Assembly (NCBI GenBank): GCA_001247695.2
Contig: LGRX02033499.1
Coordinates: 47,072-111,071, forward strand
Source: Cymbomonas tetramitiformis
Lineage: Eukaryota > Chlorophyta > Pyramimonadophyceae > Pyramimonadales > Pyramimonadaceae
Direction of reading: 5' to 3'
DNA: 64,000 nucleotides
This document shows, one piece after another, positions 1-64,000 of this stretch. Both the position numbers and the translations under genes were made by a program. Within the stretch, counting starts at the first letter, position 1. The number at the start of each line of letters is the position of its first letter. The notes under the pieces are model-generated. The model was not told the DNA's origin. It saw nothing but the letters and a program-made list of their open reading frames with translations, and did not search any database.

Positions 1-2117
1 ATATCTTTGCGATCAGAAGCTCCTGCTCCTGCTGAACTTTTAAGAGGGATTCGTACTGCACGTTGAGCCTCTGCAGGACCACCACCCACATTACCCGCGC
101 TGAGAAATCTTTCTCCTCCCCAAGAGCAGTTGCGCCATAAACCCAGTTAACTCATACGAGGGGTTTTTCAAGGACGTACCGAGCACCCCTGATGAGTGCA
201 GACATTCTGCTTGACGGACGTGACAGTAGCCGCAAGCCTAGACACTACATGGGCTCACCTCGATCTCCTCCTTTTTCTCTGCCACGATGGCCTGAAGCTC
301 TTTCTTCTTCCTCTTGCGAACCTCCACCTCTGACGTCGCCTGCCATAACGAGCATGCCTTCACAACATCTCGTGGTCCCAGCGGCAAGCACACGTGGTGT
401 AGCTTTCGATAAGGTAAGGGCAAACAGATCTTACACGATACTAGGAGGCGCGCCATCCGAGCATTCAACTTTGACCGAGGCGAGTTTCATCCCTACACTG
501 AAAGGTAGCGCTTCCCTCAGTGACGCAAGCATTTCCAGCACACCGAGACTGGGTTCTTTGGTGGAAATTTGCTTGCTCGGACTGACATCGGGATCCCCCG
601 CCGTCATGGTACCGGCGTTTCGGGACGAGCAGTGAAACTGTCGCACACTCATGTTCACAGGGTTTGTGCTGAGCGGAACGCCTGGGACGCTTACATTCCT
701 ACGAGCTAGGGCCGCAGGGGATAAAGGCGCGCGCGCGACGCTGGCATATATGTCGAGGCAAATGAGATGAGGATCTCGAGAATATTTCTGCGAGCAGTTG
801 GTATCCAGTATTCCGAGCGGACTTATCGTTTGTTTGCTGCTAGCCGAGGGTTCGTATGGAAGGCAGACTAACGTGGGCAAGCTCTCACAGAGGAGGCCCA
901 CGTGCTGCGAAGGCACTCGGATTGATGTCACACAATGGGTGGATGGAAGGATGAGGGGTAATTGAAATAGATTTGAGACCTGATTGCACGTGCCGACGGC
1001 GCGGAGTTTTTCGTTCTCTATACGTTCAGCCTGCAAAACCACAACCCATGTACAGAAAAGTAACGTGCAAAAGTTGTTTCCCAGTAGGCGCATCTTTTGC
1101 TCACAACCGGGTCTGTAAAGAAAAAATGACTTTAGGAAAGAGATTCGGATTGCTGTCGGTCGTATCTGCTCGGTCACGACTTAATTAGTTATTGGAAGGC
1201 TTCAAAAGTCGGACGATTGTCTTTCTTAACCCGTCCTGGCTAAAAGTGAAGTTTGAATACTGCTTGCAAATTTGCATCCCCGAATTATGCTCTCATAAAT
1301 AAAATGATCTATCAGAACGCCGGCAGGCGGTACGCACACCAGCACAGTGGTTCCCGACTTTCGTCTGCAGAAAGCATTCCGCAAACCGAAAATCATACAG
1401 ATACTCGCAATTAACACACTTCGTTTCTCAGTGAACGACGCGCCGGGCGTGAAATTTTGGTGAGATGACTGATAAAAGTCTCACAGAAACCTCGGAGGAC
1501 GCCTGCAGCTGCAGCACGATGCTGCCGAAAGTTAACGACCCGAGGCGAACAAACAACGACTTACCTGGCCATCAACCGCATCAATAAGAGTTTTCACTGT
1601 TGTGCTGAGGGTCTGAATGTTTTCTGTGAAAGCGCTGCACTCTTCCTTCAAATTTTCGGTCTGAGAGTACTTGTCGGGATCGAGGACGCGAATTCGAAAC
1701 AACTGAGCCAAAAGAGAAACCCAACGGTCAGCACCGAGGTCACCGCATGGACGCACGCCAGGAAATAAGTGGTCTTCGGAGGTTCCTTAATTAAACGTCA
1801 ACAGAGCAGAAATAAAAGCTTCGAGGCTCAAAAAAGTGCCTTGAGTCGAAGCGCTTCCTTCAGCAAGCAATGAAAATGTGTGAAAGTCGCACTAGAGCAC
1901 AGATTGAACTTGAACAGCTTATTTGAACCGGTATAATATGCCCACAATTTCGCAAAAAAATGTATCGGGACTTCCGGGTGTAATTCAGCCATGCATTCAA
2001 AGCCGAAGAGCTTTGTGTTTGATACAGCGATAATTAAGTTATGGATCGCGTTGTCAGTGGCAGAGTGTGACATGTTACCTCATCGAAAGTGATGCCGCGG
2101 TTCTCGACTGAAGACAT
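1..2117 (-). CDS. IFT20: Intraflagellar transport protein 20, five exons, C-terminus runs off the window
   Basis: Spliced minus-strand gene. Exons by canonical GT-AG sites: 2117-2079, 1702-1565, 1030-980, 339-259 and 70-1. All junctions are phase 0 and give an open product of about 126 residues, against about 132 in animals. It starts MSSVENRGITFDE and continues with the family hallmark RVLDP then LKEEC, then the ENEKLRAVG stretch, then LQAIVAEKKEEIE, and finally YESLLKVQQEQELLIAK near the C-terminus. Spacing from the ENEK stretch to AEKK matches the animal protein residue for residue. IFT20 is a small coiled-coil subunit of the IFT-B complex that carries membrane cargo from the Golgi to the cilium. 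The start is the only ATG giving a product of family length. The last codons and stop lie left of base 1. Very confident; a pseudogene is unlikely because every exon is open and every splice site is intact. Confidence 0.93.
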
Positions 2118-2399
2118 GCCTACTATAAAGATAAAAAATGTGGTTACGCTAGTACGCCGTGGTCTTAGCGAAGCATCAACATATATGCAGTGTTGTCACT
2201 TCTTGAAATGTCCGGTCTCTGTCTTTTAGTTTTTGTACTTGACTCCTTGAAGACGAAGAGGAGACCGAAAGCTTTTTGACCATTTCAATCTGAATCTCGA
2301 ATCTGAGGAACAGGAAGCAAACTGAAACTTGATAAGCTCAAAAGCAGATTCCGTGAACCTGAAGTTCAAAGTTGAATATCGACTGCGCTCGGCGTGCCT

Positions 2400-2600
2400 T
2401 GCGCTGCTGTGCACACGATCGACGACGAGGGGGGGCGGGGCGGGCCCGGCGGGGGGTCCGGTCCTCCCTCGCCTGTGACGAACCAGGAGCGCTTCGCGCC
2501 CGCGCCCCCGAACCTAGGGCGAGGGCGCTTCGTGCGCCCGCGCGCCCCCCACCCTCGCGGGACGCTTCGCATCCCCATTTCACCCCCTGGGAATCGGAAT
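2400..2600. promoter_or_regulatory. GC-rich island upstream of IFT20
   Basis: An abrupt stretch of very high G+C (runs of G and C, many CpG) about 300 bp upstream of the IFT20 start codon. Overlapping ORFs on both strands here are low-complexity and look like compositional artefacts. Its position suggests a CpG-rich promoter region for IFT20, but I see no specific factor site. The 2118-2399 stretch holds nothing else I recognise. Confidence 0.3.
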
Positions 2601-2780
2601 GACAAAAAAATCTAGCCCTCCCCCCCGCCTTGGCATGGCATCAGCATCACATGCCGATGACACGAACCGATGCGGACATGGCATGACATGACATGACTGA
2701 TATCTTATTTATCCCGGACGGCCCGCAAATCGGCCCCCGGCAACCAAATAATTTACGGTGTCTCCTACCCCTAAACTCAA

Positions 2781-2833
2781 TGCCTATTCTACTAATGTTA
2801 TACGGTGGGTTAACCCGCCGTAAGAGCAATTTT
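2781..2833. repeat. Old end of the piggyBac-like element family
   Basis: Begins TGCCTATTCT, then carries GGTGGGTTAACCC and CCGTAAGAGCAATTTT. The same motifs occur in the same order at the right terminus of the intact element at 20631-23973 (read on the minus strand). It is cut at 2833 by the insertion of LTR element G1. Confidence 0.6.
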
Positions 2834-3065
2834 TGCGAGAACAGGTGTTCCGCTCGGGTAAAACTGGCTAAGCTCCCATAAACAGTCCGGCCGAGTGCTT
2901 TTATCATGCATCTCGGAAACCCGGATAATACGAAGTAATGACTGACAGTACAGTACTACTGTACTGTCATCCTAGCTACTAGCGGAGTCACGGTTCCGAT
3001 CAGAGACAGGTCAGGCTAGGGGCTATCAGAGCCCATAATAATAACCCTGAACCTAAAGTCCAGCA
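2834..3065 (-). repeat. G1 3' LTR
   Basis: 232 bp, TG...CA ends. Nearly identical to 5830-6061, which suggests recent insertion. Preceded by ATTTT. Confidence 0.92.
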
Positions 3066-3246
3066 CACCACCCGGAGCTGTGACTGTAGCTAATAGGGCT
3101 AGGCAAGCGGAGCTAAGTAAACAGATAACAAACAACATTCACTGGAAACAGATATACTTTAAGCTGGGTGCCCGGGGACTTGTCCCGGCACAACCCACTA
3201 CTGCGGCCAAGGCTAATCAAACCACCAGGATAACAGATAAGCACAT

Positions 3247-5430
3247 TCAGCCACTGCAAAGCTGGTCGGCAGAGCCGAGTTCAGCGGTCGGATTCCAAGG
3301 CAGAAATACTTCCGAAGTGAGTTGAGATGATAATTGAAAGGCGTTGACACCACCAGACCCAAGTGGGTCAGGCGGATCCCAAAGCGGAGTGTTGAGACTC
3401 TCAAATTGCAGAGCCGCTGAGGTCGATCGAGAAAAGAACGGTTCCACATCCCGCGGCGGCATCGACGAACCAGTGGTAACCACGTGACATAAAATTCTCG
3501 CCCGAGAACTTGGAATTCTCGCCCGAGAATTTGGAGCCGGGCAAGGAGAATCCAGCAATGCACCACCGAGATGAACCGCACCGTGGTCGTAAGTGGCTCC
3601 GGGCTCAACCAGGCCCCTGACACCACCGCTGACCACGAGCGTCGGCATCGCCGTAGCACTGAAGAGAAATGTAGCCACCATGAAGAGAGTGAGTGCAAAC
3701 TGACCGATGCCAAATGGCTTGGAGCCTCTGGGGACTCCGAATCGCCGAAGTGCCGTAGTCGCCGGCGTTGCACCCCCCTCAATTTTAGTCAGGCAGACTT
3801 CATCGTCATCGGAATCACACACCTCAACAGGCTCAGGGTCAACGTCAAGCCAGTCAGGGTGGATAGTGTTGAATGTCTTGAACGAGTTGTCAGCAGAAGC
3901 CATCGGGCCGAGAGCCAGAGAGGCAGACGGCGGCACAAAGGCGGCACTGCTGACCCCACGCAAGTCAATCGGCTTACCATGCACGGGCGCAGAGGCCTTC
4001 GGCAGCAGCTGCTTGTTGGCAGTCGGGTCAACGACACCACCAGCAAGCGGACCGCTGACCTCAGCAAATGCAACACGGCCAATGGACAGGTGCTCATCAG
4101 GTGCAGACTCAGCAGAGGCAGCGGCATCCTTGAACTGCTGCAGAGCCGTAGGCTCTGGAGCAAAGGAATGCGCAGACAGCTCACAGATTTCAGGTTGCCC
4201 CACGAGAGCACACAAGTGCTCCATGGACCCCTCATCCCCAGCGTCAAAGTACCGCTGAAAACGAAGGGCAAGCACGTCGGAGTCATAAGACTCAACGGCT
4301 TGGCAGTAGGATGCCGAAATGGTCATTGGGTGAGTGTCCTTGTGAGGACACTCACTCAGCCAATGCTTTGACCCAACGGCGCGGCACTTCTCGTGCCTGC
4401 ACGTTGGGACAAAGGTGCCAGACCGCTTGTCAAAAGCCACCTCCGAAGAGGCGGAATGAGCAAGCGGTTGCACTCCAGGTCGGTGGAAGTTGCGCGGAGT
4501 GTGTTTCCCAGGGGGCTTGGAGCCACCCTTCTTAAGGGAATCCACATCCCGCTGCAACTTGACCAACTGAGCACTGAGCCGATCAATGGCCGAAGCCAGG
4601 CCAGTGTCAGTGGTGCAAGACGCAACAGACATGGGCCGCCCCGCAGTGCGCTTGCCCGAGAGCCGCCCGCAGCGGTACTGCTCGCGCACGCGCGCCTGCA
4701 AGGTGAGCAGACTCACAGCCGCACGCTGGTCAGCTCGAGCAAACGAGTCAACCAGCGTGGCGTAAGCCGGTCCAGACAGGGCAGAGAGGAACTGCCTTTT
4801 AACAGCGTCTTCGGGCAGCGTCGTCAGACGCTGTGCATCCCGAAGGCAACTGTTGAAAAGGCGAATCCCCGCATCAGGGTCACCCTCGTCAGAAATCTTC
4901 ACGTCAAGCAGTTCAGTCAGAGCGTCGAACGGAGTCGACGCGTCAGCAAGCATACGCACCACCTCCAGGGTGGCGCGTTTGCCATCAGCAGGAACATCCG
5001 CACCAGAAGCCTCTACCCAATTACGGGCAGGAGCCAGGAGACCCTGGCGTAGTCAGTAGCAGCAGCACAGAGTACAGCAGTTCATTTGCAGCAGGCAGAA
5101 CAGGGGTGTCAGCAGCAGTCAGATCAAACAGGGGTGCGAATGCCGGCGACTGCAGTGTGAAGAGCTGCTGAAGTTCGGACACCAATTGAGAAAAAATGTC
5201 CGAAGCCGATGATTCGTCCCCACGGAATTTTGCTGCTTTGTCGCCTAATACCTTCGTTGCCGCGGTTTTGGAGCTCTGAACGTCGAATGAATCCCTGCGC
5301 AACCGATGAACGAGTGTGGCAGCCGCAGCGGAGTCGTGGGCGTGGCTGCATGCAACGCTCCAACATCATCGAAAATCGTCGCTAACTTACGCGCTCTAGC
5401 GCGCGTACGTGGTCTTTGCGGTGTATCCAT
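3247..5430 (-). pseudogene. Gag-like protein of G1, frameshifted near its N-terminus, with a C-terminal hydrophobic segment
   Basis: Starts MDTPQRPRTRARARKLATIF at 5430. Frames change near 5290 and again near 5045, after which a 571-codon frame runs to 3247. The capsid-like part aligns by eye with the gag at 48165 (blocks DGKRATLEVVRM and DQRAAVSLLTLQARVREQY against DGKRVLLEFARRM and DQRAAHDLLTIQQWVRECY). A possible zinc-binding motif follows, C-x4-C-x6-H-x4-C around CRHEKC. Then comes an acidic stretch DSDDDE and a strongly hydrophobic segment FALTLFMVATFLFSATAMP. Most retroelement Gags lack such a segment, so a membrane-inserted tail is an inference. The frameshifts make this copy non-functional unless they are assembly errors. 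Confidence 0.7.
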
Positions 5431-5829
5431 AATAAAAATGACGGTGAGATGGGGAGCGTGGGCTAGAGTGGCGGCAGTAGAAAGATCAGAAAATGCAGCG
5501 GCCAATCCCTGCAGAAGCCTCAGTAACAAGAACAACATCAGACAGGTCATGAGCCGATTGGCTAAAAGTGGTTGCGAGCCACAATACGCGGAATGTCCTC
5601 TCCACCGGCCAGGTGAAACGTAAGAAGAAGCCATAATAAGCGACGATACTGCTGCCGATAAACGTTCCGTAAAACTGATCTCCACTTCAAAAGAAGGCCA
5701 TACCGCGGAAAGATGAACTACTGCCTAAGGGGGCGCCCACCCCATCTCTGTGTCAAAACCTAGCCAAACATGGCAACAGCTAGGCGCCGTGCCATCAGAA
5801 TTACTAGGGAAGTGGTGACGCGCATAACC

Positions 5830-6061
5830 TGCGAGAACAGGTGTTCCGCTCGGGTAAAACTGGCTAAGCTCCCATAAACAGTCCGGCCGAGTGCTTTTAT
5901 CATGCATCTCGGAAACCCGGATAATACGAAGTAATGACTGACAGTACATTACTACTGTACTGTCATCCTAGCTACTAGCGGAGTCACGGTTCCGATCAGA
6001 GACGGGTCAGGCTAGGGGCTATCAGAGCCCATAATAATAACCCTGAACCTAAAGTCCAGCA
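5830..6061 (-). repeat. G1 5' LTR
   Basis: 232 bp, two mismatches to 2834-3065. Followed by the duplicated target ATTTT at 6062-6066. Confidence 0.92.
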
Positions 6062-6108
6062 ATTTTCGGTGTCCTCTAGTGGCGGCCTAATCGGGTGTAC
6101 AATGTCAA

Positions 6109-6240
6109 TCATGGAGACAGAGATCTTGCCCCCCACCAGTGGTGCCTCTGTCCTCTCTGTCACCCCTCGATCTGAGGTTCCAGGTCAGCCTGCTGCTAGC
6201 GAGCGTCCGATAATAATAATAATATAAGATTTACGCTGAG
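6109..6240 (+). repeat. LTR fragment of the gag-only family
   Basis: Starts TCATGGAGACAGAGATCTTG and closely resembles the first part of the LTR at 41227, including GTCACCCCTCGATCTGAGG and a GATAATAA run. Truncated on the right. The following stretch 6241-6646 is purine/G-rich on the plus strand, has no recognisable gene and contains an AATAAA near 6600. Confidence 0.65.
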
Positions 6241-6646
6241 AATAATGACAATGTCATGAGTCCGTTGTAATCCTGCAAGCAGGCAACTGTAGAACAGAGG
6301 GAGTTGAAATCATCCTCATAGCGCGCCCCGAAGGGCTCATCTAGGTCGGATCAACCTAGGAAACCGCGGCATGGCAAAACTACGCAGAGCGCTAAAAAGG
6401 TCGTGCCGGCGGAGAAGCAGCAGAGGAGGTGGAAGTGGAGCGAGGCTGCATCTGTGGTGGAAAAAGAGGGCGGAAGCGAGGCGGAGGAAGGGCGGTGGTG
6501 GGGGTCGGGAAGGCGGGGGCGGAGGGAGCGGAGTGTGGGGTGGAGGGGGCTAAGGTAGGAGGGGGGTACCCCTATAAGAGAGGGGGGAGGAAGTGTTAAT
6601 AAAGTGTTCACCTGAATGAAGAGAAGAGAAAGGGTGGAAATGATAG

Positions 6647-7089
6647 TCATTCAAGGGAGGTCAGGGGAAAAACACGTTTTGCTCTTTCAACAGCTTCTTC
6701 TTCAGTGATACCCGTAATTCGGCTAAGAGTGGTTCTGAAAGGGTCATGGATCTCGACCCTAGCATGACCATTAAGGAAGGCGTCACGTCTAATGCGGGTG
6801 TGGTATCTGCACAGCCTGGAAAGCTTCTTGAGGAGAGGCTTCAGTCTTCTCTGGTGAACCCCTATGGTGCTAAGAACCTGTCCAAAGTGCTTCGGAAGGT
6901 ATCCCATCAATGTAAGTTCTTTGGGCCACGTTACAGTCCCTGCAAATGGTGTGTTGTCCTTGTTCGTGTAGGACGTGTCACAGTGTCCTCCGTAGTATTC
7001 TGTTGGGTGGGCACTCTGGCGGCTCTCCTGCGAGAGGGGCCACGGGCAGAGGTCGTCGGGGATGACAAGTTTCCTTTCACCCAGGACTT
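6647..7089 (-). pseudogene. 3' part of an unidentified ORF split by element G2
   Basis: An uninterrupted minus-strand frame from the target duplication GACTT (7085-7089) to a TGA at 6647. It encodes a basic peptide that includes TVTWPKELTLMGYLPKHFGQ and LSRITGITEEEAVERAKRVF. Joining it to 35836-35992 with one GACTT removed gives one continuous frame (..DPEIWQEVLGERKLVIP..). This shows that G2 inserted into coding sequence. I do not recognise the family. The composition is not low-complexity, so it is probably a real gene or an older element ORF. Confidence 0.5.
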
Positions 7090-7348
7090 TGATGTGAAAG
7101 CTAATAATATAGTAATATATAAGCTTGCACTGTGAAATGTCAAGGCAGTGAGGCAGGGTTTCTCGGTTCGGCTAAAGTCAGATTAAACTGGGAGATACAC
7201 AGTTTTAAGCTAGCGGACGGACCGTGACACTGACACACGAGCGGAGATAGACAGCAGGCACTGCAAGTGACATCCGAGCAGGCGAGGGGTGACACAGGGC
7301 ACCACTGACCTCCCCCCTTATGGGGGGTGAGAGTCAGTGTTCCCATGA
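7090..7348 (-). repeat. G2 3' LTR
   Basis: 259 bp, no difference seen from 35577-35835. Contains a C-run/G-run hairpin near its end. Flanked by GACTT on the left. Confidence 0.9.
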
Positions 7349-7471
7349 CACCACCTCACCCCGAAGGTGGGAGGTGCACTGCAGGGCCAGCCGGTACTCC
7401 CGGGCAGGCGGCTAGAAGAAATGTAATGTTCCTAGCTACTAGTCAACTCGTGATGTGCCAATTCAGGGGTC

Positions 7472-7770
7472 TCAATCTAGGGTTTGGAGCTGAGTGCCAA
7501 TCACGACTCCAGCTCCTGGAATGTGCGGCACCCAAACAGGTGAAGATCGAAGTGCCGGCCAGTCGGTGTCCTCGTCCTGGAAGGCCAGGGCGGCACCAAC
7601 GGGCTCATCCGGAAGCGGTGGGGCAAGGTCCTCAGCCGCAGGCACCACCAGAGCATCGCCGTCGTCATTGTCAATCGTGTCACCACCACAAGGTGCAGGC
7701 GGCAAGAGCCGCACGGACCGGAATGCTGCGTCAACAGCGTCAACAGCGGGCACAGCAGGTGGGGCAGGAG
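7472..7770 (-). pseudogene. G2 gag, C-terminal fragment
   Basis: A minus-strand frame ends at 7472 and is cut at 7770 by the Ty3 5' LTR. It contains DEDTDWPALRSSPV, matching DDDTDWPAFRESPV at the C-terminus of the gag at 40334-41032. Upstream it is Pro/Ala-rich and acidic, as in the homologue. The remainder of this gag lies on the far side of the Ty3 element. Confidence 0.65.
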
Positions 7771-8461
7771 TGTGCCCGGAGGCACAGCGTGAGCCGATAT
7801 GCCTATGCGTCCGTATGTGTGTCATCGGGGGTAATCTGGGATTGGCACGATGACAGTGAAATTGGGCTTGAAATCACGATGAGAATGAATACCAGATGTC
7901 CGGGGTATGACAGTATGACACTATGACACTATGACAGTATGACAGTATGACACTATAGTAGTATGACAGTACTGTGGGGGGTGTCATCGTGGAACTCAGT
8001 CAGACCCTCGAAGAATGGTCAGATTCGCATCGGGGTTGAAAAGACAATGAAATCGAATATCAGATATTAAGGTTATGACAGTATGACAGTATGACGACTA
8101 TGACAGTATGACAGTATGACAGTACAGTAGTATGACAGTACTGTGGGGCAGTCATCGTGTCAGCCTGTCGGCATAACATCTGAATCGAGAATGATGAATC
8201 GGAATTAGAAATGAGATCGGATCGGGAACTGAACGTTGAGCCGAAGTGTGACATCGGCTCTCGAGTGGTTGACCCTGCAACCTGAGTGACGAGTGAATAA
8301 GTAGAGCACTTGAGAAGTGTTTAGCCTTCAGAACTCGGAACCGAATTATCGTTTGTACCTCAATCTGGCCCTGATCCAGTATATTATAAAATCCGAATTG
8401 TGTACCTTTGCACGTTCAATCAAAAACATATTTCCGAGCATCTGTCGTAGTGCCCCAGGCA
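7771..8461 (+). repeat. Ty3 5' LTR
   Basis: 691 bp, TG...CA. The upstream half has many short TATGACAG/TATGACAC repeats (about 7908-7970 and 8075-8142) that account for the small length difference from the 3' copy. They could be repeated U3 elements. Confidence 0.93.
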
Positions 8462-8465
8462 CAAT

Positions 8466-8480
8466 TGGTATCAATGAGCG
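8466..8480 (+). promoter_or_regulatory. Primer-binding site of the Ty3 element
   Basis: TGGTATCAATGAGCG begins 4 bases after the LTR end. It resembles the TGGTATCAGAGC type used with initiator-methionine tRNA in plant retroelements, so the same primer is likely. Confidence 0.7.
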
Positions 8481-9686
8481 TTACTTGAACACCTCCGCGC
8501 GTTCAACCACGGCGTTACCGTAACTTCCGTTATACTGCGGGGGGAGACTCATACTTTTGGGAAACTTTGCGCAACTTTTACGTCAGAAAAGCCATTTTTT
8601 TTCAAAGAAGGAATCCATATACTGCTCCCAAAAGTCACAAAACATCAGTATAACGTTCCCTTAACAGTGGGGGCCCAACCAGGCTCAGAAAAGTCAAGAT
8701 TCGTTTTCCGATCTTAAACTCCAAGTCTGCCCCAGGCTACAAACAACCGTCAGGGAGCACCCTAAAGGGTTTCCCCGGTTTATAGTAGCCAGGAAAACCT
8801 CATAACTCACTTTCTAGAGCCTTAAAAAGGCGAAAAACAGCCCAAAATAGCCGTTTTAGCCCGTTTTCAGCCTACCCCAAAACCTTCCACAGTAGCCCCC
8901 ACCACCAAAAACTCCTTCCCCAGACCCCATAGGACAGCCTAGAACCCCTCAATACCGCCCTCACGGCCACCAGCAGTTGGGAAAGCCGCTCAAAACAGCG
9001 CTTTTAGTGGTTTCTGGACAGTTCCTGGACAGTTTCTGGACACCTCTGGTTTACTCTCTGGCTGGAATATTTCTGGAGTGTACGAAGCCCGGTTACCTTC
9101 TGGGACCTTGCTGAGCTTTCTGGTTGCAGTTTCTTGACCTCTGCCTGCATACTTAGGCACTTGAAATCTGTGTCGCGGAGCCCTGGCGAAATTTTGAGTA
9201 CGCCAGTGTATGGCAGTTTTCCCCACAAAAGCACAGAAGAGAGTGGTGGAAACAGGGACCCCTCAAGTGGTTATTTCAACCAGACCCCACCTTCCCACCA
9301 GCAGGAGCCTTCGATAACTCCCCAGAGGGCCCCCTCCCACCTTCACCCTCCTCTTCAGACGACGAGGTGGAAGACAACTGAGCGCCTGGACAGCATACAC
9401 CCTGGCTATCCCACCAGCGCGCCACTACCGTGAGTGGTACTACCAGGGGTTCACGGTTTTTGTCTTCAACTACCCGGACCCTTACCACCCAGCAATACCG
9501 GTGCTTCCTGGTGAAACCTTGGCCGACGCTCCACCGTCTCCAGAAGTCAGCCCTACACCTTCTCCTCCTCCTTCCCCCCTTCACGAAAGCGACACTGAAT
9601 AAACAAAAGGCGAGCACTTCCTACCTTCTGCTCACCTGTGGCTTTTGCCACACCCAGTGTGCGATCTGATCAGCTCAGCAGCCAGT
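8481..9686 (+). other. Ty3 untranslated leader
   Basis: About 1.2 kb between the primer-binding site and the gag start. No convincing gene. Short frames on both strands are not conserved-looking. Contains a GGGGGCCC-type palindrome near 8669. Confidence 0.5.
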
Positions 9687-10133
9687 ATGTCGCAACATAT
9701 ATCAGAGTCCTTTCCCAGCATGGGGGTCAGTGCAGAGCCGTCACGCCCCCCATTGTTCTCGCCCCTCACCTTCCCATCGCCCGCCGCTTACGCTTCCGCT
9801 CACCCCATTCCACATCCAGGCACCACCATGCCCTACACAGCGGTGCCCCGCCCTTATACTATGCCGGATGGCACCCCCGCACAGGCTGTATGGAACGGCG
9901 TCAATTGGGTATTGCCCCAATCAGCGCCCCTCGCTGGGGGAGTATCACCAGTGCCGTTCACACTGGGAACCCATCACCCCGTGGGCGCATATCCCACACC
10001 GTTCCAACAACAGCTACAGCAGCAGCAGCAGTGGCTCGCGTACCAGCAGCAGCAACAGCAGTGGCTTCAGCAGCAGCCACTGGAACCGATGCAGCAGCAG
10101 TTACAGCAGCAGCAGTTACAACAGCAGCAGTTA

Positions 10134-10170
<37 letters not shown>

Positions 10171-11657
10171 CGCAGCCGCCACAACAGCCGCAGCATCGAC
10201 CACAGCAGCCCCATCAGCTGGCGCCAGCCACCTCCGCGCTTCATGACTCAGGCGCGGATCTCTCATCGCTGCAGCACTTCATCAGCATCGGCGCCGCGGC
10301 CCTGCCGGACCCTCTGCAGGTACCCCTTGACAGCGGGGTTCAGCAGAACGTCTTGGGCGGTACCCAGCTCTTGGTGCGTCACCTTCCCGCGGTGGCGACA
10401 ACCTCAGAGACTCGCCGGCGTCGGCGTTCCCGAAGGGCATCTTCGGGCCCTGCGACACATGGCAAGCATCTTCCAGGCCCAAGCCACGCACCTGATCACT
10501 CTGACCCCGACTCCGGTACGGACATCAGCCGCACCAGCACGGGGACCAGAGGCAGCCGAAGCACGCAGGCACGGGCTGAGCGCAGGCGGAGGGCCGCCCA
10601 CAGGTCCGGCTCCGACTCGGACGCGAGCAGCCGAAGTGAACACATTCGCAGAGAAGTCCTGGCGGCAGTACAGGCCCTGGACATCTCCGCGGTGCTCTCG
10701 AGAGGACTCGCGCTGCCTGGTGCGACGGCATCGGCAGGAGCCTCCCCACCAGGCGACCCTCAGGGCAGCGCACAGGGCCTGACGGCGGACCATCTACACG
10801 AGGCAGACGCCGCCGCCAGCGTAACCCCTCCAGTGCCTCAGACCGCCGCTGAGACCGCTCCCGCCGAACCTCCCACTCAGGGCCGGCCAAATCCCCATAA
10901 CATGATGGTGGCCCGCCGGCGGCAGTCGATGGAGACGGTGGTGCACGGTGGTGGCAATCCCGACTCAGAGCCCAGAGACTCCAGTTCAAGCGACTCGCCA
11001 CCAGGCCCCCCTAGTGATCCACCTCAGGATCCCCCTGACGATCCCGCACCAGAGCCCTCCTACCCTCAGTACCCAGAGGTCAGAGCCCTCTTCGTCACCC
11101 ACGATGGTGGGTCATTGTGGGTGCACCAGTCAGCTGGGGTGCGAGGCGCGGCAACCGTCTCCCTACCATGGGACGAACGCCGCCGGGCTGGGGTGCAGGG
11201 CGACGCCATCTTGTTCAGGATCATGCACCTGCTGGGAGCGCCGCTGACTGCATATGCGCGCATGGGGGGCCGGCTACACCATGCACCCCTACCCCTTACC
11301 AACCCTCGTGTGGAGACCTGGGTCCTCATGGTCGACCGCGAGGTCATGGATATGGCAATGGGGGACCCAGCCGCGGCCAATGTGCGGTCTACCAGCATGG
11401 GGCAGCCAGTATGGGAGTGGATCCCTGCTACTGCGCGGGCGGGGAGTCGGAGATGCAGAACTTCGATCAGGACGGGCTCGCCGCGTGGTCGGAGGTCAGC
11501 AACTCCGATTGGTACCGGAGCATGAGCGTGGTGGCCGCACAACCATCCACACCCCTGCCCTTCCATACACCTCTCCCACTCCCCGCACCACCATCAGCCC
11601 CTACATTACCGCCCACTCCGACCGCAGTCCCCACAAACCCGGAAAAAAGGTTATCGA
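9687..11657 (+). CDS. Ty3 gag, N-terminal part (Gln-rich), frameshifted and cut by a foldback element
   Basis: Frame from ATG 9687 (an upstream in-frame ATG lies at 9645) runs to 11525. A one-base shift near 11440 moves the plausible product (ESEMQNFDQDGLAAW...) into another frame up to 11657. The N-terminus is Pro-rich with long polyglutamine tracts. The middle is Arg/Ser-rich and acidic. No standard capsid fold is recognisable in this half; the capsid-like helical part and zinc knuckle follow after the insertion at 14932-16435. The coding role is inferred from position between the leader and the rest of gag. Confidence 0.6.
10011..10172 (+). repeat. CAG/CAA trinucleotide repeat in gag
   Basis: Imperfect (CAG)n with CAA and TTACAG interruptions encodes polyglutamine in the gag frame and gives spurious Ser, Ala and Val tracts in other frames. 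Confidence 0.85.
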
Positions 11658-12210
11658 GGAATAGATAACTCCAAAATGGGGAATAGAAATTTCGATCTGT
11701 TTTTGGGGAATAGATTATATGTCACATGCCATCGAGCCATGCCATCTATCGTTTCGGTTTGTACTACTGTACAGTATGAACTATCACTCGGTACCCCGGA
11801 GGTTCCCCGGAGGAGGCGCAAGCGGTTCAGCGTGTGCAATATTTTGCGTCTGGCACACCCCCTTCTTCAAAACAATTTTTTGCATGTAGCATGAAGCATA
11901 ATTTTTTCCACCATTCGATTCTAAAGCGTTTGTATTCATTAGGTGAATACCTTTCGTTTGAGCTATCGATTGGCCCCATCCGCAACCGCATCAGCTTAGC
12001 CTTCGCGACTGCAAGCTAAGTTGGTGCGGTGTGAGATGGTTTCAACCACTTGCGGCTTTGCATAATAGGGGTTTTCGTGAGAATCTTCTCACGAAACTTG
12101 GCAGTGATATTGTTCATATCAATATCAGTGCACCCTCAAGAGCATATGGCAAGCCGTTGAGTATATTAAAGACGGCCGCGTGCTGGCATGATGCCTTTTG
12201 GGTTTGAAAC
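11658..12210 (+). repeat. Foldback left arm
   Basis: About 553 bp, inverted at 14381-14928. Contains short internal palindromes (for example CGTGAGAATCTTCTCACG around 12074). Confidence 0.88.
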
Positions 12211-13070
12211 CCAAACCCAAGCATGCCAAACAGCGAAGGGCTTCCCGTGAGTTCCAGCGCACGTAACTTTGCAAAATATATTGATAAGATGCATATATTT
12301 CACTTTTCTGAAGTGCAAGGTTTGCGATAGCTTGTGCGCGAAGTTAACATATCATTTCTTTGACCCAGATTTATGAGTTTGTATATCACGCTAAAATCTG
12401 TGTCAAAGAAATAGTAATACCATTTTGTGCACAGACTTTCTTAGACCTTGTGCTTCGAATATATCAAAGATAAATATCTTGGCAATATTTCTACGCAGTT
12501 ACGTGCGCTAGAACGCACGGGAAGCCCTTCGCTGTTTAGCATGTATTGGGTTTGGAAACATTCGAACCCAAGCCCAATAGATCTGCCAAAGAAATAAATT
12601 GATGGTTTTGCCAACAAGTTATCTCAAACCTTGTGCTTCTGAGAACTGAAAGATATGTGTCTTGTAAATATTTGTGCATAGTTTCGCGCGCTATAACGCA
12701 CGGGAATTGCTTTTCAGTTTGGCATGTATTGTGGTTGGGTAAACTCGAACACAAACCCAATAAATCTCCAAAGAAATAAATTGATGGCTTCGTGCACAAG
12801 GCTTTTGAGGCCTTGGGCCTTTGGCAACTAAAAGATATATATCTTAGTAATACTTTTGCAGAGTTACGGGCGCTGGAACTCACGGGAAGCCCTTTGCTGT
12901 TTGGCATGTTTGGGTTTGGGTTTGCATGTACCCAAACCCATGATGTGTAGCACGCGTTTTGCGCATAGCTTACATCAGAGGTTGTGCGTTTGAGGGTGCA
13001 CCAATATTGCTGTTAGCAATATTGGTGCCAAGTATCGTGCGCTAGAACGCACGAGAACCCCTCCGCTGTT
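12211..13070. repeat. Degenerate repeats inside the foldback
   Basis: Several copies, in both orientations, of a unit of roughly 170-200 bp. Each has a GCGCTAGAACGCACGGGAA-like block followed by a CCCTTCGCTGTTT block, a GGCATGT...GGGTTTGG block and an AAAGATATAT...TTTGC block. No gene. Confidence 0.6.
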
Positions 13071-13287
13071 TGAGTTTTGATGCGATGTGCATGAAAGTTA
13101 TAAGGGCCTCTCAGCTTAGCTCGCAGTCGCGACTGCAAACTGAGCTGATGCGGCCACGGCTCAGTCAAGAGCTCAAAAAACTCCTACCTAAGAGTCTAAA
13201 TGATATATCTTTGTGCATTACGAACGTTGGAAAATGTTTTCCCAATCGAATTTACTCGCAAACAGTGTGGGCAATCATACGTGCAGT

Positions 13288-13350
13288 GAAATATTCACGG
13301 CCGTGAATTTAATATTCACGGCCGTGAATTTAATATTCACGGCCGTGAAT
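13288..13350. repeat. Three tandem palindromes
   Basis: TATTCACGGCCGTGAATT occurs three times in a row. Each TTCACGGCCGTGAA core is self-complementary. Confidence 0.9.
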
Positions 13351-13450
13351 TCCAGATTCGGGAGGGCGTAAACCGTACGTTTATGTGAGAACTGAAGTCG
13401 GCTTGGTTGCAAAGACCTGTCTGGTATTTTCTCTAAGTATTTTCAGACGT

Positions 13451-13742
13451 TCCCAAAGTGACCAAAAACCGAACGATCGGCGATCGAACGGTTTTTGGTC
13501 ACTTTGGGAGTGAGATCGTGAGTTTAGGCTTGGTGACAACACGCGAAACAACACTGAGTATTTTCAGACGCGTTCCCAAAGTGACCAAAAACCGAACGAT
13601 TGGCGATCGAACGGTTTTTGGTCACTTCGGGAGTAAGATCGCGAGTTTAGGCTTGGTGACAACACTGAGTATTTTCAGACGCGTTCCCAAAGTGACCAAA
13701 AACCGTTCGATCGCCGATCGTTCGGTTTTTGGTCACTTTGGG
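13451..13742. repeat. Array of three long hairpins, one with its loop reversed
   Basis: Units at 13451-13509, about 13574-13632 and about 13684-13742. Each has an arm starting CCCAAAGTGACCAAAAACCG paired with its reverse complement, giving a stem of about 21 bp around a 17-base loop. Spacers share GAGTTTAGGCTTGGTGACAA-like sequence. The loop of the third unit is the reverse complement of the loop of the first. Confidence 0.88.
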
Positions 13743-14380
13743 AGTGAGATCGTGAGTTTCTAAGGCTTGGTGACAACACGCGAGACAACACTCAGTGTTT
13801 AAGTATTACCAGTGTTTAAGTATTACCGTCTGAAAATACTTCGAGAAAATACTCACTGTTTGATTTGTTAAATATGCAATTTTAACTAAAGGCGGAAGGC
13901 TTTCTCTCCGGGAGTGTGCCCCTGTCCAGCGAAATAAAGATCTCTAAGATTGTATACTAATCTGAGTCTTCAAAATATTATCACATATTCCTAGTTAGAA
14001 TGATAATGTGGGTACCCGTTTCGCAAAGAAGATGAAACCCCATAGCGCAACTATTGCGGGTTTCAAATTCCTTAAATTGATAAATTCCACCCGCTTCCGC
14101 CAAATGAACGCGTCATCCCACAACGAGATGTGTGGTTGACCGTTCAGTTTGTGCAATTTGTTTAGGGAAAACAACGCATACGAAATACTATTTTTGCTAA
14201 CGCTTCCCTCATCCGAAGGTTGCCCAGGCTCTCTTGCAAACGAGCGCGCGAATGAGGGAAGAAACGTTTAGCGGAAACGTGGACGCGGTTGACATCCGCG
14301 TTTCCGCTAGAGGTGAAATTGCACTGCCAAACGGTCAGTATGTGTTTATTATGCTTATATGATATGCGTGATATGTTCAT

Positions 14381-14928
14381 GTTTCAAACCCAAAAGGCAT
14401 CATGCCAGCACGCGGCCGTCTTTAATATACTCAACGGCTTGCCATATGCTCTTGAGGGTGCACTGATATTGATATGAACAATATCACTGCCAAGTTTCGT
14501 GAGAAGATTCTCACGAAAACCCCTATTATGCAAAGCCGCAAGTGGTTGAAACCATCTCACACCGCACCAACTTAGCTTGCAGTCGCGAAGGCTAAGCTGA
14601 TGCGGTTGCGGATGGGGCCAATCGATAGCTCAAACGAAAGGTATTCACCTAATGAATACAAACGCTTTAGAATCGAATGGTGGAAAAAATTATGCTTCAT
14701 GCTACATGCAAAAAATTGTTTTGAAGAAGGGGGTGTGCCGGACGCAAAATATTGCACACGCTGAACCGCTTGCGCCTCCTCCGGGGAACCTCCGGGGTAC
14801 CGAGTGATAGTTCATACTGTAGTACAAACCGAAACGATAGATGGCATGGCTCGATGGCATGTGACATATAATCTATTCCCCAAAAACAGATCGAAATTTC
14901 TATTCCCCATTTTGGAGTTATCTATTCC
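14381..14928 (-). repeat. Foldback right arm
   Basis: Reverse complement of the left arm with very few differences. Confidence 0.88.
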
Positions 14929-14931
14929 CGA

Positions 14932-16435
14932 ATCATTATGCTACCCACAAACCCCGCGCCTGCGCCTCCGCCCGCGCATGCCCCGGGACCACCACCTCCT
15001 GCCCGTTTTCCCCATTCCGCCGCCGCAAACCCCGTTCACTCTGCCGCTGCCGCGAACCCCGTTCACTCTGCCGCCGCTGCGAACCCCGTGCTCTCTATCT
15101 CCCAGCGCCACCCCCTTTGTTCCAGGCATCGTCCGTCTGCCGCAGGGCACTAACCTGCGAGCATCTCCAGACGAGGTTCGCCTGGAGCACAAGACCAAAG
15201 AGATAGTGCTAAAGCTGGTCAAGAGCGTCACCAGGTTCCCCCGCTCCGCGTCCGACACAAAATCGGCCGACAAGGAGGGCCTCCTGACGCAGTTGGAGCA
15301 CTACTCCCACATGGTGCGGAAGGTATTCCAGGAGGCCATCGTGATCGAAGCACTGACCACTCCCAGTTGTACGCCATCGGTATCAGAGTACCAGGCGAGT
15401 GTGTCAAGCCTTCTTTGGAGCTTCAAGGAGTACACTCTTCAAGACCAGCAGAGAAAGTTCTTGGAGCGCGCGGCGGGGACCTTTGGGTCCGAGCAAGCTT
15501 GGCACCAACGCTACGGGGAGCTGGACGTGTTCTTCAGCGATCTGGCGGTGTGCTCTCTGACGCAGGCCTACCTGGAGAACGCACACGGCGAGGCCATTGC
15601 CCTGAAGCAGGCGGTGAACGAGACCGCGGCGGAGTATTTCTCGCGACTGGAGACCCGCATGGCCTCCGTCAACTTCCTGGCCGGCAGAGTCCCCAATTGC
15701 GTGGAGATGACCAACCTGTCGATGCTCTCTACGTACCGCCGGGGGCTGAAATATGCACCCAAGGTGATGCGGCGCCTGAGAGCCATCCACTTGGATGTCT
15801 CCAAACCAGAAGAGTGGGAGAGGAAGGCCGTCGCTGACGACATCCCAGGCACCCACAACGCCTTGTTGAAGATTCGGGAAGTTGCTGAGGAGGTGGAGAG
15901 TGACATTGACACGGAGGCGGCTCAGAGGCGCTCTCAAGACCGTCCTCCCCGTGCTGTTTCCTTCGCTAACCCACCACCTCGCACCCCCTTCTACAGGCGT
16001 ACCCCCTCTTCGAGCCGCCCGGCTCTTGCCATGCTGGAGAACGGGCCTGCCACCACCGTCGCCGCGGCAGTGACCCCCTTGCCACCACCACCTGGCCTCT
16101 CCCGCCCCGACGCTCCGAAAGTCCGCCGGTGCTTCGCCTGCGGCTCTGCGGAGCACATCGTCCGTAACTGTACGGACGAGGCTAAACTCAAGGAGTGGAG
16201 GGCCAATGCACCCGCTCGACTGGCGAACTCCCCTGGGTGTGTAGCCGCCGTCGTTTGGGCCATCGAGCAGCAGGAGGACATCTCCTCGGTGGATGGCGTC
16301 CCAGAGGAGTTCTCCGAGGAGGTCTTGGCTCTTGCTACCTGTGAGGACGAGCAGAGCTATCAGACCCTGGCGGCCCTTGCGGGCATCGAGCTTGTGGAGG
16401 GTGACGGCCTTCCCCCGGTGGAGAGCGATGAATGA
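14932..16435 (+). CDS. Ty3 gag, capsid-like part and zinc knuckle, ending in TGA
   Basis: Continuation of gag after the foldback. A Pro-rich linker is followed by a helical capsid-like region (blocks LTQLEHYSHMVRKVFQEAI, YTLQDQQRKFLERAAGTFG, AVNETAAEYFSRLETRM). A classic CCHC zinc knuckle CFACGSAEHIVRNC (C-x2-C-x4-H-x4-C, nt 16130-16171) then points to nucleic-acid binding in the nucleocapsid. The frame ends at TGA 16433-16435. After the TGA the same frame stays open to 16515 and, once the 9.5-kb insertion and one TGGA are removed, continues into pol. Homology of the capsid part to a named family was not testable by eye. Confidence 0.85.
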
Positions 16436-16976
16436 CTGGCCGGCGGCCAGCCCCAGACCCTGCCCTTCGAGGAAGTGAGGTCTTGCCCTGATGATCAGAC
16501 CCTCTCCGCCCTGGATGGCTATTACCCGGAAGTACTGGTAATAGTACTTTCGACGCCGAAAGTACTGTCACAAGTACTTTCACGGCATAATTTTTTTCGG
16601 GGTCTTCCCATTATTGGGGGGGGCTGCCAATCATATCCCAGTCCCCTAAGGACCTAAACTGAGTTGTCTTATGCCCCATTGGTCGGCTTTCCACTTGTAG
16701 CCTTCTCAATGGATGCTAGAAGCCAAGGGGGTAGCATTTTTTGTTACATTCCATTGTTTTGTAGTTGCAAAGATAGTGCCCTCTCCTTTTGAATTTTTTG
16801 AAAGCACGCATTGGCCGATGAACAAGCTGGCGATCACTCAAATCATAACTATATATCGCATCTAATCATGTATGTGACAATAAATCTGATGACATGATGG
16901 CATGTATGATAAGTTGCGGGTCAAACCCAGCCCTACAAGTGTGTTTAAACTAAGGGATCTTATGGTAGGATAGGGT

Positions 16977-17985
16977 ACACAAGTAGCATGCCGTGGATTC
17001 TCCCAACGGGCACCCTTGTACCGAGTATCGCTCGGAGATGATTTGTAACGATGTTGTGGACTATGAGACCCATTTTTGGGACCCCGATCGATGTCTAAGG
17101 TGCATATTTGAGTTTTGAAGAGAGTTCAGAGCCTAGCAGACAGCGTACCAGTACGCATACACAAGTAGCATGCCGTGGATTCTCCCAACGGGAACCCTTG
17201 TACCGAGTATCGCTCGGAGATGATTTGTAACGATGTTGTGGACTATGAGACCCATTTTTGGGACCCCGATCGATGTCTAAGGTGCATATTTGAGTTTCGA
17301 AGAGAGTTCAGAGCCTAGCAGACAACGTACCATTACGCATACACAAGTAGCATGCCGTGGATTCTCCCAACGGGCACCCTTGTACCGAGTATCGCTCGGA
17401 GATGATTTGTAACGATGTTGTGGACTATGAGACCCATTTTTGGGACCCCGATCGATGTCTAAGGTGCATATTTGAGTTTTGAAGAGAGTTCAGAAGCCTA
17501 CAGACAGCGTACCAGTACGCATACACAAGTAGCATGCCGTGGATTCTCCCAACGGGAACCCTTGTACCGAGTATCGCTCGGAGATGATTTGTAACGATGT
17601 TGTGGACTATGAGACCCATTTTTGGGACCCCGATCGATGTCTAAGGTGCATATTTGAGTTTCGAAGAGAGTTCAGAGCCTAGCAGACAGCGTACCAGTAC
17701 GCATACACAAGTAGCATGCCGTGGATTCTCCCAACGGGCACCCTTGTACCGAGTATCGCTCGGAGATGATTTGTAACGATGTTGTGGACTATGAGACCCA
17801 TTTTTGGGACCCCGATCGATGTCTAAGGTGCATATTTGAGTTTTGAAGAGAGTTCAGAGCCTACAGACAGCGTACCAGTACGCATACACAAGTAGCATGC
17901 CGTGGATTCTCCCAACGGGCACCCTTGTACCGAGTATCGCTCGGAGATGATTTGTAACGATGTTGTGGACTACGAGACCCATTTT
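16977..17985. repeat. 182-bp tandem satellite, about 5.5 copies
   Basis: The block ACAAGTAGCATGCCGTGGA recurs near 16979, 17161, 17343, 17525, 17707 and 17888, so the period is 182 bp (181 once). Copies differ at very few bases. No conserved ORF. Confidence 0.92.
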
Positions 17986-18779
17986 TGGACCTTGATCGAA
18001 ACACCATAGCAAGACCCTACTTTTATGTTATCTTACCAGAGTAACCACTGAGTGTGTAATATGTTAGGAATGTGCGCTGCTATCATTCTGAGTGGGAATA
18101 TAGTGGCCTCTACGTGTTCACATTGAAGTTTAAGAAAGTCGGAAATTAAAAAATCGTGCAGTTGGAGTAATTAGGCTCCAAAATTAATTTTCCTGAAATT
18201 AAATGTGGCAGTGTGTCTGGAAATCTATTGTTTAATAGTAGGGTTGATTCAAATCGGTTCGGCAAGCGGTGTAATACTAGTACGGTCATGCATTAATGTT
18301 AAGATCGATATATTTGATATATACATCACTTTATAACTCGCATGGATCGCAATATCGAGGCAGTTATGGCAATTTGGGTTTGGGTTTGAATGTGGCCAAA
18401 ATGGCATTATTGTGGAGTATGTGACCAGCATTCCGCTTGGGAGGAATGCCATAAATTGTGCAAGCTAAACATGGATCAAACCCCTCAACTCAAAGGACAC
18501 TCATCTATGGCAGTATATCGAATTTTAGAAATGTTAACGAGCTCTATACATTCACATATGCGGTCACCATGCATTGCCCCTGGCCCATATTTTTCCTAAA
18601 TTCACCTAAATTTTTTTTTGAAATTTTTCCGGGAAGCACCTATATTTTCCCTCCCATTTTGAGAAGGCACCTATATTTTTCCTAAATTTCTTTTGCTTTA
18701 AAATGAGCATGCGGGCCCCAAACACTCCCAAATTGAGCCGAAAATCTTTCGTGCGCGGAGGTGCGGAGGTGCGGACGCA
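17986..18779. other. AT-rich spacer, no gene
   Basis: Unique-looking AT-rich sequence. Around 18600-18690 two CACCTATATTTT blocks occur that also appear near 25365 and 25445 in the same orientation, perhaps marking an element edge. Minus-strand frames here come from the downstream repeat. Confidence 0.4.
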
Positions 18780-19180
18780 CGGAAAGAAACGCGGTGAGAT
18801 GTAATAACGCGGTGCGATGTAATAACGCGGTGGGATGTAATAACGCGGTGAGATGGAATAACGCGGTGGGATGTAATATTGGGGCGAGATGGAATAACGC
18901 GGTGGGATGTAATATATTGGGGCGAGATGGAATAACGCGGGGGATGTAATATTGGGGCGAGATGGAATAACGCGGTGGGATGTAATAACGCGGTGAGATG
19001 GAATAACGCGGTGGGATGTAATAACGCGGTGAGATGGAATATGATAAGTGATAAGTGAGCGGTGAAACCAAGAGAAAAGGGAAAAGAGAAAAGAAAGGGG
19101 GAAAAAGAAAAAAGAAAAGGGAAAAGGGAAAAAAAGAAAGAGAAAAAGGAGGAGAAAAAAACAGAGGGGGCGAGGGGGGG
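18780..19180. repeat. 18-bp minisatellite followed by a purine tract
   Basis: 18780-19045: about 14 units of the type ATAACGCGGTGGGATGTA with variants. 19060-19180: almost pure A/G. All long frames on both strands here are repeat-derived (Tyr/Ile/Pro or Lys/Glu runs). The following 19181-19577 is AT-rich with GGATATA/TATATCC repeats and no gene. Confidence 0.85.
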
Positions 19181-19577
19181 AGGGCGTAAGTACGGAGTGT
19201 GCGTAGCTTGCGGAGCCCACGTAGTCGACCCCCCTCTGCCGGGAGGCAACGCTCCGCGAAAATCGGTTTCCTAAAACCCAATATCCTACTAATAGAAAAT
19301 ATATCCGCAGGGTTTATGTCATATCCACCGGATATACAGTATGCTATTAACAGGATATATGATATCGACCGGATATACGATATTAATATGATATATGATA
19401 TGGACGTGTCACCATGTTATCACCTTCACTACATGATCGATCAGTGTGCAAACTGTACAACAAATAAGAAATAACACATAAGAAACAGTAAACAGTAATT
19501 AAGAAACAGTAAGCAGTAATAAGAACTAGTAAACAAGATATACACTTTCAATTCAACGAATTGGGGTTTTCATTATA

Positions 19578-20630
19578 TTACAGCACCCGCTTATTATACC
19601 GAAGCATAAGTGCACTTTGCAGATAGTCTGCCAAGGTGCTGTCCTGGTTCTCTCCGAACATATTTTTCAGCAAAGAGAAAACCCGTTCACATGCACACGA
19701 GTTGGGAGACAGTGAAAAAACTATTCTGGCTGCTTGCCCCCACTTTGGGAGCTTCCCTGCATGCTTCCTCCACCATCCTAACACAGCATCTGTGAAAGCC
19801 GCCACGTCGTTGTTGTCACAACTGAAACCTGCTGCTGCCGCCATGTATTCTGGCAGCTCACCTTCCAGTTCAGCCACCAGTTTGCCACCAGCATGACGTG
19901 CAAGTGGAACAATGGCTGCCAACCTCTGGACCCAGCAGGCATCAACAGCATTCTCCGCAACGAATGACGGGTCAAACAGTTGTGCTACCTCACACACAAG
20001 GTATGCATGCGTGCAATCGTATGATCTATCGCACTGTCCTGTCAACCGCTTCTCGAGATATTGGTAGGCACCCTGTAGCTCTGCGATGGCCCACTGTCGA
20101 AGCTCCTGTCTCGAAACGTTCATCAGCGGTTTCAGCTCAGCAGCCGTCATGGTCTCTGAGTCCCCATCGTCATATGTTATGTGATACACATACTCTGCGG
20201 GGTCTTCCTTATCGATGCTCGATACTCGGCCGGTGAAGGTCCCATAGCCAGGGAACTCTTTCCTAATCGCACAACCCACCTTCAACTCTTGGGCGCGGCG
20301 GATGACCGCATCCACGTTTGGCAACAAGCCCCTGTTCTCAATGTCGTCCACCAAGGCACGCCCATACTTGCGTAGGCTTTCAACACGCCTGTACACAAGC
20401 AATATCTCCAACCGGTCCCCTTCCAGGGCGTGCCAACAGATTTGTCAACCCATCATACCCTGCTGCAAAAGACACCTCCAACCGCAAGGGGTCCGCCTGA
20501 TAAATATCCAGCATCTTGCGTGTGGTGGCATCCCCAACGCCCTCATCTAGTAACCGTTGCAGCAAGACAGGGACGCTGTCGAAGTTCAACGCGATCTCGT
20601 TCTCAACCTCCTGTCTACTCCACCACCTTA
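19578..20630 (-). pseudogene. hAT transposase, C-terminal part with dimerisation region and Tudor-like insert
   Basis: In frame with the N-terminal part at 23974-25250 once the piggyBac-like element is removed: the junction reads GFSNI then RWWSRQEV, the usual hAT motif. A frameshift near 20420 splits the frame. The 277-codon C-terminal segment has a small beta-rich stretch FTGRVSSIDKEDPAEYVYHI followed by YDDGDSE, typical of Tudor/chromatin-reader-like domains in transposases. It then has the hATC dimerisation region (WGQAARIVFSLSPNSCACER followed by VFSLL) with the catalytic-region ERxFS glutamate. Ends at TAA 19578. hAT transposases cut and paste DNA in the nucleus. Inactive as it stands. 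Confidence 0.82.
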
Positions 20631-23600
20631 TGCCTATTCTCCCGGGGGTGGGTTAACCCACCGTAAGAGGGGTTTACGGTGGGTTACCCAACCCTAAGCA
20701 TTTCTCATTTCCCGCGTACTCCGTGCGATAACAGGCGGTTAACCCCATGAAAAATAACAACTAGACACTCATACGGAGCTGTCAAAACCACCAACCACCC
20801 AAGCACGGCTTTGGAAACTCACAAAACTCATGCCGCCAACAACCCAAACCAACAGAAATCCAGAAAAATATGTTGGTCGTTTGCTTTCCGTCCCGGCAGG
20901 TGCCTGTGGTCGGGATTGGGCCCTTCAAGAGTTCGGCGAAAAGTGTAGTGACCCCTTACAATACCCTCTCGACGCGGAGGTAGTAGGCTATGACGCAGGG
21001 AAGGCAGTGAGCAAGCGCTTCACTGTCAAGTTCAAATACGATGGTGACGTGCACGATAAGGCCTTGAAGTTCGTGGAGGAATATCTGGTCGGCGACCCAC
21101 CGGAGAACGAAAGCGACGAAGAGGAGGCACCGACCGAGACTGCCTTAGCTCTTGTTGTTCGCAGTGGCAACGGCTCTGACTCGGCCGACCCAGCATCGCC
21201 ACTTGTTCGCCCTAGGCCTCACAGGAATATTGGCCGGCGTGTTACTGATAGAGTAGCCTCTGTTGTTGAAGATGTTTCTGAAGATGACATGGACGACGCT
21301 GGTGACGACTTGCCGGATGCGCCAGAACATGAACCTGCGCTAGGCGAACTCTTGTTGGGAAAATATTCCTTGGCGTGGACGGAAGCTCCTGTACTTTCTT
21401 GCCAGCGTGAACAAGATGACTTCACTGCAGAGGGTCCCAAAGTTCATTGGCAGCGAGTTTTCGATGCACTGCCAGAGCTCGAGCGCACAACGTTTCTAAA
21501 ATACTTTGGCGTGTTTTTTCCTGTATCTATTCTTCCTTGGTGGTGTGCGCAAATAACTGTTCGAGGCAGGCAGCAGTTTGGAAAGCATTTCCTGAGTGGC
21601 AATCGCGACTTTACACTTGGTTTATTCTTTGTCTTTATAGGGGATTTCTTCTATATGGCAGTCAATCCAGGACTTCCTCGAGAGGACTACTTTAAAGAGT
21701 CTCTTCCTTTCCCTCGACCCTCCCATAACCTCGCACGTTTCGGCTTATCTAAGAAGGATTTTCAGAACGTGATCTCTGTCTTAGAGTTACCAGAATACAA
21801 CTCAGGCTATTCAGCAGCAACTCAGGATAATTCTACGGCACTATTTCGTGAGAAGTGTGGCCCACCGGCGGGGACGCCCTCTCCAGACTTGTTTCGTTGG
21901 GTACGGCGTTTTATCGACACGTGGAATGCTTGGATCCAACACACGTACAGTTCTTCACATCTCTTGAATCCTGACGAAACCATGATACGGTGGTTGTCAA
22001 AATACGGTCTTCCTGGTTTCATGTTTGTCCGACGCAAGCCGGATCCTTTGGGGCACGAACTCAAGTCTGTCGCTGACTGTCTTGTTCGTGTGATGGTGTT
22101 TGTTGAACTACAAGAAGGCAAGGATCGCGACCGCTTGAAACGCTACTGCGCTGAGCATGGTGCAACCACTTCTTTTCTTCTGCGAGTCGTTGACGGTATG
22201 GAACTGCTGGGAAAGGGCAAGGAATTTTATGCTGACTCGTGGTTTGGCAGTGTGAAAGCTGCGGTATTATTGCTAGAGCGTGGTAACTACTTGAAAGCTT
22301 TAGTGAAGACCAACACTAAGTTTTACCCTCTTGCAGCACTGAAGGGCCTTGCTGAGAATGTTGACATCTCCACGCACAGTACACGTGCTGTCTCCCTTGT
22401 CACGGATGTGATGTTGGACACAGGTCGAAGGCGCATATTCGCTGTCTATCACAAGGGCCCTGCACAGAGCGTGCTTCCGATGATCGCCAGTTGCGGAACA
22501 ACCTTACCAGGTGACGTCAGAGTATATGACGCCCACCAGAAGCTCTCCACAGGGGAGCGCCGCATCACACAGAGGGAGTGTAAACAACCTGAGGTGGCCT
22601 GCGACTATCGCAAACGTTTTCATGTTGTTGACAATATCAACCAGGCCACAAACCAGACTGAGCGTCTCGACGAAGCGTGGAAAACACACTACTGGCCGCA
22701 CCGAGATTTTGCAAAGTTCGTGGGCATATCCAAGGTTAATGCATGCCATGCCTGGCAATATTTTGATGCTTCTGCAAACGGAATTCCTGCGGCCGATCGC
22801 AACCGACACTTTACAGAGGGGTTTCTTTGCGAGCTGTTTAATAACCCGTTTTTGAAACCGACCGATATGCGGAAAGGTGCAGAGCTCGAGGAGAGTGGTG
22901 TGCCCACTCGTCTCTCTCCCTCGTCAGAGTTGGTGCGGGATCTCTTTGTGTCCCCAGCGCCGACTGCTCGTGGTTCTGAGCAAGGCGGGCAACTTGCACT
23001 CGTGAGCGCTGCAGAGGCTACTACTCTGGCAGCTGGCAGTGAAGAGGTGGAAGCTCCTGCTGTTTGTTTTCTGACGGGTATACCAGGTGGGCACGCGCAA
23101 AAGTGCACTGTTCCTGAGTGCAAAGCGCAGTGCTACTCAGTATGTGGACGGTGTCACACCCCCAACCGCCATGCCTGGCTGTGCGGTGCCAAGACTCACA
23201 GAGACTGCTTCCAGAAACACGTCGCACGTGTGGCGGAGGCAGGGAAGAACTTCACACCGAAGCGCAAACGAGTTGCCAACCTGGTCAACAAGGCAGAGGA
23301 ACTCAAACGTGCCAAAGCGCGCGCTGAGCGCTCTGTGGAGGAGGCCAACTTAGCAGCAGAGCAGGCTCGCGCAGCGGCTGAGGCTTTGCGTGACCTTATG
23401 GAAGAGTCGTAGGCTGTACAATTATTTTTCGTTGGCATATTACACCTTCTTGATTTAAACTTTTGTGTTATAGTATGCTTAATATGTTAGTACACGAGGT
23501 AGAAGGTAAAAGAACTTACCTTGCATATAACGAGTATTTCTTCTAGAATTCACATGATATTTGGCTGTATACCCAAATATGGATTCGTGCGAGCGAGGTT

Positions 23601-23973
23601 AGATATAGTGACTTTGGGCATGCATGTGATAAATCGTGATGCCTCAACACATTATTGAACCTTAAAAAATCTTAACATGCCATCAGAGATGAGGTGTATA
23701 GCCTAGGTGAACCTACCAATACGTCCGGTTTTTGGTAACCCACCGTAAGCAATTGCCTGAACCCACCAGTCGACCCTACCGACTTGGCATAGCATTTTCA
23801 TGAACAAAATCAATCGGAGTGCATTATATTATGGTATCTACGGTCGAAAGCACTCATAATAGTTGTCCCAAGTCATAGGTTCGATGCCTCAACTCGATTT
23901 ATGCATGAGTTATAGGCCATTCAAAATTGCTCTTACGGTGGGTTAACCCACCGTAACCCCGGGAGAATAGGCA
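20631..23973 (+). mobile_element. piggyBac-like DNA transposon
   Basis: Ends TGCCTATTCTCCCGGGG inverted at both sides; subterminal ACGGTGGGTTAACCCACCGT palindromes. Flanked by CTTA (20627-20630 and 23974-23977). Removing the element with one CTTA restores the hAT codons. The duplication is CTTA rather than the canonical TTAA of piggyBac. One complete transposase ORF lies within. 23413-23973 holds no gene, only AT-rich DNA and the right-end repeats. Confidence 0.88.
20830..23412 (+). CDS. piggyBac-like (DDE_Tnp_1_7/PGBD type) transposase, 860 aa, intact
   Basis: Single open frame, ATG 20830 to TAG. N-terminal: a chromatin-reader-like stretch (EVVGYDAGKAVSKRFTVKFK) and an acidic region. Core piggyBac signatures: LNPDETMIRWLSKYGLPGFM, FVRRKPDPLGHELK, then FYADSWFGSVKAAVLLLERG, matching the family's DE..., NKP.K.GIK and DN-F-S motifs that carry the first two catalytic aspartates. 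A VDNINQATNQTERLDEAW block precedes the final helical part HRDFAKFVGISKVNACHAW. C-terminal: a Cys/His-rich region with CTVPECKAQCYSVCGRC and CGAKTHRDC, the cross-brace zinc ring common in this family, then a charged coiled coil. The third catalytic residue could not be placed with certainty. The gene is unbroken, so recent activity is plausible. Confidence 0.88.
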   Translation: MPPTTQTNRNPEKYVGRLLSVPAGACGRDWALQEFGEKCSDPLQYPLDAEVVGYDAGKAVSKRFTVKFKYDGDVHDKALKFVEEYLVGDPPENESDEEEAPTETALALVVRSGNGSDSADPASPLVRPRPHRNIGRRVTDRVASVVEDVSEDDMDDAGDDLPDAPEHEPALGELLLGKYSLAWTEAPVLSCQREQDDFTAEGPKVHWQRVFDALPELERTTFLKYFGVFFPVSILPWWCAQITVRGRQQFGKHFLSGNRDFTLGLFFVFIGDFFYMAVNPGLPREDYFKESLPFPRPSHNLARFGLSKKDFQNVISVLELPEYNSGYSAATQDNSTALFREKCGPPAGTPSPDLFRWVRRFIDTWNAWIQHTYSSSHLLNPDETMIRWLSKYGLPGFMFVRRKPDPLGHELKSVADCLVRVMVFVELQEGKDRDRLKRYCAEHGATTSFLLRVVDGMELLGKGKEFYADSWFGSVKAAVLLLERGNYLKALVKTNTKFYPLAALKGLAENVDISTHSTRAVSLVTDVMLDTGRRRIFAVYHKGPAQSVLPMIASCGTTLPGDVRVYDAHQKLSTGERRITQRECKQPEVACDYRKRFHVVDNINQATNQTERLDEAWKTHYWPHRDFAKFVGISKVNACHAWQYFDASANGIPAADRNRHFTEGFLCELFNNPFLKPTDMRKGAELEESGVPTRLSPSSELVRDLFVSPAPTARGSEQGGQLALVSAAEATTLAAGSEEVEAPAVCFLTGIPGGHAQKCTVPECKAQCYSVCGRCHTPNRHAWLCGAKTHRDCFQKHVARVAEAGKNFTPKRKRVANLVNKAEELKRAKARAERSVEEANLAAEQARAAAEALRDLMEES

Positions 23974-25250
23974 CTTATGTTGGAAAACCCCACCATTGCA
24001 GTCCCTGTTAACGCCTTCCACATCTGCGTCGCGGTGTTGTTATTCTGTACGAGAATCAACCAGGAGGTCATAAACTCACGCTTCTCAGGGAATCCCACGC
24101 GATCTCCAGTGTTGTTTAATGTGTGGGATATACACAGCAAGTCAGTGGCGCTGGGGAATGTCACCAGCAACCTGGCAGTGGCTGTGCCATTCACTTTGAC
24201 TGAATCACGTCCAAACCCACTGACTGCCTCAAATGGCAACCCAAGCTCATGAGCCACAAGCGTTGTCAAGGTAGTGCTCAGAGCCGCGTTATCAGGGCTG
24301 GCATTCAGGGTGACGAACTGCACAAGACGCTGAATTAAATTGAACTCCACGTCACAAAATCTGGCGACAGTATTCAAGGCCTCACCAAGTCGCCTAGTTC
24401 CATCAAACATGAAGAATACGCTCTGACCCTGAAGCTCGTGATGAAGATGTTCGAACTCCAAGCTCTCGATCTTCGGAACATACTGGCGCAAGTGCTCAGA
24501 GCCAGTCAGCTTGATGGCAGCGCGCTCCAAAAGTGGACGTAAATAGTCACCCTTAGATATAGGCACCCCAGCAAATAATAGACTCTCAGTCACACGATAC
24601 CGATATAGATGAACCTCCGGTTCCAAGCCGGCAGTCGCCTCGTCGTTGTGCGCCGTAAAGTACTCGGTCAAAACATCGGTGATGTGCGCGTCATCTTGAC
24701 GTTGCTGAACATACTTGTCCTTGGCGAGGGAGTGCTTGGCGCTGGAGACATGGGTCTTCACAGATTGCTTGAGGAGGGACAACTCCTCCTTGCAGCACGA
24801 GCAAAATAACTTCCCACCCGAGATGCGCAAACAATGGTTGGGGAACTCCTTCAATCTTTGAGAAGGCTGAATCTTCGGCTCCTTCGTTATGCGGATACCC
24901 CCTCCTGCACGCTTTGTGCCACTAGGGGGTTTTTTCCTAATAGTTCTATCTCTTTCATGCGCAGCCAGAGCTGGGCCATCAGTATTTCCGCTGGCGAGAT
25001 GAGGACCACGCTTTCGCTTGAACTGGTCGAACGCGTTGGTGAGGGGTTGGGAGCGGGTGCGCTCGTACGCAAGCTCAAGCCTCGTAGGCGCACGCTCATC
25101 GTCATGTCGTGTGTCACCCGACGAGAAAGACTGCATATCCAAATGGACTGGGCGGAGAGTTGGAGCTGAGTCTGAATCTGATCCTCCATCGGAAGAAAAA
25201 TAATCGGCCACGAGAATATTTTCCTGAGTCCTGAGGTCTTTGGTCTTCAT
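23974..25250 (-). pseudogene. hAT transposase, N-terminal part with BED-type zinc finger
   Basis: Frame from ATG 25250 to the piggyBac-like insertion. Residues 1-130 are acidic then basic. Around residues 140-175 is a BED-like zinc finger (CSCCKEEL...VKTHVSSAKH, C-x2-C...H-x4-H). The catalytic core then shows the first Asp in VFFMFDGTRRLGEAL and the second in GFGRDSVKVNGTATARL. It is interrupted after GFSNI at 23978. The C-terminal half is at 19578-20630. Together about 740 residues, a normal hAT length. Confidence 0.82.
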
Positions 25251-26001
25251 GGTGTGATCGTGTGAAGGTTTGGAGGCGGAGAAAGAGGTTTACAGTAGAG
25301 GTTTGAGCAGTCAGATCGCCGATGACAAATCGCAGTTTGGCGGGGTATTCTCAATTTACAGCGCCTATATTTTTCAAAATTTCCCCAGTGTTAAGGGGAA
25401 AATGACCGAACGGTGATATCGCTTTTAAAATTTCCCTACGAAGCACCTATATTTTTCAAAATTTTGACATTTTTTTTGGCCAAAATTCTGACCTATATTT
25501 TGAATAAAAATTTTAAAAATTCTGGCCAGGCCCAAACCATGCACCCACATATGACGTGCACCATATGGACGGTGACTATGGAAATCACGAATTTTTCTGT
25601 ATTTGATGAGCGCGGCCCACATCACCACGTGTTTTGAGCCCCAACCTTTATCATAATAGCATGCAACGTAGCACACGTTCGAACAAGGTCCCAATAATGT
25701 TGGGCACCGCTTTACTCGACATCCTAGGCCCATTAACAGCACCTAACAACACATCTAGTCGAAAGTACTTGTGACAGTACTTTCAGAAATTAATTATTTT
25801 CTGGTTTTTCACACCCTAAAAGTATGCTATAAATATACCAACCTAAACTTGATAACGGCACGTGTGAGTCATTTGGGAAATTAAAAAGGGTCGTAAATGA
25901 ATTTTCAAAAATGTTAAACGACCCATATCACCAAGTATACCGGATATCACATAGTTTTAGCAAAGTACTTGTAATAGTACTTTCCCGCCGGGTAATAGCC
26001 A
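25251..26001. other. AT-rich right end of the 9.5-kb element
   Basis: No gene. Contains CACCTATATTTTTCAAAATTT twice-type repeats (near 25365 and 25445) and, near 25760-25985, paired AAGTACTTGTGACAGTACTT and AAGTACTTGTAATAGTACTT palindromic blocks that mirror the left end at 16530-16585. Confidence 0.5.
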
Positions 26002-26005
26002 TGGA

Positions 26006-28298
26006 GAAGCGGTCAGAACCAGTGGAACCCCGACGCGCCCGAGGACGCAGAGACCCTTGGGGCCAACGCCCCCATCCCAAGAGCGTGGCCTTCACCTCTG
26101 GGACCCGCTTGCGACGCACCTACCGCTCAGCTAGTGCCCCATCGCCGCCGAGGGATGACTTGTCCAGCCACCCTCTTGTAGGAAGCACCCCCTTCGATGA
26201 GCCGTCACTACCTCTTGATGACGGCCCTGCTTATACACAAGCGAGGATCGAGGGTCGGAGGGGACGGCGAGCCCCCCGACACAGACCCCCCACTATGGGC
26301 AACAACCGCGGAGAGCCCCGCGATCTTCGCCCCCGACCGCGTGTTGTCCTACCGCTGCCCATCTATCAGTCCAACCTCGCAGACCCACGGAAAAGGCTAA
26401 CTGCGTGGCACTGGAAGAGAGATCTGTACTCCCTCCCCCTCGAAGTCGCCATGCAGAAGGTCCGCAGAGCTCTGCGCAAGTCCCCAGAGGCTGCCAAGGA
26501 CCTGGTGGATAAAATGTCGGAGCGCGTCCGCAGCCGCGTACACTCTGGGAGTCGATCGCCAAAGGAGCGCGTGAACCGCGCCAACCAGCTGGCAGAGAGG
26601 ATACGCATTGCCCGCGAACCTCAAGATCGCAAGGAGGGCCATCAGCGCATAGCATTGTGGCATCTCCTCTCACACGACGGTCGCCAGCAAGTCCCCGAAC
26701 CCTCTAACGCCAGCTCCCACGACCTCTACGCGGCTTGGAGAGAGCTGTCGCCCGCCGAGCAGCAAAAGGCAATCGCCACTTCGAGTCCAGACTCTTCCCC
26801 AGGTAGCAGGCTGTGGGAAAAGGAGGGCGCACGAAGAGCAGCAGCGAGATCTTCGACATCCCTCTGCACCCTGGACACTGAAGTGGGCACGATACCTGGG
26901 ACAGCGGGAGATGTGGGTCTACCTGGCGCCTGGTGCAGTCTGCACGCAGTACACCAGTACAAGATGAGGAAGCTGGGTCCCAGCCCCTTGGGAGCATCCC
27001 CTCCATCATCCTCGCTGGCCGAGCCCACAACAGAGACTACATCTTCGCACCATGATGACGCGCCGGCCACTCCGGGAGGAAACCCCGAAGGTTCATCCTA
27101 CTGCTCAGAGGCGGAGGAGACCTCCGCACCCAGTTCGCTTTGCTTCACCCAGCAGATGACCACCGTCAGAACGCACGAAGCGGATGAAGCGCCGCCCTGT
27201 CTCGACAGCCACCCCATCGCTGAAGACCCTGAGGTGATGGAAGAGGAGTCCTCGGTCAATTCGCTCTGCTTCACCCAGCAGATGGCAGCAGCTGGGACCC
27301 CTGAGACGAGAACTGACCACCAGAGCTCCCACCAACTCGCCCACAACTCCCCTGCTGGCAGCCCTCAGCATGACGAGGATCCTCTCACCCATGGCAGTCT
27401 CATCAATAGTGTCGCTACCCATGTGAGCCCCACAACAAGCGGCACTACCCACGTGAGCCCCACAGTAAGCGGCACTACCCATGTGAGCCCCACCACCAGT
27501 GGCACTACTCATGTGAGCTCTACTACCAGTGACACCACCCATGTGAGCCCTACCACCAGCGACACCACTCATGTCAGCCCCACCTCGAGCGAATGCACCT
27601 CAGCGGGCACCCTGCTGACGGCGAGTGTAGACAACCTCGTCAGTCATCCGACTGAAGATGTTGATTTGCTGGATGAGGAGTTCTACGCCGCGTGTAGGCA
27701 AACGTTGGAAGAATGCCGCGAGGCCTCGGACAACCTCCTCCCCAACCTCAAGTGCAAAAGCATACGCACAGATGGGGGAGTTCAGTGGAAGACCGACATC
27801 GAGGGTACCCTTGCAGCGGCACATGACGAAGAAGGACCGCTACTGCTGGTATTCTACGCAACCCTCAGAGGGCACACGGTCAAGGTGCTGATCGACTCGG
27901 GGGCCTCTGACAACTTCATCTCGGAGCAGAGCGCTAAGCGATGTGGCCTCACGACACGAGCCGGCTCCGAGATGCGAGTCACCCTGGCGGATGGATCTGT
28001 GAAGATCACTGGCGCCACCGCGTACGCCAAGTTTAACACGCACACCACCACGGGCACCTATACGGAGAACGCCCGTTGCCCTCCGGATCCTACCACTGGG
28101 CATACAGGTGGCTGCGCAGTCACTCTCCTGTCACTCTGGGCTATGAAGGGAATGGCTCCGTCTCCTTCCTCAGGAAGTCCCGCAGTGGTAAGATTGGGGA
28201 TCGCGTCACCATCACAGGCTGTTCTCCTGGGAAAGCATCTGGGGACAGGTCTCCGAAGGGCACGGCCTGCGCGGGATTGGTGGATGAGGTGTTCCTAA
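26006..28298 (+). CDS. Ty3 pol, segment 1: linker and retropepsin-type protease
   Basis: Frame continuous with gag beyond its TGA once the TIR insertion is excised. Residues up to about 600 are a long basic then Ser/Thr-rich linker with an imperfect repeat THVSPTTSGT (about 27420-27590) and twice a SLCFTQQM block. The aspartic protease follows: VKVLIDSGASDNFISEQSAK with the catalytic Asp codon at 27894. The plausible frame leaves this ORF near 28080 by a one-base shift; the tail to 28298 is out of frame. The protease would mature Gag-Pol inside the particle. Confidence 0.82.
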
Positions 28299-28630
28299 CC
28301 CCTGCCCAGCTGAAGAAGTACCTGGTGTACGCGGAGACGCAGAAGCTACGCGGCAATGACGACCCGGAGATACAGCCCGCCTGGCTCATGGTGGCCGAGA
28401 AGTCCCCCGACGATACCGCTTCTGCCTTTGCAGCCACGGCCATCGACTCTGAGAACGCCGAACCCACTGCGGATACTGAAGATGCAGAAGTGAGCCCTGA
28501 GTGGACCCTCAAGTTTCAGGACTTCTGGGGTGAGGAGTACAAAAAGGAGATGACGACTGCCCTACCGAACATCGATGGACTCAGACATGACCCCAAGATG
28601 AAGCCAACATTAACCTGGACCCTGAGCTGA
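28076..28630 (+). CDS. Ty3 pol, segment 2: end of protease and connector
   Basis: Continues the protein in the next frame (SYHWAYRWLRSHSPVTLGYE...), then a linker (LTPAQLKKYLVYAETQ, acidic stretch, LKFQDFWGEEYKKEM). The frame shifts again near 28597 to enter reverse transcriptase. Either real frameshift mutations or single-base assembly errors; the sequence alone cannot decide. Confidence 0.6.
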   Translation: MPSGSYHWAYRWLRSHSPVTLGYEGNGSVSFLRKSRSGKIGDRVTITGCSPGKASGDRSPKGTACAGLVDEVFLTPAQLKKYLVYAETQKLRGNDDPEIQPAWLMVAEKSPDDTASAFAATAIDSENAEPTADTEDAEVSPEWTLKFQDFWGEEYKKEMTTALPNIDGLRHDPKMKPTLTWTLS

Positions 28631-30390
28631 GCAAGAAGGGGCCTCCCTGCCAGCGCATCTACAAGAAGTCTGCAGAGGAACTCCGCCAACTTCGAGAACG
28701 CGTGGAGACTCTGATGTCCAAGGGCTACATCCGACCCTCTTCCAGTCCTTATGCAGCTCCCTGTTTGATGGTCCCTAAACCCGGGAACCCCAAGGAGCTG
28801 CGACTGGTGATCGATTACCGGCTCCTCAACCGCCAGACAGTTAAGGACAAGTATCCTCTCCCAGACATCCAGATGATGTTCGACGAGATGCAGGGTGCGA
28901 AGTTCTTCTCTTCGTTCGACGCGGTGGATGGCTTCTGGCAAGTACCGATGGCACCAGGAGATGTCGAGAAGACCGCCTTCACCACCCAGATGGGGTCATA
29001 TGAGTGGTTGGTCATGCCGCAGGGGCTGCAGAATTCACCGTCTCAGTACCAGCGACGGATGCAGCGGGCCTTGGGCCATCTCCCATTTGTCCGGATCTTC
29101 ATCGATGAGGTGGTCGTCTTCAGCAACACCGCTGCAGAGCACTACGAGCACGTCAAGCAACTGCTCCTGACATGCAGGGAGAAGGGCGTCTTCCTCAAGA
29201 GGTCCAAGTGCCAACTGTTGAAGAAATCCTTGCGGTTCCTTGGCCACTGTATCTCCGCAGATGGCTGCAGACCCCAACACGACAAGGTGGCTGCAGTGAG
29301 GGACTGGCCCGAGCTGGAAACGGTTACCCACGTCAGGCAGTTCTTGGGCCTGGCGGGGTATTACCGCAGGTTCATCCACTGCTTCTCCGAGATCGCTCAG
29401 CCCCTCACCCGGTTGACCAAGTCGGACGTACCCTGGGAGTGGGGTCCTATGCAGCAGTGGGCCTTCGAGGAGCTGAAGAAGGCCCTCACCTCAGCGCCAG
29501 TGCTCGCCTTGCCCAACATTAAGGGTGCCGCAGACGGCACGGCACCTTTCGTGGTACAGACGGATGCTAGCGGCATCGCTCTTGGGGGAGTACTGATGCA
29601 AGACAATGGAGATGGTCTTGGACTGCGCGTGATAGCATACGAGAGCCGCCAGTTCTCAGCCGCCGAGCAGAATTACCACACCGGCGAGCGTGAGCTAGGT
29701 GCTCTACACCATTGTACCACCGTTACCTGGCGGCATTACCTCATCTTCACCAACTTCCGCATCCAGGGTGATCACCGCCCCCTTGAATGGCTGATGGAAC
29801 CTGACAGGGAGCTTAGCCGCAGACAGGCGCGCTGGTACATGGATCTGGTGGAGGTGGGAGTCCCGAGAATGGAGTACATCAAAGGAGCGCTGCTGCTGGT
29901 ACCGGACGCCCTGTCCAGAAGACCCGACTTCAAAGACAAGGACGTGCGTGAGGGGTTGAAGGAGGCAGGGGCGATCGACCCCACCTCAGATCTACCGAAA
30001 GACCCCCTGGCAACGCTGGAGTCTGAATACTTCTCCAGCTCACCACCCGCAGCTCATCCCCACTGGGCCCAGACTGTTGACTGTTGGCTCTCAGCAGTGG
30101 AGACCCTCTCCGTGGCGGAACAGGCCATGGACATGGGGGAGACCATCGCTCTTGTTAACCCGAAGCTCTATAAGGGAATGAAGGAGGATCACCTCGACTT
30201 CGACATGCCTGACTGGCCTGCAGCTGATAGCGCAAAGCCGGTAGAAGCTCCACACAAACCCCCTGATAGAGCCCCACCCCAGATAAGGATAACGAGGAGT
30301 ATGTCACGCGCTGGGAAGGCCTCTATCTACGACCCCAGCGCCTCCACAGTTGGCGTCACCGAAGACGCGAACGCCTACGTCACGAGCTGA
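28597..30390 (+). CDS. Ty3 pol, segment 3: reverse transcriptase and RNase H
   Basis: All Ty3 reverse transcriptase blocks appear in order: LMSKGYIRPSSSPYAAPCL, LRLVIDYRLLNRQTVKDKYP, FFSSFDAVDGFWQVPM, YEWLVMPQGLQNSPSQYQRR, VRIFIDEVVVFS, LRFLGHCIS, RQFLGLAGYYRRFI. The usual Y/F-x-D-D catalytic pair reads F-I-D-E (codons 29104-29109), an Asp to Glu change. RNase H: VVQTDASGIALGGVL, YHTGERELGAL and GDHRPLEWL with the expected acidic residues and His. A connector leads into the next segment, with a frame change near 30350-30390. It would copy the RNA genome into DNA, and activity may be reduced by the E substitution. Confidence 0.93.
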   Translation, partial: DEANINLDPELSKKGPPCQRIYKKSAEELRQLRERVETLMSKGYIRPSSSPYAAPCLMVPKPGNPKELRLVIDYRLLNRQTVKDKYPLPDIQMMFDEMQGAKFFSSFDAVDGFWQVPMAPGDVEKTAFTTQMGSYEWLVMPQGLQNSPSQYQRRMQRALGHLPFVRIFIDEVVVFSNTAAEHYEHVKQLLLTCREKGVFLKRSKCQLLKKSLRFLGHCISADGCRPQHDKVAAVRDWPELETVTHVRQFLGLAGYYRRFIHCFSEIAQPLTRLTKSDVPWEWGPMQQWAFEELKKALTSAPVLALPNIKGAADGTAPFVVQTDASGIALGGVLMQDNGDGLGLRVIAYESRQFSAAEQNYHTGERELGALHHCTTVTWRHYLIFTNFRIQGDHRPLEWLMEPDRELSRRQARWYMDLVEVGVPRMEYIKGALLLVPDALSRRPDFKDKDVREGLKEAGAIDPTSDLPKDPLATLESEYFSSSPPAAHPHWAQTVDCWLSAVETLSVAEQAMDMGETIALVNPKLYKGMKEDHLDFDMPDWPAADSAKPVEAPHKPPDRAPPQIRITRSMSRAGKASIYDPSASTVGVTEDANAYVTS

Positions 30391-31258
30391 CGCATCGGAG
30401 GCGCTCACTGAGAAGGTGCCAACGAGCTCACCAACCCCGCAGCAGGCGCCCCAACAGTCAACTCCATCCCCGGTCCTTCACCCACAGAAACGGCGGGCTC
30501 CCCCAGAGGACTCACAGAATTGGCGTGTCCGAGCAGAGTACTCCTCGAAGTACGCCGAGAAATTTGGACCCTTCGATGTGGACGCCTGTTGTGACTTTGG
30601 CGGCCGCAACAGACAGGCGGATAGATTCTGGACAGACTGCCTTTCAGAGAAATGGAGGGGCCTTCGGGTTTGGTGTAACCCTCCATACAACTCCAAGTGC
30701 ATTACTGTGGAGGCGATCTTGAACAAGTATATCGCAGAATGGAAGGCAGACCCAGAGAACACCTCAGCAGTATTCGTTCTACCAGATCATCAGTCCAAGC
30801 TCCCCGCGTGGCGCAAACTTTTCAGAAAGGCCAATATGCAGATTGTGGAGGTCATCCCTACTCACGATGACAAAGGCGAGCCCAACCAGTTCTTCGAGAA
30901 CCCAGATGGGAGAGCCTTCGACCTTCGCTGGCCTGTTCTGATAGTACACGCCCCTCCCGCCAAACCACAACCAGCACGCGTGAGGCATCCGCGAACAGCC
31001 CCCGCTGTGATAAGGACAGGTGAGGCGGCAGACTTCAGAGACGCAGCCTCCCAGCAGTCAGACTCAAAGTTCCTGCGCGCGTTGAAGGCGGAGTACACCC
31101 GAGAGGGGACACTTCGTTCACTAAGAGAGAAAGTGAAGGCAGCACCACACCAATGCCTACAGGACTTCAGGCTGGTGGGTGAAGTGGTTTGGAGAACCGC
31201 AGCAGGGAGATATCATATCAGTTGGTGCTGGGGGAGGACTCTCCACTTCGGGAAGTAG
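30350..31258 (+). CDS. Ty3 pol, segment 4: Dam-like DNA adenine-N6 methyltransferase domain
   Basis: Between RNase H and integrase. Residues 57-205 match the phage-type Dam family (N-6-adenine-methyltransferase) in order: WRVRAEYSSKYAEKFGPFDV, DACCDF, a NRQADRFWTDCLSEKWRGLR stretch, the catalytic VWCNPPYNS (NPPY at residues 110-113, nt 30677-30688), then VFVLPDH, and FFENPDGRAFDLRWPVLIV. The NPPY motif, which binds the flipped adenine, is intact. DIRS retrotransposons are known to carry a Dam-like domain, but this is a Ty3-type element with a DDE integrase, so the pairing is unexpected. An N6-methylase acting on the element's own DNA or the host genome is an inference. The frame shifts into integrase near 31190. 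Confidence 0.85.
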   Translation: MASPKTRTPTSRADASEALTEKVPTSSPTPQQAPQQSTPSPVLHPQKRRAPPEDSQNWRVRAEYSSKYAEKFGPFDVDACCDFGGRNRQADRFWTDCLSEKWRGLRVWCNPPYNSKCITVEAILNKYIAEWKADPENTSAVFVLPDHQSKLPAWRKLFRKANMQIVEVIPTHDDKGEPNQFFENPDGRAFDLRWPVLIVHAPPAKPQPARVRHPRTAPAVIRTGEAADFRDAASQQSDSKFLRALKAEYTREGTLRSLREKVKAAPHQCLQDFRLVGEVVWRTAAGRYHISWCWGRTLHFGK

Positions 31259-33522
31259 TGATTCGCCATGTTCATGAGTCATTGTCCTCAGGCCACACTG
31301 GGCGAGACAAGACTCTGGAGAGGGTGCTGCGACGCTTCTATTGGCGTGGTGCCGCGGAAGATGTGGGCACCTGGGTTGCATCCTGCGCAGTGTGCCAATC
31401 AGTGAGGCCGCGGGGAACTTACGCGGATGGGTTGCTAAACCCTCACAGCATCCCGAACAGGCCATGGCAGGATGTCGCGGTGGACTTCGTCACCGGCCTG
31501 CCGGTGTCAGAGAGAGGCAATGATGCTTTCGTGGCCTTCACCTGCAAGCTGACGAAGATGGTCCACGTTGTGCCGATGAACTTCGGCGACAGCTCCGCAG
31601 CTGTGGTAGCCAGAATCTACTTTGACTCGGTGTGGCGCTTACATGGCGCGCCTATGAAGATTGTCTCTGATCGTGACCCACGGTTTCAAGATGCTTTCTG
31701 GCAGGAACTCATGAGACTGATGGGTGTGAAAGTGGCTCGTACCACGCCGTACAACCCTCGGTCTGACGGCCAGGCGGAACACAGCAACAGGGTTATTGAG
31801 GACATGCTCAGGTCCTTTGTAGACGCCAATGTGGAGGACTGGGATTTGTTCACCACTAACGTGGAATTCGCGATCAATGACTCCAGGAGTGAATCTACTG
31901 GCTTCACGCCATTTGAACTGGTGTTCGGGTTCTCGCCGCTGTCGCAGTTGGACCTTTTCCTGGAGGCCGCACAGTCCACCGCTGGACGACGAACTGGGGG
32001 AGTAGGCACCGCACACGAAGTGGCTGTGAAATTTTCGTCGCAGCTGCGGGACGCCAGACAGCGGTTAGAGCTGGCTCAACAGCGACAGCGCGAACAGTTT
32101 GATCGCAGACACGGGCAGCGGGAGTATGCTGTTGGAGATCTGGTCTGGATAGAGGCGAAACACCTTACGGAGAAGGTGATGGATCGCTCCATCTGTAGGA
32201 AACTGACCAAGCGCTGGCATGGACCAGTTCCGGTGACCGAACGCTTCTTCAGCGATGTACAGATGGCCATGCCAGAAGCCGACAGAGGAGCTCCAGTAGC
32301 CTACCGCCTACGCCTCCCTCCTCACTGGCGGATTCACGACGTGTTCGCTCAACATCGCCTCAAACCGTACACCAGCGGACAAGATGCTTTTGCCGCACGC
32401 GATCACCTAGCAGTACCTGAAGAGGTGGTAGTGGACGGTCAGAAGGAAGCACACGTTGAGCGCATTCTTGCACGTCGAGTGCGGTCTGTTCGAGGAAAGG
32501 AGGTGGAAGAGTGGAAGGTTCGCTGGACTGGCTACTCCAAAGCTCACGACCAATGGAGGACGCGTGACAAACTTGAACGCGGAAGTCCACTTCAACAACT
32601 TCGTGAATTCGAGCAAGCGAGACTCCACATGGAAGCGCAAGTACGCGACGAAGCCACTCGGCGACGCGAGCAGCGTGGCCGTCACTCCGCTCAAGCCGGA
32701 ATGACACTGGCCCACCTCATCACTAATCCCTGCGATGAACTAGACCAGCTCGAACAGATGGAAGATGATATCCCCCTGCCGTGGGAACGCCAAGAGCGTG
32801 TGGAAGATGGGTCGTTGGCACTGGTGACAGAGCTGCTGGCAATACAGGCAAAAACAACCCGCACGCCCAGGATTCTCGTACTTTTCAGCGGTACTGGCTC
32901 AGTAGAGAGGGAATTCCTAAATTGCTTCCCCTCCGCTTCAGTAGTGACCCTCGACTCCGGGCATATCTGGCAACCCACTCATGTGTGTGACATCCTGCAA
33001 TGGGACTACAGACAATACCCGCCTGGATTCTTCGATGTTGTTTGGGCAAGTCCCCCCTGCAGGCAGTACAGTCAAGCGCGCACCACTGGTGGACCCCCTG
33101 ACCTTCCCCAGGCTGACAAAATCGTACGACGAGCATTGCAGATCATTGACTACCTGGAGCCAAAACATTGGTTCATGGAAAACCCCAGAGGTCGCTTCCC
33201 TAACGCGCTACGGCTTCGCCCTATGATGCGCCAGCTTCCCCCACCGCTGGTGTGTACTTACTGCATGTACGGTACTCAGTACATGAAACCCACCTGCATA
33301 TGGACGAACTCAGCACCACCCTCGCCCCTGCTACGCTGTACTACTTCAACACCGTGTGCGTGCAGATGGGCAACCGGTGCTCACCCAGAGACTGCTCAGC
33401 TTGGACCTCACCCGCAGCAGACTGGAGCAGGTCGATCTGCAAGTGTATATCCCGTGCCAGCACCCCTGCTACGACAACTTTTCCGACATCTACGCCTCCG
33501 CGACACTGAAGACCCGCTTTAG
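31189..33522 (+). CDS. Ty3 pol, segment 5: integrase, GPY/F-like region, chromodomain and C5-cytosine methyltransferase
   Basis: 777-codon open frame. Integrase: HHCC zinc region (VIRHVHESLSSGHTG ... CAVC), catalytic D99 (AVDFVTG), D161 (SDRDPRF) and E197 (DGQAEHSNR) with D-35-E spacing. A GPY/F-like KLTKRWHGPVPVTE follows. Chromodomain around residues 420-470: HVERILARRVRSV ... EEWKVRWTGYSKAHDQW, expected to target chromatin. C5-methyltransferase from about residue 560: motif I LVLFSGTGSVEREFL, motif IV FDVVWASPPCRQYSQAR with catalytic Cys624, motif VI WFMENPRGR (E664), then CMYGTQYMKPTCIWTN and a final YPVPAPLLRQLF resembling motif X. All key residues are present, so cytosine methylation is plausible. 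The fusion to an integrase polyprotein is unusual. Confidence 0.92.
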   Translation: MENRSREISYQLVLGEDSPLREVVIRHVHESLSSGHTGRDKTLERVLRRFYWRGAAEDVGTWVASCAVCQSVRPRGTYADGLLNPHSIPNRPWQDVAVDFVTGLPVSERGNDAFVAFTCKLTKMVHVVPMNFGDSSAAVVARIYFDSVWRLHGAPMKIVSDRDPRFQDAFWQELMRLMGVKVARTTPYNPRSDGQAEHSNRVIEDMLRSFVDANVEDWDLFTTNVEFAINDSRSESTGFTPFELVFGFSPLSQLDLFLEAAQSTAGRRTGGVGTAHEVAVKFSSQLRDARQRLELAQQRQREQFDRRHGQREYAVGDLVWIEAKHLTEKVMDRSICRKLTKRWHGPVPVTERFFSDVQMAMPEADRGAPVAYRLRLPPHWRIHDVFAQHRLKPYTSGQDAFAARDHLAVPEEVVVDGQKEAHVERILARRVRSVRGKEVEEWKVRWTGYSKAHDQWRTRDKLERGSPLQQLREFEQARLHMEAQVRDEATRRREQRGRHSAQAGMTLAHLITNPCDELDQLEQMEDDIPLPWERQERVEDGSLALVTELLAIQAKTTRTPRILVLFSGTGSVEREFLNCFPSASVVTLDSGHIWQPTHVCDILQWDYRQYPPGFFDVVWASPPCRQYSQARTTGGPPDLPQADKIVRRALQIIDYLEPKHWFMENPRGRFPNALRLRPMMRQLPPPLVCTYCMYGTQYMKPTCIWTNSAPPSPLLRCTTSTPCACRWATGAHPETAQLGPHPQQTGAGRSASVYPVPAPLLRQLFRHLRLRDTEDPL

Positions 33523-33699
33523 ATTCCAAGTGATGGCACCCTTCTTCTTGAAAGTGGTGCCCTGGTAGCGGCAGGCAAACTATGCTCGAAGAGGGACCAG
33601 AGAACCTAAGAACTGGAAACAACAAGGAACCAGAAAACCTAAGAACTGGAACTTAGATAGGTACCTTAGCGGAGTGATCCCAGGAGGTAGACCACTCCT

Positions 33700-33713
33700 A
33701 AGGGGGGGAGAGT
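33700..33713 (+). promoter_or_regulatory. Polypurine tract before the Ty3 3' LTR
   Basis: AAGGGGGGGAGAGT directly abuts the LTR start at 33714: the expected plus-strand primer. Confidence 0.8.
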
Positions 33714-34395
33714 TGTGCCCGGAGGCACAGCGTGAGCCGATATGCCTATGCGTCCGTATGTGTGTCATCGGGGGTAATCTGGGATTGGCACGATGACAGT
33801 GAAATTGGGCTTGAAATCACGATGAGAATGAATACCAGATGTCCGGGGTATGACAGTATGACACTATGATAGTATGATAGTATGACACTATAGTAGTATG
33901 ACAGTACTGTGGGGAGTGTCATCGTGGAACTCAGTCAGACCCTCGAAGAATGGTCAGATTCGCATCGGGGTTGAAAAGACAATGAAATCGAATATCAGAT
34001 ATTAAGGTTATGACAGTATGACAGTATGACGCTATGACAGTATGACAGTATGACAGTACAGTAGTATGACAGTACTGTGGGGCAGTCATCGTGTCAGCCT
34101 GTCGGCATAACATCTGAATCGAGAATGATGAATCGGAATTAGAAATGAGATCGGATCGGGAACTGAACGTTGAGCCGAAGTGTGACATCGGCTCTCGAGT
34201 GGTTGACCCTGCAACCTGAGTGACGAGTGAATAAGTAGAGCACTTGAGAAGTGTTTAGCCTTCAGAACTCGGAACCGAATTATCGTTTGTACCTCAATCT
34301 GGCCCTGATCCAGTATATTATAAAATCCGAATTGTGTACCTTTGCACGTTCAATCAAAAACATATTTCCGAGCATCTGTCGTAGTGCCCCAGGCA
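33714..34395 (+). repeat. Ty3 3' LTR
   Basis: 682 bp, matching 7771-8461 apart from a few substitutions and a short indel in the TATGACAG array. Confidence 0.93.
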
Positions 34396-35576
34396 AATAT
34401 GGTGTCAGCAGACGGCGGGTCGAGAGACGGGCGAGGCTGAGCCGGCTTGGACGTGACGAGGTGCTTGTTGTTGGCGAATGCCTCGATGCACACGTAGGGG
34501 CAAGCACCACGAGTGTCGGGATGAGCATCTGTGACACCCCACACGCGGAAACAGACAGCACACGGATAACCAGTACCAGACCACTTAAGGTATAAGGCAG
34601 TGGGGGTTTCGGCCACCCACTTCCCATCAAGCGGCGTGTCGGACTGCTTCTTCGCGCGGAGTGCCATGGCCGTAGGGCGGCCGGGCGGGTCAGGGGTCTG
34701 GGGCTTCTGGGTGGCGGTCTTAGGGCGGTACCCAGAACCCTCGGAGCGAGTGTCGGGGGTCGGCGGGGACGAAAGTGTGGCCAGGGGGCTTTCGTCCCTA
34801 AATGCGAGACGGATGCGGAGCGCGAGGCGGTCAAAAGTAAAGAGATGACCTGACCGTAATTCGCGGAGCACCACCAGGTACAGTGGGGCGACGTACGGAC
34901 TCTTCTTGGCGGACTCGGACAGGATGTGCCAGAGGTCAGCAACGCGGTCGGAGTCGGAGTACGCAGGCTTGAGCTTGTGGTGACGCTCACAAAGGCGTCG
35001 AATCGTAGCCAGCTGTGGAGCTGGGTCTACGGTCTCAGAGAGGACGATGGCCCTCATCTGGGTCCAGTAGCGCATACCATCGGCGTCGGGCACGCCCTCG
35101 ACCTCGTAGCGAAGTCGCTGGAGTGCATAGCGGCCGTCAGCGGGATGGGTGCGCGCACACTCGTGGTAGACAGATAATGCGTTACCACGAAGGGGGTGAG
35201 GCAGGAGGCAGAACAGGATCTCGTTCACAGTAGAGTGGTAGAACTCGTAGTCGTGCTCCAGGTCAAGCAGCTTGGCCGACTCCGCGTACGAGATCGGGAA
35301 CATGACGTGAGCCAGTCCAGCGGTGAAGGCAGCGAAGTCAGCGTCGGCGGTGTCGTTGTCAAGGGTGTAGCCAGCGGGAAGTTTGAAACCAGTGGACTTG
35401 AGGAAGCTCACGAGGTCACTCCCATACGTAAAAGCGTAAGAAAGTTGTTCTCGAAACTCCTCCTCGCGGCCCTCCTCCACAGGCGTAGTCACCAAAATGT
35501 CGGGGTCATTGAAGAAATCAAAAGCTGTTGGAGCTTCAATCGTTGATGTCGGTGGAAGCGTGGTGGGCCCATAACC
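34396..35576 (-). pseudogene. G2 gag, N-terminal and central part
   Basis: Open minus-strand frame entering from the 5' LTR and cut at 34396 by the Ty3 3' LTR. It is homologous to the gag at 38947-41032: paired blocks such as LSETVDPAPQLATIRRLCER / IDETVDPAPQLAVFRTLAGK and SPYVAPLYLVVLRELRSG / SPYITPLYLVVVRDLSDG. A possible zinc-binding motif C-x2-C...H...C-x3-C (PCAVCF, then CPYVC) is shared with that copy. The likely role is particle coat protein of a non-autonomous element. The start codon is uncertain because the frame is open into the LTR. Confidence 0.72.
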
Positions 35577-35835
35577 TGATGTGAAAGCTAATAATATAGT
35601 AATATATAAGCTTGCACTGTGAAATGTCAAGGCAGTGAGGCAGGGTTTCTCGGTTCGGCTAAAGTCAGATTAAACTGGGAGATACACAGTTTTAAGCTAG
35701 CGGACGGACCGTGACACTGACACACGAGCGGAGATAGACAGCAGGCACTGCAAGTGACATCCGAGCAGGCGAGGGGTGACACAGGGCACCACTGACCTCC
35801 CCCCTTATGGGGGGTGAGAGTCAGTGTTCCCATGA
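35577..35835 (-). repeat. G2 5' LTR
   Basis: Matches 7090-7348 without indels. GACTT follows at 35836-35840. Confidence 0.9.
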
Positions 35836-35992
35836 GACTTCCTGCCAGATCTCGGGGTCAACTCCGGTGCAGTTCAGTCTTCTGTCAGTAATCTTCTTCT
35901 CAGGAAGGACATTGATGTACCACCTTGCAATCTTTTTCTGCGTCCCACTCCAGTCATGAGCAGGAAAGTCTTGGCTCGGAGGATAACGATAA
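35836..35992 (-). pseudogene. 5' part of the ORF split by G2
   Basis: In frame with 6647-7089 once G2 and one GACTT are removed. It encodes a stretch containing DWSGTQKKIARWYINVLPEK. Upstream (beyond about 35992) the sequence becomes LTR-derived and has stops, so the true N-terminus is lost. Function unknown. Confidence 0.45.
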
Positions 35993-36075
35993 AACTCTGC
36001 CCACTTTTATTATCGCATCTTAGTTTGAGTGTGTGACGTTGTGACCTAGCCTGCTGCACCGGACAGCTTCGTCCG
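35992..36075 (+). repeat. LTR fragment of the gag-only family
   Basis: GATAAAACTCTGCCCACTTT to GCTGCACCGGACAGCTTC matches the middle of the LTR at 41227-41484. Truncated on both sides. Confidence 0.6.
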
Positions 36076-36315
36076 TCATGATGTGAGATGAGACTTTCAG
36101 CCCCCCCCCATAAGGTGGGGGGCAGTCACACTCTCTCTGATCACCCCTTGACCCGAGGTGCCATGCCAGCTTGCTCCTGTCACCGTTCCGTGATAATAAA
36201 ACCCCAAAGTTATTTTATTATCTCATCTTAGCGTCTGCAGTGAATTGTGGTGTCACTCCCTGCTAGTCGTGCTTCCGTCAGTCTAATATATAATATATAT
36301 TAGCCTTTTCTATCA
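36076..36315 (+). repeat. 5' LTR of a further gag-only element (G6)
   Basis: Starts TCATGATG, contains the C-run/G-run hairpin and GATAATAAAAC blocks of the family, ends ..TATCA and is followed at once by GGTTATCGGTCCACC, the same post-LTR motif as G1 and G2. The 36316-36935 leader shares blocks (GCACGACGTTTTTGAC, CCCAAATTGACC) with 49990-50110. It also has four tandem GCACGTAACC(T/C) units near 36380-36425. Confidence 0.65.
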
Positions 36316-36935
36316 GGTTATCGGTCCACCATCTTTGGCCCAAACACGGTGTGGCATCCTTTTCTCGGCAACTTTGATCACGCACGTAACCCGCACGTAA
36401 CCCGCACGTAACCTGCACGTAACCTCCGCACGTACCTCGGAAAATTGTAAGTTTTCGACCAACTTCAACCGAATTTAACGAGACCTTCGCCCCTACGTAT
36501 CGGCGTTTTTGATTTCGCCGCATCTCCGAACTTTCAACCGACATTTACGCCTTCAACACTCTGGCCAGCAGCGCCTCCGCTGCCGGAAAATTGGCTTGCC
36601 GCACGACGTTTTTGACCTCACCGCCGTTTTCCCCGTTGAATTTTACCCAAATTTATCTTCTTCATCGCTCGATTTAGTTGATTTTACGGAAAGTTGCGTT
36701 CACACCAAGCTCCCAAACGCGCTCTCGACTATCTGGCCAGCAGCACCGCTCTTGGCGGGAGAACGGTTTACCGCACGACGTTTTTGACTTGACCGACGTT
36801 TTCCCCGCGAGAATCTACCCCAAATTGACCCTTTCATCGTTTGATTTGCTTAACTTTACGAGAAATTCGCTTTCCGCTTGGGAACCCTAATTTTGGGTTC
36901 GCAGATTCTGCAGTCAGCAGTCAGTGGCCAGCGAC

Positions 36936-37188
36936 CATGTCCACTGGACCTCGTCGTACGCGTATGGCCGCTGTTCGTTCTGCGTTGGTCTCTCTTCGAT
37001 TACGTCGACAACATTCTACCTCTGGCTTTGGTATGGTGGTGTCTGGTGGTGCTTGCGCACCAAACACCAAGCACGACTCCGACATTTTCGCCATCGACAA
37101 CGAGTGCTATGACTCCTACGAGAGCGCCTCACCGCGTTCCCTCGCCTTCGCGTTGTGTGCTACCTCACTACGATGTGGTGGTGTTTGA
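36936..37188 (+). pseudogene. Gag N-terminal-like ORF of G6
   Basis: MSTGPRRTRMAAVRSAL... with SGFGMVVSGGACAPNTK and FAIDNECYDSYES, clearly related to the ORF at 50184-50528 (RMAAVRSALDLL, GLVVFGGAYAPSTK, FAINNECFDSFD). It sits where gag starts relative to the LTR and leader. Short and then broken; no domain recognised. The following 37189-37904 has no convincing gene. Confidence 0.45.
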
Positions 37189-37904
37189 GAACGCCTTTCG
37201 TCTCCCACCCCCACTTCCTCGTGCGTTCGACACCTTTGTGTTCGAGCCACTTTCCGCATTTCCCACACTCCTCCCCCTCTGCCACTTGCCTCTGGTGGTG
37301 CTTGGCCACGTTACGCCATGGCCGCGCACAGGTATTGGTTGGTATTTGAGGGGCCGATCTGGTTACCGCCTTGCATGGGGTCGCAGCCCGTCGCCAATGC
37401 CACAATCGACCTGCCACCAGACACATCACAGTCTGGTGGTGTGCAACAATGAAGTTAGACAGACATCTTCGGTAAACGGCTCTAGCTAGTGCAGTTGTCG
37501 CGATTATGAACAAGGGGCGGCAATGTAGGGGCTGGCGGGGCGTGGGGGTATTGTTGGGTGCTAAAATGGCGGTGTATCTCTGCTGTGGTTGAGTGTGGGG
37601 TGTTGTGAGGGATTTTGGGTTTGAGATGTGGGTGTGGCATTGGAGGGCAAGTTTTTTAAATATATTACGAAGCGGTTCGGCACCCTGTTAGGTGATACCG
37701 TTCCAGCAGAACAAAACAACACGTTGCAATTGGGCATTCACTGCCAGGTCGCGGCACGAGCGGCTCCTGTGGTGAATGCCCCCAACCTGCCACAAGGCCT
37801 AGTTGGTGCCCTTCGAGCAGCCAAGCACGAGTTCACGTCGAAAATTATGAAAGAAACTGCGGGCAAAGGCGTGCTTCGAGCACACGCATGGCAAAAAGGC
37901 ATGG

Positions 37905-38400
37905 GTCAGGTGTCCAGACCCGAGCTGGCGCGTCGCCAACCATGAATTCCCACAACCTGTCATACAGGCCCGTCGGGGAATTCACCGCTGCCAACGCCCA
38001 CATGGGTCGAATTCACAAATACAAACACAATAAAAACTGAAGGAAAAACATTCGGCTGCAATGCTGTCAAAAGGTTGCAGTCAGGTGTTTGGACTCGAGC
38101 TGGCGCGCCGTAAGCCGTGAATTCCCACAACCTGTCACACAGGTCCGTTCGGGGAATTCAACGTTGCCACAGCCTGCGCAGGTCGAATTCACAAAGGTAA
38201 ACATCATACAAACTGTGGGGAAAACATGGGTGCGGCTACAACCTCGTCAAACAGCAAAAGTCAGGTGTCACGGCTCGAGTTGGCGCGGCTACGGTTGTGC
38301 ATTCCCAAACGCCGGTCACATACGCCGGTTTGAGCATATTCGGCAAGCAAGCCCTGCGAGGTTCGAATTCGCATAGCAAATGGTACAAAATATGGCACAA
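37905..38400 (+). repeat. Three tandem units each with a long hairpin
   Basis: Units of about 175-185 bp, each starting GTCAGGTGT...CGAGCTGGCGCG. In copies 1 and 2 GAATTCCC (37944, 38119) pairs with GGGAATTC (37976, 38152) around an inner ACCTGT/ACAGGT-type stem. In copy 3 the inner stem is different (AAAC-CCGG / CCGGTTT), so pairing is kept while sequence changes. Copies end with a GGTCGAATTC or GGTTCGAATTC box. No gene; 38401-38640 has none either. Confidence 0.6.
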
Positions 38401-38946
38401 AAAGGCCGGGCGCATCGTGCACACACGTGAATACCGCTGAGAGTGCCTGTGACGGTTCGCCGTCGCGGGTGTGAATTTATGACAAACGCAGCTTCGGGCT
38501 ATCTCGCCGCTAGGCGCTCAACGGGGAAAATGCCCTGCTGAAATCTGTATAGGCAGCCCTGACCGGGAGTCCCGGTGCAGGCCCCTATGACAGATTCCTA
38601 GGTAGCCAACACTGGGCCGTGACTGATCCGTAAGCCTGTGCTGTGACACACCGAGTGTCACAGGTAGCTAGACTCGAGACCGTTCCGACTCCGTGACCGT
38701 TCCGGGTATATCTAGCTTAGGGTTTATTTCTTATGAGAGTTTATCTATATTGGTTCACTGACTGTCTGATATCTTGAACCGGGATATTCCAGTAGGTCGT
38801 GGACCCATTCCACGCTATATTCCACAGCTAATTTGGCCATGATTGGCTAAAACAGCCGCTTTGAGAGGTGGTGCGCAACGGCGCGTTTGGGTACGAGTGG
38901 GAAGTTTGAGATGAGCAGTTTGTAAGTGCGTCTTTGAGCCGCCGCT

Positions 38947-41032
38947 ATGGGGATTCGACCTGGACCGGGCTTCGTTGGCGCAATGTCCTTTTACGGTATA
39001 GTTCTTGCCTTGGCCCAGCATGCTACCGCTTCTTGGGCTGGTGTCTGCAGCACCTTCGACCTCGACGACGTCTTCCAGTGCCCCTCGCTCGCATGGCTCT
39101 ACCGCTCCTTACGTAACTGTGACGTCGCATTTTCCCCACGCCATTACCATTACGCGCCCCAGCGTACCACCTCCCATCAGGCTTTCAGAGATATGGTTGT
39201 TCACACACGTGCGAAGAGGTCCCTCACGAGGGACTCCGACATTGATGCCTCGTTGAGGCTGACGGACGCGGTTCGCAACACGCCGACGGCTAGATCACCG
39301 GCTGTTACGAACCCCGACCCTACTTCCAACACCGACGCCGACGTCGCGACGAGGCAGGAGCAGTCCAAGCTTGTGGACGAGGTCTACAAGGGGCGGCTCC
39401 ATCGGACATGGGCCAAGGGTATCCGCGAGGATATCCTTGGCGACAAGAGGCATTACTTCAGCGGCACGACTGACGCGGGTCTCCTCTCTGATGTGGTGGT
39501 TCAGCTGCGTACGGAGTTTGAGTCCGCTGGACTGGACCTCGTCTCGTTCGACCTTGACGACCCCCAGGCTCTGGTGGTGAGCAAGGTGAACGCCCTGCTG
39601 TACGACGTGCTTGGGCTTATCGTCGAGAAGCACAGCAACGCCCACGTCTGGCTTACGGGTACGGACGCGTCTGCCGACCGAGATGGACGGCGTGCGCTGG
39701 TGGACATCGTGAAGCGCAGCGTACCGGTGGCGTTGCGGGAGTCCTTCCAGCAGGAGCATGCCGCGCTTGGTTATCCCGCGAACGTTGACCCGCAGCCGAT
39801 TTTGGCTCGGGATCGACTTCGAGTACGAGGTATACCATCTGACCCTGAACGAGCTCATTTACGTCGTTCTTCCCACCATTCTTCGCGGGACTGCCCTCTC
39901 CCTGTACGAGGAGTCCTCTCGCGTGCACCCCCCACGATGGGCGCTGCGCTTTACAGCGCCTCCGTTACCACGTGGAGGGCATTGGTGATCCCGACGCTCA
40001 TCGCTTCTGGGTTCGCCTTCGAGCTGTTGTGATCGACGAGACCGTCGACCCCGCCCCGCAGCTGGCTGTTTTCCGCACTCTTGCGGGAAAACACCGCAAG
40101 CTGCGCCCGGGCTACGATGACCCCGACATGGTCTCGGACCTTCACAGCGTCCTTCGCTCTTCCGCGGCCGCCTCCCCGTACATCACGCCGTTGTATCTGG
40201 TGGTGGTCCGTGACCTTAGCGACGGCAAACGTTTTACCTTCGCCTCCCTCGCCCTCCACCTCGGTAAGGTGTTCCGGGATGAGTCCCCCTTGGCACGTCC
40301 CACCACAGACCACACCCGCCCCTAAGGCACCTGGTGGTGCCAGCCGCATGCATTGGTGGCGGGAAGCCGACTGTCGGTACGGCCATGGCCTTCGGCAAGA
40401 AGAAATTCGCCTCACCCGTTGGCGAGTGGAAGCGGCAGGAGACTGGCGGCCGCTACCTCACGTGGGAGGGTACGGGCATGCCCTGCATTACATGCTTCCG
40501 CCTTTGGGTGGTGGCCACCGGCCACATGGAGAGCGACGGTATTTGCATTTATTCTTGCACTGCTGCTTTCGCACTGGGGCGTGCTCCGCCGCAGGCCCCA
40601 CCTCCGCCGGCCGCTCCGCCGCCCCTCACCACATGGCCTCCATCGGCGGCGGCTGCCCCGCAGGCTCACTCTCTTCATCAGGAGCGCGAGCCCCCTCCGC
40701 AGGCAGCTTCTTCGCCGCAGGGTGCGGCAGCCATGACCGTGCGCTTGTCCACGCCCGTTCCCACATTCGCTCATGGACCCATGGGCCCACAGTCTATGGT
40801 AATGGACCCAGGGACCTACAGTACTGACACCTCCCTCCCCGCCGAGGATTGCGTCGGTGGTGGTGGTGTTCCTCCGCCAATTTCATCCCTCCAGATTTGT
40901 GACCTTGACGACGATGACACTGACTGGCCTGCTTTTCGGGAGTCGCCTGTCAAGACCCCGTCCATCGACCGCAACAACTCCGGCTCCACCTTCGCCGGTC
41001 TTCGCGCGCCGCCGCCTGGTGGTGCCGAATGA
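38947..41032 (+). pseudogene. Gag-like protein of G3, three frameshifts
   Basis: The frame from 38947 changes near 39790, 39975 and 40330, giving a product of roughly 690 residues homologous to the G2 gag. Blocks: DVVVQLRTEFESAGLDLVSF, YEVYHLTLNELIYVVLPTIL, VIDETVDPAPQLAVFRTLAG, SPYITPLYLVVVRDLSDGKR. A conserved Cys/His motif (MPCITCF ... GH ... CIYSC) is followed by a Pro-rich stretch and a C-terminal DDDTDWPAFRESPV shared with G2. Likely a particle protein. No CCHC knuckle of the classic type is seen. Non-functional as assembled. Confidence 0.68.
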
Positions 41033-41226
41033 GGAGCCCTGCGCACTGGCTTTCTTCTTAGTAACCACATGCATCTTGCTTCGGGCCAACGCCCCCACAC
41101 GCATGCCGTGCCTAGTTGGGTTGCTATGGCCCCTTGGGTCCGTAACAAGATGGTTTCCCTGAGATTTAGCCTGTTTGTTTTGTGCTGTGGGCACCTGGCA
41201 CCTCACCTCTTCGGGGCGAGGTGGTG

Positions 41227-41428
41227 TCATGGAGACAAAGATCTTGCCCCCCCACACTGGGGGTGCCTTTGTCCTCTCCGTCACCCCTCGATCTGAGGTT
41301 CCAGGTCAGGCTGCTGCCGGCGAGCTCCGATAATAAAACTCTGCCCACTTTTATTATCTCATCTTAGTTTGAGGGTGTGACCTAGCCCGCTGCACCGGAC
41401 AGCTTCTGTCACCTTGTTAGCCGGTTCT

Positions 41429-41461
<33 letters not shown>

Positions 41462-41484
41462 TATATATATCACCGCTTTCATCA
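41227..41484 (+). repeat. G3 3' LTR with microsatellite
   Basis: Starts TCATGGAGAC after the GGTGGTG tract, contains a C-run/G-run hairpin and GATAATAAAACTCTGCCC, and ends ..TTTCATCA. Near its end lie six CATA units followed by a (TA)n run (about 41428-41470). Confidence 0.72.
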
Positions 41485-41620
41485 GTCAAACGTGTCGTAG
41501 ATTTTCGGACATGTTATGAGTTGAATAAAGGCCGAGGAACATGCTATGGATGGTTGCGAGGTGCCACATGCGTGTAACGGGCTCGTGAAACTGGATGGTG
41601 TAGCGGGCTGCAATCATATA

Positions 41621-43887
41621 TGCTTACGGTGGGTTACCACAAAAAAACATCATTGGTAGATATAATTATGGGCTTCCTCGAAGGCCCTTTAAATTTTGCA
41701 GACTCGTGTTGTCAAGTTCTCGAGCTACTCTTTTGCTAATGTCTTGTCAGAATTTTGATATGAGGTCATCTTGACCCTCAAAATGCCAACCAAAGTCGTG
41801 ATGCGGGGGGTACGGCTATACTATCCAAATTAACAGTCCTTTCACAAGGACTAAGAGTCAACAATCAATATTGGGCATCGTTTGTGGCCAATGAGTCCCA
41901 AAGTGTGTTTCCACATCATATTTATGGGTCAAAGCAATATTAAAATATATTGGTACACGCCTCAAGTGAGTATATAGTGTTACTTTTTAATGCGACGCTT
42001 TTGGGGTGTATTTCTGCGGTTTTCGATGAAAAAATCCCAGTCCTTTCACACCTACCGTGTCTACTTTATTGATTTTAAAATTAAATAATTATTTCGCCCC
42101 AAAACGACCTTTGTAAAAAAATAACAAACAATTAATTGATTTGCTCGATTCCCGGTGGTGAAAAAAAAAACAAAGTCGATTAATTAATTAATTAATCGAC
42201 AGTCCCGCCGCTAAAAGAACAAACAACAAGGCCGTAATTAATTCGAATGTCGCCGAATGCTGCCAACAACAAACAACAATGACAAACTGGCAAAATAATT
42301 CCCGACCCGTCAAAATCGCTCTCACTGCACACCACCACACGCCGGCGGACTCGGGACTGTATCAATATCATAATTTAATGGGGGACTCGGCGGTGTGTAT
42401 CTTGTGTAAATGCAGCCCTGTCACTTGTAAATGTGGGAAGACGACCCTGGGTGACATGGCCAAGATGCGCCGTTCGTTAGACAAGCGTCAACAGGCGTCA
42501 CTCATGAGCTTCGGTGTGAAGCGCGGTGTCCCTCCCACTGCAGTGAACAACGACCCTGTTGTAACTCGTCCCGATCCCAAGGTCTCCGTTGAGGACAGAC
42601 TTCTACTTTTCTTGGAGAAAGTTTTGCGCCACCTCAACAAGAAGCGCGCTGGCCGCCCTAGAAAGTTGGCATTCGTTGATAGCCGCAATCTCCTTTTGGT
42701 CGAATGCAATGTGGAGTTGGGCGAGCGTCTCGCACGACGCAGCTTCACGTGACTATGACAAAGATCCCCGAAGGTGGGTCAATGACTTTGAAAGTGGTGG
42801 CAAAATCATTTCATGTGTGTCCTCTGCGAATGAATAGCCCATCGGCCTTAAAAGTGTAAATAATTAAATATTTCAACAAATGGCCAGTATTAAAAAAAAA
42901 AGTCCATTAATTAAATAATTGGTAGGCAGGCTCCGCACTAAAAGAACAAAGAAAAAACTTTGAATATTTAATTGTTTTCAGCCAATCAACAAACTTTTGT
43001 CCCAAGTTTATTGCACCCGGATTCAGGAATAAAAATCAATAAAGTAGACACGGTAAGCTATTTGTTGTGCTACCTAATTCCCCATGAAAATTCGGAGACC
43101 CATGTTGTCAAGTTCTCGAGCGGCTCTTTCTGCAGTGTCTTGTCAAAATTCTGATCCGAGGTCATCTCGGCCTTCAAAATATCGGTTGAAGTAGCATGAA
43201 TGTCGAATAAATTATATTCCGGCGAATGACAAGAAAACATGGAGAAAAAAACGCGTACCCCCATGGGAAACCTCAACATGCATGCCACTTGACATCGTAG
43301 GACGGAGCCTACCAAACTTCAAGTCCTGACGGAATTTCCGCCCGGGGGGCAAGCATACAGTAATCACTCACCTTTAAGAAAACAGGAAATTCACGCCAGC
43401 GTATTTTTACATAGAGTTATTAAATATGGGGGCGATGTATTAAATATGACGGAGTTTGGGAAAACGTTGGCTGGTTCCTTAGCATAGGAGTTCCTTATCA
43501 CTGAGTGATTACTGTATCGGAGCTCGTTAAGGCATCGGGGAAAAAATTGGAAAGTCGGTCCTTGTGAAAGGACTGTCGGCAATTACAGTCCTGTCACAAG
43601 GACTGTCGGATAGTAGCCATATATTCTACTATATGACGCGATTAATATGTGATATCTGGTTTGCCTGTTTGGGAATGTGTTTTCAGATTACTAAACCCAA
43701 ATATAGCCGGTAGTATCCTTCGCGGCTGGCCGTCTTGGGAGTGTCTAAAATCATCCTACTACCATGAACATAACAAGGGGGGCAGTTCAGGGGCTGAAAT
43801 AATGGAATTACTTAGTCAGGGTTGGGTAACCCACCGTAAGAGCTGCTCCTTACGGTGCGTGTAAACCCACCTTTCGTAGAATAGGCA
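41621..43887. mobile_element. Degenerate remnant of the piggyBac-like family or a related DNA element
   Basis: Left side TGCTTACGGTGGGTTACC (41621) and right side GGGTAACCCACCGTAAGAGC (about 43825) ... AGAATAGGCA (ends 43887) resemble the ends of 20631-23973 in inverted orientation, but the left terminus is incomplete. The interior is AT-rich, with TTAATTAATTAAT runs near 42180 and a repeated block (CATGTTGTCAAGTTCTCGAG / TCGTGTTGTCAAGTTCTCGA near 43101 and 41704). No transposase. Confidence 0.45.
42279..42752 (+). CDS. Small Cys-rich protein with an AT-hook-like motif, 157 aa
   Basis: Open frame within the AT-rich element remnant. It has a compact cysteine cluster CILCKCSPVTCKCGK (possible metal binding) at residues about 40-54 and KKRAGRPRKLAF near residue 125, where GRPRK is an AT-hook core (minor-groove binding). 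The remaining sequence is basic. No homologue recognised. GC content is clearly higher than the AT-rich flanks, which favours a real or recently real gene. It may be a captured or accessory DNA-binding protein. Confidence 0.45.
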   Translation: MTNWQNNSRPVKIALTAHHHTPADSGLYQYHNLMGDSAVCILCKCSPVTCKCGKTTLGDMAKMRRSLDKRQQASLMSFGVKRGVPPTAVNNDPVVTRPDPKVSVEDRLLLFLEKVLRHLNKKRAGRPRKLAFVDSRNLLLVECNVELGERLARRSFT

Positions 43888-45034
43888 TCAACGTATAAAT
43901 CGACAAACAAGGCTTGTTGTAGACTAGGCTAGCTGCAAATCACACCAGGACATCCGCTATTATCCCCACGGATGAGAAATAACTATAACTAGCAACGAGT
44001 GATTTCCGCACACTATACATGTGGGATTGTGGGTACTGTGACGGTGGCTGTATGACGGCAGTGGTACGCATGACATCGACCTTCCAGTGGCGCACAACCC
44101 GTTTCTGTGAGTTCTAGTGGGAGAGGTTCTTGCAGTTTTTTTGCGGCCGTTTGCAGCAATTCCACGACATTCCACAATTCAAAATTCTACGACAACCATC
44201 GTCCCCCTAGACAAGGACATAGAAACACGTCAACGGTCGAATCACGCGTCGAGACGCAGTACGAACTACAGAAAAACCTCCCCCAGTGTCAAGGGGGGAA
44301 CCATTCGATGAATACCGAGTTAGTTCGGCTTAATCATTGAACATCCTGAACATCCGCGGGTCTCGGGTACCTCGGGTGGCGATACCTAGGATGGCATTTT
44401 CTTCCCGCGCGCTCACACACGGTTTATGCCGCATTCGAACATCCGCACGCCCTCATTTCGTACCCCGCGAAATCGAGGATTCGCTTTGCATCGGAAAACC
44501 CCCGACCGCGCAAGTGAATGCTCGACTTTACCCATATGATTCATAGGAAACATATGAGCACATATGCGCTTCCGAATTTAACGGGCGTCAACATCGGAAG
44601 CGTCGCTCCATCGCGACCACGGGCTTCGGGGTTTTGCGATAATCCCAACAAGCCATCATCCGGTTTTATTCTTCCGGGATGGGTGATATTCGTCGCATAC
44701 ACACGTGTTCTGAGTATATTTGCATTGATTTCGCTTGTAATCGCGAAACATAGCACACGCCCGGGTCCGCGTAAACGCGAAAGTCATGCCGTTTAAACGT
44801 GCGTTTAAACGTATTTTGGACTTCGCCGTTTAAACGTCAAATAAACGTTCGCCGTTAACACCTAAAGGGCGATATTTCATACGGTATAGCTGGTATTCAC
44901 ACCCTTGTGGTTTGAGCTCACTAAAAAGGGGCATAACTTTCGCGTAACTCTTCCATCTAAGCCCATCTTGAAGTATGTTTGAGATGGGCGTTATGCCTAC
45001 TTGTGCATGGCTTGGACGTTTGTCGCTCAATCGA
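43888..45034. other. Intergenic, no recognisable gene
   Basis: Scattered short frames without family motifs. GTTTAAACG repeats near 44795-44850. I see no promoter or RNA gene. Confidence 0.5.
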
Positions 45035-45098
45035 TCGCTCAGGACCTGTGAACCACTTTGGTGAGGCCACCTCTCGAAAGTGGTGCACGAAAGTGGTT
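45035..45098 (+). repeat. 64-bp inverted repeat, left copy
   Basis: Perfect reverse complement of 47351-47414 (contains AACCACTTTGGTGAGGCCAC), bracketing a 2.3-kb segment that includes the 45321-46661 element. Confidence 0.88.
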
Positions 45099-45320
45099 CA
45101 TACAATTCACACTGCTGTAACCCGTAACGCGCCGGGTATTCTGAATTATTTATGACATAATTGCATATAATTTAGATTTGGGATCTGCCGTTTCCCGATA
45201 TTCAACGCGGATGAATACGTGGCACATTGTGGCAGTCCGATCAAAACATTTGCTACGGCCAAAATCGCTCCTCACCCCATAATCTATGACGATGACGATG
45301 ACACCCGAATGGTGTCATGG

Positions 45321-46661
45321 CATAATGATTAGGTTAAACACGGCCAGTGTCGGCTTTTACAGAATCGTGTCCGTTTTTGCAATTCCTGTCCGTTTTTGCA
45401 GTTCTTAACAGTGGTGTGTGTTTTTTTCAACTTGCAACTTTCCAACCGCGATACGCACGATATGCCTAAGCGCAAGTTTAAGCACGAAAACTTGAATGAC
45501 GCTGAGATGATGGCTTTGCAAACGTCACAGCGATCCCAACGACGGACTCGTGATTCTCATGAAGCGAGTTTCATGAATAGCCCATCCGCCTTTCATGAGT
45601 GCGTGGAAGTTGAATACCTCCCCGCCATCAAGCCAATAAACAAAGAATGGACACGGAAAATATTTGATGATGTTCACGCGGATAAAGAGGTACGAGTAAA
45701 GCGCACTGTTGTTCCAAAAGAACAAGTGGCTTTACTCGTAGACAGCTTTAATCCGACGAACTTTATGCACGAAAAGAAGATCAAAAGCCGAACATTTGTC
45801 GACTTGTTTGCCGCGGGTTCCGAGATAAATCTAAACTTGAAATCAGTTTTAGAAAGTCGTTTCGGAAAGGCCGAATTCAAGTTTATTTCAGTGGATAGTG
45901 ACACTCAAGCAAAAAATGTGAAGGGCTGGGTCCCTATGAACATCTTTCGTGTGCACGACAACTGGAAAGTGTTGGGTCAAAACGTCATTTGTGCACCGCC
46001 TACAAGTGGAATGAGTGACGCGGCTATCATGTACTTCGCAGAACACTGCAAGGATTTCTGCGCGTTTTTGGTGCCAGACATGTGGCTTGCTGACCGTGCC
46101 TATCCACTTCGACGAATGTGGTGGGCGAAAAAGCAAGAAGACAAGCTCATTTACGAGCTCGAGGGTGTTCAAGGCATGCGCTGGATTGTGTGTGTGAAAG
46201 AGAAGCGCAAAGGCCAAGATCTCTTCGCAAAGACTGGTGTGCAACTAAGTGCTAAGCCAGCAATGAAAAAAGCTTACGCCGAACGCAAGCAGGAAGCACT
46301 AGAAAGCGCTCCTAGTGATGGTGGAGATGCTCTTGAGGTTGCTTTGAGGAATGATGCTTCATAGATGCTAGCGATACAAGGTCTCTCGGTAGGAACGCAT
46401 GTAACATGGAACATACAAAGACACGTATCTCATATCATAGAAGTACATAATTTGAATTATGCACATATCGATGATATTATTGTACCGTGTATGCGTGAAT
46501 GCGTGTGCGTGTGAAATGCTTTGTGTTATGCTCGAATTTGTCTTTGGACGGAGTGTATATTTGTTGTTGACACTGTTAAGAACTGCAAAAACGGACAGAT
46601 TTTGCAAAAACGGACACGATTCTGTAAAAGCCGACACTGGCCGTGTTTAACCTAATCATTA
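45321..46661 (+). mobile_element. 1.34-kb TIR element carrying only a methyltransferase-like gene
   Basis: 92-bp terminal inverted repeats (45322-45413 and 46571-46662) differ at about three bases. Outer ends read ATAATGATTAGGTTAAACAC. TCATGG occurs on both flanks (45315-45320 and 46662-46667, overlapping the repeat edge by a base), a possible 6-bp target duplication. Near-identical repeats imply recent origin. No transposase domain is recognised in the single ORF, so mobility in trans or an unknown mechanism is inferred. Confidence 0.75.
45462..46364 (+). CDS. Methyltransferase-fold-like protein, 300 aa, function unknown
   Basis: ATG 45462 is the first Met giving a basic N-terminus (MPKRKFKHEN, nuclear-signal-like); an upstream in-frame extension reaches 45396. 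The central region looks like a Rossmann methylase: FVDLFAAGSEI (SAM-motif-I-like), ISVDSD, then VICAPPTSGMSDAAIMYFAE at the motif IV position where N6-methylases have NPPY or DPPW, and CAFLVPDMW. The order resembles the Dam-like domain at 30350-31258 (VWCNPPYNS ... VFVLPDH). NPPY is replaced by APPT, so catalysis is doubtful. The gene is intact and nearly fills the TIR element. Alternatives: a degenerate domesticated methylase or an unrelated fold. Confidence 0.6.
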   Translation: MPKRKFKHENLNDAEMMALQTSQRSQRRTRDSHEASFMNSPSAFHECVEVEYLPAIKPINKEWTRKIFDDVHADKEVRVKRTVVPKEQVALLVDSFNPTNFMHEKKIKSRTFVDLFAAGSEINLNLKSVLESRFGKAEFKFISVDSDTQAKNVKGWVPMNIFRVHDNWKVLGQNVICAPPTSGMSDAAIMYFAEHCKDFCAFLVPDMWLADRAYPLRRMWWAKKQEDKLIYELEGVQGMRWIVCVKEKRKGQDLFAKTGVQLSAKPAMKKAYAERKQEALESAPSDGGDALEVALRNDAS

Positions 46662-46662
46662 T

Positions 46663-47171
46663 CATGGTCAACCGACGCAGTCATGCGATGCTCGTTGTCA
46701 TCGCGACACCCCCCCCCCCCACTTCGTATGTTTTAAAGTTATAATCACGATCTCCGAATTCGCCTGCCAGGTCAAAGCCATCGCAGCACGAACATTGGTG
46801 CACATTTTCGCATTTTCGCATTTTAGTGAATGTAACCCTTTTGGATATTCGCTACATCGCGGCCAGATCATTGGCTGAAAAAAAAGGATTCCCACAAGGC
46901 ATTTGGTTATTGGTCATAATGTCCAGGTGCTATAATGACCTGGAAGCTATCTTCCCAGAGATCTTCAGAATCGTAACGTTGAATTATAAGATTTATACCC
47001 CAGGCAAAATTCTGCTTTCACCGCCAGATTGAAAACTCTAAACTGTGAATCTTGCGGTTCGAAGCACTCTTGAGAGTGAAAATCGGTTTTCTACCCCCTT
47101 CGACCCTAGAAGCCCTAAGGGATGCCCCCCCTACGAAAGGTACTCACGAAAGTGGAATTAAGGGTTTTTGG
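46663..47171. other. Spacer, no gene
   Basis: Contains a C13 run near 46709 and no convincing frame. Confidence 0.4.
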
Positions 47172-47295
47172 CTCACCAAAGTGTACTCGGTCGATGCGAA
47201 TACTCGATTTCTGGACAAAAAGATGCGCCTCGTCGAGATCTTTCCATCGATCCGCGACTTTAGTATTCGCATCGACCGAGATCACTTTGGTGAAG
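47172..47295. repeat. Imperfect hairpin
   Basis: ACTCGGTCGATGCGAATACT (47186) pairs with AGTATTCGCATCGACCGAGA (47262). Pairing extends outward through CTCACCAAAGTG / CACTTTGGTGAA. Frames on both strands here are mirror images of the palindrome. Confidence 0.75.
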
Positions 47296-47350
47296 ATCCG
47301 CACCCTTTGGTGAATCACGAAACCTGGTTTGGTGATTCACAAAAGTGGAA

Positions 47351-47414
47351 AACCACTTTCGTGCACCACTTTCGAGAGGTGGCCTCACCAAAGTGGTTCA
47401 CAGGTCCTGAGCGA
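47351..47414 (-). repeat. 64-bp inverted repeat, right copy
   Basis: Reverse complement of 45035-45098, perfect over 64 bp. Confidence 0.88.
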
Positions 47415-47689
47415 GGAAGGATGTGCGGCATGAACGCATGCGATGGTTGGGAAGCCATGCCCAAGTTGACAAATTACCTGCTTATTTTGCGTTTGCGTGT
47501 CGTGGGTCACAAGCCGATATTCGGGAAGAGGGCGGCATGCATGGTGTCGAAATGCATTTGTGGTGTGACCACGAGTAAAACGAACCGTGATTCGCATGGT
47601 TTGGATGTGTGCAACGCAGTCAACCGGGGACCGCCGTCATTACCATGGACCAGAGAAAATACCTGCTGGATGTGACACACCGACAGTTT

Positions 47690-48164
47690 AATCTGTCACT
47701 TGTCACTTCCGAAACCCCTTAACTCAGGGTTTATTTCCAGTTATCCGATATATTCACTCCGAACTATATATCCGACAGGTTTGGCCCCACTTACGCTTTA
47801 TTTAGCCACTGCGACACCGCCGGGATGATTGGCTAAAGCCAGACGCTTGGGATGGAGTGAGGCGCTCCGCGCGTGAGAAGTGCCGGCAGTCGCGGGTATG
47901 GCCTAAGTTTTGTGGGTTGATTTACGGCGAGCTGTAGGCCTTTGAGGACGTTTTTTCTGCGGGATTTAACGTTGGATTGGTTTACGTATTCTGGTTGGTC
48001 ACCACACCGTTTCATATCGGCCGCCATCTACCACACGACTTCTCGGAATTCCTGCTCTCTCACGGCAGCCGTATCGACGACCCACCACATTTCTTGGCCG
48101 CCCGAGACTTCCGCAATTTTTTCACGTCTTCTTGCCTCACTCCACCCCTGTAGTCTTCTTCATC
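47690..48164 (+). repeat. 5' LTR remnant and leader of gag-only element G4
   Basis: Blocks TGTGACACACCGA, GGGTTTATTT and GATTGGCTAAA are shared with 38640-38860. The LTR-like part ends ..ATATCCGACA at 47777 and is followed by GGTTTGGCCCCACTTACGC, the family's post-LTR motif. The leader runs to the gag start. Confidence 0.55.
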
Positions 48165-49298
48165 ATGGTCGCTTCTACTAGATCCACAGCTAGCATGGCG
48201 AATCGCCGCCGCACATTAAACACGATTTTTGACTCCGTTGCTGCCAGGCATGCCAACACACCCGCGACTCCGCCAGCAGCACAGCTGCCCGCTAATTCGG
48301 CGGGGGCTACATTTTTGGCGTCCGTACGAACTTTACAGCGGGAGCATTTCGACATGAAGATCTCCAAGCACGTTCAACGCAAGTTGTTCGAGGGCAAGGT
48401 TGGGAGATTTTCCGGTGCGGAGTCCCACGCGGCGGCCCTCTTCACGAGGATGGTCTCTGCGCTGCACACGGCATTCGTCACTGAGGACATCGGTTTCGCT
48501 CCGCTCTTCACGCTGGACGACGCTACTTTGGCCGTCCGCGTGGAGGCCAACAATTTATTGTTCTCCACACTCGAGCTGCTGGTGGACCCCTCCTCGCCGG
48601 CAGCGGACTGGATGGACTCCTCCCGCGCCAGCTTTCCAGGGGACGGTAAGCGTGTTCTACTCGAGTTCGCTCGTCGCATGATCCCTGTTGGTGACCCCTT
48701 CCAGGGGCAAGCGGACATGTTGGGCGTCCGCATCTCTGCGGGCGTGGACCCGCATGGCCCGATCGAGGACTTCAACGCCGCGCTCAAGGCAGCGAGGGCA
48801 AGGGCAACCCTCATGGACGAGGACGTGAAGTCATTTTTCATCAAAGCCCTCGACGCCACCTTCTACCAGCCGGTGGTGTCCCGCTTGCTCCTTCACGACC
48901 AACGGGCCGCCCACGACCTCCTCACTATCCAGCAATGGGTGCGTGAGTGCTACGGCGAGCACGTGCGGGCGGGCACCGCCACCGCATCCGCGCACCGGTA
49001 CTCCCACGGCACGCATTTCATGGAGAGGGACATCGGTGATTCGGGCACGACGGGTGAGATCGCGGACTTGCGAACGATGGTCCTCGACTTAAAGCGACAA
49101 TTGGCCGCCTTCCTCGTCACCGCCGGGTCCGAACCGTCTCCGCGGGGATTTACTCCTCGCGCGGACAAGCCGGACCGCCGCATCAAGACCCGCTTCGCGG
49201 CCTCGCCCCTCCCCAAGGAGGAAAATTGGTCTCAATCCGTCTCCACTCTCCAGGAAGGTGGCCTTCCATCGCGACACCGGTGCGACCGTCCCGTACTG
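48165..49298 (+). pseudogene. Gag-like protein of G4, truncated at its C-terminus
   Basis: Open frame MVASTRSTASMANRRRTLNT... homologous to the G1 gag: LFEGKVGRFSGAESHAAALF, IGFAPLFTLDD, DGKRVLLEFARRMIPVGDPF, HDQRAAHDLLTIQQWVRECY. Its start fits the G1 start (RTLNTIFDSVAARHA / RKLATIFDDVGALHA). It is followed by a short coiled-coil-like stretch (IADLRTMVLDLKRQLAAFL). The frame runs into an LTR at 49299, so the acidic and hydrophobic C-terminal half seen in G1 is missing. Best-preserved N-terminal half of this Gag type in the window. Confidence 0.7.
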
Positions 49299-49568
49299 TC
49301 ACGGGAAAGCCGATTTCCCCCCCACTGTATGGGGGCCTGCTTCTCCTTGCGTCACCCCTCACTGTGTGTGGCATGTGTCACCCGTGACCGTGTCTCCGTC
49401 ACGTTAGCCTTCTCTAGTTAGTCAGTCCGGATGTCTGCCTTCTTAGTTTATGCTATCACATTCCGAGCACCCGTCACTGTGTGTTTTCTGACTGCTTCGT
49501 ATATATATATACACCTTATATATATATACACCTTATATATATATACACCGATATCATCGTTTCTATCA
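49299..49568 (+). repeat. 5' LTR of a further gag-only element (G7)
   Basis: Starts TCACGGGAAAG, contains a C-run/G-run hairpin and three tandem TATATATATACACC(T/G) units (about 49501-49550), ends ..TTTCTATCA and is followed by GGTTATCGACCCACTTCACG. Confidence 0.65.
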
Positions 49569-50183
49569 GGTTATCGACCCACTTCACGCTAAGTGGTGTT
49601 TCGGTAGGCATCAACTCGCTTTGGCTTCACGTCAATTCTACAAAATTCCCTCTTTCCCTCTTACTTCCTTCGGACTTACATCGGTTTGAGTGCAACTGCC
49701 TCATCCCAACTTCCCTGTCCAACTTCGTGTGTTGCCTATCTACCGTCTGTGATTGGTTTTCCACGATTTCCTTCGGCCAAACTTCCTTCTTTCCCTCTTG
49801 TTCCTTCACCATGGCCGGCTACTTGCCTTCCGGTTTGAGCGCATTAACCTCAACCCGATTTCCTTATTTCACATCGTGGGCTGCCTACCGTCAACGAGAT
49901 TGGTTCTCCGCGATTTCCTTCGGCCAAACGTCCTTCTAATTTTACATGAAGTTACGTTATGACCATCAACCCGAACGTCCACTCGACTTTCTGACCAGCA
50001 GCACCCCTTCTGGCGGGAATACGGGTTACCGTACGACGTTTTTGACATTACCCCCGTTTTCCTCGTCAAATTTCACCCCAATTTGACTTCTCCATCACTT
50101 GATTTGGTATATTTTTCGAGGAGTTACCTTTCACCCACGAAACCCTATCGACGCGCCTTCCAGATTTTGCAGCCGCAGAGATC
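49569..50183 (+). other. Leader of G7
   Basis: Untranslated leader sharing blocks with 36316-36935. Two tandem imperfect copies of CGATTTCCTTCGGCCAAAC-type sequence near 49763 and 49910. No gene. Confidence 0.45.
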
Positions 50184-50528
50184 ATGGCCTCGCTACGCCA
50201 GCGTGCGCGCATGGCCGCGGTTAGGTCTGCACTGGACTTGCTTCGACGACGACATCTTCCCTTTGGCTGTGGTCTGGTGGTGTTTGGTGGTGCTTACGCA
50301 CCAAGCACCAAACTCGAGTCCATCGCGTTCGCCATCAACAACGAGTGCTTTGACTCCTTCGACTTCGTCCCTCCACTCCCTTCGCCCTCGCCTTGCACCC
50401 CACCTGTTCACCATCTAGTGGTGTGTGGTGATGTTGCCACGCCCACTTCGCCCCTCACCATCGTTCCTTTCGAGCCATTCCCAATGCGCTCGATCGCGCC
50501 CCCTTACCGCATTTTTTGTGAGATATAA
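50184..50528 (+). pseudogene. Gag N-terminal-like ORF of G7, truncated
   Basis: MASLRQRARMAAVRSALDLL... homologous to 36936-37188. Ends abruptly next to the LTR of G5. No domain recognised. Confidence 0.45.
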
Positions 50529-50709
50529 TATAACGTATTATATCGGGTGCGGTCACTGAATATCTTTCATACAAGTGTAAATTGATTATAAGAGATAAAC
50601 GAATATAAGGTGTCTGTGACCTAGGGATCTGTCACCTAGTACTGTACGAGTACTGGTACAGCTAACGGGAGTCAGAATAGTTATGACCTACGGGTCACTG
50701 AATCCAGCA
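50529..50709 (-). repeat. 3' LTR of gag-only element G5
   Basis: Sense strand starts TGCTGGATTCAGTGACCCG at 50709, like the G1 LTR (TGCTGGACTTTAGGTTCAGGG), and is preceded by the same GGGTGGTG tract. The distal boundary is approximate. Confidence 0.55.
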
Positions 50710-50913
50710 CACCACCCTGTGACTGTACATAGTGCTGTTACAGGTGGCAGAGAGCGGAGCACAGACAAAGCAAATTGTTCCGAAACAACAAACAGCTAAG
50801 AGCTGGAAACTGCTAGAGGGAGGCCTGTGCTTTAGCCAGGGCGGTCCCTTCCTAAAACTGCTGCTAGGATACTGCTTGCAAGCTAAGTTCCTACAGCTCA
50901 ATTTCGCAGATAC

Positions 50914-52014
50914 TCAGCCACTTTGAAAGTGGTCTACAAAGTTGCAGAGTTCACCAGAGTTGAAGAAGTTGCCAGTGTCAAAGAAGTTCAACCAGAACCA
51001 GAGTCCAGAAGTCATAATCCAGAACCAGAGTCCAGAGACCAGTGTCCAGAACCAGAAGCCAGAACCATAGTCCAGAAGCCAAGACCAGAAACCAGAGGCA
51101 GGAAAAGACTCGTAGAGCAAAATCAGAAATTCCGAAAATTGAAAATCAGAATTCAAACCTGCCGAAACCAAAGATGGAAAAGAAATGCGGAAAGTAAAAT
51201 AGTACGGCAAGGCAGGCAGACTGTTGGCAGTCACCCCAGTGGGATGTACCGCTGCGGTGAATTCAGGGGCTCGATCGAGCACCACCGAACCCTGAACCGC
51301 TGACACACATGCAAGACACATGAGTGCGGGCAGGGCTAGAGATGCAAGAGAGAAGACCCTCGGCAACGTTGCCACACCGACACGTGACCGTGTGTCCGGT
51401 GGGGCCGAGGGAATCTCGTCTCCGGAAAAGGAATAACTGTCGGAGCCGTCGTCATCGTCGATCACGGAAAGCTCTTCCGGGTGAATCGAGCCGTGAGAAG
51501 GCTCAATTGAACACAAATGAAGGGAAGGGTCAGGGCATCCGGGCATCACCCGGTCCATAAAAGACACTCGTAGAGGTTCCTCGAAAGGAGAATCGAAAGA
51601 AGCGGGGTCCGATGCCGAAACAGGGTAAAGTCCAGCGTCGATCTCGCGATTGGCAGGTGGTGGTTGCGCATCGCACACCACCTGCGGCACAGACAAAGTG
51701 CCGATGTGCAGTGGTGGTTGCTTACCAGCTGTGGTAGCACCACCGACCTGTGCAGCCGTAGCCGCAGACCGCAGGGACTCGAGTACTCCCCGTGCATCTG
51801 ATAGCACATCTCCCATGCCGGCGCCCGAAGCACCATGACCCAAGCCCGCATAGTGTGCACGCAATCCCACGTCGTGCCGTACCGGGTAGGTGAAAGGCTC
51901 AGGATCGGTACGCACCAGCGGCTGTTCGTGCTCATGGCACAAGTCAGCGAACTCTTCGTCGTTCTCGTTGTCGAAGGCGGTTTGAAAGGCCGAAACGACC
52001 TCGTCTAGGTCCAT
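50914..52014 (-). pseudogene. Gag-like protein of G5, C-terminal half with hydrophobic and Trp-rich tail
   Basis: 366-codon frame matching in layout the second half of the G1 gag: acidic DDDDGSDSYSFSGDE, then a hydrophobic segment VFSLASLALPALMCLACVSA, then a short extracytoplasmic-type stretch. Its last about 60 residues are tandem Trp/Phe-rich repeats (SGFWFWTLVSGLWFW) encoded by CCAGA-rich DNA at 50993-51105. The N-terminal half is missing because a CACTA-type element begins at about 52036. Possible membrane association is inferred from hydrophobicity only. Confidence 0.55.
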
Positions 52015-52289
52015 GGCGGCATCCCGTACCCTACCATTTTAGAAAACGTTAGTACGTGCACTAACAATATACTAACGACACACTAACTGTATAAGAGTAC
52101 GGCGCGTTAGTGTGCCTGTACATACACTAATAGCACCTTAACTGCGTCGTTAAGGTGCCGTTAGGGCATACATTCTGTGCAACATACCTTAACGGCACCT
52201 TAACGACACACTAACTAAGTCGGTTAACGCGTGGTTAGGACATTAACCACCACACTAACAGGCACACTAACGGCACACTAACCCACACA

Positions 52290-52770
52290 CTAACGACACA
52301 CTAACTTTGAGCATTAACGGATGGTTAGTATACAGATAGTGTGTCGTTAGGATATCGTTAATATACCACTAACACTACACTAACAGCACACTAACGACAC
52401 ACTAACTTTGAGCATTAACGGATGGTTAGTATACAGATAGTGTGTCGTTAGGATATCGTTAATATACCACTAACACTACACTAACAGCACACTAACGACA
52501 CACTAACTTTGAGCATTAACGGATGGTTAGTATACAGATAGTGTGTCGTTAGGATATCGTTAATATACCACTAACACTACACTAACAGCACACTAACGAC
52601 ACACTAACTTTGAGCATTAACGGATGGTTAGTATACAGATAGTGTGTCGTTAGGATATCGTTAATATACCACTAACACTACACTAACGACACACTAACTT
52701 TGGGTATTAACGGATGGTTAGTATACAGATAGTCTGTCGTTAAGATATCGTTAATATATTACTAACAGCA
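52290..52770. repeat. 101-bp tandem array near the left end
   Basis: Block CTAACTTTGAGCATTAACGG recurs at 101-bp spacing four times, then once at 90 bp. Each unit is studded with ACACTAAC and its complement GTGTGTCGTTAG, as expected of transposase-binding subterminal repeats. Confidence 0.9.
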
Positions 52771-52951
52771 CACTAACCACAAAGAAACGAGTTTCACGCA
52801 GTGCACTAAATCAGCAAAAACAATGACAAAAAGAAGCAATGAAGACGTACGAGACAGGCTAGTTGTTATTATACAAAAACAAATATGTTACTAACCTGCT
52901 ACTAGTCCTCCTACTAGTCCTCACTAACTACTACGTAAGCGGTGGTCCTAA

Positions 52952-54895
52952 TTATTCGGTGTCATCATCCCCTTTTGGTGGACCATGGAATGCATGTTCC
53001 AGCATTCCAAACCGCACATACTTGCCGTGCAGGACGAGGTTCAGGTCCTTGGGCTGCTTTTTCCCCCTCAAAAATTCCTCGAAATATTTTTCGGTATCCT
53101 TGCCGAAGTTCTTTGTCCTCTCATCCTCGCTCACATGCTTATCGGTGGAGGAGAGGATGTGCTTGAGGCATTTCCACGATTTGGTGTACCACTCATCCTG
53201 ACCAGTTTTCTTGGTGTTGAATTTTTTCACCTGTCGAAAACGAAATATACACGTTAGCATGGGCAATCTAAAAAGGAAACCTGGAAAACAAAGGCTGGAA
53301 ACCTATCACAGTGTGTAGTGACACACTAACTGGACTCTTAGTGTACAGCGGACATACTAACGGGACACTAACGGAACACTAACGTTAAAGACCGCATATT
53401 TTACTCACCTTGATAGATAGATACTCCGCAGGGAGTTTCACTTCGGCCTTTCCCTGGCCGTGGACGGTCTCAGCGTTGAGCTCGCACGCTGAGATCGTCC
53501 CGGCCAGGAGGGGGACCGTCTTCTTCAAGGTGAGGGGGGGGTTTGGGGTGAAGTAATCCTTGGGCTCAAGGATCTGGGAGGTGATTAGCGCCTCATCGGA
53601 TTCCGTAGGTCTCGCGTAAAGGTAGACCTCCTTGCCGACCGGGTACCGCGTGGCGAGGTCTGCCTGGTCGGCGGCTTCCTCATCCGCGGGTGCGGTGGTG
53701 TTCCCCGCCTTTGAAGGAGTCCCCTTCTTGGGAGAAGCCTTTGAAGGAGTCCCCTTCTTGGGAGACTTTGCGGGCGGGGGCTCCACATTGGGCCCCGCTC
53801 TCTTCTTCCCCTTGGAGGCACCACCCTTGGAGTCATCAGCTTGCTTCTCCTCCTCCGGCTCTTCCTCCTCCTCCTCCCAGGCCTCGAAACAGAACTCGTC
53901 TTGAAAAAAACACCCCCCGCCGGAGTATTTACCGTGTTAGTTCGCGTATAGTGCACCACGACTGCTGGTTAGTGTACGGTTAATATACGGACAGAATAGT
54001 GCAATAAATGCGCCTTAAAGGAAAGGCCTAGTGCATAATACGGGTCATAACTTACTTATTGCCTCCAGTGACTCTTCTTCAACCTCCGCAGCGGTTGAAG
54101 GCAATGCAGCCAGCGTGATCCCTGCCGCCTCCAATGCCTCCTTCTTGGCCTTGTCGGAGTTCGCGGAGATTGTGAGGCCCTCCGCCTCCTTCAAACCCGA
54201 ATATGGGTGGGGGTTGGAAGTGATAAGCACCCATTGCTTACCCTTCTTTTCCCACTTCCCATAGCGATAGAGGTTTTTAAAATTCCCAACATCGGCGCGC
54301 ACTCGCGACCTGATGAAGGGCTCAATCGTGGCGTCCCTCTTCGCATCGAAGCCTGCAGCCTCCGCAACGTCCTTCACCAAGCGGTTGTAGGCGTCATGTT
54401 GCTCCGATGTTTTCAAAATCGGGCACCACTTCTGCTCCTTCGCCAATTTTACTACAAAAAAAACCCCCACGCACAACACAATATGAACAAAAGGAATTTG
54501 TTACGCTAGAAACCCGCGCGATCATCTTCAAGAAACGAAAACAAGGAAATAGAAGATCGCTCTCGCTCCAAGCGCGAATTAACTTCAAGAAATACAAGTG
54601 GTGAGTGATACTCACATGTCACTTTACGAATCGCCGTCCTCACCGCTCTCTCGTGGGGTTTCATTGGGCCCCGGACCCTTTGGCTTGCCCCCTTTTTTGC
54701 TCTTGCCCTATTCCTACTTGGGGCATCAAACATTGCCCCGCGTTGGGCTCCTTCGCCTATATGGGTGGGCGAAGCGGCGCTAATGGATCCGCGCGTTGCC
54801 TTAACATAGTTGAGGAGCCCCGCTATGGACTCCTCCTCACCATGCTCTTCGCAGAGTGCTTCGTACTTTTCTTTCTCTTCGTGAGTTGGTTCCAT
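52952..54895 (-). CDS. Accessory (tnpA-like) Lys-rich protein of the CACTA element, four exons, about 481 aa
   Basis: Exons 54895-54616, 54451-54056, 53899-53409 and 53230-52952, all GT-AG, and the frame is kept through every junction (1446 nt including stop). Exon 1: acidic N-terminus MEPTHEEKEKYEALCEEHGE then a basic stretch. Exon 2: helical globular region (QHDAYNRLVKDVAEAAGFDA, FKNLYRYGKWEKKGKQWVL). Exon 3: poly-Glu then a basic tandem repeat SPKKGTPSKA, then a region of likely beta structure. Exon 4: EWYTKSWKCLKHILSS and a C-terminal acidic end. No named domain recognised. Position and charge suggest a DNA-binding partner of the transposase acting at the subterminal repeats. Its start is 960 bp from the transposase start, across the palindrome. 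Confidence 0.72.
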
Positions 54896-55084
54896 TTTTT
54901 TAACGAGGCAGAGAGCAAAGCTGTTTATTTGGCGGCGATAGCACTCCTTTAGTGCACCTTCAAGAAGTGAACTTCGAATTCACGTGCTGGTCATCGTCAG
55001 TCTCGGTCGGTCGGTCAACTAACGTCCGATTTTTCAATTTCGATTCATGACTTAGTCATTATTTCCGTTGAATTGTCATCCTCT

Positions 55085-55165
55085 TCGATCGTAGCGCAGT
55101 TGGACATGATGAATGTGACAACCCATTAGGAAACCGACCGCGCGGGTTCGAATCCTGCTGTCGAC
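55085..55165 (+). other. tRNA-like Pol III promoter pair (A and B boxes), not a clean tRNA
   Basis: A-box TAGCGCAGTTGG (55092-55103) and B-box GGTTCGAATCC (55145-55155) with a T-stem GCGGG/CCTGC. The acceptor and anticodon stems do not pair convincingly, so this is a degenerate tRNA or a tRNA-derived fragment. Confidence 0.4.
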
Positions 55166-55255
55166 TAAATCATTTATCGCGCGATTCGACGCCATCGCGC
55201 GATCACGATGGTTTGATGAAATTTTCCTATCACATTTGGGAATTTCGAGTTTTGG

Positions 55256-55655
55256 GGGAATATTCCATTGTTAGTACGCTAACAGGACGCTAACGGCAGG
55301 CCTTAGCGCACTAACGTTGCCCTAACTGAACACTAGCAGAAGGAATCTTTTAGGGAATATGCCATTGTGCGTTAGTGCATGCCACCTAATGCCTCCTTAA
55401 CGACGTCAATAGGGCGCCATTTAGTGGCTTGTTGCATGTAATGCGCTAACTCAGCGCTGAGTTAGCGCATTACATGCAACAAGACACTAAATGGCGCCCT
55501 ATTGACGTCGTTAAGGAGGCATTAGGTGGCATGCACTAACGCACAATGGCATATTCCCTAAAAGATTCTTTCTGTTAGTGTTCAGTTAGGGCAACGTTAG
55601 TGCGCTAAAGCCTGCCGTTAGCGTCCTGTTAGCGTACTAACAATGGAATATTCCC
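55256..55655. repeat. 400-bp near-perfect palindrome between the divergent genes
   Basis: Exact symmetry centre between 55455 and 55456 (TCAGC|GCTGA) with arms of 200 bp, no indels and few mismatches. Part of the right arm is duplicated at 55656-55755. Arms are rich in GTTAGTG/CACTAAC. The position suggests a shared regulatory region of the two element genes. Confidence 0.92.
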
Positions 55656-55854
55656 TAAAGGATTCCTTCCGTTAGTGTCCAGTTGGGGCAACGTTAGTGC
55701 GCTAAGGCATGCCGTTAGCGTCCTGTTAGCGTACTAACAATGGAATATTCCCGAAAAGATCCCTTCTGCTAAACTCACACTAACAACGCGAATATTACAT
55801 AATAAGAGGGCGGGTGGGGTGCGTGGGGGGGGGGGCAGAATTGGGATTTGTGCA

Positions 55855-58800
55855 ATGAACAATAAACGTCAAGGTGAACACTTTGCGACTCTTCGTGCAC
55901 AAGCCTCTCGCCCGGATCCACCATCGCCCGAGCCCGCGCCCGAGCGTGCACCCACACCGACTCCCGGCCGGCGTGGGATTCTTCTACAACAAGGCGCGCC
56001 GGTGTCCTCACGTGTACCCGTCCCACCACTAGCCCGCAGAGCCATTAGTAACCCCGCACCCCACGCACTTGTTTCTCCACCACCACCTCGTCAACCCGTT
56101 CCCGAAGGTTTCCGGTTGGGTCATGAATATGAGGGGGGCACAAAGAAGCTTCGAGTATCCGAGGGGGCGGCAACCACGGTGACGACGATATATGACGGGT
56201 GAGTCATGCCTTTATCCCTATACCTCGTGATATGCATGTCTCTCAAGAAACCAGTGAAACACGTTAGTGCCCTATGTCGATACGGTAGTGTACACTTAGT
56301 GCGATATTCGGTAACTAACAGTACACTAACGTGGCAGGAACTGTCTATTAGACACAGCTCGTGCCCTCTGTCACGCACGCGCGTGTGTCTTGGAGGCGAA
56401 GAAGTGTCGGTACGTCGGCATGGTACAAATTTTCACGTGTTGTCACGAGAAAGACGTACCGACCTGCATGACTCCCCGGGTCTTCTATGCTTGCGTAGTA
56501 GACGTGCAAACAAATCAACGGCGTTACCCATCGTGGTTGCCGATTCCGCCCATTTTGAAGGCCGAACGGGGCAAGATCATGTATGGTGGCACCGTGTTCT
56601 ACATAACAGTATCTGAAGATGGTGTGCAAAGTTGCCTCCTATCTATTGCCAACGAAATCATGAAAATCGTCGCCAACCACCGCGGGTACGGTTCCTCAAG
56701 CACCTGCAATATGTGCGTATTAGTGCGTTGTTATCATGTTAACTGTACCTTTGTTATCAGTACCCTAACAAAGAGATATCTACAGGCCAGCGGAGGTCAT
56801 CATCGACCATGATCATCTAATGACACCATTGCCGCCTCCCGTGGATCTCGTGAGCTACGAAAGCCGGGAGGAGTTGGATGTCCAGGAAAATATCGAACTC
56901 CTCCTCCTCCTCGACGACGTTGGTCTAGCGGGGTGAGTGAGCCCTCTTCTCTATTTGGGACTTAGTGCGTGGTTAGTGTGGGGTTAGTACATCCGCGACC
57001 CCTTAACCGCATATAAACGACGGGCTGGGCACTCAGTCCGTGCAATTTTCCCGCAGCAGGCAGCCCACCGTGACCATCGACAGCTGGTTTCCGCACCATG
57101 GGATGGGTATTCAAGATGGCAGTGGGCGCACGAAAACGACGGTGCTGTCGATTCGCGAGTTCTCGCACCATGTGGACACCGTTAGCGATAACGACGCGGC
57201 GTTTTGGGGCCGTGATATCATTCCGGATCCATTGGACTTAGCCGACAATCCCTCGACCATCACCTTTGCCGACCAGCGGTGGGAATTGCTACCGCCAGTG
57301 GGTGTAAACCTGATGAACATTCGTCGGGACATTTGCAAGTTGGCCCTTGGGCTTGGAGACGCGAGCCCTGCTGGGTGAGGCCCTTTTCCCGAGTCTTATT
57401 GCGTGGTTAGTGTGGCATTAGGGCCTTAAACGCCATCTAACCACATGCTAACACTGACAGGTCTGACGAGCCCCACCGCGGAACCTCGCCGTCCCCGCCC
57501 CCCGAGATGGACATGCCCGTCGACGCGTCGAGTGCGAACTCCATGGACTTCGCGAGCTCAGACCAGCAGCCGCCGCCGGATGACAGCCATCCCGAGCTCG
57601 CCACCCTCGGGCTTGGAGACGCGAGCCCTGCGGGGTGCGTGAGGCCCTTTCCCCGAGACTTACTAATGCGTGGTTAGTGTGTCATTAGTGGTTTAACCGC
57701 CATCTATCTAACCGCATGCTAACACTGACAGGCCCGACGAGCCCCACCGCGGAGCCTCGCCGTCCCCGCCCCCCGAGATGGACATGCCCGTCGACGCGTC
57801 AAGTGCGAACTCCATGGACTTCGCGAGCTCAGACCAGCAGCAGCCGCCGGATGACAGCCATCCCGAGCTCGCCACCCTCGGGCTTGGAGACGCGAGCCCT
57901 GCTGGGTGAGGCCCTTTTCCCGAGACTTACTAATGCGTGGTTAGTGTGGCATTAGGGGCTTAACCGCCATCTAACCGCATGCTAACACTGACAGGCCCGA
58001 CGAGCCCCACCGCGGAGCCTCGCCGTCCCCGCCCCCCGAGATGGACATGCCCGTCGGCGCGTCGAGTGCGAACTCCATGGACTTCGCGAGCTCAGACCAG
58101 CAGCAGCCGCCGGATGACAGCCATCCCGAGCTCGCCACCCTCGGGCTTGGAGACGCGAGCCCTGCGGGGTGCGTGAGGTCCTTTCCCCGAGACTTACTAA
58201 TGCGTGGTTAGTGTGTCATTAGGGGCTTAAACGCCATCTAACCGCATTCTAACACTGACAGGTCTATGTCTTCGGAGGAGTGTGACGAACACCTGACATG
58301 TCGCGAGAAAGAATGGCAGATTCGCGACGAAGTACATGCCATGGAAACTCGGAAAGGACAAGGCAGGAGAGATGGCTTGGTGTTATGTGACTGTGGGATG
58401 TGCTATGGCGTGGTCGCAAATTGGGTCAATCGAACCACCCGATGGCGACATCACAAACAATTCACAAAGGTTGCCCCCGGGGAGCGGTATTGGGATGCGG
58501 TACCAATCTCTCTACCTGATGGTCGCCCAGCCGTGGAATCAGACGACGATGTGGAACTCGTGGAAGACAAGGAGCTTGGTCAAGCCAGGTGTGCCGTATG
58601 ATTTTACCGCTAGCTGGTATGAGTCTAGTTAGTGCGCTGTTAGGATACGGATAGCAACCTAACAATGCCTTATGTATGCAGCTCCGTGAAAGTTGCACAC
58701 GAAGATCATGTGACGCAAAGACGTGACCAGGAGACCGGCGACGCCTCAGACGCTTTAGAGCTCGACGACGATGACCGGTCATACTCGACGTGCATTTCGG

Positions 58801-61800
58801 GTTTGGATTCGGACTCGAGTTTCTCCTACGAGTCATGTGGAAGTAAGGGCGAGGAGTCGGTTGGTACTTGCCCCGATTTGTTCTCCGACAATGACGCCGG
58901 ATCCATGATGGACGACACCGAGGACTGGTGGAATGCAGACGATCCAGCCAAGCAAGACGTACATGCGGCCACAAAGAGCCTCATTGAGGCAATGATGTCT
59001 TTAAGCACAGCAATGGTGAGTTCTCAAAATGCGTTAAGACACGTTTAAGACACGCTTAACCTGTTAAAAAGATACTATGTATATTTACATACATAATCAA
59101 ACATAGGTCCACATTCTCAAAGTTCTACGATGGAATGGGCGGGCGTTCTACACAGGCGCCCGCGGAAGACCGCGACGCAGTCCAACCCCCCGTCAACACG
59201 TTGGACCTCCTTGTCGATTTGCTTGAATGGAATAGTGAGGGCAAGATGTCCCAAGACTCTCTCACCAAGCTTCTCTCCATTATGAACAAGCACTTTGGGG
59301 AGCTACTCCATAGCTTTCCAAGTAGCTTCCAAGCTGCATGGAAAAACTTCGAAGCCTTCGACGCCCCCCCCAACAGAGTGGACTTGTGTGTGAATGGGTG
59401 TGTGTTCTTCGAGGGGGCGCATGCTAACGATGCCGTGTGCCCAAAGTGTAAGGAGGCCCGGTGGGAGGCGTATGGCGAGACGGGAGAGGTGGACGAGGGC
59501 AAGGGTCGGCGAGCGCGATCCCAATTCTTTTGGTGGTCTATCGCAGATATACTCCGACGTGTGTACGCTAACCCACAAACGGCGGAGTTGATGCGCGCTC
59601 ACTCGCGGCATACTCCACCAGAAGATGGGTCATTCCGCACCATCTGGGGTAAGTAACATGCCGTTAATATGGCGTTAGTACGTCATTAATGTGTAAGTTG
59701 TGTGTAATGTGCAGACTAAACGTGTACTGCCCGACGTGGATGCATATCTTTTGTCGATTGCGTTAGGATGTGTCGTTAGTATGCCGTTAGGGTTCTAATA
59801 GTGTATGCTATGTAAACTAAACGCGCCCTAATGTGTATTCCTGTGCATTTTCGATTGTGCTCAGACGCGGAGGAATGGCAGGATCGAAAAAACGTGCGAC
59901 ACAAGGACTTTTTCGAGGAGGCCAGGAACATACTACTCTTATTCAGCGCCGATGGGGCGGCGGTGTGGCAAAACAAGGCAGGGGTATTCCCAATGTACTT
60001 CCAAATCTTGAACCTACCACCCCAAATCCGCACGAAGTACGAGTACATGGAGCTCTATGGGCTGATCGCCGGTCAACACCCATCCAACTGTCAGTTGCTT
60101 TATGGTAAAATGGTGGACGAACTGATCACGTTGTGGGATGAAGGCTTCGTGTGTTGGGATTCCTACGAGGACGAGCACGTGCGATTGAGGGCCATGCTCT
60201 ATGCTATACTCATGGACTACAAAGGAGCGGTGGAAGCGGCCACCGTCATGGACGTCGGTGCGTATGCGGGATGCATGAAATGCAAAATTTGGGGGACTTA
60301 TTCAGCAGCTATGAAAAAGATGTTGTATTTGTTTGGCAAGCAGATACCGCCAGGTAAGAACGACCGATTGTCATGTAATAGCAGTTTAGCACACTAATGC
60401 AATACTATGCGTGTGTTAAGTGTGTATTAACGCCAGTTAATAGGGTCCATGTTTGCAAATTTAGTGTTCTTATGTTTCTGTTACAGGTCCACCAGAGTTG
60501 CGCACGGACGAGGAGTACAAGAGGCAGGCTCGAACCCACGAAGGTCTTCGAGATAGTGGAGACCCAGATCTTTCAGGAGACTACTTGGAAGAGAGCATGC
60601 GACGGACCGGCGTCAAGTTCTTGAGCGAGTTCGCGCGATTGGTGTACTTCAATATGGTGCGGGACTTTTTACTCGATGGCATGCATGATATCATGAACCT
60701 CGTCAACCGAATTGCGGCTACCTTGCTCGGTCTCGACTTCACGGATGCAATGCGTCAGCACGCGAAAGACGATGGTGCCCATCCCACGTGGCACGCGACG
60801 ACTAAAGTGAAGAATGCAAAAGGTATGTGATTTTGTACTTAGAGTGTATTTAGGAGGGACTTATTGCGTTAAGGCCATACTAAGAACACTTTAAGTCACA
60901 AGAGGGAATAAACTGCTGTACAGGTGAGATGGTGGAGATGTACAAGATGACGCACGGTCCTTTCGCGATCCCGCCACGCCCAAACAAGGCGTCAACTACC
61001 TTGCGTTCGGTGGAGACCGCTCGTAAATGGATGGGCGTTATGAGGCCGACGAAACGATGGGGACAAGGGCACAAACGAGTGTTACGAACCACCGCCGACA
61101 AGAAAGCCGCCAAACACATTCGGGCCCATGATGCCTTGAAGCTCATACAAAACTCAACAATGTCGACACTCAGCGCTTGGCCACGGGATGATGGACAGCC
61201 CAGAAATGACTTGGCAAAGCTGGTGGGCAGGATGACCTTGATCGTGCGCGAGCTCACGACTGAACAAGTGAAACCTGAGGTAAACGATAACATGCGTTTA
61301 GTATTTGTTTAGTACACAACGGACAACGTAAGTAGGTACTAATGGACCGATTTGTCTTTGTTGCAGGATATGGAGCTGCTGGCAAACGAAATTAGGCTGT
61401 TTTTTGAAGACCTGGAGTTCAGCGGTGCGGCGTATGCGTGGGCTGTGATCAACACTCACATGTTTTCTCACTTGGTCGAGCAACTTCAAAGGTATGGCCC
61501 AATGCGGGAGGTATGGATGTACGCCTTCGAGTCCTTTAATGGTTACCTCAAAAGGATCGCGAAGAACAACGCCTACCCCGTGCAAAGCATCATGTTCAAC
61601 TGGAAGCGGTCAAAGGTTTTGCGTCTTGTGCGAGGGCTGATGCTCCACTTGGAGCGGGCGGGCAACACTTCGCGGCCGGTGGCTCCGATTACGACGGAAC
61701 GTCGTCCGGGTATTTGCGTCGATGTTTCGGCCGAGGGAAAACGTGTTGTCTTAAAAGACGACGACATCAAGGACTTGAAGGTTTGGATGCAGAGCGCAAT

Positions 61801-63032
61801 TCCTGCTTATGCGAATCTCAGGGAGAAATGGGAAAGATACGTGAATGATGCCCGCAGGTGCGTGAAGTAGACACGCCAACACAGTACGTGCTTATTGAGT
61901 TAGTACACCGTTAGTGTGCATATAATGCATACCGCGTATCTTAGCGTACCATTTAGAGCACTAACTTTGTTATTTCTTGTGGATGCACAGCTGGAACCGC
62001 AAGGTTCGAAGTCTTCACAAGACACGCCGAGGTAAATACGCGCAGGCTTTGGGGAAACCCGAACACATTGACGAGCCAACTTTTGGAGCGTACACAGATC
62101 CCACAGTATGGCTGGGTCGAAATTTCACGGAGTATGAGTCCTTGCTCATGGTCGGGCCGAACCCGGTTTGCCGAAGCTTTTCCTACGTGACCATCGGAGA
62201 TGGCTTTTACCGCACTGCTGGGAGTGATCGCAACAAGAGCACCTTGCATAGTTATTTCCGGACTTTCTTCATTGATGAGCAGTTGGATAAAGATGGAAAG
62301 GTGATCCTGAACAAGCAGGGTGTGCCTAAAACCAAGGAAGTTGACAGGTGCGTCCTCCCAAATCGAAATAGTATGCCGTTAGTGCATAAAACATACCACT
62401 TAATGTACCACGTTCGACCTATCTACATACATGAAACATGCTGCTGGCTGGGAGTGATCGCGATAATAATTATCAACTTGTACAGCTACTTTCGGGCTTT
62501 CTTCGGGAACGAATGTGTGGGCAAAGGTGGCAAGGTGATCCTGAAACAAGAATGGTGTGACGAAGACACCGGGTATGTGAGTGCTTGGCAAACAAAGATA
62601 GATAGTTTGCAGATAGCGCATAAAGTACTTCACTTAATGCACTATGTTCCAGCTAACTGCGTATCAAACATGGTGGCGGTATGCAGGCACGGCCGCATTA
62701 CAAACATTCTGCGGGTGGAGATCGCGGGACGGATGTACACCTTATTGAAAGTCAACTGGCTGACAAAGCCAACCGAAGAACAAATCAAGGCCTATCGTAG
62801 GAGGAACTCGATTCTCGGGCCGGACGATTTGACTAAGACGGTGTACACCTTCAACCCGCAACGTGACCCAGCGGCTTTTGAGAAGAACTCCGAGCCTTTC
62901 ATCTTAGCCAACAAAGTTGAACAGCAGGTCGTCGTTATACCACATCCGTGCATGGAGACCGCGGTCATTCTTGACCCCACGGCTGACTTTTTTGAATGCC
63001 TTAAGCCACCACTTGACTCCGACGACGACTAG
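55855..63032 (+). CDS. tnp2-type (CACTA/Plavaka) transposase, about 17 exons
   Basis: Exons by GT-AG sites: 55855-56198, 56338-56712, 56786-56932, 57060-57374, 57461-57634, 57732-57905, 57995-58168, 58262-58588, 58682-59015, 59107-59648, 59865-60353, 60487-60822, 60924-61279, 61367-61857, 61991-62347, 62486-62572, 62653-63032. The frame is kept at all junctions except 59015/59107 and 62572/62653, where my sites are probably wrong or the copy is damaged. Domains: CDCGMCYG...RHH zinc-finger-like region; NGCVFFEGAH...CPKCKEAR; Transposase_21 core (LLLFSADGAAVWQNKAG, NLPPQIRTKYEYMELYGLIA, DELITLWDEGFVCWDS, CMKC, DGMHDIMN); DUF4218-like (INTHMFSHLVEQLQRYGPMR, FESFNGYLKR); DUF4216-like C-terminus (HGRITNILRVEIAGRMYTLL). 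Acts in cut-and-paste transposition. Confidence 0.82.
57375..58261 (+). repeat. Three tandem copies of an intron-exon module
   Basis: Exons 57461-57634, 57732-57905 and 57995-58168 are each 174 nt (58 codons, same phase at both ends) and nearly identical (GTSPSPPPEMDMPVDASSAN ... LGLGDASPAG), with introns of about 90-97 bp. The preceding exon also ends LGLGDASPAG. Confidence 0.88.
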
Positions 63033-63220
63033 GACGACAACGAGGACTGAACTCATGTTTCGGTCGACGGGATTCTAGGCCGTGGACAGTCCCTCGGCAT
63101 CTTGCGTCGTGTGGTTTAGTGGAACACCCAGCATGTGCAGTGGTTGCGTAGATTCCGCACCTATACCGTGGTTAGTACACGTTTAACATGTTAGATAATA
63201 TATGTTTAACACAATAACGT

Positions 63221-64000
63221 CTGATTGGGCTAGTGTACTAAATGCCACCCTAACCACATGCTAACGTAGCACATTCCCAAAGGAGCTCAGCCCCAATATC
63301 AGCTTCTTCAAACAGCGTCATACCCCCTTAACCAATGCCCAGTTCGCCATCCAATCACCTTAGATCATCACTGAAGTGCATTTGGACCCCATCCATGACC
63401 CACTACGCACCACGCCACGAGTCCACCAACTCCCACACTTAAGGAGAGTGGGAGTTAGTACGCCGTTAACACGCTAACGTGTGATTGGTCTAGTGTACTA
63501 AATGCCACCCTAACCACATGCTAACGTAGCACACTCCCAAAGGAGCTCAGCCCCAATATCAGCTTCTTCAAACAGCGTCATACCCCCTTAACCAATGCCC
63601 AGTTCGCCATCCAATCACCTTAGATCATCACTGAAGTGCATTTGGACCCCATCCATGACCCACTGCGCACCACGCCACGAGTCCACCAACTCCCACACTT
63701 AAGGAGAGTGGGAGTTAGTACGCCGTTAACACGCTAACGTGTGATTGGTCTAGTGTACTAAATGCCACCCTAACCACATGCTAACGTAGCACATTCCCAA
63801 AGGAGCTCAGCCCCAATATCAGCTTCTTCAAACAGCGGCATACCCCCTTAACCAATGCCCAGTTCGCCATCCAATCACCTTAGATCATCACTGAAGTGCA
63901 TTTGGACCCCATCCATGACCCACTACGCACCACGCCACGAGTCCACCAACTCCCACACTTAAGGAGAGTGGGAGTTAGTACGCCGTTAACACGCTAACGT
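63221..64000. repeat. 260-bp tandem array, three copies, reaching the window edge
   Basis: Units 63221-63480, 63481-63740 and 63741-64000. Copies are almost identical and each ends GTTAACACGCTAACGT. Contains CACTAACC/GTTAGT motifs. Probably the right subterminal region of the CACTA element. 63033-63220 holds no gene. Confidence 0.92.

Follow-up and report, generated by a model that had tools for sequence, protein, structure and literature searches.

Single captured methyltransferases are known from several kinds of retroelements, with C5-cytosine methyltransferases (C5) found in Gypsy, DIRS, and LINE elements and Dam found in DIRS elements. KnitGypsy-Dnmt3 of Klebsormidium nitens (de Mendoza 2018, PMC5890265) is, like the element described here, an LTR Gypsy element with a C5 enzyme in its Pol ORF under purifying selection; it carries a Dnmt3, and section 9 of that report mentions no Dam, whereas our element combines a C5 that matches a phage family with a Dam-like domain. 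DIRS1-like elements (PMC3266345) and SymbioDIRS-Dnmt3 (PMC5890265) also carry a methyltransferase in the pol region together with reverse transcriptase (RT), located behind RT-RNase H in DIRS1, but the relevant parts of these reports describe a tyrosine recombinase instead of a DDE integrase, other termini, and one methyltransferase each. The Chlamyvir-related chromoviruses of Cymbomonas tetramitiformis (PMC10675990) are likewise Ty3/Gypsy LTR elements with a chromodomain in pol; the main text of that paper contains no instance of the string "methyl" and reports the relation to Chlamyvir for other Cymbomonas elements. A Cymbomonas assembly built with nanopore reads is also described there. Sola1-1_Ec32 of Ectocarpus, an algal transposon that also carries a DNA methyltransferase of prokaryotic type, is presented in the portion of PMC12477816 concerned with it as a DNA transposon with a ParB-like domain and one enzyme, predicted to produce N4C or N6A. 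Among the matches listed in the literature searched, no description of an LTR element with both adenine and cytosine methyltransferases was found, which agrees with the suggestion of an initial annotation of this DNA that such an element looks undescribed.

Results

The window, a 64,000-nucleotide stretch of C. tetramitiformis DNA analyzed as a whole, contains at positions 26006-33522 the 3' part of a single Ty3/Gypsy LTR retrotransposon spanning 7771-34395. The initial annotation had equated the element with 26006-33522; this feature is real but covers only the 3' coding part, and the full extent is set by the LTRs. Except for two nested insertions, to which no strand was assigned, all features reported here lie on the + strand. 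The 5' LTR (7771-8461; 691 bp, starting with TGTGCCCGG) showed a 98% blastn match to the 3' LTR (33714-34395; 682 bp); apart from gaps, the two differ at 2 of the 682 bases aligned. Read from the sequence, a putative primer binding site, TGGTATCA (8466-8473), which presumably resembles the initiator Met tRNA, lies 4 bases inward of the 5' LTR, and a polypurine tract, AAGGGGGGGAGAG (33700-33712), adjoins the 3' LTR. A tRNA scan detected no tRNA. No matching 5 bp of a target site duplication was seen by eye (AGGAG at 7766-7770 versus AATAT at 34396-34400), and its loss by recombination is possible.

The gag region is split by the two insertions. Its first ORF, gag part A (9720-11641), was delineated by tblastn with P0078 (residues 1-554, 86%, at 9720-11438) and P0024 (94-95%, at 10902-11641). 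It is followed by a DNA-transposon-like insertion (11658-14928) with terminal inverted repeats of about 550 bp that are 99% identical; tblastn matches of P0078 flank this insertion on both sides, although P0078 is a gene model in which an intron might bridge the gap. Gag part B (14998-16510), located by tblastn of P0024, P0063, P0067, and P0071, contains a CCHC knuckle whose zf-CCHC score of 18.3 bits is under the cut-off of 20.8. The second insertion (16517-26000) has a 13-bp terminal inverted repeat, GGCTATTACCCGG, and contains piggyBac- and hAT-like ORFs. It is spanned by P0071, a gene model, with residues 11-76 matching 16235-16510 and residues 74-710 matching 25992-28073.

A Pfam scan of five coding segments agreed with the pol order given by the initial annotation, namely protease, RT, RNase H, Dam-like domain with NPPY, integrase, chromodomain, and C5 with PPC and ENP. 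The rest of gag, a spacer, and the aspartyl protease (27858-28007; PF13650, 35.3 bits) occupy 26001-28298 in frame 3, and the protease end and RT leader follow at 28037-28630 in frame 2, with tblastn matches of P0064, P0065, and P0071 from 28106 on. The RT (28771-29247; RVT_1, E 3.5e-31) and RNase H (29539-29850; PF17917, E 7.7e-28) domains precede the Dam-like N6-adenine methyltransferase domain (30503-30952; NPPY at 30677-30688), behind which lie the integrase H2C2 zinc-binding domain (31240-31413; PF17921, E 2.5e-17) and the DDE core (31459-31758; rve, E 3.3e-5, under the Pfam cut-off), whose DDE residues, read from the translation, stand at what we take to be their expected places. The Tf2-1-like integrase SH3 domain (best-scoring stretch, 32290-32370; PF24626, E 6e-9) is followed by a chromodomain (32452-32613; PF00385, 30.0 bits, cut-off 25.1), situated behind the integrase and ahead of the C5 domain (32848-33510; PPC at 33052-33060, ENP at 33178-33186). 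Direct LTRs accompanied by a primer site and a polypurine tract, the protease-RT-RNase H-integrase order, and the chromodomain characterize a Ty3/Gypsy chromodomain (chromovirus-like) element. A DIRS element was ruled out, as LTRs and an H2C2 plus rve integrase were present and the scan of the five segments yielded no tyrosine recombinase.

The coding part at 25833-33522 contains four frame changes, while P0064 and contig L027 read through, suggesting that the window copy is damaged or carries assembly indels. Its RT active site reads FIDE, versus FIDD in 6 related proteins matched by pattern. With its frame breaks and altered RT active site, the window copy is probably inactive and, as far as its sequence indicates, probably no longer autonomous.

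Same-order copies elsewhere, the test set by the initial annotation, were recovered from several sources. Among the 87 proteins found, 13 (7 from Cymbomonas and 6 from JGI/ENA) combined a Dam that was nearly complete with a long match to C5 in a single chain, and Dam preceded C5 in all 26 of the 87 with any match to both. The ENA protein P0064 (2077 residues) has Pfam matches from protease through DNA_methylase in one chain, and L027 holds a 1255-codon frame that runs without a break from RNase H through C5 and includes NPPY, PPC, and ENP. The lineage is thus represented, as judged by these matches, in C. tetramitiformis and in environmental sequences. Scanning viral_contigs one protein at a time with the window proteins returned no relative.

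Both methyltransferase domains appear to belong to the families initially proposed for them. The Dam-like domain scored 33.5 bits against PF05869 (cut-off 28.1) and matched phrog_111 (E 5.3e-12), and its predicted model matched a phage N6-adenine methyltransferase in BFVD (E 2.6e-8); no PDB structure matched the model in Foldseek at E ≤ 0.001, and Dam alignment A2, used as a profile against PDB, retrieved nothing. It resembles the phage Dam family (PF05869/phrog_111) in profile, NPPY motif, and predicted fold, whereas the members of that family are stand-alone phage proteins. The C5 domain has the catalytic Cys, ENP, and AdoMet loop; its PF00145 score of 20.8 bits in the window is below the cut-off of 22, and P0018 reached 25.8 bits. 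It matches the phage family phrog_757, and the C5 family profile scored 156.5 bits to L028 (Thaumarchaeota MAG) and 138.2 bits to L001 (IMG/VR), both loci having been picked with the same alignment. These phage and prokaryotic enzymes share the motif set of the element C5, including ENP and YC.YG..K.T.IWTN, although L001 and L028 are stand-alone frames of ~210-220 aa, unlike the fused C5 of the element. Against PDB chains, the same profile reached at most 27.9 bits, with DNMT2 first, and its 32 matches at E up to 1 included DNMT2 and DNMT1 and none named DNMT3, M.HhaI, or M.HaeIII; in the structure comparison, DNMT3A/B ranked first. In tblastn against phages, 3 records matched Dam at 24% and 13 matched C5 at 28-33%. 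Capture of the C5 domain from a host DNMT is not favored by these sequence comparisons, which took in PDB, prokaryotic, and viral enzymes. Base composition, considered as a possible trace of methylation, gave no decisive signal. Since both domains match phage methyltransferase families, prokaryotic viruses or bacteria are possible donors to eukaryotic elements. The host alga feeds on bacteria.

Between the window copy and L027, amino acid identity was 39% for Dam, 43% for H2C2 plus integrase, and 49% for C5. At residues shared by the two, four-fold sites agreed in 5/22 (23%), 18/45 (40%, integrase), and 16/50 (32%), respectively, with chance agreement at about 25%. This retention of protein identity, with four-fold sites only 23-40% alike, shows purifying selection on Dam and C5. 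Mean pairwise identity was 54.9 for Dam and 54.5 for C5, versus 18.6 for the RNaseH-Dam linker and 37.1 for the chromo-C5 linker. Distances among 15 sequences were correlated for Dam-IN (0.876), C5-IN (0.882), and Dam-C5 (0.909), each value being reached by 0 of 5000 permutations. Dam, C5, and integrase therefore show matched divergence and are co-inherited as parts of the element.

Discussion

An assembly chimera or chance juxtaposition at one locus could be suspected from the frame changes of the window copy and its slightly low PF00145 score, but the identical order in the 13 proteins of several sources, the single chain of P0064, the unbroken frame of L027, and the near-identical LTRs bracketing the whole region leave this explanation next to no credence, and we rejected it. 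A more serious, though still unlikely, alternative is that only C5 matters, the Dam-like domain being a relic that now serves as a structural spacer or nucleic acid-binding part between RNase H and integrase. The Dam motif has been lost in seven relatives (P0066, P0068, and P0069 with SLSS, P0037 with SPPS, and three others), whereas every row covering the sites in the 55-row C5 alignment retains the catalytic Cys (45/45) and ENP (41/41), and P0050 pairs a decayed Dam remnant (hhalign probability 92.9) with an intact C5; hhalign did not connect the N-terminus of P0047 with Dam (probability 1.2). Against a relic, NPP[YF] is kept in 41 of 61 Dam rows, with the site not fully covered in 13 more, the motif persists in the distant P0085 and L027, and the 39% identity to L027 with near-chance four-fold agreement indicates a domain under constraint. 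C5 thus appears less dispensable than Dam, which is present in most copies yet can be lost.

It is improbable that the Dam-like domain methylates RNA, either the element transcript or its cap region, leaving C5 alone to write on DNA. Even less probable is that the enzymes form an antiviral or anti-transposon layer, acting for the host or the element against other genetic parasites. Such a role has been proposed by Morozov and colleagues for retrotransposon accessory domains in the pertinent part of PMC6338049, and viral elements are described as abundant in the Cymbomonas genome (PMC10675990), but Dam and C5 co-diverge with integrase as element parts.

The element's ends, its domain order, its recurrence in other copies and in L027, the matched divergence, and the selection on both enzymes are established by the results above. 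Building on them, we regard as evenly balanced the proposal that these elements form a Ty3/Gypsy chromodomain lineage whose two captured methyltransferases in pol mark cDNA or the insertion site; the Dam, of phage type, separates RNase H from integrase, and the phage-like C5 lies behind the chromodomain. Under this proposal, the protease would free Dam near RT/RNase H, along with an integrase-chromodomain-C5 protein. Dam would act on double-stranded cDNA inside the particle; C5, tethered via integrase and chromodomain, would methylate the cDNA ends, the insertion site, or both, and fresh copies would land already marked. Pre-marked arrival could bring protection from nucleases or treatment as silent host-like DNA, thereby favoring coexistence with the host. 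Retrotransposon DNMTs capable of de novo CG methylation, as reported in the relevant section of PMC5890265, offer a precedent. Somewhat more tentatively, and at a little under even confidence, we suggest that the two phage-type methyltransferases were captured and then kept until synonymous sites approached chance identity, and that they would place dual 6mA and 5mC marks on the element's own cDNA and insertion site, with 5mC aimed by the integrase-chromodomain and copies arriving pre-marked.

As both enzymes have been kept by relatives, the element may mark its own copies or landing sites. Two chemically distinct marking enzymes, each conserved and co-inherited with integrase, in one LTR element are not described in the literature found, and they make this element a testable case of a retrotransposon controlling its own epigenetic state.

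Domain order and relatives of the element

Our translation of 25833-33522 from stop to stop gave five long coding segments in frames 3, 2, 1, 2 and 1, across which Pfam placed an aspartyl protease, reverse transcriptase (RT), RNase H, Dam, H2C2, rve integrase, SH3_Tf2-1, chromodomain and DNA_methylase. This is the pol order proposed in the initial annotation, with the Dam-like adenine methyltransferase between RNase H and integrase and the C5-cytosine methyltransferase behind the chromodomain. Family assignment was upheld for Dam (33.5 bits; cut-off, 28.1), whereas DNA_methylase (20.8 bits; cut-off, 22) and the rve integrase remained under their Pfam cut-offs. PHROGs families annotated as DNA methyltransferases were matched by both pieces: phrog_111 by Dam (E, 5.3e-12) and phrog_757 by C5 (E, 1.6e-17).

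At least 87 distinct proteins were recovered by searching protein collections with three queries: the Dam frame (17 hits), the C5 region (at least 41 hits; scoring covered the 7995 candidates with the most words in common) and, from a related protein, P0038, its Dam region (38 hits, 29 of them new). Of these proteins, 52 carry Cymbomonas tetramitiformis (CYMTET) names and the others come from JGI, ENA, EukProt or further sources. The best matches to the C5 region of the window were P0018 (JGI; 99%) and Cymbomonas proteins (92-94% over 71-73% of the region), which makes Cymbomonas or a near relative the probable host. With our own profiles, Dam was matched in 60 of the 87 proteins, C5 in 52 and both in 26, Dam preceding C5 in every one of these 26. 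That one element encodes both methyltransferases, as initially claimed, is confirmed by their presence in a single chain in 13 relatives covering no fewer than 130 of the 172 positions in Dam and 120 of the 226 in C5 (7 Cymbomonas gene models and 6 JGI or ENA entries, the latter taken to be metagenomic). In the single protein P0064 (2077 aa), the Pfam matches begin with protease, include Dam (42.6 bits) and end with DNA_methylase (20.0 bits, under the cut-off). The divergent P0085 (2142 aa) has the same domain order, with Dam (27.8 bits), chromodomain (23.3) and DNA_methylase (18.0) each under the Pfam cut-off. In P0087 (ENA), a Ty3-type polyprotein, the Dam domain lies ahead of protease and RT; this different position points to another capture event or to relocation of the domain.

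At the DNA level, a profile scan of genome contigs with the C5 alignment found five loci. One of these, L027, repeats the domain order: its single open frame of 1255 codons starts within the end of RNase H and continues through Dam (motif NPPY), H2C2, integrase and chromodomain to C5 (motifs PPC and ENP). Its Dam domain scored 27.5 bits against the Pfam cut-off of 28.1; DNA_methylase was absent from its Pfam matches at E up to 0.1, and the C5 call comes from our own family profile (295.2 bits) and the motifs. The contig, titled as a Verrucomicrobiaceae bacterium TMED86 MAG, carries the retroelement at 1-3768 and is probably eukaryotic sequence mis-binned with bacteria. A further ORF on it (4097-6655) shows weak similarity to otubain (16.9 bits, under the cut-off).

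Passages retrieved from earlier papers report that LINE, DIRS and Gypsy elements can carry C5 enzymes and remark on Dam-like enzymes in DIRS (PMC5890265), or assign DAM to DIRS and DCM to Ty3/Gypsy and DIRS (PMC6338049). The passages retrieved from PMC12344493, PMC12695648, PMC3266345, PMC12477816, PMC10675990, PMC5348765 and PMC8885841 contain no element with both enzymes. The novelty of an LTR element with both is thus claimed within the best-matching papers of the open-licence literature.

Extent and condition of the window copy

The whole element was assigned to 7771-34395, since an LTR pair, a polypurine tract and a primer site mark its ends; the span of 26006..33522 initially given holds the 3' coding part but not the full element. 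The 5' LTR (7771-8461) shows a 98% match to a 682-base stretch starting TGTGCCCGG directly after the polypurine tract (33700-33712), with 2 mismatches over 682 aligned bases plus gaps in global alignment. Four bases inward of the 5' LTR is the putative primer site TGGTATCA, which resembles that for initiator Met tRNA. Inspection by eye revealed no 5-bp target duplication at the element ends. Flanking the whole element is a 262-bp direct repeat (99.6%; 7090-7351 and 35577-35838), which may represent the LTR pair of a short element into which the retrotransposon inserted; a minus-strand ORF of 426 aa without a Pfam match (34350-35630) adjoins it.

Two insertions interrupt the element. The first (11658-14928) has terminal inverted repeats of about 550 bp and is flanked on either side by matches to P0078; the second (16517-26000) is bounded by a 13-bp inverted repeat and flanked by matches to P0071 (residues 11-76 on one side, 74-710 on the other), both proteins being Cymbomonas gene models whose introns could in principle bridge the insertions. 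Within the second insertion lie an open piggyBac-type transposase ORF of 860 aa (20830-23412; DDE_Tnp_1_7, 73.4 bits), a minus-strand hAT-type ORF combining a Tudor domain (PF21743) with a hAT dimerisation domain (19578-20411) and a tandem array with a 182-bp unit (16976-18003). Elsewhere in the window are tandem arrays at 52185-52880 (unit, about 101 bp) and 63206-64000 (unit, 260 bp), and a palindrome at 55256-55655 with two 200-bp arms, 98% complementary and without a spacer.

The coding part contains four frame changes despite nearly identical LTRs, and assembly errors may be the source of some of them. The RT active site reads FIDE, versus FIDD in 6 related proteins matched by pattern. 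Judged from its sequence, the window copy is probably non-autonomous.

Co-inheritance and constraint of the two enzymes

Between the window copy and L027, amino acid identity was 39% in Dam (138 codons), 43% in H2C2 plus integrase (229), 49% in C5 (202) and 40% in the chromodomain (60), whereas four-fold sites at shared residues were identical in 5/22, 18/45, 16/50 and 5/11 cases, respectively, against a chance expectation of about 25%. Among the 13 near-complete proteins, mean pairwise identity, computed over pair sets that differ between regions, was 54.9% for Dam (66 pairs), 54.5% for C5 (21) and 75.4% for integrase (78), compared with 18.6% for the RNase H-Dam linker (28) and 37.1% for the chromodomain-C5 linker (55); the Dam-H2C2 (46.3%, 78 pairs) and integrase-SH3 (63.6%, 78 pairs) linkers were set apart less clearly. 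Pairwise distances in Dam, C5 and integrase were correlated at 0.88-0.91 (n = 15 sequences), and at 0.86-0.95 after removal of the two most distant sequences, values reached in 0 of 5000 permutations. Collectively, the residue identities set against four-fold sites, the linkers and the distance correlations show that Dam and C5 have each been inherited and kept under constraint as parts of the element.

The catalytic Cys of C5 was present in 45/45 rows covering the site, and all three ENP residues were present in the 41/41 rows that cover them (55 rows in all). The 61 Dam rows comprised 41 with NPPY or NPPF, 7 with another motif (SLSS in three) and 13 not spanning all four motif columns. P0050, another relative, has an intact C5 and a decayed remnant of Dam. 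From these patterns, C5 seems the less dispensable of the two enzymes.

Proposed mechanism

A viral contig (L052) carries adjoining Dam-like and C5-like frames (33.8 and 29.6 bits with our own profiles), and a contig of this type is a possible kind of joint donor.

The sequences show a single polyprotein in relatives, two conserved enzyme domains and the position of C5 behind the integrase chromodomain. In the mechanism proposed on top of this, the protease would cleave the polyprotein, Dam would methylate double-stranded cDNA, and C5 would methylate cDNA or DNA at the insertion site. New copies of the element would benefit by arriving marked.
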